From positions 2,668,971 through 2,707,654 of the forward strand of contig JAVSMU010000001.1 of NCBI GenBank assembly GCA_032027045.1: DNA of 38,684 nucleotides, in the 5' to 3' direction. The translations under genes and the position numbers were made by a program. The notes below the pieces were generated by a model. That model worked only from the letters and a program-made list of their open reading frames with translations. It was not told the DNA's origin and searched no databases. Within the stretch, counting starts at the first letter, position 1, and each line of letters begins with the position of its first letter. This document shows, piece by piece, positions 1 through 38,684 of the stretch. Source of the stretch: Truepera sp. GTDB lineage: Bacteria > Deinococcota > Deinococci > Deinococcales > Trueperaceae.

Positions 1-43
1 GCGGAACTCGAGTCCGCGGCCCGCCGCCTCGCGCGTCCTGTAG

Positions 44-1108
44 CTAGCGCCCGATGAAGATCTTGATCATGTCCCAGGCGTCGTTGAGCAACGCTTCGCG
101 CTCAGCCGACTGCAGGGCGAAGAAGAGGTGTTCCTTCGCTTCCGGGCTCGGGTAGATGGCGGGGTCATCGGCCAGGTCGGGGTCGATCAGGCCGTCTTCG
201 AGCGCGACGCGGTTGGGCGTGCCGAAGGCGGTGTAGTTGGAGATGTCGGCGGCCACCTGGGGGTCGAGGATGTAGTCGATGAACACCTCGGCCAGTGCCT
301 TGTTGGGCGCGCCCTTCGGGATGGCCAGGTTGTCGACCCAGAAGTTCGTGCCCTCCTTCGGGATGACGTAGGCGTAGGTGTCGCACTCGCACTCGTCCAT
401 GATCTGGAAGATGTCGCCCGAGTACTCGACGACCACGTCCGCCTCGCCCCGCGCGAGGATCTCCTGACCGTCGTCGCGGGCGATGTACACGACGTTGCCG
501 CCGTGGTCGATCAGGTACTGCGCCGCGGCGTCGATGTCGGCCGCGCTCTCGCTGTTCGGGTCCTTACCGATCATCAGGAGGCCCATGCCGATCATGGCCG
601 AGGTGTCCTCGAGCCAGGCCACTGGCCCGTCGTAGGCGAACATGTCGGCCCACGAGGTGATCTCGGGGATCTTCTCGGTGTTGTAGCCGATGCCCACCGT
701 GCCCCACTGGTACGGAACGGTGTAGTCGTTGGCGGGGTCGAACGGCAAGCCCATGAACTGCGGGTCGAGGTTGACCATGTTGGGCAGCATGGAGTGGTCG
801 ATCTTCTCGAGGAGGCCCTCGTCGATCATGAGCCTCACGATCGAGTCGCTCGGCACGACGATGTCGAAGCCCGGGTTACCTTGGCGCAGGCGCACGAGCA
901 TGTCGTCGTCGCTGCCATAGGTGTCGTACACGACGCGAACGTCGCACGCGGCCTCGAAGTTCGAGATGGTGTCTTCAGCTACGTATGTCGCCCAGTTGTA
1001 GACGTTGAGGGTCTGGCCCGCATAGCCGGCGGGGCAGGTCCAGGCGGTCTGGGCGTAGGCGGCCGAGAGGGCGACCGCCGCCAGGCAGGTGACGAAGAGT
1101 TTGCGCAT
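44..1108 (-). CDS. potD: Periplasmic spermidine/putrescine-binding protein (PotD-like)
   Basis: Solute-binding component of a polyamine ABC transporter. The 354-residue product starts with a classic signal peptide (basic MRKLF, hydrophobic core, AYAQ cleavage region near residue 20). The mature part begins with LNVYNWATYV, typical of PotD/PotF proteins, and continues with the family's YGSDDDML and DIVVPSDS segments and a C-terminal DPQVAADISNYTAFGTPN block. Length matches the family. The ATG start at 1108 has a strong Shine-Dalgarno (GGAGG, 4 nt upstream). No permease or ATPase gene is seen; they could lie to the left, downstream of this gene, outside the window. Family assignment is firm; the exact polyamine is not determined by sequence alone. 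Confidence 0.9.
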   Translation of the reverse strand: MRKLFVTCLAAVALSAAYAQTAWTCPAGYAGQTLNVYNWATYVAEDTISNFEAACDVRVVYDTYGSDDDMLVRLRQGNPGFDIVVPSDSIVRLMIDEGLLEKIDHSMLPNMVNLDPQFMGLPFDPANDYTVPYQWGTVGIGYNTEKIPEITSWADMFAYDGPVAWLEDTSAMIGMGLLMIGKDPNSESAADIDAAAQYLIDHGGNVVYIARDDGQEILARGEADVVVEYSGDIFQIMDECECDTYAYVIPKEGTNFWVDNLAIPKGAPNKALAEVFIDYILDPQVAADISNYTAFGTPNRVALEDGLIDPDLADDPAIYPSPEAKEHLFFALQSAEREALLNDAWDMIKIFIGR

Positions 1109-1260
1109 CTATCCTCCGAGTCGTCGAGTACACGCGCCGCGGCAGGCTGAAGCCCCGTTGGCCCCTCCAAGCTCGCGGATCAAGCCGAAGGTTAGCACCC
1201 GGAAGAAGGGTCCGCGCGCCCTTTGCTTGGTGTTCGGGGTGTTCGGGCTCTACCCGTGCC

Positions 1261-2136
1261 TCAGCGGCCGGTCCCGCTCACCACGCGGTCCATCTGCGGA
1301 TCGGAAAGCACCCGCCGCAGCACGTTTATGAGGTGCGCGTCCCAGCCGACGAAGTAGCGCGTCCTGGAGCGGCGCGCCGACAGGGCGCGGTGAACGGCCT
1401 GGGCCACCTTCTCGGGGTGGGTGCCGTGCTCCGCCGCGAACTTCGCGCCGGCCACAAGGTCCTGGACGAGCGGCCCGTAGTACTCCTTGGACTTAGGCGG
1501 CATGCGGTCCATCCTGTCGAGGCCCTCCACCAGCGACTTCTGCCAGATGGGCGTGGCTATGCGTCCCGGCTCCACCACGGAGACGCGCACTTTGTAAGGC
1601 AGCAGCTCCCGCCTGAAGGCGTCGGCCACCGCCTCGAGCCCGAACTTGGAAGCGGCGTAGGCACCCAGCAACCGCGAAGCGATGAGGCCCGAGACCGACC
1701 CGACGAACACGAGCCGGCCCGGACGCTCGCGAAGAAGTGGCATGAACGCTTGCGCCAGGCCCACCTGTCCGATGACGTTGACCTCGAACTGAAGCCGCAG
1801 ATCGTCGAGAGGCAAGAACTCCATGGGGCCGGCCACCGCGATGCCGGCGTTGTTCACGAGGCCATGGAAGTGGCCCCCGTTCAGCTCTTGGTTGACGAGC
1901 CGCGCCGCCCCCGCGGTCTGCTCCTCGTTGGTGACGTCGAGCTCCAGGATCCTGAGGCGCTGCGCCGCCGCGCCCGCCTCGGACATCAGGCTCTCGGCGT
2001 CCGCCGCGGAGCGCAACCCCGCATAGACCTTGTAGCCCTTCTCGAGCAGGAGCAACGTGGTGGCGCGCCCGATGCCGGTGGACGCTCCCGTCACCACGAC
2101 TACGCGCTGGTGGCTTGCCTCTTCGACGCGCGGCAC
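1261..2136 (-). CDS. Short-chain dehydrogenase/reductase
   Basis: Classical SDR oxidoreductase of 291 residues, probably NAD(P)-dependent. Visible are the Rossmann motif VVVTGASTGIGRA (about residues 14-26), LVNNAGIAVAGP, and the catalytic Ser plus YxxxK (GSVSG, then YAASKFG). The region after YxxxK contains VEPGRIATPIW, as in SDRs annotated as acting on lipid or steroid-like substrates, but the substrate cannot be told. The start is GTG at 2136; a TAGGAT -10-like element ends 6 nt before it and no clear Shine-Dalgarno is present, suggesting a leaderless transcript. It is separated from potD by about 150 bp and from the thioesterase by a 325-bp structured gap, so it is probably its own transcription unit. 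Confidence 0.85.
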   Translation of the reverse strand: MPRVEEASHQRVVVVTGASTGIGRATTLLLLEKGYKVYAGLRSAADAESLMSEAGAAAQRLRILELDVTNEEQTAGAARLVNQELNGGHFHGLVNNAGIAVAGPMEFLPLDDLRLQFEVNVIGQVGLAQAFMPLLRERPGRLVFVGSVSGLIASRLLGAYAASKFGLEAVADAFRRELLPYKVRVSVVEPGRIATPIWQKSLVEGLDRMDRMPPKSKEYYGPLVQDLVAGAKFAAEHGTHPEKVAQAVHRALSARRSRTRYFVGWDAHLINVLRRVLSDPQMDRVVSGTGR

Positions 2137-2142
2137 GACGAC

Positions 2143-2148
2143 ATCCTA
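2143..2148 (-). promoter_or_regulatory. -10 element of a putative leaderless promoter for the SDR gene
   Basis: On the minus strand TAGGAT is followed by 6 nt and the GTG start at 2136. This spacing would put transcription initiation at or next to the start codon. No convincing -35 hexamer is seen 16-18 nt upstream. Confidence 0.4.
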
Positions 2149-2192
2149 CCAGCGAGCCGAGCGTGGCCCCCGGAGAATTCACGGCACGAAAC

Positions 2193-2223
2193 GGCGCCGA
2201 CGCATTCGCGCGGCGTCGGCGCC
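2193..2223. repeat. Perfect 11-bp hairpin
   Basis: GGCGCCGACGC (2193-2203) and GCGTCGGCGCC (2213-2223) form a perfect 11-bp stem with a 9-nt loop in the gap between the thioesterase 3' end and the SDR 5' end. It may terminate the hisA-mutM-thioesterase transcript, which runs leftwards through here, but no T-run follows, so a Rho-independent terminator is not proven. Confidence 0.5.
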
Positions 2224-2241
2224 GGTACTGCCTTGGTTACC

Positions 2242-2321
2242 AGCTTCCGGGCCTCCGGAACCGGGGGGCCTCCCGGTGTCATCCGAAGAGCATTCTTGGC
2301 CTGCTTGGAGGCCCGGAAGCT
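2242..2321. repeat. 15-bp perfect inverted repeat with 50-bp spacer
   Basis: AGCTTCCGGGCCTCC (2242-2256) is exactly complementary to GGAGGCCCGGAAGCT (2307-2321). Together with the hairpin at 2193-2223 it occupies most of the 325-bp gap at 2137-2461, which otherwise has no convincing gene. It could be a structured transcript end, the 5' region of the SDR, or a small repeat element; the sequence does not decide between them. Confidence 0.5.
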
Positions 2322-2461
2322 CTACCGCGGTCCGGGGCAGGTGCCTCGCTCATCTGCACTACCCGGCGAGGCCCTTCTGCTGCCTACGCCCCTTCCGCTT
2401 ACGGCCAGGTTACGCCGACCACGACCCGCACCGCCAGGGACGTCCGTCCCGCGCCGGCGCG

Positions 2462-2866
2462 CTACTGCGCGCGACTGTACTCCTCGAAGGCCCGCCGCGC
2501 CTCCGCGGGGAAGGGTGCGGGGCGGTTGGAGTCGTAGTCGAACCACACGGCGACCGCCTCTATCTCGGCGGCCGGTTCGTCGTCGGCGTGAACGACCTGC
2601 CGCATGGTCACGCTGCTGGTGCCGATGCGCTCCACCCACGTCTCCACCCGCACGCGCTGGCCGAGGCGGACCTGGAGGCGGTAATCGATCGCCAGGCGCG
2701 CGAGGATGAACCCACCCGGTGGCAGGTCGAGAGAGCGCACGAACTCGACGCGCCCCAGCTCGGCGTAAGTGGCGTAAACGGCGTTGTTTATGTGCCCCAG
2801 CGCGTCCGTGTCGACGAAGCGCACCTGGATGTCGAGGCTGGCGCTCTTGTTCATGGGCGACTCCAT
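2462..2866 (-). CDS. Acyl-CoA thioesterase, hotdog fold (4HBT/YbgC-FadM type)
   Basis: A 134-residue single hotdog-domain thioesterase. The signature VRFVDTDALGHINNAVYATY near the N-terminus carries the conserved Asp of the 4HBT family (D-x-x-x-H-x-N-N), followed by the helix ELGRVEFVRSL and the beta-strand section RVRVETWVERIGTSSVTM. The start at 2866 (MESPMNKS) is preferred because GGGGAGGGG lies 5 nt upstream; the ATG at 2854 (MNKS) is an alternative with a weaker GGAG. The start is one base past the mutM stop (TGAGATG), so translation is probably coupled to mutM. The natural acyl substrate is unknown. Confidence 0.85.
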   Translation of the reverse strand: MESPMNKSASLDIQVRFVDTDALGHINNAVYATYAELGRVEFVRSLDLPPGGFILARLAIDYRLQVRLGQRVRVETWVERIGTSSVTMRQVVHADDEPAAEIEAVAVWFDYDSNRPAPFPAEARRAFEEYSRAQ

Positions 2867-2867
2867 C

Positions 2868-3887
2868 TCAACCCCTCCCCCCGTCCGCCGACGTGTGGTT
2901 CCGGCTCCGGCTGCGCGAGCTTCCCTCGCGCGGGCTTCGGTTGCGCGCCTTACCGGTGCCCGAACTTCCGCCGCCCGAGCTTCCGCCGCCCGAGCTTCCG
3001 CCGCCCGAGCTTCCGCCGCCCGAGCTTCCGCCGCCCGAGCTTCTGTTGCGCCGGCTGCCCCCGCGCGGCAACGCCTGGCACGCCGGGCAGTAGGTGGTCC
3101 CACGTTGTGCCACCACCAGGCGTTCGAGCGTGGCGCCGCAGGCGGGACAGGCCTCGCCGCCCCGGCCATAGACGTCGAGTTCCTTGGCGTACTCGCCGGG
3201 CCGGCCCCGCACGGTGCGGTAGTCGGACAGCGTGGTGCCCTGAGCGGCAAGGGCGGCGCTCAGGACCTCGCGCACGGCGTGGTGCAGCCTCGCCACCTGC
3301 TCCGGCTTTAGCGCGGCGGCAGGGGTGAGGGGGTGCACGCGGGCGCGCCACAGCGCCTCGTCGGCGTAGATGTTGCCCACGCCGGCGACGGGCCGCTGGC
3401 TCAACAGGTACGCCTTCACTGCCATGCGCGACCGGGCCAACGCCGCGCCGAAGCCCGCCGCCGTGAACTCCGGCTCGAGCGGCTCGGGCCCGAGCGCCGC
3501 CAGCGTCGGCAGCGTTTCGTACTGCCCCTGCTCGACGACCAGGAAGCGGCCGAAGCGGCGGGGGTCGAGGAAGTAGAGGACGTTCGGCGCGTCGCCGCTC
3601 AGTCGCACGCGAACGCGCACGTAGCCGGCCTGACGCTCGCTGGGCTCGCTCATGGCGATGACGCCCGTCATGCCGAGGTGCGCCACCAGTTCGAGGCCGC
3701 CCGAAAGCGGCATGAGGAGGAACTTCCCGCGGCGCCCGACGGACTCGACGCGCCTGCCCAGGGCCCGCGGCAGGCCGACGTACTTGGGCCCGAGGGGGGC
3801 CAGCAGCTCCACCTCCAGCAGTTCGCGGCCCGTGAGCCAGGGCGCCAGCTCGCGGCGCACCGTTTCTACCTCAGGCAGTTCGGGGAT
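2868..3887 (-). CDS. mutM: Formamidopyrimidine-DNA glycosylase with low-complexity C-terminal tail and apparent ATC start
   Basis: Fpg/MutM removes oxidised purines from DNA and nicks the abasic site, using the N-terminal proline as nucleophile. The protein shows PELPEVETVRREL at its N-terminus, GRRGKFLL (catalytic Lys loop), GVGNIYADEALWRARVHP (helix-two-turn-helix) and a zinc finger CPAC-x16-CPAC. The core is about 271 residues, the usual length. Because Pro must follow the initiator, the start should be the codon before it, and that codon is ATC (3885-3887), inside the end of hisA, with AAGGA 6 nt upstream. No ATG/GTG/TTG sits at this point; an upstream start would bury the catalytic Pro. 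After the zinc finger there is a 68-residue tail with five (SSGGG) units and an RS-rich basic end, not part of normal Fpg. The gene is coupled to hisA upstream and the thioesterase downstream. Confidence 0.85.
   Translation of the reverse strand: MPELPEVETVRRELAPWLTGRELLEVELLAPLGPKYVGLPRALGRRVESVGRRGKFLLMPLSGGLELVAHLGMTGVIAMSEPSERQAGYVRVRVRLSGDAPNVLYFLDPRRFGRFLVVEQGQYETLPTLAALGPEPLEPEFTAAGFGAALARSRMAVKAYLLSQRPVAGVGNIYADEALWRARVHPLTPAAALKPEQVARLHHAVREVLSAALAAQGTTLSDYRTVRGRPGEYAKELDVYGRGGEACPACGATLERLVVAQRGTTYCPACQALPRGGSRRNRSSGGGSSGGGSSGGGSSGGGSSGGGSSGTGKARNRSPREGSSRSRSRNHTSADGGRG
2961..3050. repeat. 15-bp tandem repeat within mutM (five copies plus one partial)
   Basis: The unit CGAGCTTCCGCCGCC is repeated in register: the first copy has one mismatch (CGAACTT), four are exact, and the sixth diverges after CGAGCTTC. 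Since 15 is a multiple of 3, copy-number changes keep frame, encoding Gly-Gly-Gly-Ser-Ser on the minus strand. Such an array is prone to slippage and would vary between strains. Confidence 0.9.
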
Positions 3888-4572
3888 AGCTGATCCTTCC
3901 CTCGTATAGGGCCCGGCCGACGATAGCGCCCTCGAGGCCAAGGCGCTCGTAAGTCGCCAGGTCGGCGTCGGTGGCGACACCACCGCCGGCGACGAGGCTG
4001 CCCTGGAACGCGTCGCGCATGCGCGCCACGGGCTCCTCGTCGACGCCGAGCATGGTGCCGTCGCGAGATACGTCGGTATAGATGACCTGCGTCACGCCCA
4101 ACGCCGTAACCCGCCGGGCCAGGTCGAGGGCGTCGACCTCCGTCGTCTCGGCCCAGCCGCGCACGGCCACGCGGCCGGCGCGGGCGTCGATGGACACGCA
4201 CACGCGCTCCGGCCCGAACTCTGTCACGAGCGTACTGACGACCTCGGGCCGGGTGATGGCCACCGTGCCCAGCACCACCCTGTCGAGGATCCCCAGCCAC
4301 TTCCTCGCCGTCTCCAAGCTGCGCACGCCGCCGCCCAGTTCGACCTTGGCGTTCACGCTCGCGGCCAGGCGGGTAACGAGGTCGGTGTTGTCGCCGCGGC
4401 CGAGGCTGGCGTCGAGGTCGACCACGTGGATCCACTCGGCTCCCAGGCCGTCCCACTTGGCCGCCGCCTCCACGGGGTCCTCGAAATAGACGGTCTCGCG
4501 CTCGGGATCGCCCTCGAACAGGCGGACGGCGCGGCCCTGCTGGATGTCGACTGCCGGAATGACGAAGAACAT
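3871..4572 (-). CDS. hisA: Phosphoribosylformimino-5-aminoimidazole carboxamide ribotide isomerase (HisA)
   Basis: Catalyses the Amadori isomerisation of ProFAR to PRFAR in histidine biosynthesis. The 233-residue (beta/alpha)8 protein begins MFFVIPAVDIQQGRAVRLFEGD, with the catalytic Asp9, and has the second phosphate-binding repeat features (SIDARAGRVAVRGW, then VIYTDVSRDGTMLG, then GGGVATDADL). Length is normal. No other his gene is in the window, so the histidine genes are scattered, as is common outside the enterobacteria. Its last 17 bases overlap mutM. The start ATG at 4572 has no clear Shine-Dalgarno; a TATGCT -10-like element (4582-4587, minus strand) lies 9 nt upstream, suggesting a very short or absent leader. 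It is divergent from yceD. Confidence 0.93.
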   Translation of the reverse strand: MFFVIPAVDIQQGRAVRLFEGDPERETVYFEDPVEAAAKWDGLGAEWIHVVDLDASLGRGDNTDLVTRLAASVNAKVELGGGVRSLETARKWLGILDRVVLGTVAITRPEVVSTLVTEFGPERVCVSIDARAGRVAVRGWAETTEVDALDLARRVTALGVTQVIYTDVSRDGTMLGVDEEPVARMRDAFQGSLVAGGGVATDADLATYERLGLEGAIVGRALYEGRISYPRTA

Positions 4573-4624
4573 GTGCGGCCGAGCATAACCTTGACTCGGA
4601 GCGGCCCCTTCGTGGCCGCTTACC

Positions 4625-4652
4625 TTGACATCCCCCCACCCCGGCCTATACT
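4625..4652 (+). promoter_or_regulatory. Near-consensus sigma-70-type promoter, leaderless for yceD-rpmF
   Basis: TTGACA (4625-4630), a 16-nt spacer and TATACT (4647-4652) form the best promoter in the window. The ATG of yceD is 8 nt after the -10, so transcription should start at or within a couple of bases of the start codon, giving a leaderless mRNA. Confidence 0.75.
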
Positions 4653-4660
4653 TTCAAGGG

Positions 4661-5242
4661 ATGCAGTCTAGCGGTTCGGCAACCCTCAACTTGGCCCCCC
4701 TACTCCAGCAAGCGCCGGGCGCTCCGCTCGACGTGCGTGGCGAGGGGCTGCTGGAGCCCGCGGAGGCCCTGCTGGAGGCCGACGGCATGCGCCTCAGGGG
4801 CCCTCTGGAGTGGCGCCTGACCGCGATAAACGCCGGAGGCGACGACGACTTCGTGCTCGAGGGTTCGGTGAAGGGCACGGTCGTCATGGAGTGCCGGCGC
4901 TGCCTCGAGGACGTGGATACGGAGGTCAGGGCTTCGTTCGTCTACCCCATGGAGTACCGGCCGTCGGATCTGCCGCTGCTGCTCGACGAGGAGGGCGACG
5001 AGGGCGACGACGAACTGCTCGTCTTCGGCTCGACCACCGTGGACTTCAGCGCGTTCCTCACCGAGCTCCTGGCCATAGAAGTGCCCATCACGGTGCTCTG
5101 CCGGCCCGACTGCCTCGGTCTGAACGAGAACGGCGTGAACCTCAACGAACACCCGGAACTGGCGCGAGAGCGTGACGCCGAGGTGGTCGAGGAAGGTGTC
5201 TCACCGTTCGCCGCACTGAAGGACCTGGACTTGCGGGCCTGA
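4661..5242 (+). CDS. yceD: DUF177/YceD family protein
   Basis: A 193-residue YceD-family protein, nearly always encoded just before rpmF. In plants and bacteria the family has been linked to 23S rRNA/large-subunit biogenesis, but the molecular role is unsettled. The sequence shows a predicted beta-rich body and the conserved cysteine pairs CRRC (in MECRRCLEDVD) and CRPDC (in VLCRPDCLGLNENG), likely a metal or structural site, with an acidic stretch (DEEGDEGDDE) between them. The ATG at 4661 was chosen because it is directly downstream of a near-consensus promoter; a longer reading from 4625 would begin inside the -35 hexamer. It is followed by rpmF after about 105 bp. Confidence 0.88.
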   Translation: MQSSGSATLNLAPLLQQAPGAPLDVRGEGLLEPAEALLEADGMRLRGPLEWRLTAINAGGDDDFVLEGSVKGTVVMECRRCLEDVDTEVRASFVYPMEYRPSDLPLLLDEEGDEGDDELLVFGSTTVDFSAFLTELLAIEVPITVLCRPDCLGLNENGVNLNEHPELARERDAEVVEEGVSPFAALKDLDLRA

Positions 5243-5347
5243 GCCGCCCGCGGACGCGCCCAGCGCCGCGACCGTCACGGAACCGCCACCGCACCACCAC
5301 TCACCACTCGCGCGAACCGCGAGCCCACCAGAAGGAGTCAAGACGAG

Positions 5348-5533
5348 ATGGCTAAACACCCGGTACCCAAGAAGCGCACGTCGCGCTCGAGCCGCGATTC
5401 GCGGCGCTCCCACCACGCGTTGAGCGAGCCCACGCTGGTGGCCTGCCCCCAGTGCAAGGCCATGAAGCCCCCGCACGTGGTCTGCCCCGAGTGCGGCAGC
5501 TACGCCGGCCGTCAGGTCGTGGCGGAAGCTTGA
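5348..5533 (+). CDS. rpmF: 50S ribosomal protein L32
   Basis: A 61-residue L32 beginning [23 protein letters not shown], the typical basic N-terminus, with a zinc-ribbon CPQC...CPEC (about residues 34-50) of the metal-binding L32 form. AAGGAG is located 10 nt before the ATG. It sits between yceD and fabH, an arrangement found widely in bacteria that couples ribosome and membrane-lipid synthesis. plsX, usually next in line, is missing here. Confidence 0.95.
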
Positions 5534-5678
5534 GGTTCCCGCAGCTCGGCCGGTACTCGAACTGGCTGCTGCGCCAAAGCCCGAAAGCCCCGAGGGGCCC
5601 CACCAGGACGGCCACGGCCGTCCTTTCGTCATCCGGTCGCCTTGCTGAGCCCGCGACCGCGCCACAAGCAGGTGCTGC

Positions 5679-6668
5679 GTGAGCCAAGCGAAGACCAGGG
5701 CGGGCGTAACCGCACTAGGCGCGTATGCGCCCGCCAAGATCGTCACCAACCAAGACCTTGAGGCGATGCTGGATACCTCCGACGAGTGGATCACCTCGCG
5801 GACGGGCATCAAGCGCCGCCACCTGGCGGCCGACGACGAGTTCACCTCCGACCTCGCGTTCCGGGCCGTGGAGGACCTGCTCGCCCGCCACGGCGACGAC
5901 GCCCTCGCCGGCGTCGACATGGTCATCCTGGCCACCAACACCCCGGACGCGCTCTTCCCGTCCACGGCGGCGCTCGTGCAGGACAAGTTCAAGCTGTCTG
6001 CCGGCGCCTTCGACCTGTTGGCTGCCTGCCCGGGTTGGCTTTACGCGGTCGGGATCGCCAGGGGCCTGGTCGAGTCGGGGCAGTGCAAGCGCGTGCTGGC
6101 CATCGGCGCCGAGGCGCTGACCAAGATCATCGATTGGAACGACCGCTCGACCGCCGTGCTGTTCGGCGACGGGGCGGGCGCCGTGATCATCGAGGCCGTG
6201 CCCGAGCAGTACGGGATCAAGAGCGTCATCATGGGCGCCGACGGCTCGGGCGCCGATCAGCTCCACAAGCGCGCCGTCGCTCCGTGCCTGCCGAGCGGCA
6301 CGCCCCTCTCCGAGACGCTGTACATGAACGGCCGTGAGGTCTACAAGTTCGCGGTGCGCGTGATGGATACGGCCACGATCGAGGCGCTGGAGAAGGCGGG
6401 TCTCACGGTCGACGACATCTCGCTCTTCGTGCCGCACCAGGCCAACCTGCGCATCATCGAGGCCGCGCGCGAGCGGTTGGGTCTGACGCGAGACCGCGTC
6501 GTGGTGACCGTGGACGAGTACGGCAACAACTCCACCGCCAGCATCCCGCTGGCGCTGCGCGACGCCGTCGCCGACGGCAGGGTGAACGTGGGCGACAACC
6601 TCCTCCTGGTGTCGTTCGGGGCGGGACTGACCTGGGCGTCGTCCGTCCTCACCTGGGGCCCCGCGTGA
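5679..6668 (+). CDS. fabH: 3-oxoacyl-ACP synthase III (FabH)
   Basis: Initiates fatty-acid synthesis by condensing an acyl-CoA primer with malonyl-ACP. The 329-residue thiolase-fold enzyme has the Cys-His-Asn triad as Cys117 (LLAACPGWLYA), His253 (VPHQANLRII) and Asn283 (YGNNSTASIPLAL), and DEWITSRTGIKRRH near the N-terminus. The active-site loop reads ACPGW where most FabH proteins have ACAGF, and GNNS replaces the more usual GNTS, which could affect primer choice. The start is GTG at 5679 with AGGTG 4-5 nt before it. It overlaps fabD by 4 nt (GTGA). Confidence 0.93.
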   Translation: MSQAKTRAGVTALGAYAPAKIVTNQDLEAMLDTSDEWITSRTGIKRRHLAADDEFTSDLAFRAVEDLLARHGDDALAGVDMVILATNTPDALFPSTAALVQDKFKLSAGAFDLLAACPGWLYAVGIARGLVESGQCKRVLAIGAEALTKIIDWNDRSTAVLFGDGAGAVIIEAVPEQYGIKSVIMGADGSGADQLHKRAVAPCLPSGTPLSETLYMNGREVYKFAVRVMDTATIEALEKAGLTVDDISLFVPHQANLRIIEAARERLGLTRDRVVVTVDEYGNNSTASIPLALRDAVADGRVNVGDNLLLVSFGAGLTWASSVLTWGPA

Positions 6669-7630
6669 CGCAGAAAGTAGCCGCGCTGTTCCCCGGCCAG
6701 GGCTCCCAGGAAGTGGGGATGGCCCGCGAGCTCTACCAAGCGTCGCCGGCGGCGAAACTCGTGCTGGACGAGGCCGAAGCGGCGCTGCCGGGACTCCTCC
6801 AGCTCATGTGGGAGGGGCCTGCCGAGGAACTACGCTTGACGGCCAACCAGCAACCGGCGCTGGTGGCCGCAGGGGTCGCCGCTTACTCCGCCTATCTCGA
6901 GGCAGAGGGTGCGGAGCCCCAGCTGGCCGCCGGACACTCGCTCGGCGAGTACACGGCGCTCGTCGCCGCGGGCAGCCTGAGCGTCGGCACGGCGGTGCAA
7001 CTCGTCCGAAAGCGCGGCGAGTACATGCAGGAGGCCGTCCCCGAGGGCGAGGGCGCCATGGCCGCCGTTCTCAAGCTGAGCGAGCAGGACATCCGCGAGG
7101 TGCTGGCGGCGCTGCCCGTCGGCCCTGAGGAACCGGGCAGCGTCCTCGTGGCCATCGCCAACCTCAACGCCCCCGGCCAGACGGTCGTTTCCGGCACGGC
7201 GCGCGGCGTGGCGCGAGCCACCGAGGCGCTCAAGGCCAGGGGTGGCCGCGTGATACCCCTCAAGGTGAGCGCGCCCTTCCACTCGCCCCTCATGCTGCCG
7301 GCCGCCAACAGGCTCGCCGTCGACCTCGCAGAGGTGAGCTTCGGCGAACCGTTGATCACCGTCGTCAGCAACGTGACCGCGGAGCCCATCGCTGAAGCCG
7401 CCGCGGCGGAGCGCCTGCTCGTCGAACAAGTGACCGCCCCCGTGCGCTGGGTCGAGTGCGTGGAGAAGTTGCACGCTCTGGGCGCCACGCGCTTCGTGGA
7501 GTTCGGTTCCGGCAAGGTCCTGACCGGCCTGCTGGAGCGCATCCTTCCCGGCGCGCTCGGCATGGCCGTCACCGACTCCGAGTCTCTGGCCGCTGCCGTG
7601 GCGCCCGTCGGCGAGGAGGCGGCCGGATGA
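6665..7630 (+). CDS. fabD: Malonyl-CoA:ACP transacylase (FabD)
   Basis: Transfers malonyl from CoA to ACP for chain elongation. The 321-residue protein shows FPGQGSQ at residues 9-15, the nucleophile elbow GHSLGEY (Ser92) and the catalytic His207 in APFHSPLM, plus the C-terminal FVEFGSGKVLTGL block. The GTG start overlaps the fabH stop (GTGA) and its own stop overlaps the fabG start (ATGA), so the three genes are translationally coupled. Length is normal for FabD. Confidence 0.95.
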   Translation: MTQKVAALFPGQGSQEVGMARELYQASPAAKLVLDEAEAALPGLLQLMWEGPAEELRLTANQQPALVAAGVAAYSAYLEAEGAEPQLAAGHSLGEYTALVAAGSLSVGTAVQLVRKRGEYMQEAVPEGEGAMAAVLKLSEQDIREVLAALPVGPEEPGSVLVAIANLNAPGQTVVSGTARGVARATEALKARGGRVIPLKVSAPFHSPLMLPAANRLAVDLAEVSFGEPLITVVSNVTAEPIAEAAAAERLLVEQVTAPVRWVECVEKLHALGATRFVEFGSGKVLTGLLERILPGALGMAVTDSESLAAAVAPVGEEAAG

Positions 7631-8376
7631 CCGGGGAGCGTAGGCGGGTGGTACTCGTGACCGGTTCCAGCCGTGGGCTGGGCCGCGCCATCGCCGAGAC
7701 GTTCGGCAGGCGCCAGTTGGACGTCGCCGTGCATTACGTGAGGTCGGCCGGCCCGGCCAACGAGGTCGTGGAGGCCATCCGCGCCGCAGGGGGGCGGGCC
7801 GAGGCGTTCGCCGCCGACGTCGCGGACCCCGGCCAGTGCCAGGGCCTCGTCAAGGCGGTCACGGAGCGCTTCGGCGCCCTCGACGTGCTCGTGAACAACG
7901 CCGGCGTCACCAAGGACACGCTGGCGCTGCGCATGAAGGACGAAGACTGGCAGAGCGTGATCGACACGAACCTCTCGGCGGCCTTCTACCTGGCTCGCGG
8001 GGCGTTGCGGGGCATGCTCAGGACGGGCTTCGGGCGCGTGATCAACGTCTCGTCGGTGGTGGGCCTGCGCGGCAACGTGGGCCAGGCCAACTACGTCGCG
8101 GCCAAGGCAGGCCTCATCGGGCTGACCAAGGCGCTGGCGCGCGAGTACGCCGCCAAGGGCGTGACCGTCAACGCCGTGGCTCCGGGGTTCATCGACTCCG
8201 ACATGACGGCGGCCCTGGCACCGGAGCTGAAGAGCGCCTACCTCGCGGAGATCCCGGCAGGCCGCTTCGGAACGCCCGCCGACGTTGCCAACGCGGTGGC
8301 TTTCCTGGCCTCCGACGACGCCGCGTACATCAACGGTCAGACCCTGGTGGTTGACGGTGGGATGGTCATGCACTAG
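7627..8376 (+). CDS. fabG: 3-oxoacyl-ACP reductase (FabG)
   Basis: NADPH-dependent beta-ketoacyl-ACP reductase of the elongation cycle. The 249-residue SDR has TGSSRGLGRA (residues 12-21), NNAGVTKD, and the catalytic Ser-Tyr-Lys (VSS at 141-143, Tyr156, Lys160), with the FabG-like C-terminus YINGQTLVVDGG. The ATG at 7627 overlaps the fabD stop as ATGA; a longer in-frame reading from 7456 would lie inside fabD and is not credible. Context within the fab operon distinguishes it from the other SDR in this window. Confidence 0.94.
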   Translation: MTGERRRVVLVTGSSRGLGRAIAETFGRRQLDVAVHYVRSAGPANEVVEAIRAAGGRAEAFAADVADPGQCQGLVKAVTERFGALDVLVNNAGVTKDTLALRMKDEDWQSVIDTNLSAAFYLARGALRGMLRTGFGRVINVSSVVGLRGNVGQANYVAAKAGLIGLTKALAREYAAKGVTVNAVAPGFIDSDMTAALAPELKSAYLAEIPAGRFGTPADVANAVAFLASDDAAYINGQTLVVDGGMVMH

Positions 8377-8537
8377 CATCTGCAAGGCCTCTCGCTCCCG
8401 GACCACCCGGAAGTGCTCGGCCGCGGCCCATGGCGCCGCAAGAAACACAGGAAGACGCCGGTAGAACCCGTGCTAGACTCCCGCAAGACGAGTACGACAA
8501 TGGCGCGGCTCGATGCCGACGCCGAGGAGGGAACACC

Positions 8538-8777
8538 GTGGACGAGCACGAAATTCTGGAGAAGATCAAGGACGTCGTGGCCGACAAGCTCGACGCCGAC
8601 CCGGGCGACATCACCGAGGCCTCCCGCTTCATGGATGACCTGGGCGCCGATTCCCTCGACGTCGTCGAGTTGATCATGGGCCTGGAAGACGAGTTCGGGG
8701 TCGAGATCTCCGATGACGAGGCCGAAGGCATCCGCACCGTCGGTGACGCGGTCCGCTTCATCTCCGACAAGCAGTAG
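8538..8777 (+). CDS. acpP: Acyl carrier protein (primary, fatty-acid synthesis)
   Basis: A 79-residue acidic ACP that carries the growing acyl chain on phosphopantetheine. The attachment site is Ser39 in LGADSLDVVEL, followed by the recognition helix and DEFGVEISDDEAEGIRTVGDAV. The start is GTG at 8538 with GAGGAGGG 6 nt upstream; upstream in-frame ATG codons would add a non-homologous arginine-rich extension. It lies 161 bp after fabG and 99 bp before fabF, and may have an additional promoter in the upstream gap (a TAGACT at 8474-8479 is the best candidate, without a good -35). Confidence 0.95.
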   Translation: MDEHEILEKIKDVVADKLDADPGDITEASRFMDDLGADSLDVVELIMGLEDEFGVEISDDEAEGIRTVGDAVRFISDKQ

Positions 8778-8876
8778 GCGCCACCGGCAAGCGACCTTGC
8801 GCGAGCGGCGAGGGTAAAGCGCCCGCGGGCCAAGTCACTAGTCCGGGACTCCCCGCGCGTTAACGTGGGAGTGACC

Positions 8877-10106
8877 ATGAAAAGAGTAGTCGTCACAGGA
8901 GTTGGGCCCGTCACCCCCATCGGCGTCGGCGCCGCCGGCTTCTTGAGCGCGCAGCACGAAGCGAAGAACGGCATCGGACCCATCACGCTGTTCGACGCGA
9001 GTGACCTGTCCGTGAGGTTCGCCGGCCAGGTCGACGTCGACATGGACCAGTACTTCACCGGCAAGGATGCCAAGAGGCTCGACCGGTTCGTCCAGTTCGC
9101 GCTCGTGGCCGCCGAGCTCGCCCTGCAGGACGCGGGGTTGACTGCCGAGGACGTCACCGGCGACATCGGCGGCACGTGCGTGGGCTCCGGCATCGGCGGC
9201 CTCGATACCTGGGAGGCCCAGTCCAGGGTCAGGTTCGAGCGCTCTCCCATGCGCATCAGCCCGTTCTTCATCCCCATGCTCATAGTCAACATGGCGAGCG
9301 GGCACATCGCCATGCGCTACCACCTCACGGGCCCCAGCTCCAGCGTCGTCACGGCTTGCGCCACCGGCTCTCACAACATCGGCGAGGGCTACCGCATGGT
9401 CCAGCGTGGCGAGGCCGAGGTCGTCTTCGCGGGCGGCACCGAGGCGCCGATTACACCCATGGGCATCGGCGGCTTCGCCGTCATGAAGGCGCTCTCCACC
9501 CGCAACGACAGCCCGGAGACCGCCAGCCGCCCGTTCACCGCCAGCCGCGACGGCTTCGTGGCGGGCGAGGGCGCCGGCATCCTCATCCTCGAGGAGTATG
9601 GGCGCGCCGTGAAGCGTGGCGCCCGCATCTACGCCGAGGTCGTCGGCTTCGGCTCGAGCGCCGACGCGTATCACGTCACGGCACCCGCCCCGGGCGGCAC
9701 GGGCGCCATCGCCGCCATCAAGCGCGGCCTGGCCGATGCCGGCTTGTCAGCGGACCAGGTCGGCTACATCAACGCCCACGGAACCAGCACGCCCGCTAAC
9801 GACCTCAACGAGACCCTGGCCTTCAAGGCCGTCTGGGGCGGCCGCGAGAGCGTGCCTCCCGCCTCCTCCACCAAGTCGATGACGGGGCACACCCTCGGCG
9901 CGGCGGGTGGCATCGAGGCCATAGCGACCGTCCAGGCGCTCTTCCACGGGGTACTGCCCCCCACTCGCAACTACCTCGACCCGGACCCGGAACTCGACCT
10001 CGACTACGTCCCGAACGAGGCACGCGAGAAGCAGGTCGACGTGGCGATCTCCACGAACTTCGCGTTCGGCGGGCAGAACGCCGCGGTCGTCTTCAAGCGG
10101 GTTTAG
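8877..10106 (+). CDS. fabF: 3-oxoacyl-ACP synthase II (FabF)
   Basis: Elongating condensing enzyme, 409 residues. The KAS II Cys-His-His triad is visible as Cys161 (VVTACATGSHNIG), His301 (INAHGTSTPANDLNE) and His338 (KSMTGHTLGAAGG), together with Lys333. The N-terminus MKRVVVTGVGPVTPIG and C-terminal NFAFGGQNAAVVFKRV are typical of FabF. The ATG at 8877 has GGGAG 5 nt upstream and is preferred over the in-frame GTG at 8865. It is the last gene of the fab operon and is convergent with murJ. Confidence 0.95.
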   Translation: MKRVVVTGVGPVTPIGVGAAGFLSAQHEAKNGIGPITLFDASDLSVRFAGQVDVDMDQYFTGKDAKRLDRFVQFALVAAELALQDAGLTAEDVTGDIGGTCVGSGIGGLDTWEAQSRVRFERSPMRISPFFIPMLIVNMASGHIAMRYHLTGPSSSVVTACATGSHNIGEGYRMVQRGEAEVVFAGGTEAPITPMGIGGFAVMKALSTRNDSPETASRPFTASRDGFVAGEGAGILILEEYGRAVKRGARIYAEVVGFGSSADAYHVTAPAPGGTGAIAAIKRGLADAGLSADQVGYINAHGTSTPANDLNETLAFKAVWGGRESVPPASSTKSMTGHTLGAAGGIEAIATVQALFHGVLPPTRNYLDPDPELDLDYVPNEAREKQVDVAISTNFAFGGQNAAVVFKRV

Positions 10107-10202
10107 GCGGCGGGCCGCACCTCGGGCCGCACGGCAGAGGCCTCACCTGGCGTCTCGTGTCGCGCCTCGCGTCAGGCCTCACGCCGAGCCGCACCTCCCA
10201 CA

Positions 10203-11741
10203 TCACCGTGGCCGCCGCAGCCGCCTGACGAGCGCGGCGATTTCCTGCAGCCTCAGCGCGTAGCCGACGACAGCGAACGTGATTAGCAGCACCACCCCGC
10301 CAAGCGCCACGCGCGCCAGCTGACCCCACCAATCGGCGCCAAGGGGCACCAGCGCCAAGATCAGGGCCGCCGCCCCTACCCCGGCCCCCGCGGCCAGCCA
10401 GACCTTGGCCGAGTCCGCGAGCCACTCGGCCAAGCCGAAGCCCTCGCGCCTACCCACGAGGAACGCCGCGACCGCTACCTGCAGCCACGCCGTGAAGGCG
10501 GTGGCCCACGCCACGCCCGCGATGCCCCACACCTTCGAGAGGGTCCAGTACAAGAGCCCCTGGATGCTCAGGAACGACAGCACTAACAGCACCGGGGTTC
10601 GCACCAGGCCACGCACGTAGAAAGTGCGGATGAGCAGGTTGAACACCCCGATCGGGAAGACCGCGAAACCGAGCGGCATGGTGGCCGCGATCGTGAACGC
10701 GCGCAGTTGGGCGTCCATGGGGGCGCCCAGCAGCGAGCGCCAGTTGTACACCACGTCCACGGCCGGCGCGGCCAACAGGGCGAGGGCCAGGCCCGCGGGT
10801 ACCGTCAGGAAAGTGATGAAGCGGAGGCCTTCCGCCAGCGTCGCCGCGAACTGCTCCGGCCCCTTCACCGCGTGTTCCGACAGCCGCGAGTAGTAGGCCA
10901 GCGCGGGAGAGATGCTGAAGAGCCCGAGGGCGAGGCTCAAGAACAGGTCCGCGAGGTAGAAGGCGCCCTGCGCGCCGGCGTCGATGCTCGTTATCACGTT
11001 GGACGCCACCACGTTGAGCACCTGACGGCCGCCGGCCGTGAACGCGAACGGCACCATGAGCAGCAGCACCGACCCCAACGCCGGGTGCCACAGAGAGGTG
11101 ACCCGCGGCAGGAGGCCGGAGCGCGCCAGGACCGGCACCTGCACGACGAGCTGGGCCAAGCCGCCCACCACGTGCGCGACGGCCAACATGACGGCCTGGC
11201 CCGGGAACAGGGCCATGAGGGTGACGGTCACCACGTTGAGTGCGACGGGCGCCCAGGCGGGCGCGAGGAAGCGCTCCTCGGCGTTCAACACGCCCATGGC
11301 GAGGGCCGATAGGGAGATCGCGGGCAGGAACGGGAAGACGATCCGCACCAGCCGGGTGGTCAGCTCGACGTCCACGTTGCCTGCGCCCGAGATGAGCAGA
11401 CGCGCCAGGAAAGGCGCGCTGAGGTAGGCGCCCACGAGGAGCAGGCCGTTGACGATGAGCAGCAGCGCGAGGAGCGCCCCGGCCATGCGGCGGCCCTCCT
11501 CCGGCTCGAGGCGCTTGTAGACCGGGATGAAGGAGTTGGTCAGGGCCCCTTCGGCCAGCAGTTCGCGGAACAGGTTGGGCACCTTGAAGGCGGTCACGAA
11601 GGCGTCGATGACGGCGGTCGGGAAGAACTGGGCCAGGAGCGAGTTCCTGAGGAGCCCCGCCACGCGGCTCGCGAGGGTCCCGACCATCAGGGTCATTGCC
11701 CCGCGGCGGCTGCTCTTCCGTTCGGTCACGTGGCTCATCAT
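10203..11741 (-). CDS. murJ: Lipid II flippase MurJ (MviN family)
   Basis: Integral membrane protein that moves the peptidoglycan precursor lipid II across the cytoplasmic membrane. The 512-residue product has the MurJ N-terminal signature: TLASRVAGLLRNSLLAQFF, then DAFVTAFKVPNLFRELLAEGALTNSFIPVY, and about 14 hydrophobic segments along its length. It ends in a basic tail (RRLRRPR). The start region contains several ATG codons in a row (11741, 11738 and the ATG of MTLMVG further in), with no strong Shine-Dalgarno, so the N-terminus is uncertain by up to about 15 residues. It is not part of the adjacent fab operon and runs in the opposite direction. Confidence 0.92.
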   Translation of the reverse strand: MMSHVTERKSSRRGAMTLMVGTLASRVAGLLRNSLLAQFFPTAVIDAFVTAFKVPNLFRELLAEGALTNSFIPVYKRLEPEEGRRMAGALLALLLIVNGLLLVGAYLSAPFLARLLISGAGNVDVELTTRLVRIVFPFLPAISLSALAMGVLNAEERFLAPAWAPVALNVVTVTLMALFPGQAVMLAVAHVVGGLAQLVVQVPVLARSGLLPRVTSLWHPALGSVLLLMVPFAFTAGGRQVLNVVASNVITSIDAGAQGAFYLADLFLSLALGLFSISPALAYYSRLSEHAVKGPEQFAATLAEGLRFITFLTVPAGLALALLAAPAVDVVYNWRSLLGAPMDAQLRAFTIAATMPLGFAVFPIGVFNLLIRTFYVRGLVRTPVLLVLSFLSIQGLLYWTLSKVWGIAGVAWATAFTAWLQVAVAAFLVGRREGFGLAEWLADSAKVWLAAGAGVGAAALILALVPLGADWWGQLARVALGGVVLLITFAVVGYALRLQEIAALVRRLRRPR

Positions 11742-11931
11742 CGCATCATGCCGAACCGGCGGCGGGCAGTGCGCGGCGCCGTTGCCCGTGGCTTCAGCTC
11801 GCGGCGCAGCAACCGCTGCGGCACCTGGCTCGCCGCCGGCGCGTGAATGGCGCTATCATGGCCGCGACCTGCAAGGCCCCCGCAGCGGCAAGCTGCCCAG
11901 CGGGGCGCGCATGGGTAGCGAGAGGAGCGCC

Positions 11932-12549
11932 ATGGTCGACGAAACTTCGCACACCAGTGCCTCTGCCGGCGCGGGCGGTCACCGCCACGAGCCGCGCGTC
12001 ACCGTTACCGCCCAGTACGACCACCCGTCCGCCGCTCGCGACGCCGCCGCGGCCCTCCACGGCGCCGGCTTCGGGTCGGACGACGTCAGCCTGGTCGCCG
12101 GCGCGTCCGACGACGTGCTGCGCGCCCAGCGCCAGGCCGATCCGAACGTCATGGAGCGCGGCGAGGTGCCCCCCGCAAACGGGGCGGTCTTGGGTTTCGT
12201 GGCGGGGATGCTCGGCTGCGGTTTCCTGGGCCTCCTGATGGGCTCGGGCCTCGTCGACCTGTTCGGCAAGGAGCAAGCGCAGGCCGTGGGTCCTTTCTGG
12301 GCCGCCGTAATCGGCGGGGGCGTCTTCGGCCTCGCGTTCGCGCTGGCGGGCTTCATCTTCAACAGTCCGCTCCCGCACCCCGAGCCCCCCGAGCACCCGA
12401 GCGGCACGCCCGACACCCGCACGTTCGTTTCGGTGTACACGAACACGGAGAAGCAGGCCGACGCCAGCTCGGCGCTCGAGCGTTTCGAACCGAGCAGCCT
12501 CAGCGTGTGGCACGCCGACAACGGCGACTGGTTGCCTCAGGGCCGTTAG
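11932..12549 (+). CDS. Uncharacterised glycine-rich membrane protein with two related soluble flanks
   Basis: Not assigned to a named family with confidence. The 205-residue product has a soluble N-terminal part with the pattern VTVTAQYDHPSAARDAAAALHGAGFGSDDVSLV, two adjacent glycine/alanine-rich membrane segments (about residues 86-107 and 119-143; the second reads AAVIGGGVFGLAFALAGFIF), a proline/glutamate-rich linker, and a C-terminal FVSVYTNTEKQADASSALERFEPSSLSV. Both flanks look like the same ferredoxin-like beta-alpha-beta unit seen in general-stress proteins of the YflT/DUF1269-like kind, but this is inference. The ATG at 11932 has GAGAGGAG 4 nt upstream. It is divergent from murJ. Confidence 0.75.
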   Translation: MVDETSHTSASAGAGGHRHEPRVTVTAQYDHPSAARDAAAALHGAGFGSDDVSLVAGASDDVLRAQRQADPNVMERGEVPPANGAVLGFVAGMLGCGFLGLLMGSGLVDLFGKEQAQAVGPFWAAVIGGGVFGLAFALAGFIFNSPLPHPEPPEHPSGTPDTRTFVSVYTNTEKQADASSALERFEPSSLSVWHADNGDWLPQGR

Positions 12550-12744
12550 CGGCTTAGTGTTGCCGGTGCGTAGGCTGGCGGGTCTCCGCGTGAGGCTCGT
12601 TCGGCCTTGTTGCGCTTGGATCGAAGAGCCGACCGCGATGGACGCTCAGGCCGTGAGTTTTGGCGCAAACGCGGGGGCTAACTCCCCGATAGAGTGTCGT
12701 TCGCCCGGTCGGGGGTCGGCCGCGCGCAGAAAGTTGGTCTACTC

Positions 12745-14042
<1,298 letters not shown>

Positions 14043-14043
<1 letters not shown>

Positions 14044-15059
14044 TGGCGGGCAGGCGTTTCCTGGTCACCGGCACCGCGGGTTTCATCGGCTACCACTTGG
14101 CGGAACGCCTCCTCGCAAGGGGCGACAGCGTGGTGGGAGTCGACAACGTCAACGATTACTACGACGTTAGCCTCAAGGAGGCGCGCTTGGCGCGGCTGGC
14201 GCGCCACCCGGGCCACCGCTTCGAGAAGCTCGACCTGGCGGACCGCGCCGCCCTCACGCGCGTCTTCGACGAGGCGCGGCCGCAGGTGGTGGTCAACCTC
14301 GCCGCCCAGGCCGGGGTGCGTTACTCGCTCACCAACCCGCACGCCTACGTCGACAGCAACCTCGTCGGGTTCGTGAACGTCCTGGAAGCGTGCCGCCACC
14401 ATGACGTGGAGCACCTCGTCTACGCCTCGTCCAGCTCCGTGTACGGCGCCAACACCAAGGTGCCCTTCAGCGTGCACGACAACGTGGATCATCCGCTCAG
14501 CCTCTACGCCGCCTCCAAGAAGGCCAACGAGCTGATGGCGCACACGTACTCGCACCTCTACCGCCTGCCCACCACCGGACTGCGCTTCTTCACCGTTTAC
14601 GGCCCCTGGGGCCGCCCCGACATGGCCATGTTCCTCTTCACCAAGGCCATCCTCGAGGGGCGCCCCATCGACGTCTTCAACTACGGCGACATGCAGCGCG
14701 ACTTCACCTACATCGACGACATCGTCGAGGGCGTCGTGCACACCGCCGATCACGTGGCCACCGCGAACCCGCAGTGGAGCGGCGCCGACCCCGACCCCGG
14801 CACGAGCAACGCCCCCTACCGGCTCTACAACATCGGCAACAACCAACCCGTGCAGCTAATGGAGCTAATCGCGCTGATCGAGGAGGAGCTGGGGGTGGAG
14901 GCGGAGAAGAATTTCCTGCCCATGCAGCCGGGGGACGTGCCCGCCACCTATGCCGACGTCGACGACCTGGTGGCCGACGTGGGCTTCAAGCCGGAGACGC
15001 CGCTGGACGTGGGCGTGAAGCGGTTCGTGGCGTGGTACCGGGAGTTCTATGGGGTGTGA
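14043..15059 (+). CDS. NAD-dependent epimerase, UDP-glucuronate 4-epimerase type
   Basis: Extended SDR of 338 residues that probably interconverts a UDP-uronic acid at C4, e.g. UDP-GlcA to UDP-GalA or the N-acetyl equivalents. Motifs: [19 protein letters not shown] (residues 6-24), [16 protein letters not shown] (the marker of the UDP-glucuronate epimerase/LspL-Cap1J group), YASSSSVYG, catalytic YAASKKANE, and [15 protein letters not shown], again typical of that group. It starts at ATG 14043, overlapping the stop of the preceding dehydrogenase (TGATG), so the two act as a pair: dehydrogenase then epimerase. Confidence 0.9.
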
Positions 15060-15088
15060 GGCGCGGGCTCTCGAACGGCATTAGGCGG

Positions 15089-15190
15089 CGTACCGGTCTG
15101 GCCAACCTCGAACCCTGCCACCGTGAGGTGCTCACGCCACTCGAGCGGCAGGTCGACGTCGGCTTCCTTGGCCTGAAGGGCGGCACCGAA
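15089..15190 (-). pseudogene. Possible gene remnant in the gap between epimerase and dehydratase
   Basis: In the 317-bp gap 15060-15376, the minus strand reads AKEADVDLPLEWREHL and on to TVAGFEVGQ, with third positions almost all G or C, like the real genes here. There is no plausible start or full-length frame. I do not recognise the family; it may be the decayed end of a small protein such as a toxin-antitoxin component, or chance. Confidence 0.2.
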
Positions 15191-15291
15191 ATGGCAAGAT
15201 GGGAGGGTGTTCGACGCGATTGAAACCCAGCCCATCTCCGGCCTGGTTCGGTGCCGACGCCGAACGCACAAGGGTTCGCATCGGCTGGGTT
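15182..15291. repeat. Nested 9-bp inverted repeats
   Basis: GGCACCGAA (15182-15190) pairs with TTCGGTGCC (15247-15255), and AACCCAGCC (15224-15232) pairs with GGCTGGGTT (15283-15291). They interleave, so only one pairing at a time (or a pseudoknot) can form upstream of the dehydratase gene. No function is assigned. Confidence 0.4.
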
Positions 15292-15376
15292 CCCTTACCG
15301 CGCACCGCACTCCACGGTCGGTCACAGACGGATGACCCCTGCGAACGGTGGCGACGACCGTGCTGATCGAGACACC

Positions 15377-17278
15377 ATGAGGCGGTTGCCGGCCAGGCCG
15401 GCCGTCAAGCTCTTGGTGGACATCCTGCTGTTCCTCGCCGCTACTCCCCTCGCCTTCGCGCTCGGCTACGAAGCCGACCTCGGGCCCGCCGGTCCCATGC
15501 TGATCGCGTTGGCGGTCTTGGTTCCTCTCAAAACGCTGCTGGCCCTGATCATAGGGCTCCCCCACAGGTCATGGACCGCCCTGACTTTCCGGGACCTGGG
15601 CAGTCTCGTCCTGCTGGCTTCAACAGTGGTCCTCATCGGCATCGTTGGCCAAGCCCTATTCGGTAACAGCATCGCTGTCCCCAGGTCCATCCCTCTACTC
15701 GACGGGTTGATGACGTTCGGGCTCATGGCGGGCGCCCGCGCCCTCACGCGCTACCGTCACGAGCTCGGGGTCGCCAGGATCATCGGGCCGGATCTCCGCA
15801 AGCGCGTCTTGGTGGTGGGGGCCGGTGAGGCGGGGGCACTGGTCGTGCGTGAACTTCACAAGCATCCGGAGACGGGGCTCGAGGCCGTGGCATTCCTCGA
15901 CGACGACCCGCGCAAGCAAGGACAGCGCGTCTCGGGCGTTCCGGTAATGGGCGCTCTGGATGACGCTGCCAACGTGATCGTCACCCTCGGGATAGACGAG
16001 GTGCTCATCGCGATGCCTTCCGAGGGTGGGCGAACGGTGCGTAGGGTCCTCGAGCAGATGCGCCAGGCCAAGCCCAACCTCACCTACAAGATCATCCCCG
16101 GCCTGTATCAGGTCCTCTCGGGGAGAGTGGACGTGAAGCACATCCGTGAGGTCGAGATCGACGACCTTCTCGGCCGTGAGCCCGTGGAGCTCGATACCGA
16201 GCCGATCCTGGGCTACTTGAGCGGCAAGCGCGTCATGATCACGGGTGCCGGCGGGTCCATCGGGTCGGAACTGGTGAGGCAGATCTGCCGCTTCGACCCC
16301 AGCGAACTCATCCTCTTCGGCCACGGTGAGAACAGCATCTACACCCTGGAGCGTGAACTGGATCGTGACTGGCCCGAAGTCCTCTATCACGGTGTGATCG
16401 GCGCCGTCCAGAACGGAGCGCGGCTCGACTACGTCTTCACTCGCTACCGCCCGGACGTCGTGTTCCACACCGCAGCGCACAAGCACGTGCCGCTAATGGA
16501 GGAGAACCCCGAAGAGGCCGTCTTCAACAACGTCATAGGCAGCCGCAACCTCATCGCCCTCGCGCTAAAACACGGCGTGACTCACTTCGTGAACATCTCG
16601 ACGGACAAGGCCGTGAACCCGACCTCGGTCATGGGCGCCAGCAAGCGCACGGTCGAGCTCCTGGTGATGGATGCGTCGCGCAGGGCGGGCCCCGGCCAGA
16701 CCTTCGTGTCCGTCCGCTTCGGCAACGTCTTGGGAAGCCGCGGTAGTGTCATCCCCATCTTCAAGAGCCAGATCGCGGCGGGTGGTCCCGTTACGATCAC
16801 GGATCCCGAGATGGTGCGTTACTTCATGACCATCCCCGAGGCCTCCCAGCTCGTGCTCCAGGCCTCGGCCAACGGCCGCAACGGCGAGGTGTACATCCTC
16901 GATATGGGGGAACCGGTGCGCATCGTCGACCTGGCCCGCGACCTCATCCGCCTCTCGGGCTTCGAACCCGACGTAGATATCCCTATCAGCTACACGGGCA
17001 TCCGACCCGGCGAACGCTTGGTCGAAGAGCTCATGACCGAAGCGGAGCGTGCGTCGCAAACGGCACATCAGAAGATCTTCGTGGCTCATACCGAGACCGC
17101 GGATCCCGAGGCGCTCGCAGCGACCATCGACGCGCTCCAGGGCGCAGCCATGCGCTCCGACCATGCCCGCATCCGGGCGCTGTTCGAGGGCTTCCTCGAG
17201 GGCTGCTACTTATCGCCGGCAGTACCGGACAAGGACAGTGAGGTTCGGCTGCCGTCCGAGGCCAGGCTGGTCTCGTAG
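15377..17278 (+). CDS. Membrane-bound UDP-GlcNAc-type 4,6-dehydratase (FlaA1/CapD/WbpM family)
   Basis: Converts a UDP-N-acetylhexosamine to the 4-keto-6-deoxy intermediate used for amino-deoxy sugars. The 633-residue long-form protein has four N-terminal membrane helices (about residues 9-30, 40-61, 72-95, 107-122), a first Rossmann domain (RVLVVGAGEAG, residues 143-153; CoA-binding-like), and a catalytic SDR domain (VMITGAGGSIGSELVRQ, residues 286-302). As in WbpM/CapD, the usual Tyr of the SDR triad is Met: NISTDKAVNPTSVMGASKR (Ser408, Met419, Lys423). ATG 15377 is chosen because the first helix follows directly; ATG 15332 would add 15 hydrophilic residues. It pairs functionally with the DegT aminotransferase downstream. 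Confidence 0.92.
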   Translation: MRRLPARPAVKLLVDILLFLAATPLAFALGYEADLGPAGPMLIALAVLVPLKTLLALIIGLPHRSWTALTFRDLGSLVLLASTVVLIGIVGQALFGNSIAVPRSIPLLDGLMTFGLMAGARALTRYRHELGVARIIGPDLRKRVLVVGAGEAGALVVRELHKHPETGLEAVAFLDDDPRKQGQRVSGVPVMGALDDAANVIVTLGIDEVLIAMPSEGGRTVRRVLEQMRQAKPNLTYKIIPGLYQVLSGRVDVKHIREVEIDDLLGREPVELDTEPILGYLSGKRVMITGAGGSIGSELVRQICRFDPSELILFGHGENSIYTLERELDRDWPEVLYHGVIGAVQNGARLDYVFTRYRPDVVFHTAAHKHVPLMEENPEEAVFNNVIGSRNLIALALKHGVTHFVNISTDKAVNPTSVMGASKRTVELLVMDASRRAGPGQTFVSVRFGNVLGSRGSVIPIFKSQIAAGGPVTITDPEMVRYFMTIPEASQLVLQASANGRNGEVYILDMGEPVRIVDLARDLIRLSGFEPDVDIPISYTGIRPGERLVEELMTEAERASQTAHQKIFVAHTETADPEALAATIDALQGAAMRSDHARIRALFEGFLEGCYLSPAVPDKDSEVRLPSEARLVS

Positions 17279-17338
17279 CTCTCGGCACCGCCGCGTCCGT
17301 CCGGCAGGGCGGCCGCACCGGATTCGGCGGCCAGCGGT

Positions 17339-17344
17339 TACCAT
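17339..17344 (+). promoter_or_regulatory. -10 element of a putative leaderless promoter for the aldo/keto reductase
   Basis: TACCAT ends 5 nt before the ATG at 17350 and there is no Shine-Dalgarno. No -35 match is visible; call rests on the recurring TAnnnT-to-start spacing in this window. Confidence 0.3.
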
Positions 17345-17349
17345 CAAGC

Positions 17350-18159
17350 ATGACGCATGAGACCGCTCAGGGCACGACCGTGCCGGCCCTAGGGTTCGGA
17401 ACCTACCGACTGCAAGGCGCGGACTGCGCGGAGGGGGTGGCTCACGCCCTGGAGTTGGGCTACCGCCACGTTGACACCGCGCAGAGCTACGAGAACGAGG
17501 CCGAGGTGGGCAAGGGGATCGCCGCCTCGGGCGTGCCGCGGGCCGACGTGTTCCTCGTCAGCAAGCTCCGGCCCTCCAACTACGGCGTGGCCGAGAAGGC
17601 GACGCTGGAGAGCCTCGCGGCCTTGGGAACCGATTACGTCGACCTCATGCTCCTTCACTGGCCCAAGGACGCGGATTCGGTTTCCAGGGCGCTCGAGTCT
17701 CTGGCCCGGCTGCAGCGCGAGGGCGCCGTGAAACAGGTGGGCGTCAGCAACTTCCCCACGGCGCTCGTGACCGCCGCCAACGAGGTGACGCGCGTGTTCT
17801 GCAACCAGGTCGAGTACCACCCGTTTCTCGCCCAGACGAAGGTGCTGGAGCAAGCGGAGCGGCTGGACATGATCGTGACGGCCTACCGCCCACTGGCCGC
17901 GGGACTCACGGGGGCCGAGCCCGTCCTGCGGGAGGTCGGGGCAAGGCACGGCAAGACGCCCGAACAGGTCGCGCTGCGCTGGCTGGTGCAGCAGCCTCGC
18001 GTGACCACGATCCCGAAGTCGGCCGACCCGGCCCGGCGCGCGGCCAACCTGAACGTTTTCGACTTCGAGCTCTCTGACGCCGAGATGGCCGCGGTCTCGC
18101 GCCTGGCGCGCGGCCAGCGGTTGGTGGGCGCCGATGGCGACGTGGAGTGGGACGCTTGA
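17350..18159 (+). CDS. Aldo/keto reductase
   Basis: NADPH-dependent carbonyl reductase of 269 residues, AKR5-like (diketogluconate reductase type). The AKR signature GYRHVDTAQSYENEAEVG gives catalytic Asp and Tyr; VSKLRPSN holds the Lys and LMLLHWP the His. The C-terminal IPKSADPARRAANLNVFDFELSDAEM matches the NADPH-binding region. The substrate cannot be inferred. Its stop overlaps the TTG of the following epimerase, so the two are coupled, although a role in sugar synthesis is only suggested by location. Confidence 0.92.
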   Translation: MTHETAQGTTVPALGFGTYRLQGADCAEGVAHALELGYRHVDTAQSYENEAEVGKGIAASGVPRADVFLVSKLRPSNYGVAEKATLESLAALGTDYVDLMLLHWPKDADSVSRALESLARLQREGAVKQVGVSNFPTALVTAANEVTRVFCNQVEYHPFLAQTKVLEQAERLDMIVTAYRPLAAGLTGAEPVLREVGARHGKTPEQVALRWLVQQPRVTTIPKSADPARRAANLNVFDFELSDAEMAAVSRLARGQRLVGADGDVEWDA

Positions 18160-19082
18160 GGGTGCTCGTGACCGGGGGCGCCGGCTTCATAGGCTCTCAC
18201 CTCGTGCGTGCCCTGCTGGACGGCGGCGACGAGGTCGTGGTCCTCGACGACCTCTCGACCGGAAAACGGGAGAACCTGCCCGCGTCCGAGCGTCTTACCC
18301 TGATCGTCGGCGACGTGGCCGACGGGGTAGCGGTGGCCCAGGCCCTTGCTGGGTGCGCGGCGTTCGCGCACCTCGCGGCGGTGGCCTCGGTGGAGCGCTC
18401 CGTGCGCGAGCCGCTCGTGACCCACCGCACCAACCTGCAAGGGAGCATCCAGCTCTTCGAGGAGGCGGCACGGCAGGGCGTGAGGCGCGGACTGTACGCG
18501 TCTTCTGCCGCGGTCTACGGCGATTCGGAGACGCTTCCGCTAGCGGAGGACTCCGAGCTTAGGCCCCTCACGCCATACGCCATCGACAAGCTTGCAGGCG
18601 AGTACTACCTCGCCCATTACCACCGTAGCGGCAAGTTGAACGCCACTGCGTTCAGGTTCTTCAACGTGTTCGGGCCGCGCCAAGACCCCTCGAGCCCCTA
18701 CTCGGGCGTCATCAGCATCTTCTTGGACCGAGCCGGCCGCGGCGCCCCCATAACGGTGTTCGGGGACGGTGAGCAGAGCCGTGACTTCGTTTACGTGGAC
18801 GACGTCGTGGCGGCGCTGCTGGCCGCGCTGGAGCTGCAGGGGGAGGCGGGCGAGATGCCCGTTTACAACGTGGGCAGGGGAGAGAGCGTGACGCTGAAGG
18901 CGCTACTGGAGGTGGTTGGCGGGCTGCCGGGCGTCACCGCGCCGCTGCAGGTGAACCACGCTCCGGCCCGCGAGGGCGACATCCGGCATTCCCTGGCGAA
19001 CCCCGACAAGTTGAAAGGCGCGCTCGGCTGGGCCCCGCGTACCTCGCTGGCAGAAGGTCTCTTGGCGATAGTCAGCGGCTGA
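18156..19082 (+). CDS. NAD-dependent epimerase/dehydratase (GalE/WbpP-like)
   Basis: Extended SDR of 308 residues starting MRVLVTGGAGFIGSHLVRALL. Further motifs: DDLSTGKRENLP, LAAVASVERS, catalytic YAIDKLAGEYY, and FFNVFGPRQDPSSPYSGVISIF, the last typical of UDP-HexNAc/UDP-glucose C4 epimerases such as WbpP and Gne. The TTG at 18156 is preferred: it overlaps the aldo/keto reductase stop (TTGA), has GGAG 8 nt upstream and gives the normal family N-terminus; GTG 18147 is the alternative. The 3' end, including the stop codon, lies in a 20-bp tandem repeat. Confidence 0.88.
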   Translation: MRVLVTGGAGFIGSHLVRALLDGGDEVVVLDDLSTGKRENLPASERLTLIVGDVADGVAVAQALAGCAAFAHLAAVASVERSVREPLVTHRTNLQGSIQLFEEAARQGVRRGLYASSAAVYGDSETLPLAEDSELRPLTPYAIDKLAGEYYLAHYHRSGKLNATAFRFFNVFGPRQDPSSPYSGVISIFLDRAGRGAPITVFGDGEQSRDFVYVDDVVAALLAALELQGEAGEMPVYNVGRGESVTLKALLEVVGGLPGVTAPLQVNHAPAREGDIRHSLANPDKLKGALGWAPRTSLAEGLLAIVSG

Positions 19083-19125
19083 GCGCGATGGTCAGCGGCA
19101 GAGGGCGATGGTCAGCGGCTGAGCG
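19065..19125. repeat. 20-bp tandem repeat (three copies) spanning the epimerase stop codon
   Basis: GCGAT(A/G)GTCAGCGGC(T/A)GAG recurs every 20 bp, starting in the last codons of the epimerase gene, so the C-terminal codons plus stop are duplicated downstream. The period is not a multiple of 3. The rest of the gap to 19263 shows nothing further. Confidence 0.8.
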
Positions 19126-19263
19126 GGCGCCCCTACGGACGAGGTCGTGAGTGCCTCAGGGAGCGGCTTCCGGACATGGCCTTGCCGCTGATCGCCCGCC
19201 GTTAGCCAATGCCCCCGGGAACCTCTTCCGTTTTCGAAGGCCCGAGCCCACAGGCCACCGATC

Positions 19264-20250
19264 TCAAGCCCCCGCCTCGTCGCCAACCACCAACCGCGGC
19301 GCGGCGTGCAGGTACTGGCTCACCCGGCGCTTGGCGGCTATGTCCTGGAACACGCGCTCGACCTGCTCGGCGCTCAGGCCCAACGCGCCTGCCACCACAT
19401 CGGCCCCGATACCGTGGTCGACGGCGTACAGGCACAGGTCCATCTCGTCGTACGGCAGCGAGAAGTAGAACTCCTCCTGGCTCTGCGGCATCGAATACGT
19501 GTCCGTGGTGGGCGGGCGGGAGCGGATCTCGGCGGGCACGCCCAGCGCCTCCGCCAGTTGGTAGACCTGTGACTTGTAGAGGTGGGCTATGGGCTTGATG
19601 TCCGCGGCGCCGTCGCCGTTCTTCACGAAGAAGCCCTGGTCGTACTCGAGCCTGTTCGGCGTCCCGAGCACGGCGAAGTTGAGCCTGTCGGCGTGATAGT
19701 ACTCGAGCATCTTGCGCGTGCGCTGCTTGAAGTTGGTGGCCGCAACGACCTGCAGGTACTCCTCGAGGGGCAGGCGCTCCTTCACGACCTTGCCGTCCGG
19801 CGCCTGGGCGACGACCGAGAAGATCCTGAAGGCGTCCGAGTCGACGACGCTGGGGAGAACGATCTTCGCCTTCCAGCCGGGGCCGTAATCCGGGATCACG
19901 CGCGCGAAGGCCTCGTCGCGGCGGCGGTAGCACCCGACGGCCTCCAGTATCGGAGTTATCACCTCGAGGACGGTCTCTATGCCGCTGCTCTTCGCTGCCA
20001 GGCGGCTGAGCATCAACGTATCGGGCGAGGAATCCGCCTCGGGCATGAGTACCCCCAGCACGTTGCCGGGGCCGAACGCCCTCGCCGCCAGGGCGGCCAC
20101 CACGCTCGAGTCGATGCCTCCCGACAGCCCGAGCACGCCCCCCTTACGCCGGAACGCCCTCACTTCGCGGCGCATGCCGGCGGCTATCTCCTCGATGGTG
20201 GCCTCGGGGTCTGCCAGCTTCAGGACCTGCGGGCCGAAGGCCTCGCTCAT
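19264..20250 (-). CDS. NadE-like N-type ATP pyrophosphatase (atypical NAD synthase family member)
   Basis: A 328-residue member of the NAD synthase superfamily. The PP-loop SGGIDSS (residues 43-49) adenylates a carboxylate using ATP before amidation. GTPNRLEYDQGFFVKNGDG and DIKPIAHLYKSQVYQLA match NadE, but the end of the active-site region reads RPPTTDTYSMPQSQEEFYF instead of the usual DLxDxRxDE-like segment. There is an extra stretch of about 50 residues (roughly 110-160) not found in short NadE enzymes, which are about 275 residues. No glutaminase domain is present. The ATG at 20250 has AGGTGG 8 nt upstream. It is the last gene of the AsnB-ligase-ACP-NadE unit, 12 nt after the ACP, suggesting amide formation on a carrier- or glycan-bound acid rather than NAD synthesis. 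True NadE function is not excluded. Confidence 0.8.
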   Translation of the reverse strand: MSEAFGPQVLKLADPEATIEEIAAGMRREVRAFRRKGGVLGLSGGIDSSVVAALAARAFGPGNVLGVLMPEADSSPDTLMLSRLAAKSSGIETVLEVITPILEAVGCYRRRDEAFARVIPDYGPGWKAKIVLPSVVDSDAFRIFSVVAQAPDGKVVKERLPLEEYLQVVAATNFKQRTRKMLEYYHADRLNFAVLGTPNRLEYDQGFFVKNGDGAADIKPIAHLYKSQVYQLAEALGVPAEIRSRPPTTDTYSMPQSQEEFYFSLPYDEMDLCLYAVDHGIGADVVAGALGLSAEQVERVFQDIAAKRRVSQYLHAAPRLVVGDEAGA

Positions 20251-20262
20251 GTGTGACACCAC

Positions 20263-20523
20263 CTATGCCAAGCGCCGGGAGACGTAACCGACGATGCGTG
20301 AGACGCTGTCGAGGTTCTCGGGCAACGTGTCCTCGTCGGGGATGCTCACTTCGAAGTGCTGCTCGATGAACATGATCAGTTCGAGTACGCCCATGGAATC
20401 GAGCACGCCGGCTTGGGTGAGGGACTCGTCCGCCTCGAGGCCGGCGCCGCCGTCATCGAGGATGAAGTTGTCGGCCAGGAACTGGCGAACGTCCTTGTCT
20501 ATCGTGGCCACGTCGGCTGCCAT
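20263..20523 (-). CDS. Stand-alone acyl carrier protein (accessory, polysaccharide locus)
   Basis: An 86-residue ACP distinct from the fab-operon one. The phosphopantetheine site is Ser43 in AGVLDSMGVLELIMFIEQHF; the LDSMG form is common in carrier proteins of secondary metabolism and exopolysaccharide loci, where fatty-acid ACPs have GADSLD. Residues after it (EVSIPDEDTLPENLDSV) form the usual helix III region. ATG 20523 has AAGGAG 10 nt upstream; a GTG at 20544 would extend it by 7 residues. It lies between an AMP-dependent acyl ligase and the NadE-like gene, which suggests the ligase charges it. Confidence 0.88.
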   Translation of the reverse strand: MAADVATIDKDVRQFLADNFILDDGGAGLEADESLTQAGVLDSMGVLELIMFIEQHFEVSIPDEDTLPENLDSVSRIVGYVSRRLA

Positions 20524-20586
20524 GCTGTCACTGCTCCTTGTCACGACCGAAGCTTCGCATACGAGCCTCAGCGGGTAAATAGGCTT

Positions 20587-22185
20587 TCACCGGCCCTCGG
20601 CGGCCGCTTCCTCCACCAGCGTCTTCTTGCGCACCTTGCCGGAAGCGGTCTTGGGTAGGTCGGGAACGAACCGCACGTCGCGGGGCACCATGAAGCCTTC
20701 CAGTCGCGCCATGGCCTCACGTTTGAACGCCTGCTCGGTGTAAGTGACCTCCGCGTGCAGTACGACGTATGCACGCACGGCCTGCCCAAGCAGCTCGTCG
20801 GTCACGCCGATGACTGCCACCTCGCGCACGCCGGGCACGGCGGCCAGCGCGTTCTCGACTTCCACCGGGCTGACCTTCTCGCCGCGGCTCTTGATGATGT
20901 CGTCGGAACGGCCCATGAAGTAGAGGAAGCCGTCCTCGTCGGTGCGGAAGAAGTCGTGGGTGCACAACACCCGTTCACCAGGGTACTTGCCGGGCTTGAG
21001 CATGTGGGCGGTCTCGGCGGGCAGGTTCCAGTAGCCCAGCATCACGTGCGGTCCCCTCACGTAGAGGGTGCCGGTGGTGCCGGCCGCCACGGGCAAACCG
21101 TCATCTCCCAGCAAGTAAGTCTCGGTCCCGGGGATGGCCTTACCCACCGACGACGGCTTGCTTAGCACCAGCTCGGGCTCGAGGTAGCAGACCCGCTTGC
21201 ACTCGGTGAGGCCGTACATCTTGTAGACGAGGGCGCCGGGGCTCATCTCCAGCAGGCCCGGCACGTAGTCGTCGGGCAGGTGCGCCGCCGTGTTCGTGAA
21301 GCGCCTCACGCTGGGCATGGAGACGGGCGAGTTCCGGTGGAGCGATAGCAGGGTGGCGAACACGGTGGGCACGCCCGGGAAGACGGTCACGCCCTCCTCC
21401 ACCACGCGCTTGACGATGGCTGCCGGGAAGGCGAACGTGCGCTCGAGCACGAGCGTGGCGCCCAGGTGCACCGCCATGAGGGCCTGGTAGAGGCCGTAGT
21501 CGAAGGCCAGGGGCAGCAGGTTCAGTATCCGGTCCGAGGCGTCGAGCCGCAGGTACTCGACGAGGCTCCCCTGGGCGAACACCATGTTCTGGTGGCTCAG
21601 CATGACGCCCTTGGGGTTGCCGGTGCTGCCCGAGGTGTAGACGAGCGCGGCGAGGTCCAACGGGATAGTCCCCGCCGCGGCCACGTCCGTGCTCGTCGCC
21701 GCTGCGAGGCTCATCTCAGCGAAGGCCGGAGCCGCGCCGGCCGCGGTAGTCACGCCACCGACGGCCTCGTCGGCATGTACGAGCGCCTCGAGGCTCGGGA
21801 GGGCGGTCGCCTCGTTGGTCATGAGATCAGCCACCATGCGCGCGAGGCGTCCCTGGCTTAGAACGGCCGCCGCACCCGAGTCGGCCAGCACGTAATGCAG
21901 CTTGTCTTCCTTCGTCTGGGGGTTGACCACGATGAACGCAGCGCCCGCAAACAGCGCGCCGTAGATGCCCACCACCGTGGCGACGGAGTTCTCCAAGAAG
22001 ATAGCCACGCGGTCTCCGCGCTTCACGCCGACGCTTTGAATCAGGGCCGCGAAGCGCAGGGCTCGCGCTTGCAGTTCGGCGTACGTCACGCGCTCGTCCG
22101 CAGTGATCACGGCGACCTTGTCTTGGTACTTGGCCGCGCTCAGCGTCAGGCTGTCATGCAGCAGCCTTGGGTACCTCGGTAGCAT
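20587..22185 (-). CDS. AMP-dependent acyl-CoA/acyl-ACP ligase
   Basis: ANL-superfamily adenylating enzyme, 532 residues, activating a carboxylic acid as acyl-AMP and passing it to a thiol. The P-loop-like YTSGSTGNPKGVMLSH spans residues 183-198, GLTE follows as MYGLTECKR, then the hinge region FYMGRSDDIIKSRGEKVSP, and the catalytic Lys near the C-terminus (KTASGKVRKKTL, Lys517). Substrate residues cannot be read off. The ATG at 22185 has a GGAAGGG-type Shine-Dalgarno upstream. It lies 63 bp before the accessory ACP, which is its likely acceptor; related ligase-ACP pairs occur in exosortase-associated exopolysaccharide loci, though no exosortase is seen here. Confidence 0.9.
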   Translation of the reverse strand: MLPRYPRLLHDSLTLSAAKYQDKVAVITADERVTYAELQARALRFAALIQSVGVKRGDRVAIFLENSVATVVGIYGALFAGAAFIVVNPQTKEDKLHYVLADSGAAAVLSQGRLARMVADLMTNEATALPSLEALVHADEAVGGVTTAAGAAPAFAEMSLAAATSTDVAAAGTIPLDLAALVYTSGSTGNPKGVMLSHQNMVFAQGSLVEYLRLDASDRILNLLPLAFDYGLYQALMAVHLGATLVLERTFAFPAAIVKRVVEEGVTVFPGVPTVFATLLSLHRNSPVSMPSVRRFTNTAAHLPDDYVPGLLEMSPGALVYKMYGLTECKRVCYLEPELVLSKPSSVGKAIPGTETYLLGDDGLPVAAGTTGTLYVRGPHVMLGYWNLPAETAHMLKPGKYPGERVLCTHDFFRTDEDGFLYFMGRSDDIIKSRGEKVSPVEVENALAAVPGVREVAVIGVTDELLGQAVRAYVVLHAEVTYTEQAFKREAMARLEGFMVPRDVRFVPDLPKTASGKVRKKTLVEEAAAEGR

Positions 22186-22262
22186 CCAACCCGCCCTTCC
22201 GTTCGACGTGAACCCCACCTCGCCGGCGGCCGCTCACGCCCAAGAAGTCTATCCGCGGGGCC

Positions 22263-24266
22263 TCACGGCACACTTACTCCGCCGCCCCGGAGGACTTCCT
22301 TGCCCACCACTTCGCGGGTAGCGACCGCGGCCGGGGCGAGCGTCGGGTTGGTGATGAACTGCTCGTCGAGGAGCATCGTCGACAGCACCCCGACCAATCC
22401 CATCTCGTCGCTCTCGCTGAAGCCCACGTCGGCGTAGCGCACGGCCTTCTCGGCCAGCCTGGCGACATTTGCGGGGTTGAACAACCCGCTGGCCTCCACG
22501 CGCTTAGGCGCGAGTAGCTCCGCCACGTAGGCGGGCGCCCCTTCGCCGAAGAAGGCTCCTAGAATCGGCGCTCTGTACGGGCGCTTGGGGCGCCTGTTGA
22601 TCTCGTCGGGCAGGACCTTGGCCAGCGACTTGCGCAGCAGATACTTCTCACGTATGTCGCGAAGGCGCAGGCGTTCGGGCAACGAAGCGGCGAACTCGAC
22701 CACGTTCATGTCGAGGAACGGGAACCGTCCCTCCACCGAGTTGGCCATGAGCATGCGGTCGCCCTGCGAGTGGAGGAGGAAGCCCGTGAGGAAAGTAGCT
22801 ATCTCGAGGTACTGGGCCTGGCCCAGGGGCCCCATGCTCGCGAACTCCGGCGGCAGGCGGTCTATTACGCGCTCCTCCGGGTCGCCCACCGTAGTCCTGG
22901 TGGCGAGTGTGTCCGCGCTGAGAAAGCGCAGGTTGCGTGCCGTGGTCCGGAAACGCGGCCGGTGGCTGTAGAGCGGGTCGTCCAGTTCGAGCATGCCGGC
23001 CTTGAAGAACTCGGCCATGAACCCGCCGCCGCGCTGCAGGTCGCGCGAGAGGTAGGGGTAGAGCTTGCCGAGCAGCCTGGGGCGCAACGTGGAACCGGGC
23101 TGCCGCGCCCAGAAGCGCCGCACCATGGCCTCCTGGAAGATGTTGTAGCCGCCGAAGAGCTCGTCCGCGCCCTCGCCCGTGAGCACGACCTTGAAGCCGG
23201 CGCTGCGCACGAAGCGCGAGAGCAGCAGGAGCGGGCCGGGTGCCGTTCGGAGCATGGGTTTCTCGGCGTGGAGGATGACTTCCGGCAGCACGGCGGCCAC
23301 GTCGGCGTCGGAGACCACTATGCGCCGCAGGTTCACACCAAGCTCGGCCGCCATGCGGTCCTGGTAGGGCGACTCGTCGAAGCGCGGGTCCTCGAAAGCA
23401 ACGCTGAAGGCCTCCAGCGGACCGCGGGTGTGACGGCGCGCCAGCGCGGTGGTGGCGCTGGAGTCCAGACCGCCACTCAAGTAAACGCCCACGGGCACGT
23501 CGGCGCGGAGCCTTATCCTCGTGGCGTCGTCCAGCACGCCGAGCAGCTCCTCTTGCAGCTCCTCCATGGGCGCCGAGCGGGTGCCCTCGCGCGGGCCGAA
23601 GCGGATGTCCCACCAGCGCACCGCCTCTTCGGCGCCACGGGGCCCAACCCAGAGGAAGTGACCGGCGGGCAACTCACGCACGCCCACGAACGCGCTGCGG
23701 TCGGGCTGAACCGCCCAGATGGTGAACGTCTCGACCAGCGCGAACGGATCGATGCGCCGTTCGGCGCGAGGGTGCCGCAACAGGGCCTTGGCCTCGGAGG
23801 CGAACACGAAGTCGCCCCCGTAGTCGGCGAGGAACAGAGGCCTGATCCCGAAGCGGTCGCGGGCCAGGAACAAGCGCTTGGTCTCCCTGTCGTAAACGGC
23901 CAGTGCGAACTCACCGTTCAGCTTGTCGAGGAACCCAGGACCCCACTCTTCGAAGGCGTGGACCAAGACCTCAGTATCCGAGCGCGTGCGGAAGCGGTGC
24001 CCGAGCTGCTCGAGCTCCGCCATGAGTTCGGGGTAGTTGTAGATCTCACCGTTCTGCATTCCCCAGTAGCGACCGTCCTCGTTCGAGAGGGGTTGGTCGC
24101 CGCCTGACAGGTCGATGATGGACAGTCGGGTGTTGACCATGCCGAAGGGTCCGTCGAGGTAGAGGCCGACACCGTCCGGTCCGCGGTGCGCCAGCTCGCC
24201 GGCCATGGCCAGCAGCAGGTCGCGCTCAGACCGTTGGCTCGTGTAAATGCCGGCGATTCCACACAT
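22263..24266 (-). CDS. AsnB-type glutamine amidotransferase/asparagine synthase homologue 1
   Basis: A 667-residue two-domain protein. The N-terminal class II glutaminase begins MCGIAGIYTSQ with the nucleophile Cys2 and contains ELAHRGPDGVG and MQNGEIYNYPEL. The synthetase domain has the intact PP-loop VYLSGGLDSSATTALA and VLTGEGADELFGGYNIF. Glutamine-derived ammonia would be passed to an acyl-AMP intermediate. Its place as first gene of a unit with an acyl ligase, ACP and a NadE-like enzyme, inside a polysaccharide locus, argues for amidation of a glycan or acyl substituent rather than free asparagine synthesis. ATG 24266 is chosen since Cys must follow Met; AGGA is only 3 nt upstream, so a GTG at 24281 is sometimes an automatic choice. 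Confidence 0.9.
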   Translation of the reverse strand: MCGIAGIYTSQRSERDLLLAMAGELAHRGPDGVGLYLDGPFGMVNTRLSIIDLSGGDQPLSNEDGRYWGMQNGEIYNYPELMAELEQLGHRFRTRSDTEVLVHAFEEWGPGFLDKLNGEFALAVYDRETKRLFLARDRFGIRPLFLADYGGDFVFASEAKALLRHPRAERRIDPFALVETFTIWAVQPDRSAFVGVRELPAGHFLWVGPRGAEEAVRWWDIRFGPREGTRSAPMEELQEELLGVLDDATRIRLRADVPVGVYLSGGLDSSATTALARRHTRGPLEAFSVAFEDPRFDESPYQDRMAAELGVNLRRIVVSDADVAAVLPEVILHAEKPMLRTAPGPLLLLSRFVRSAGFKVVLTGEGADELFGGYNIFQEAMVRRFWARQPGSTLRPRLLGKLYPYLSRDLQRGGGFMAEFFKAGMLELDDPLYSHRPRFRTTARNLRFLSADTLATRTTVGDPEERVIDRLPPEFASMGPLGQAQYLEIATFLTGFLLHSQGDRMLMANSVEGRFPFLDMNVVEFAASLPERLRLRDIREKYLLRKSLAKVLPDEINRRPKRPYRAPILGAFFGEGAPAYVAELLAPKRVEASGLFNPANVARLAEKAVRYADVGFSESDEMGLVGVLSTMLLDEQFITNPTLAPAAVATREVVGKEVLRGGGVSVP

Positions 24267-24324
24267 GTGTCCTGCGATCACTCCTCGGCAATAAGGTCAT
24301 GAGAGCCGTCAAGGCCTCGGGCGG

Positions 24325-24330
24325 AGTATA
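24325..24330 (-). promoter_or_regulatory. Possible -10 element for the asnB1-ligase-ACP-nadE unit
   Basis: TATACT on the minus strand in the 169-bp divergent gap would start transcription roughly 50 nt before asnB1. No good -35 is seen at 16-18 nt. Confidence 0.3.
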
Positions 24331-24421
24331 CGGCCCCCCGGCACGCGGCGGCCGGTTGGTCAGCCAGCACGGCGCTGGGTCAGGTGTGCAACACCGCGGA
24401 TCGTTCTCCGCTAGGTTCAGG

Positions 24422-24427
24422 TATCTT
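24422..24427 (+). promoter_or_regulatory. -10 element of a putative leaderless promoter for asnB2
   Basis: TATCTT ends 8 nt before the ATG at 24436, and no Shine-Dalgarno is present between them. The -35 region is not recognisable. Confidence 0.45.
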
Positions 24428-24435
24428 GGCAACCT

Positions 24436-26295
24436 ATGTGTGGAATCAGCGGCGCGTGGCAAGCTCATGAACCAGGGATGAGGGAAGCCCTGATGGAGTC
24501 GCTTACCGCGATGATTCACCGGGGCCCCGACGCCGAGGGGATGCATATCGAGCCGGGTGTGGCCCTCGGTATCCGCCGCCTCGCCATTATCGATGTTGCA
24601 AGCGGCCAGCAGCCCATCTGGAACGAGACCAACGACGTTGGCGTCGTGTTCAACGGCGAGATCTACAACTACGTCGAGCTGTTGCAGGAGTGCCGAGATA
24701 GGGGTCACTCGGTTAGGACACGGTCGGACACCGAGGCCATCGTCCACCTGTACGAGGAGGACCCGGAAGGCTTCGTAGGGCGCCTCCGTGGGATGTTCGC
24801 CATCGCCATCTTCGACAGGCGCCGGCAACGGCTCGTTCTCGCGCGCGACCGCTTCGGGAAGAAACCTCTCCACTACGCGCTTACGCCAGGCAACGGACTG
24901 CTCTTCGCCTCAGAGCTGAAGGGGCTGCTCCCTCTGTTGAGGTCACAAGGTCTGCGGCCGGAGATCGACCCGCAGGCGATCTACGACTTCCTCTCACTTG
25001 GTTCCATCCCCCAGCCATCGACCGTCTACGCGGGTGTCGCAGCGGTTCCGCCTGGCCACCTCCTCATCGCAGATCGCGACGGCCATAAGCTGAAGTCCTA
25101 CTGGCAGCCGGTGTTCGGACCCAAGTTCAGTGGCACTTACGAAGAAGCACAAGCGGCCGTGCGTCGGCAGATAGAGGATGCGGTGCGCATACGGCTCCGC
25201 AGCGATGTGCCCCTCGGTTGCTTTCTCTCCGCCGGAGTCGACAGCAGCATCGTCACTTATGAAGCAGCCAAGCTCGTCGGTGACCAGCTCCAGACCTTCA
25301 CGGTGAGTTCCGAGGACCCGGACCTCGATGAGTCGGGCGTCGCAAGCCGCACAGCCAAGCAGCTTGGGGTGAATAACACCGTCTTACATCTCGACATCGA
25401 CCCGGTCCGCGACCTCGGCATCCTCGTCAAGGCGTACGACCAGCCGTTCGCCGACGCAAGCGCCATTCCGAGCCTGGAAGTATCACGCGCGGCGCGTGAG
25501 CAAGTGACCGTCGTGCTCAACGGGGATGGTGGAGACGAGCTCTTTGGAGGTTATCGGCGCCATGTGGCAATCGAGACCATGGCCGGTTTCGCTTGGCTCC
25601 CGCGCCCGCTCACCGCCGGTCTTTCCGCCCTCTTGGCACCGGAAAAGCGGTCCCGGCGTTCGCCGTTAGGACTGGTGGGGCGGATGCTCCGGGGCCTTGC
25701 GCTCCCACCCGAGGAGCGCTATCTCGTGTTCACGTCGGACATGCTGCTGGACGCCGACAAGCGCGAGACCTGGCATGGCGAGGCGCGAGCCACCGAGAAC
25801 CTCGTTCTCGACAAACTAGACCGCCACCTCGGCGCCCTCGACATGCAAACGAACGCCGAGCTCCACCTGAACCTCCTAAGTAGCTTGCTGGTGAAGATGG
25901 ATATAGCTACCTCAGCGAACTCGCTCGAAGGCCGGTCTCCTCTCCTCGACAACGAGCTCGCAGACTTCGTTTTCACCCTGCCGCCCAACTTCCGTGTTAG
26001 GAATCGCCGTCCGAAGGCCATACTTCGTGACGCGTACGCAGACGTCCTCTCCCAGGAAGTGGTCCGGGGCAAGAAGCGCGGGTTCGAGGTGCCACTGGCC
26101 AACTGGTTAGAAGGTTCCTGGCGTCAGCTCCTCAATGACACTCTTGGCGCTAGTGACGCCCGCACACTGGGCTTTGTCGACAGGTCGCTCATTCTGCGAG
26201 TGCTCGACCCGAACTCCTTCGGCGACCGCAACAAGGCCTACATCAGTTATGCGTTTCTGGTGCTCGAGTTATGGCTCAGGAACGTGAAGCCATGA
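24436..26295 (+). CDS. AsnB-type glutamine amidotransferase/asparagine synthase homologue 2
   Basis: A 619-residue homologue of the divergent asnB1 but clearly different. Cys2 (MCGISGAW) and the glutaminase motifs MIHRGPDAEG and FNGEIYNYVEL are intact. The PP-loop reads CFLSAGVDSSIV (residues 262-273), with Ala for the first Gly of the usual SGGxDSS. The downstream LNGDGGDELFGGYRRH and SLEGRSPLLDNELADF are conserved, and the C-terminus KKRGFEVPLANWLEGSWR is as in AsnB proteins of exopolysaccharide loci. It overlaps the next glycosyltransferase (ATGA), so it is probably part of glycan assembly, for example amidating a uronic acid. Activity with the altered loop is untested. Confidence 0.9.
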   Translation: MCGISGAWQAHEPGMREALMESLTAMIHRGPDAEGMHIEPGVALGIRRLAIIDVASGQQPIWNETNDVGVVFNGEIYNYVELLQECRDRGHSVRTRSDTEAIVHLYEEDPEGFVGRLRGMFAIAIFDRRRQRLVLARDRFGKKPLHYALTPGNGLLFASELKGLLPLLRSQGLRPEIDPQAIYDFLSLGSIPQPSTVYAGVAAVPPGHLLIADRDGHKLKSYWQPVFGPKFSGTYEEAQAAVRRQIEDAVRIRLRSDVPLGCFLSAGVDSSIVTYEAAKLVGDQLQTFTVSSEDPDLDESGVASRTAKQLGVNNTVLHLDIDPVRDLGILVKAYDQPFADASAIPSLEVSRAAREQVTVVLNGDGGDELFGGYRRHVAIETMAGFAWLPRPLTAGLSALLAPEKRSRRSPLGLVGRMLRGLALPPEERYLVFTSDMLLDADKRETWHGEARATENLVLDKLDRHLGALDMQTNAELHLNLLSSLLVKMDIATSANSLEGRSPLLDNELADFVFTLPPNFRVRNRRPKAILRDAYADVLSQEVVRGKKRGFEVPLANWLEGSWRQLLNDTLGASDARTLGFVDRSLILRVLDPNSFGDRNKAYISYAFLVLELWLRNVKP

Positions 26296-27413
26296 AGGTC
26301 ATGGTCGTGGGCAACATCGTCCAGTCGTTGGTCAACTTCAGAGGGCCCCTACTTCACGCGATGGTGGAACTCGGCCACGAGGTAGTGGCCGTGGCTCCGG
26401 AGGAGGACCTCCACTACGAGGAGGAGCTTAGCCGCCTGGGCGTCAAGTACCGCTGGGTGCCACTCGACCGGGCAGGCTTCAACCCAGCCTCGGATCTACG
26501 CTTCATGTGCGCCCTGCGGCGGCTGATGATCGAGGAACGGCCTGACGTCTTCCTCGGGTATACGATCAAGCCGGTCATCTACGGGAATCTTGGGGCTCGC
26601 CTCGCCGGCGTGCCCGCCCGTGGCGCCCTGATCACGGGCCTTGGCTATGCCTTCGGCGACGACGGACTGAAGCAGCGGCTGGTCGGCCTTGTCGCGAGCG
26701 TGCTTTACGCTTTGGCCCTGGCAGGGGCGAGAGTGGTCTTCTTCCAGAACCCTGACGACCGCGGCGAGTTCATACGCCGGCGCCTCGTCGATCCGTCACT
26801 GGCCACCGTCGTGGCTGGGTCCGGCGTGGATCTGGACCGGTTCACGAGCAGCGAGCCTCCACCCCCACCGCCTGTCTTCCTTTTGATCGCGCGGCTGATT
26901 AGGGAGAAGGGCATCGAGGAGTTCGTCGAAGCAGCGCGAGACCTGAAGGAGCGCTATCCGGAAGCACGCTTCCAGCTGCTCGGTCCGACGGACAAGAACC
27001 CGACAGCCGTCTCACCATCGTGGATAGACGAGCAGCAGCGTGCAGGCGTGATCGAGTACATGGGAGTGACGAATGACGTTCGACCCTTCCTCCACGCCGC
27101 CTCGGTTTTCGTCCTTCCTTCTTACCGTGAAGGCACCCCGCGCACGGTCCTGGAGGCGCTCGCCACCGGACGACCCATAGTCACGACCGACGCTCCCGGG
27201 TGCCGCGAGACCGTGGTGGACGGCGTCAACGGCTTCCTCGTCATACCTAGGGATGTCCGGTCGCTGACGGAAGCGATGGAGAAGTTCATTCTCGACCCAG
27301 AACTCGTACCCAGGATGGGCCTCGCGGGCCTCGAACTAGCGCGCACCAGGTACGACGTGAGGTTCGTGAACGCAGACATGCTACATCACCTGGGGCTGCA
27401 GCCAAAGGGCTGA
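26292..27413 (+). CDS. Glycosyltransferase family 4 (GT-B fold), PglA-like
   Basis: A 373-residue cytoplasmic glycosyltransferase for repeat-unit assembly. The N-terminus MKVMVVGNIVQSLVNFRGPLLHAM and the PDVFLGYTIKPVIYGNLGARLAGVP segment are typical of the WbpT/PglA/CapM-like group. The C-terminal GT4 donor site is seen as SYREGTPRTVLEALATGRPIVTTDAPGCRETV, with the E-x7-E spacing. The donor is likely a UDP-HexNAc, but this is family-based inference. ATG 26292 overlaps the asnB2 stop (ATGA); the earlier ATG 26271 would lie inside asnB2. Confidence 0.9.
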   Translation: MKVMVVGNIVQSLVNFRGPLLHAMVELGHEVVAVAPEEDLHYEEELSRLGVKYRWVPLDRAGFNPASDLRFMCALRRLMIEERPDVFLGYTIKPVIYGNLGARLAGVPARGALITGLGYAFGDDGLKQRLVGLVASVLYALALAGARVVFFQNPDDRGEFIRRRLVDPSLATVVAGSGVDLDRFTSSEPPPPPPVFLLIARLIREKGIEEFVEAARDLKERYPEARFQLLGPTDKNPTAVSPSWIDEQQRAGVIEYMGVTNDVRPFLHAASVFVLPSYREGTPRTVLEALATGRPIVTTDAPGCRETVVDGVNGFLVIPRDVRSLTEAMEKFILDPELVPRMGLAGLELARTRYDVRFVNADMLHHLGLQPKG

Positions 27414-27499
27414 CGGCCGTTCTGGTCCAACTGCCGTCATGCTCGGGAAGCGCAGCATTCCTCGCTCAAGAGAGGGAACTTTGTTGTGACGTCCATCAT

Positions 27500-27518
27500 C
27501 ATGCCACCTTCCGGCATG
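27500..27518. repeat. Short inverted repeat upstream of the aminotransferase gene
   Basis: CATGCC-N7-GGCATG is a perfect 6-bp dyad in the 218-bp gap 27414-27631, of operator-like size. Nothing else clear is seen in that gap. Confidence 0.3.
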
Positions 27519-27631
27519 TAGATATCATGAGCCGCAGCTAGCCGTACGAAACCGGCTTCAGGGGCTGGATCGGCGCCCGTTATTGGCGCAAGGATGCAGC
27601 CCGCGGTTCGTGGCGACAGAAAGGCTTTTCG

Positions 27632-28825
27632 ATGAGCACAGTTCTCACTCCGCCCAACATCGATTGGGCCCCATGGCCCACATTCAACGAAGAACAGGTT
27701 CAAGCCGTAGCAGACGTTCTTCGGTCCGGACGCGTCAACCAGTGGACCGGCTCCGAGGTCCGAGAGTTCGAGAAGGACTACGCCTCCTACCTTGGGCGTG
27801 CGCACGCCGTTGCCGTCATGAACGGCACGGCCGCTCTTGAACTCGCACTGAAGGCCTTGGGTGTAGGTGCGGGTGACGAGGTCATCACCACCCCGAGGAC
27901 CTTCATCGCCTCCGCCAGTTCCGCGGTGCTGCAGGGGGCCACTCCGGTCTTCGCGGACGTCGACCGCGACAGCGGCAACATAACGGCCGACACCATCGAG
28001 AAAGTGATCACGCCAAGGACGAAGGCGATCATCGTGGTGCACTTGGGCGGGTGGCCGGCCGACATGGACGCCATCATGCGCCTCGCCAGGGCCAACGGGA
28101 TCCTGGTTATCGAGGACTGCGCGCAGGCCCATGGCGCAAGCCACAAGGGCCGGCCGGTCGGATCGTTCGGCGACGCTGCGGCGTTCTCCTTCTGCCAGGA
28201 CAAGATCATCACCACTGGCGGCGAGGGGGGCATGGTAGCGCTCGATGACGAGGCGGCGTGGAACGTGGCCTGGTCCTACAAGGACCACGGGAAGAGCTAC
28301 GACGCCGTCTTTCATAGGGAGCATGCGCCCGGATTCCGCTGGCTGCACGAGAGCTTCGGCACTAACTGGCGGATGACCGAGATCCAGGCAGTGCTCGGGC
28401 GACTCCAACTACGCGACCTCCCCGAGACCCTTAGGGTGCGCAACGAGAACGCGAAGATCCTACGCGAAGCGCTAGCGGAACAGCCGGCGCTCCGTATCCC
28501 CGCGGTCGAGCCGCCGGACATCCATGCCTATTACAAGTTCTACGTTTACGTGGTGCCTGAGGCTTTGAAGGACGACTGGAGCAGGGACCGGGTACAGGTC
28601 GAGTTGAATGCTACCGGCGTGCCCGTGACCTCAGGCAGTTGCAGTGAGATCTACAACGAGGTCGCGTTCACTGCGCTGAACATGAATCCCGCTGAACCCT
28701 TACCCTTTGCCAAGGAACTTGGAGAGACATCGCTGATGTTCCAGGTCCACCCCGGGCTTGCGGAAGCCTCGTTGCGGCAGGCGGCAGACGCGGTAAACGA
28801 CGTGTTGGCGCGAGCCACTCGCTGA
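27632..28825 (+). CDS. DegT/DnrJ/EryC1/StrS sugar aminotransferase
   Basis: PLP-dependent aminotransferase (397 residues) that aminates a keto-sugar nucleotide. The PLP lysine is Lys191 in FSFCQDKIITTGGEGG, with the cofactor Asp162 in VIEDCAQAHGA and the MNGTAALELALKALG phosphate loop. The C-terminus GSCSEIYNE is typical of the WecE/AHBA group. With the 4,6-dehydratase at 15377 it would make a 4-amino-4,6-dideoxy sugar, as in PglE/WbpE-like pathways. ATG 27632 has AGAAAGG 7 nt upstream. No acetyltransferase of the PglD type is seen nearby. Confidence 0.92.
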   Translation: MSTVLTPPNIDWAPWPTFNEEQVQAVADVLRSGRVNQWTGSEVREFEKDYASYLGRAHAVAVMNGTAALELALKALGVGAGDEVITTPRTFIASASSAVLQGATPVFADVDRDSGNITADTIEKVITPRTKAIIVVHLGGWPADMDAIMRLARANGILVIEDCAQAHGASHKGRPVGSFGDAAAFSFCQDKIITTGGEGGMVALDDEAAWNVAWSYKDHGKSYDAVFHREHAPGFRWLHESFGTNWRMTEIQAVLGRLQLRDLPETLRVRNENAKILREALAEQPALRIPAVEPPDIHAYYKFYVYVVPEALKDDWSRDRVQVELNATGVPVTSGSCSEIYNEVAFTALNMNPAEPLPFAKELGETSLMFQVHPGLAEASLRQAADAVNDVLARATR

Positions 28826-28861
28826 GCTATAGCGGTGCGTGTGGGCTATGCTAGTACCTTC

Positions 28862-28906
28862 ATGGATGTCAGCTCCTTAAGTGACGGTGGGTCGATGGCC
28901 CCGTGA
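28862..28906 (+). CDS. Putative 14-residue leader peptide overlapping the Wzz-like start
   Basis: ATG 28862 opens a short frame encoding MDVSSLSDGGSMAP that ends at TGA 28904-28906, overlapping the GTG of the next gene by 3 nt (GTGA). A TATGCT -10-like element (28847-28852) ends 9 nt before the ATG. The following gene has only a weak Shine-Dalgarno, so this frame could deliver ribosomes to it. Too short for statistical support; inferred from layout only. Confidence 0.3.
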   Translation: MDVSSLSDGGSMAP

Positions 28907-30522
28907 CCGAACAACAGGTTGTAAAGATCTCGTTCAGAGAAGCGTTCCACTTCTTGGTTCGTGGCTTCCTTCCGGCCCTGGCCGTGGCCGTGGCAGCAGG
29001 TCTGTTGGCCTACTTCGCGACCCGTGACCCAGTGCCGATCTACCGCTCGACCGCAATCCTCCTTGCAACTCGCCCGGCGACCGGCTACTCGGGCTCGGTC
29101 AACATCCTCGAGCCCACCCAGGTCGATCCGGACGTTTACCGCTCGGCAATCGTCCAGGGCGGCCTATTGGAGGCGGCGCTGGCCAACGTGTTCGGTGAGA
29201 CGCCGTCTATTCAACAGTTGACGGAATGGCGGCGGCGCGTCCGGGTCCGAGTCGACGAGAACCTCATCTCCGGCCTGGTCCGTATCGAGGTTGACGACAA
29301 GGACCCGGAAGTTGCCGCCCACGTCGCGAATGCACTGTCGGACTCCCTCCTGGCATGGGATCGGGACAGGGTAACCAGGAACCTACAAGCCACGGCAACG
29401 GCCCTGAGTCGTTCGGTCGCGTTGCTAGGGGCGCAGATCGCCACCGCGGAGCAGGCGGGTGACGACGCAACGGCCCAGGTGTTGAAGGCAACGAGGGATC
29501 AGCGTCTAGGTCAGTTGAGGGCAGCAGACGCCCTCAACCTCTCGGCCGTCGTGCTGGGGCTCCTCGAACCCTTCAAGTCCGCAGTCGTCGAGCCCGATCC
29601 CGTGAACGACAAGGCCCTCTTCATGACGGTGATCGCCTTCGCACTATTCTTCGTCCTCTCCTACGTCGTCATGTTCTTCGCCGGGATCACCGATCCGAGG
29701 ATCAGGAACACGGATGATCTGACGAAGGCCACGGGCATCGAACCCATGACCACACTCCCCGACGAGAGGCGGGGGCCTGCGTTCCTCGAGGCCCTGGCAC
29801 GCTTGGCGCTACCGCTGCCGACGACGGCGGCGCTTACCGCCCCCACAAGTGGCACCTCCCCTGCTGCGGGACAGGTAATCGTAGTGACGTCACCCACCAC
29901 CGTCCGTGAGCGCTCCTTGTTGGCGAGGCATCTGGCCATGGCATACGCGAGGGCGGGATGGCGCGTCTTGCTGGTGGACGCGGATCTGAAAGAAGGTTTC
30001 ATCTCGGCCTCGCTGTCGGCTGCGCCGCTGACGACGTCGTTGGTCGAGCTCCTGCGAGGCGTCGAAGACGCCGGCCCGGGCTCCATTGCGAACGGCTCGG
30101 GCACGCATTTCGATCTGATCCCTGCCGGTACGGTGCCGATCGACGGAGGCGCACTGTTGTTGGGCCGCAGGATCTCGTGGCTCATCGGCCGGTGGCGCTC
30201 GAAGTACGACGTGGTGGTCATCGACTCCACGGCGCTAGCGGCGTCTGCAGGGACCCTATCAATGGCCCGCGACGCAGATGCCGTAGTACTGGTGGCCAAA
30301 GCGAACAGCACGCGAATCGCGGCAGCGCAGGAAGCGGTCAGAGAACTCAAGCGCGCCGGGTCCAGCTTCATCGGAACCGTCCTGGCCGGAGTGGGCGCCC
30401 CGCTGCGAGGCTCGAAGGCGCCGAGACGGGGGGCCATGACTGCCAGCCCCGACATGAAGTCGACGCAAGTGACTCATGCGGCTCGCGCCAAGGTCGTGCA
30501 GCGGCCGAGGCGCGGAGCTTAA
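28903..30522 (+). CDS. Wzz-like chain-length protein fused to a degenerate BY-kinase domain
   Basis: A 539-residue inner-membrane protein of the Wzz/Wzc type that would control polysaccharide chain length and export. Helix 1 is about residues 21-39 and helix 2 about 238-261, with a periplasmic loop between them (Wzz domain, IYRSTAILLATRP onward). The cytoplasmic part has an intact Walker A' VLLVDADL (355-362) and a Walker B-like YDVVVIDS (435-442). Walker A, however, reads TSPTTVRERSLLARHLA at 329-345 where Wzc/CapB have GEGKS/T, so the invariant Lys is Arg and both Gly are lost. The C-terminal tail (500-539) contains no tyrosine and is basic. It is probably a pseudokinase. The GTG start follows an in-frame stop by seven codons, so there is no upstream alternative. 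Confidence 0.85.
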   Translation: MTEQQVVKISFREAFHFLVRGFLPALAVAVAAGLLAYFATRDPVPIYRSTAILLATRPATGYSGSVNILEPTQVDPDVYRSAIVQGGLLEAALANVFGETPSIQQLTEWRRRVRVRVDENLISGLVRIEVDDKDPEVAAHVANALSDSLLAWDRDRVTRNLQATATALSRSVALLGAQIATAEQAGDDATAQVLKATRDQRLGQLRAADALNLSAVVLGLLEPFKSAVVEPDPVNDKALFMTVIAFALFFVLSYVVMFFAGITDPRIRNTDDLTKATGIEPMTTLPDERRGPAFLEALARLALPLPTTAALTAPTSGTSPAAGQVIVVTSPTTVRERSLLARHLAMAYARAGWRVLLVDADLKEGFISASLSAAPLTTSLVELLRGVEDAGPGSIANGSGTHFDLIPAGTVPIDGGALLLGRRISWLIGRWRSKYDVVVIDSTALAASAGTLSMARDADAVVLVAKANSTRIAAAQEAVRELKRAGSSFIGTVLAGVGAPLRGSKAPRRGAMTASPDMKSTQVTHAARAKVVQRPRRGA

Positions 30523-30557
30523 GTCCTGGTCGTTCACCTTCCGAAACTGGTCCAAGG

Positions 30558-30599
30558 ACAACGTGGGCTAGACAACCTGGGCTAGACAACCTGGGCTAA
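30558..30599. repeat. 14-bp tandem repeat (three copies) reaching into the wzx stop codon
   Basis: ACAAC(G/C)(T)GGGCTAG repeats three times between the Wzz-like gene and wzx. The last copy contains the wzx stop on the minus strand, so the stop-bearing segment has been duplicated, as at 19065-19125. Confidence 0.75.
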
Positions 30600-32014
30600 C
30601 TGCCGTATGAGGCCAGCTTGTGGAAGAAGCGGCGGTCGATGATCAGCAGGCACAGGGCATACAAGGTGACGCCGATGGCTACCTGAGCGAGAAGGGCGAG
30701 CGGACCCCGCCAGCCGCTGATCAGCACGAGGCCGGCTCCCATGGCCGCGGCAGCCAGGAAGATCGGGAAGGCCTCCTTGTCGGGTAGCGGCACCACGAAC
30801 TCTCTACGGCCGAACCCCCAGGAGAGCAGCATTGCCACGAGTTGAGCCGCCAACGTGGCGTACACCGCCCCCAGAATGCCCACCCTGGGAATCAGCAACA
30901 CGTTCAAGCCAACGTTGAGCGACGCGGTGATGATCACGATCCAAACCTGAATGATCGTGCTCCCGCTCAGTTGGAAGGACAGGTCGAGGTAGAAGGACTT
31001 CAGCCCGGCGACGAGTGCAGCGATGGCGATTCCAGGAATGATGACGGCCGCGGCGGCTCTGAACTCCGCGCCTACCATCACCGCCGCGATGTTCTGTGCA
31101 AGGATCGAGAGGCCGATGGCCGCCGGCAACCCGATGACCAACAATAAACGCAGCGTCCAGCGCAACATCTGTTGCGCGGCTGCCGAGCCTTCCTTCTCGA
31201 ACGCCGACACTATCAGGGGATAGGCCGCCAGGTTGACGATGGTGAGCAGCATGCCGAGCGTGAACTGCGCAAGGTCGTAACCCACGGCGTACTGCCCAGC
31301 GGCCGCTTGGTCGATGAAGCCGGCAAGCATGAACCGATCGGAGCTGCTGATCACGAACGCGAGGGCGCCCGTTGCCGCCAAAGGCAGACCGTAGCGCGCG
31401 AGCTGCCGAGCGAGTTCAGGGTCGAACCTTTTCCGTGCGGCCGCCAGCCATTCTGTTGCGCCACCAAGGGCTATCAGGGGGAACAGCATCGAAGCTATCA
31501 GACCGATAAGTAGCCCGATTGCGCCCATGCCGGCCGCAGCGAGGCCGGCGCCTATCAGGAGACCGATGAGCGCCTTGGAACCGGAATAGAAGCCGTAGCG
31601 CATGGGCGAAAGCACGGATCTCTCACGTTCCGTGGTGATCTCGAATGCTCCTTGCACCACGAATATGCCGGCCCCGAGAAGGACGAGCTGCCGCGTGAAA
31701 TCGTTAGCGATGAACAACCAGGCCGAGGCTATGGTCAGGGCGCTCACGCCTAGAGCGAGCGCCAAGTACATGCGAAACAAAGTCGCTAGGGTGGTCGTGG
31801 CGTCGTTGCCGGCCTTGGGCAGGAAGCGAAGTAGAGTCAGGCGCAACCAACGTAGGAGTACAGCGTCAGCAGCGCCAACCGCAGCGATCGTAAGGGTGTA
31901 AGCGCCGTACTGATCCGGATTGAGCAACCGAGTGTAGATGGCTATGGCCAAGAAGTTGAGGACCCCTGGCAAGCCCCGCGCCACCAGGTAATGAACGCCG
32001 TGACGAAGGAGCAT
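30596..32014 (-). CDS. Wzx-type polysaccharide flippase (MOP superfamily)
   Basis: A 472-residue multi-pass membrane protein that would flip the undecaprenyl-linked repeat unit to the outside. The N-terminus HGVHYLVARGLPGVLNFLAIAIYTRLLNPDQYGAYTL is the standard Wzx/RfbX opening, and about 12-14 hydrophobic helices follow. The start is ATG 32014; a TAGGCT -10 element 7 nt upstream supports it, whereas the longer reading from 32068 would begin upstream of that element. It is convergent with the Wzz-like gene and divergent from a glycosyltransferase. Confidence 0.9.
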   Translation of the reverse strand: MLLRHGVHYLVARGLPGVLNFLAIAIYTRLLNPDQYGAYTLTIAAVGAADAVLLRWLRLTLLRFLPKAGNDATTTLATLFRMYLALALGVSALTIASAWLFIANDFTRQLVLLGAGIFVVQGAFEITTERERSVLSPMRYGFYSGSKALIGLLIGAGLAAAGMGAIGLLIGLIASMLFPLIALGGATEWLAAARKRFDPELARQLARYGLPLAATGALAFVISSSDRFMLAGFIDQAAAGQYAVGYDLAQFTLGMLLTIVNLAAYPLIVSAFEKEGSAAAQQMLRWTLRLLLVIGLPAAIGLSILAQNIAAVMVGAEFRAAAAVIIPGIAIAALVAGLKSFYLDLSFQLSGSTIIQVWIVIITASLNVGLNVLLIPRVGILGAVYATLAAQLVAMLLSWGFGRREFVVPLPDKEAFPIFLAAAAMGAGLVLISGWRGPLALLAQVAIGVTLYALCLLIIDRRFFHKLASYGS

Positions 32015-32021
32015 GCCGCAC

Positions 32022-32027
32022 AGCCTA
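32022..32027 (-). promoter_or_regulatory. -10 element of a putative leaderless promoter for wzx
   Basis: TAGGCT (minus strand) ends 7 nt before the ATG at 32014. No -35 consensus. Confidence 0.4.
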
Positions 32028-32089
32028 CTACTCGGTCCCGCACTGACGTCGCGCCAGCCCGGCCCCACAGCGGATCCTGAGGCTCAGGG

Positions 32090-32095
32090 TATTCT
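32090..32095 (+). promoter_or_regulatory. -10 element of a putative leaderless promoter for the glycosyltransferase at 32102
   Basis: TATTCT ends 6 nt before GTG 32102; no Shine-Dalgarno between. It is back-to-back with the wzx element 62 bp away. Confidence 0.45.
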
Positions 32096-32101
32096 CTTGG
32101 C

Positions 32102-33211
32102 GTGGACGACGATTCGATGCGGCCGCTACGAGTGGCCCTGCTGCTGCCAAGCCTCACGGGAGGCGGAGCGGAGCGCGTGACTCTCAACCTGATCGAGGGG
32201 CTCGTCGAATTGGGCTGCGAAGTAGACCTGGTGCTTTTCACGGCAACCGGGGACTTGGTGGGCGCGGTTCCTGAAGGCGCTAATGTGGTGGATTTGCGGT
32301 GTGAGAGGGCGTTGCGTTCTCCGCTGCCCATTGCGCGCTACCTGAGAAAGCGTAGGCCGGCCGTGATGGTAGCGAACATGGGGCACACGAACCTGGTGGC
32401 GTTGCTTGCAAGGTCGCTAGCCCGCGTGCCTACGCGACTCGTGTTGACGGAACACTCGACCGTCTCAGCCACCGCGGCCGGCCTCAAAGACCGCGCCTAC
32501 CGCCTCCTCGCAAAGATGGCCTATCCCTCCGCCGAGTCGATAGTGGCGGTGTCCAAGGGAGTTGCAGAGAGCCTCGTCGCCAACCTTGGGCTTGCCGAAG
32601 GCACCATTGACGTGATCTACAACCCCGTCCTCGCGAAACGTTACTGGCAGGCGCTCGAAGTTCCCGCAGAGCATCCGTGGTTTGGAGCGGACCAGCCGCC
32701 CGTGGTCTTGGGGGCCGGAAGGCTGGTGGCTCCGAAGGACTTTCCGACCCTCATCAAGGCTTTTGCCCGCGTACGTGAGACGCGCGAGGCGCGCCTCATG
32801 ATCATAGGCGAGGGCCCGGAACGCTCAGCGCTCGAGTCACTGATTCGCGAACAGGGTCTGGGCGGTTCCGTGTTGCTCCCCGGGTTCGCCAGCAACCCGG
32901 TGGCGCTGATGGCCGGCGCCTCGGCCTTCGTACTTTCGTCCGTGCGCGAGGGATTGCCGACCGTGCTAATCGAGGCCCTGGCTTCGGGAGTTCCGGTGGT
33001 GTCCACAGACTGCGAGAGCGGGCCGCGCGAGATCCTGCAAGGGGGGCGCCTCGGGCGACTGGTTCCCGTAGGGGACATCGGGGCGCTCGCGACAGCCATC
33101 GCGGAAGCCCTGGACAGCGCCCATGAGAAGGTAGACCCCGAGTTCCTGGAAGTCTACACGCCGATCTCTGCCGCAAGACAATACCTTGATGCGGCCGGCT
33201 ACCATGGGTAG
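32102..33211 (+). CDS. Glycosyltransferase family 4
   Basis: A 369-residue GT-B enzyme. The N-terminal LLLPSLTGGGAERVTLNLIEGL is the acceptor-domain loop found in many GT4 proteins, and the C-terminal SSVREGLPTVLIEALASGVPVVSTDCESGPREIL gives the donor site; CESGPREIL is typical of the GalNAc/Gal-transferring PglJ/PglH-like group. A second conserved Lys is in GAGRLVAPKDFPTLIKAF. It starts at GTG 32102, with MRPLRVALL a possible later start at 32117. Its end overlaps the polymerase gene, so they form one unit. Confidence 0.92.
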   Translation: MDDDSMRPLRVALLLPSLTGGGAERVTLNLIEGLVELGCEVDLVLFTATGDLVGAVPEGANVVDLRCERALRSPLPIARYLRKRRPAVMVANMGHTNLVALLARSLARVPTRLVLTEHSTVSATAAGLKDRAYRLLAKMAYPSAESIVAVSKGVAESLVANLGLAEGTIDVIYNPVLAKRYWQALEVPAEHPWFGADQPPVVLGAGRLVAPKDFPTLIKAFARVRETREARLMIIGEGPERSALESLIREQGLGGSVLLPGFASNPVALMAGASAFVLSSVREGLPTVLIEALASGVPVVSTDCESGPREILQGGRLGRLVPVGDIGALATAIAEALDSAHEKVDPEFLEVYTPISAARQYLDAAGYHG

Positions 33212-34454
33212 CGTTACGCAACGTCTGGCTTTTCTCAGCGTATTGCTCTTCGTCCTGGTACTGCCGATCGAGAACGTGTTCGTACTGCCGACGGTAGGCA
33301 GTCTCAGTCGATTGATCGGGCTGGTGATGGTCGTAAGTGCCATACCCACGTTCCTGACGCGAGGTTCATTCGCTGTTCGGCGCCAAAGCCTCGTCGTCGT
33401 GCTCCTTGGCCTCTTCGTTCTGTGGACTTTCGCCAGCCTGCTTTGGAGCGTTGAAGCCTCGAGTACTCTCAACTATGCCTCTACGTTCACGCAGATTCTA
33501 CTATTCGTCATCGTCATCTGGCAGGTGAGTACGTATCCTGCGGCTGTACAAGCCATTCAGCAGGCTTACGTCATAGGCTGCACACTGGCTGGGCTAGACG
33601 GGATCAGGAATTTCATCTTGGACAACGAGGCGGTCTTCCGGCGCTTCGCCGTTTCCAATACGGATCCAAACGACTACGCGCTCGCGCTCGCCCTAGGCAT
33701 ACCGATGGCATGGCAATTGTTCGCCACGGGCCGCGGCTGGTGGCGCTTCCTCAACCTCCTTTTCATACCTGTGGCCCTGGGAATGATAGTGCTTTCCGCG
33801 TCGCGCGGCGGAACCATCGCGGCCCTGGTCGCGCTACTGGTGGTGCCTCTGGGGCTAAGAACGCTAGACCGGTTCGGACGGCGCGCAGTCCTTAGCTTGG
33901 TGGTCGCCAGCGCTCTGGCCGTTCCCGTGTTCTGGAACGACATAGCAGCCGTCGTGGGCAGCAACATCGAGCGGATCGGCACGATCGGGACGGAGATTAC
34001 CTCAGGAACCCTGAACGAAAGAGAGGTGCTCTGGGCGGCCGGCATGGAGGCCCTGTCGAGGCGGCCTATCATCGGCGTCGGGGGCGGTGCATTCCCGGCG
34101 GCCATCGAGAAAGTGTCCGGCCTGCGCTCGCCTGCCCACAACACGTTCATCTCCGTTGCTGTCGAGACCGGCACCGTCGGCTTCGTGCTTTTCGTCGCCA
34201 TCCTCGCGGTGGCCATTACCCCGCACCTACGTGCCTTCAACGCGCGCTCGATGCCCAGTATCGTGCTGTTCGCTACTTTGCTGATTGGAATCGTTCCTCT
34301 GACCTGGGAGTTCCGGAAGCCGACATGGCTGGTCATCGCGCTTCTATTGTTGACGCGCGGCGTTCTGGTCGGTCGCTTCACCGCCCCCGGATCCGCTGCC
34401 GCCCCGGTTAGTGATGGCAGCGCCCAGGAAGTCGCGGTGGAGCGACGGCCCTGA
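33189..34454 (+). CDS. O-antigen polymerase/ligase family membrane protein (Wzy_C)
   Basis: A 421-residue polytopic protein with about ten or more hydrophobic segments and a large loop (roughly residues 235-320) containing the Wzy_C signature: REVLWAAGMEALSRRPIIGVGGGAF, then SPAHNTFISVAVETGTVGFVLF. Members either polymerise repeat units (Wzy) or ligate O-antigen to lipid A (WaaL); with Wzx and a Wzz-like protein present, polymerase is more likely. The start is ATG 33189 or ATG 33204, both overlapping the preceding gene; I list the first. Confidence 0.88.
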   Translation: MRPATMGSVTQRLAFLSVLLFVLVLPIENVFVLPTVGSLSRLIGLVMVVSAIPTFLTRGSFAVRRQSLVVVLLGLFVLWTFASLLWSVEASSTLNYASTFTQILLFVIVIWQVSTYPAAVQAIQQAYVIGCTLAGLDGIRNFILDNEAVFRRFAVSNTDPNDYALALALGIPMAWQLFATGRGWWRFLNLLFIPVALGMIVLSASRGGTIAALVALLVVPLGLRTLDRFGRRAVLSLVVASALAVPVFWNDIAAVVGSNIERIGTIGTEITSGTLNEREVLWAAGMEALSRRPIIGVGGGAFPAAIEKVSGLRSPAHNTFISVAVETGTVGFVLFVAILAVAITPHLRAFNARSMPSIVLFATLLIGIVPLTWEFRKPTWLVIALLLLTRGVLVGRFTAPGSAAAPVSDGSAQEVAVERRP

Positions 34455-35072
34455 CTTGAACGTAGGCCAGTTGGGAAATCACGGATGGTCAGTGCCGGAC
34501 GCGAATACGGGGGCGCGGAAAACGGTCCATGGACACCCACGTTCCCGCGGTTTTGGGGGAAACCCACCTTGCCACCCGGAGCGCGGGTCACGCCGGACTT
34601 CCGGAATGCTGACCAACTGCAGTGGCCAGGCCCGTGCAAGTCGGTCAGACCCACTACACTTGTGCTGTTTGTCACTTCTGGCTCCGCTCGACCTTCTGGC
34701 TGAGAGCACCCGGAGATGTTCGCGGATGAGATTTGTGGTGCTGCACGCAGGAAACGCTTAACCGTCGCGAGGATCGGAGCAGGCCCGCGCGCAGCCTTCG
34801 AAGACCGAGACCCGCAACCGAACCCTCACCTCCGGATTCTCACTCCCAGTAGATTGGCTTCTCATGATGGCTGGATAGGCTGGCCCCCAAGACTTGACCG
34901 AGAGGTCAGCTTGACGTCCTTGGCAGTGCTGAGGGCAAACAGCGTCTGATGGGCGCAAGGCGGCGATGAAACGCTGAATCCCGAGATGGGCATCATGGGA
35001 AGCGTGGAGCCAGTGATGCAACCGGCCCTAATTCGAAGATGGTTGCTTCGGTAAAATCAGGAGTTGATTCCG
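34455..35072. other. 618-bp gap with no convincing gene
   Basis: No open frame here has recognisable similarity. Points noted: a dyad TGACC-GAGA-GGTCA at 34895-34908 of operator size, and TAAAAT at 35052-35057 just before the lipoprotein gene. The segment 34870-35030 could be a decayed gene or element end, but I cannot name it. GC content is lower than in the left of the window. Confidence 0.5.
35052..35057 (+). promoter_or_regulatory. Possible -10 element of the lipoprotein gene
   Basis: TAAAAT lies 15 nt before the GTG start at 35073; a CAGGAG Shine-Dalgarno (35058-35063) sits in between, so initiation just after the -10 would shorten the leader to a few bases. No -35 match. Confidence 0.3.
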
Positions 35073-37049
35073 GTGAAGATTTCCCGAGTTTCGCGATTGG
35101 GGAATTCTAGCTCGAACACGGAGCAGCCAATACGTCGAGGTATCCCAATTTCACTAGTACTGTTGGCTGTCGCGTTCGTACTCGCTTCATGTACACAAGA
35201 CTTGTCTGCGACAAACGGCCGTGGCGGCCTAGAAACTACGGCCTGGTCGTGGGTTGCCGTTGGTTATAGCGATGCAGAAATCGCCGGTGGCCAAGCGCCC
35301 ATTCAGGTCCAAGCAACGAGCGAGGGCGCGGTAGAAGACATCTCGATCACCGCCTCTGGGCATGACATCTGGAACACGAGAGACGAGTTCGTCTACTACT
35401 ACACCAAACTCGAGGCCGACGGCTCGCTATCGGTCAGGCTCAGCTCTTTCGATCCCGCCAACCCGTGGAGCAAAGCCGGCATCATGATACGGAAGAACCT
35501 GGAAGACGATGCTCCCAATGCACTGCTGCACATAAGCGGTTCAAATGGCTCAGTGCTTCAAACCAGAGATAGTAGTGGTGCGTCCACGAGGGTCGAGAAC
35601 TCCAGTTCCGCGACGAAGCCTGGCTCATTCATGCGGCTCACCCGAGCTGGTGATGATCTCATCGCAGAACTGTCCACAGACGGAACGGCGTGGAGTGAAC
35701 TGGGTCGCGTAACGCTGAACCTAGATGGGCCAGTACTGATAGGACTGGCTGTAACCGCCAACCCTGAGACTGAGGGTGAGTTGCCGAAGGTAAGAGCCGA
35801 GTTCTCTGACCTGGCTTACATGCCGGAGAAATCAGTGGCAGAGCCGAGCGATCCCACACCACCAACTCAACCTACGGAGCCCACCGAGCCCGCTCCTGCG
35901 CCCAGGCTTGAAGTGCCACAGGCCACCCTCTACGTGTCGCCATCGGGCTCGAGCAACAACTCGGGTAGGAGCGTTGACTCACCTCTCACGCTGGCAGCAG
36001 CAACCAGCATCGTTCGACCAGGCGACGTGGTCTACCTTCGGGGAGGCGTTTATCCGCTCAACCACTACTTCACTCGATCCGGAACGAGGACCGAACCAAT
36101 AATCTGGGCCTCATATCCGGGTGAGTGGGCCATCTTCGATGGCTCGGGCCTAAGGCGTGGGTCGGCCAGTGACAGGGTATGGGTACGAGACGCATCGTGG
36201 AACGTGTTCGCGAACTTCGAAGTGAGGAACAGCCCTCAACAGGGCGTACTTGTTCAGGGCTCGAACGACAATCGGTTCTATGGCCTGATCACGCACGGCA
36301 ACCATGGCTCGGGAATCCAGTTGATGAACTCCAGTCGCAACGTATTGGAGTACATCATCACTTACGATAACGTCGACGAGAAGAACCCCCGTGGAGAAGC
36401 CGGCGAGGACGCTGATGGCATCGGTATTTCGTCGGGGGACCGGAACATCATCCGCTATACGGTTACCTACTCCAACTCCGACGATGGCATAGACGCTTGG
36501 ACGTCCACCAATACACTAATTGACAGCGTAATCAGCTTCGATAACGGTCGCCTAGCTGAAGGTGATGGTAACGGGTTCAAATTGGGCGGGCCCGTTTCGT
36601 CGAGCAACACCATCGTTCAACGCTCGATAGCGTTCAACAACAGGTCTCGGGGTTTCACGAGTAACGGCGGAAGCAACGTGCAAATGCTGAACAACACGGC
36701 ATTTGGTAACGCCGGAGTGGCATTCCAAGGAGACAGGTCCACCACTTTGAGGAACAACCTGTCGGACACGACACGGTTAGATCTCGCTTCCGCCTCGTCG
36801 AGCCACAACAGTTGGGATATCGGCATTCGCAACCCCACGTTCGCAAGCACATCACCCTCGAATCCCGGATTCCTTGCCCTCGCCGAAAGTAGTCCGGCCA
36901 GGAATGCGGGCACCGATGTAGGGCTGCCCTTCTCAGGTTCAGCTCCAGACCTGGGTGCCCTTCAGTACCCCATGACGATTGCAGGGCTTGTGAACAACCC
37001 CTCCTTTGGAATGGCCGAACTGGCGGAAGTGATCTCCAACCTTAGGTAA
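35073..37049 (+). CDS. Secreted lipoprotein with right-handed parallel beta-helix (polysaccharide lyase-like)
   Basis: A 658-residue lipoprotein: basic N-region, hydrophobic stretch SLVLLAVAFVLASC with lipobox LASC (Cys40). Residues about 45-265 form a beta-rich jelly-roll-like domain (DIWNTRDEFVYYYTKLEADG, WSKAGIMIRKNL), as in DUF1349/laminin-G-like carbohydrate-binding modules. A Pro/Thr/Glu-rich linker (about 270-300) follows. Residues about 300-630 are a right-handed beta-helix: ATLYVSPSGSSNNSGRSVDSPLTL, GDVVYLRGGVYPL, DGIDAWTSTNTLIDSVISFDNG and GNGFKLGG match pectate-lyase family 9-like proteins. It may cleave or bind the glycan made by this locus. GTG 35073 has CAGGAG 9 nt upstream; TTG 35064 is possible. 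GC is distinctly lower than the neighbouring blocks. Confidence 0.85.
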   Translation: MKISRVSRLGNSSSNTEQPIRRGIPISLVLLAVAFVLASCTQDLSATNGRGGLETTAWSWVAVGYSDAEIAGGQAPIQVQATSEGAVEDISITASGHDIWNTRDEFVYYYTKLEADGSLSVRLSSFDPANPWSKAGIMIRKNLEDDAPNALLHISGSNGSVLQTRDSSGASTRVENSSSATKPGSFMRLTRAGDDLIAELSTDGTAWSELGRVTLNLDGPVLIGLAVTANPETEGELPKVRAEFSDLAYMPEKSVAEPSDPTPPTQPTEPTEPAPAPRLEVPQATLYVSPSGSSNNSGRSVDSPLTLAAATSIVRPGDVVYLRGGVYPLNHYFTRSGTRTEPIIWASYPGEWAIFDGSGLRRGSASDRVWVRDASWNVFANFEVRNSPQQGVLVQGSNDNRFYGLITHGNHGSGIQLMNSSRNVLEYIITYDNVDEKNPRGEAGEDADGIGISSGDRNIIRYTVTYSNSDDGIDAWTSTNTLIDSVISFDNGRLAEGDGNGFKLGGPVSSSNTIVQRSIAFNNRSRGFTSNGGSNVQMLNNTAFGNAGVAFQGDRSTTLRNNLSDTTRLDLASASSSHNSWDIGIRNPTFASTSPSNPGFLALAESSPARNAGTDVGLPFSGSAPDLGALQYPMTIAGLVNNPSFGMAELAEVISNLR

Positions 37050-37060
37050 TTGCTCGAGCA

Positions 37061-37103
37061 TTTGTGAGCGAGCCGGACGCCCGATCTCCGGCTCGCTCAC
37101 AAA
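37061..37103. terminator. 17-bp perfect hairpin between convergent genes
   Basis: TTTGTGAGCGAGCCGGA (37061-37077) and TCCGGCTCGCTCACAAA (37087-37103) form a perfect stem with a 9-nt loop, 11 bp after the lipoprotein stop and facing the convergent glycosyltransferase. It is a likely bidirectional terminator or mRNA 3' barrier, although no long T-run follows. The rest of the 305-bp gap 37050-37354 shows nothing I recognise. Confidence 0.65.
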
Positions 37104-37354
37104 CTTATCAGCCGCCGTCAAGGGCCAACTGGAGCGCGGTTCAAACCTAGTCAAGGGCACAGCAAGATTGAAGCAGGCACGATCTAGGAACTCGTTCTGA
37201 AACGCTAGCGGCGTGAGTGCCCGCATATGCGCTCCGATCTGGCTGCTGCTTGTCGGTGTTAGGCCTACTCCCCCTGGGCCCTAGCGAACTACGGTGGCGT
37301 CCGCTTCAGCTACGGGTAACATGATGCAAGACACCGGTTGCCCATTCAGGCGCA

Positions 37355-38506
37355 TCAGCGGCGCCGACGACCATCCAGGAGTTCTTCGAACAACCCTTCC
37401 CAAACGTCCATCACCGCTTGGGGCTCGAAGGCGCTCTCCACGTACTCTCGAGCCGTCCTGGTCATCTCTGCTCTCTGCTCAGGTGAAAGCTGCATTAGTC
37501 GCCGCATTCCATCTGCAAGCGCTTCCTCGTCGTCAGGAACTACGACGACACCCGTTCGATCGTTCTCGATGATCTCAGTTACACCGCCTACTGAAGTTGC
37601 CACGACCGGCAAACCGGCCAGGCATGCCTCCAGTACTACGTTCGGCAGCCCCTCCCAGCGGGAGGCCAGTACTAGACCGTCCGACGCAGCCATCAGCTCT
37701 CCGATGTCCTTGCGATTGCCGAGAAATGAAACGCTGTCGTCCAGGTCCAGGGCCGACCTAAGCGCAAGTAGCTCACCTTCTTGAGAGCCGCTCCCTGCGA
37801 TCGCCAAATGCACGTCCTTGCCCTCTTTCCTCAACCTGGCCAGAGCTTTCATGGCGACCTCGTTCGCCTTCTGCGGCTCCAACCTACCGACGGAGAGCCA
37901 CAACCACGTCGAGCCCAAAGCCCTTCCAACGAGCTGGTCCCGTGACTTCACCTCGGACCCCGGCGCACTGAGCTCGACTGCGTTACGAATCACCTGCAGC
38001 CTCTCGGGCCGAACCACGCGCCGTTCCAGTAGCGCTTTAGCGGCAAGCTCAGAATTGGTGGTCGTCCTCGTGGCGAGTTTGTCCGTCATCGACATGAGCT
38101 TGTCGGCCAGCCAACCGCCGAACACGGCGTTCCGGATCGAGCTCACGACGACCGGTACGCCCGCCAGGCGCGCGGCCACGCGTCCGAGAACGTTGGAGTG
38201 GTACAAGAAAGTACACACGATATCTGGCCTGTGCCTCCGAAAGAGCCGTACGAGTTTCGGTAGGCTGCGTGGGTCATACCTACCACGGGGTATTCCCAGG
38301 CTATCAACCAGTATGTTCTTCTCGCTCAGGACGCCTCCATAGTCATTGAGGTCCATCAAGGTCACGATCCGGACGGTCCAGCCGCGATCGGCTAGGGCGA
38401 CCGCGAGCCTGACCATTTGGGTCTCAGCACCACCCTTGAATAGGCTGATGATGACGAACGTGATGCGGGGTTTGAGGTTGTTCTCGATCACCGGAGGAAT
38501 CGCCAT
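37355..38506 (-). CDS. Glycosyltransferase family 4
   Basis: A 383-residue GT-B glycosyltransferase. Acceptor loop FVIISLFKGGAETQMVRLAVAL near the N-terminus, the central SVGRLEPQKANEVAMKALARL, and the donor site ASRWEGLPNVVLEACLAGLPVVATSVGGVTEII are all diagnostic. The C-terminus ends in a basic LLDGRRRR, which could help membrane association. It is convergent to the lipoprotein gene and alone on its strand at the window's right end. The start at ATG 38506 has no strong Shine-Dalgarno (GAGAGA is 11-12 nt away); an internal start is less likely as the Rossmann strand begins soon after. Confidence 0.9.
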   Translation of the reverse strand: MAIPPVIENNLKPRITFVIISLFKGGAETQMVRLAVALADRGWTVRIVTLMDLNDYGGVLSEKNILVDSLGIPRGRYDPRSLPKLVRLFRRHRPDIVCTFLYHSNVLGRVAARLAGVPVVVSSIRNAVFGGWLADKLMSMTDKLATRTTTNSELAAKALLERRVVRPERLQVIRNAVELSAPGSEVKSRDQLVGRALGSTWLWLSVGRLEPQKANEVAMKALARLRKEGKDVHLAIAGSGSQEGELLALRSALDLDDSVSFLGNRKDIGELMAASDGLVLASRWEGLPNVVLEACLAGLPVVATSVGGVTEIIENDRTGVVVVPDDEEALADGMRRLMQLSPEQRAEMTRTAREYVESAFEPQAVMDVWEGLFEELLDGRRRR

Positions 38507-38580
38507 GTGGGTTACATCTCTCTACGTTGGTTCGTGTCTCGAATGGGAAGTCGGCGTACCTACCGACAGGTACTAAGCGG

Positions 38581-38600
38581 TGGACCCCGCCTGTTGGACA
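38581..38600. mobile_element. Possible insertion-sequence terminal inverted repeat (IS3-type)
   Basis: TGGACCCCGCCTGTTGGACA resembles the ends of IS3-family elements, which begin with TG and end in a GGACA-like block. On the minus strand an open frame (stop at 38560-38562) runs from the window edge through this site, as expected for a transposase 3' end, but no transposase motif is readable in 40 codons. The element would lie to the right, outside the window. Confidence 0.25.
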
Positions 38601-38684
38601 GTTCCTCTTGGTTCTTAAGTTCTAGCACAGGCTCATGACCTGCGCTTGGGGTTGGCTCGGTCCCGGCAGCAGTAGCGTTGCCTT

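Follow-up and report, generated by a model that had tools for sequence, protein, structure and literature searches.

In the usual model, cycles of tyrosine phosphorylation make the Wzc ring assemble and come apart. Inactive members of the BY-kinase family have also been described. In PMC12004946, the stand-alone BY pseudokinase EcpK (EpsV) of Myxococcus xanthus is reported to be needed for exopolysaccharide, and the same paper names, after Cuthbertson et al., the fused PCP-2/BY-pseudokinase variants SMc01795, BCETI_6000729, Mlr8439 and VV1_2305, found in Sinorhizobium, Brucella, Mesorhizobium and Vibrio. Two inactive BY-kinases that coexist with an active paralogue, CapB1 in Staphylococcus aureus and PtkB in Bacillus subtilis, are described in PMC3795738. 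A literature search naming Deinococcus, with most subscription journals outside its coverage, returned no paper that matched at least 5 of its 6 terms.

The window, i.e. the whole stretch of 38,684 nucleotides analysed here, covers positions 2668971–2707654 of the single contig (2,919,400 bases) that makes up the genome of a Truepera species. It carries the gene of a 539-aa protein, named P0001 in our alignments (Table 1). Judged from its sequence, P0001 is likely a co-polymerase of an ordinary kind, fused to a kinase domain that is dead, and would work without phosphorylation. As both the ATP-binding loop and the target tyrosines are gone and the loss is shared with related bacteria, the domain is probably a structural part and not a kinase.

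Table 1. Features of the P0001 gene and of neighbouring genes, in window coordinates.
Feature	Position	Strand	Remarks and basis
Gene of fused PCP/BY-kinase-like protein	28903–30522	+	GTG start, 539 aa; ORF list, model and PDB matches
TM segment 1, ~residues 17–39	28951–29019	+	Hydropathy peak
Periplasmic Wzz-like domain, ~residues 40–236	29020–29610	+	Alignment of relatives; residues 205–497 align to Wzc 392–698
TM segment 2, ~residues 237–263	29611–29691	+	Hydropathy peak
BY-kinase-like domain, ~residues 321–498	29863–30396	+	TIGR01007; PDB BceF/Wzc/VpsO/CapB
Degenerate P-loop SPTTVRERSLL, residues 330–340	29890–29922	+	Sequence, alignment
Retained Walker A' LLVDADLKEG, Arg to Lys	29968–29997	+	Sequence, alignment
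Partly retained Walker B VVVIDSTAL, Asp kept	30211–30237	+	Sequence, alignment
Basic C-terminal tail without tyrosine; 10 K/R, 1 D/E in 41 residues	30397–30519	+	
Glycosyltransferase (Glycos_transf_1)	26271–27413	+	
DegT/DnrJ/EryC1 sugar aminotransferase, directly upstream of the P0001 gene	27632–28825	+	
Wzx-type flippase (Polysacc_synt_3); resembles HfsF, with a score under the cut-off of that model	30596–32068	-	
Glycosyltransferase (Glycos_transf_1)	32102–33211	+	
Wzy_C polymerase/ligase family protein	33186–34454	+	

The order TM segment, periplasmic domain, TM segment and BY-kinase domain in one chain is given by hydropathy and by alignment with Wzc and an intact paralogue from the same genome. 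A BY-kinase fold without catalytic Walker A is indicated by homology: P0001 matches TIGR01007 with E 8e-23 and 81 bits, below the curated cut-off of 108 bits, compared to 116 bits for the intact paralogue; some GK[ST]-bearing relatives also fall short of it, for example the one in genome G002 with 107 bits. Matched PDB chains include BceF (E 3e-15) and Wzc (E 1e-12), as well as VpsO, Etk and CapB, the Wzc match being stronger with a five-sequence profile than with P0001 alone. Pfam reported neither a Wzz nor an AAA domain on P0001 up to E 0.01, the Wzz model reaching 14.8 bits versus the 25.5 needed. Structure predictions from the single sequence gave a mean pLDDT of 43 for the full length and 37 for the domain alone, too low for a usable model.

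A preliminary description of this DNA had read the gene as a Wzz-type protein fused to a BY-kinase without Walker A, with a P-loop turned RERS-like, and both points are borne out: the P-loop position reads T-S-P-T-T-V-R-E-R-S. The loss of both P-loop glycines, also claimed there, needs one correction. It is the exchanges G to E and K to R that are telling; the first glycine is not diagnostic, being G in only 19 of the 50 relatives with GK[ST]. A P-loop elsewhere in the chain was looked for, and none of the patterns GK[ST], [AG]x4GK[ST] and Gx4GK occurs anywhere in the 539 residues. Walker A' and B were said to remain; this holds for the aspartates D359, D361 and D441, but the arginine of A' is replaced by lysine and DSPP has become DSTA. 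Tyrosines occur at residues 37, 47, 62, 79, 254, 348 and 435 only and the C-terminal tail has none, as had been stated.

The P0001 gene adjoins the gene of the Wzx-type flippase, and that of the Wzy_C protein lies 2.7 kb off; judged only by this gene neighbourhood and by that in some relatives, P0001 would belong to a Wzx/Wzy pathway. From about 24.4 kb of the window onward, third-position GC drops from ~0.9 to 0.64–0.79. Between the convergent ends of the P0001 and Wzx-type genes (window 30560–30600) a short tandem repeat (CTGGGCTAGACAAC-like) was seen by eye. Further along, at 35064–37049, a beta-helix (pectate-lyase-like) protein of 661 aa is encoded, with homologues in polysaccharide stretches of G001 and G004. 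On the minus strand at 19264–24281, genes for a NAD+ synthase-like protein, an acyl carrier protein, an AMP-forming acyl ligase and an asparagine-synthase-like protein stand side by side. The best model for the ligase is the exosortase-A-associated TIGR03098, below its cut-off, and the module recalls exosortase systems; a search of the genome for an exosortase (PF09721) gave no match. On the 3' side of the window (L064, 4658–11550), BREX-like genes (BrxA, BrxC-type wHTH, Eco57I-type methylase) lie within the polysaccharide region, near genes that look IS-like by eye.

A separate active BY-kinase and a phosphatase had been raised as relevant in the preliminary description. The genome holds one intact fused kinase (2753448–2754926), 54 kb downstream of the P0001 gene, with the P-loop TSAQPTEGKT, DSPP and a GYGYGYGYGYG tail. 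It is the only other match to P0001 in the genome at E 0.001 and is neighboured by a solute-binding-protein gene and a gene that by eye resembles cytochrome P450. Three genes of the LMW-phosphatase family lie elsewhere, and no CpsB/CapC phosphatase was found in this genome. Another Wzz-type protein is encoded by a 473-aa frame at 2285669. Since the genome gave no match to the OPX exporter (PF02563), either export differs from the Wzc pathway or such an exporter was missed.

Relatives were collected with profiles. A five-sequence profile matched in 29 of 39 Trueperaceae genomes and a nine-sequence profile in 60 of 111 genomes of the class. A scan of genome contigs with P0001 returned four matches, all weak and Wzz-like, from Burkholderiales and from a gammaproteobacterial MAG, three of which were part of the first alignment and omitted afterwards. 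In total, 79 proteins and fragments were aligned and 10 of these dropped before tree building (four ParA-like, six without a readable kinase part), which left 69 rows: 50 with GK[ST] and 19 without. L021 and L054, both without GK[ST], probably belong to a single gene. The 19 rows without the motif all come from the family of the window, while 25 of 25 fetched rows from other families of the order keep GK[ST]; matches in other families outside the fetched set comprise two fused proteins (G081:C40, G074:C182), the ParA-sized G071:C6 and several that end before the kinase part.

With the P-loop columns excluded, the 69-row tree (quick method) places P0001 in a group of 11 rows from 10 genomes, all without GK[ST], with an SH-aLRT of 100. 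In a reduced, more careful tree of 34 rows, which omits 15 family rows (L037, L038 and L054 among them) and 20 rows of other families, the eight clade rows included group with bootstrap 100 and SH-aLRT 100. The GK[ST] label needs five changes on the larger tree (three forced by starred branches) compared to 16.9 in shuffles, and two on the smaller one (one forced by starred branches), with a single change in 0 of 200 bootstrap trees. These counts suggest that GK[ST] was probably lost more than once in Trueperaceae. Further broken P-loops (GR, GV and others) outside the clade, in L040 (G008), L058 (G022), L012/L014/L052 and L042/L043/L055, are probably separate losses. P0001 itself sits on a long branch (1.36 and 1.53 in the two trees; the tree program warns of long branches, this one included), and its kinase-like domain is 28–33% identical to seven clade rows, so that it may be drifting beyond its relatives. 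The preliminary description had missed both this clade-wide loss and the already published proteins of such type; with a whole clade lacking GK[ST], the missing P-loop of P0001 is more than chance.

The genus mates place their clade genes differently from the window. Gene order was compared in G001, G002, G004 and G005 (19 kb), plus G031. In the first four, the clade gene stands directly beside a polysaccharide-deacetylase-like gene, followed by glycosyltransferase genes in G002, G004 and G005. Of the four stretches, three (G001, G002, G004) contain Wzy_C and two (G002, G004) also a Wzx-type gene; genes of asparagine-synthase-like or beta-helix type are seen in some. In the genome to which the window belongs, the deacetylase homologue (L069:9705–10868) lies beside L069:11004–11909, which is homologous to the gene flanking the clade gene on its opposite side in G005, and the space between the two (10868–11004) holds no co-polymerase gene; the P0001 gene is found ~39 kb upstream of the deacetylase homologue. 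The P0001 gene is thus not at the locus its genus mates use. In G031, the clade gene lies near homologues of window genes at 18147–22218.

At the position preceding the Walker lysine, E stands in 7 of 10 clade rows and D in one, with S and G in the remaining two; the G before T is found in L038. The lysine itself is kept in 7 of 10 rows, and the combination E-R occurs in P0001 only. That all 50 canonical rows have G and K there is true by definition, as GK[ST] served as the label. Tail tyrosines are absent from 11 of 15 rows without GK[ST] versus 1 of 45 rows with it (readable tails; the associated Fisher p ignores relatedness). Counted as independent pairs on starred branches, the joint loss of P-loop and tail amounts to only two pairs, too few for a test. 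The clearest exception is the clade member L054, with EK and three tail tyrosines, from which it appears that the P-loop may have changed before the tail was lost. All five clade members within the genus have basic tails (net +7 to +9); some canonical tails are equally basic. With GK[ST] lost clade-wide and tails that have few tyrosines or none where it is missing, the earlier assignment as a pseudokinase is well supported by sequence.

We consider P0001 to be a phosphorylation-independent inner-membrane co-polymerase of PCP-2 type in a Wzx/Wzy pathway, whose dead BY-kinase-like domain would be kept as a scaffold, and assign this reading a probability of about 0.62. It builds on four observations: P-loop and tail tyrosines are gone, GK[ST] is missing throughout the clade, the domain is under purifying selection in close relatives (see below), and Wzx/Wzy-type genes lie nearby. 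The cytoplasmic domain would no longer bind ATP or autophosphorylate. With an acid directly in front of the Walker lysine, phosphates should be repelled; in Ras-type GTPases, an exchange of Gly to Ala at the matching place leaves the protein nucleotide-free. Beneath the membrane, the dead domain would bring the P0001 protomers together in a ring, and this scaffold would hold the periplasmic domain in a state permitting chain extension by Wzy with no need for a cycle of tyrosine phosphorylation, P0001 presumably controlling chain length. Such control without phosphorylation, proposed in the preliminary description, is plausible given that 8 of 10 clade genomes are without an intact GK[ST] fused kinase and given the gene neighbours in relatives. 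The scaffold reading is weakened by the Walker A' and B aspartates, which are mostly kept and which a pure scaffold would not need; the intact kinase in the same genome, the long branch of P0001, the missing OPX match, the G before T in L038 and the three tail tyrosines of L054 also count against it.

The distribution of active fused kinases bears on an alternative in which the dead domain acts only together with an intact paralogue, inactive protomers in a mixed ring tuning the phosphorylation cycle. Among the 10 clade genomes, an intact fused kinase was found in G000 and G002 and a 334-aa remnant without P-loop start and domain end in G005; seven have no GK[ST] row. Of the seven clade genomes with at least 90% completeness, four are without such a row. 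The remnant, a truncated GK[ST] fused kinase, is located at L062 9017–10018, ~3.6 kb from the intact gene of the dead-kinase co-polymerase. Eight clade genomes (the seven and G005) contain, among the matches listed, none above the TIGR01007 cut-off; several clade genomes are incomplete drafts, which can miss genes. With the clade genes set aside, the best listed matches in these eight reach at most 58 bits, compared to 107 bits for the intact kinase of G002; we take them to be ParA/MinD/Mrp-type proteins. Mutual exclusion of dead clade and GK[ST] fused kinases was considered and not retained: with the remnant of G005 counted as GK[ST], the 39 family genomes comprise 3 with both, 7 with the dead form only, 15 with GK[ST] only and 14 with neither (Fisher p 0.29, not significant), and at a completeness of at least 90% the numbers are 3, 4, 11 and 9 (p 0.68).

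A mixed ring fits the window's genome with its EGKT paralogue and also G002, which has both forms, and interference of an inactive with an active BY-kinase was proposed for CapB1/CapB2, in parallel to PtkB/PtkA, in PMC3795738. Since an intact paralogue and three LMW-phosphatase-family genes are present, P0001 may interplay with the active kinase in this strain. As an explanation, a mixed ring appears unlikely, the seven genomes without a GK[ST] fused kinase and the mere remnant in G005 speaking against it.

The conservation of the domain can be set against a further possibility, that the kinase-like part is a decaying, functionless leftover and the periplasmic half does the work. In seven clade rows (excluding L021, L037 and L038, and L054, which is without the periplasmic part), the mean ratio of conservation between the kinase-like and periplasmic parts is 0.84 (21 pairs), the kinase-like part being less alike. 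This is the reverse of nine chosen canonical rows with a ratio of 1.20 (36 pairs), in which the kinase-like part is more alike than the periplasmic one. Both this finding and the long branch of P0001 would suit decay. However, the frame of P0001 is intact, codon-position GC is steady across the kinase-like domain, and the first Walker A' aspartate is kept in all 10 clade rows. For the pair L007/L009, dN/dS in the kinase-like part is 0.26 at dS 0.86, compared to 0.10 at dS 0.98 in the periplasmic part; for two more clade pairs, whose dS is higher and close to saturation, the values are 0.27 and 0.17, and for four canonical pairs 0.01–0.28. The kinase-like domain is therefore under purifying selection in these relatives, P0001 being too distant to be included, and a mere leftover seems quite improbable. 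It is very unlikely that nucleotide binding persists in some unusual form, with the nucleotide serving the domain as a ligand for structure or signalling: the retained Walker A' aspartates (10 of 10 and 8 of 10 clade rows), the Walker B aspartate (8 of 9 readable rows) and the lysine (7 of 10) would allow it, but an acid replaces the glycine before the lysine in 8 of 10 rows and P0001 is without the lysine as well.

Returning to the phosphorylation-independent scaffold, a wider scenario is possible but doubtful: Trueperaceae may have repeatedly rendered fused co-polymerase kinases dead, the acidic P-loop residue may keep one old clade nucleotide-free, and in several lineages the dead form may have replaced the active fused kinase, so that Wzx/Wzy assembly would proceed there without a tyrosine phosphorylation cycle while other family members keep one.

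In comparison with known systems, P0001 shares domain order and a homologous kinase-like domain with Wzc but has neither its Walker A nor its tyrosine-rich tail, and is shorter with 539 aa versus 720–738 in the PDB chains. In contrast to CapB1, which has CapA as a separate membrane partner, the loss in P0001 is clade-wide and lies in a fused protein. EcpK is similar, according to PMC12004946, in its BY-kinase fold without catalytic motifs, absent tail tyrosines, basic C-terminus and role in a Wzx/Wzy pathway; according to the same paper it is, however, stand-alone and keeps no Walker motif, whereas in P0001 the domain is fused to the PCP and retains Walker A' and B aspartates. HfsB of Caulobacter crescentus, likened here by its description in that paper, is also a degenerate BY-kinase partner of a PCP (HfsA) without tyrosine tail, stand-alone where P0001 is fused; the HfsF-like character of the window flippase is a further likeness to the Hfs system. 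Closest in architecture, again by the description there, are the fused variants of other phyla, with PCP and dead kinase in one chain as in P0001. The kind is thus already described by EcpK, HfsB and the fused variants, and what is new is the clade, the acidic P-loop and the repeated losses. A clade without P-loop and mostly without target tyrosines, in which some genomes have an active paralogue next to the dead one and others gave only the dead form, offers a natural comparison for roles of the kinase domain beyond catalysis. The idea itself has been published for EcpK and HfsB; the present case extends it to a further bacterial phylum and to a fused form, and supplies an evolutionary series.
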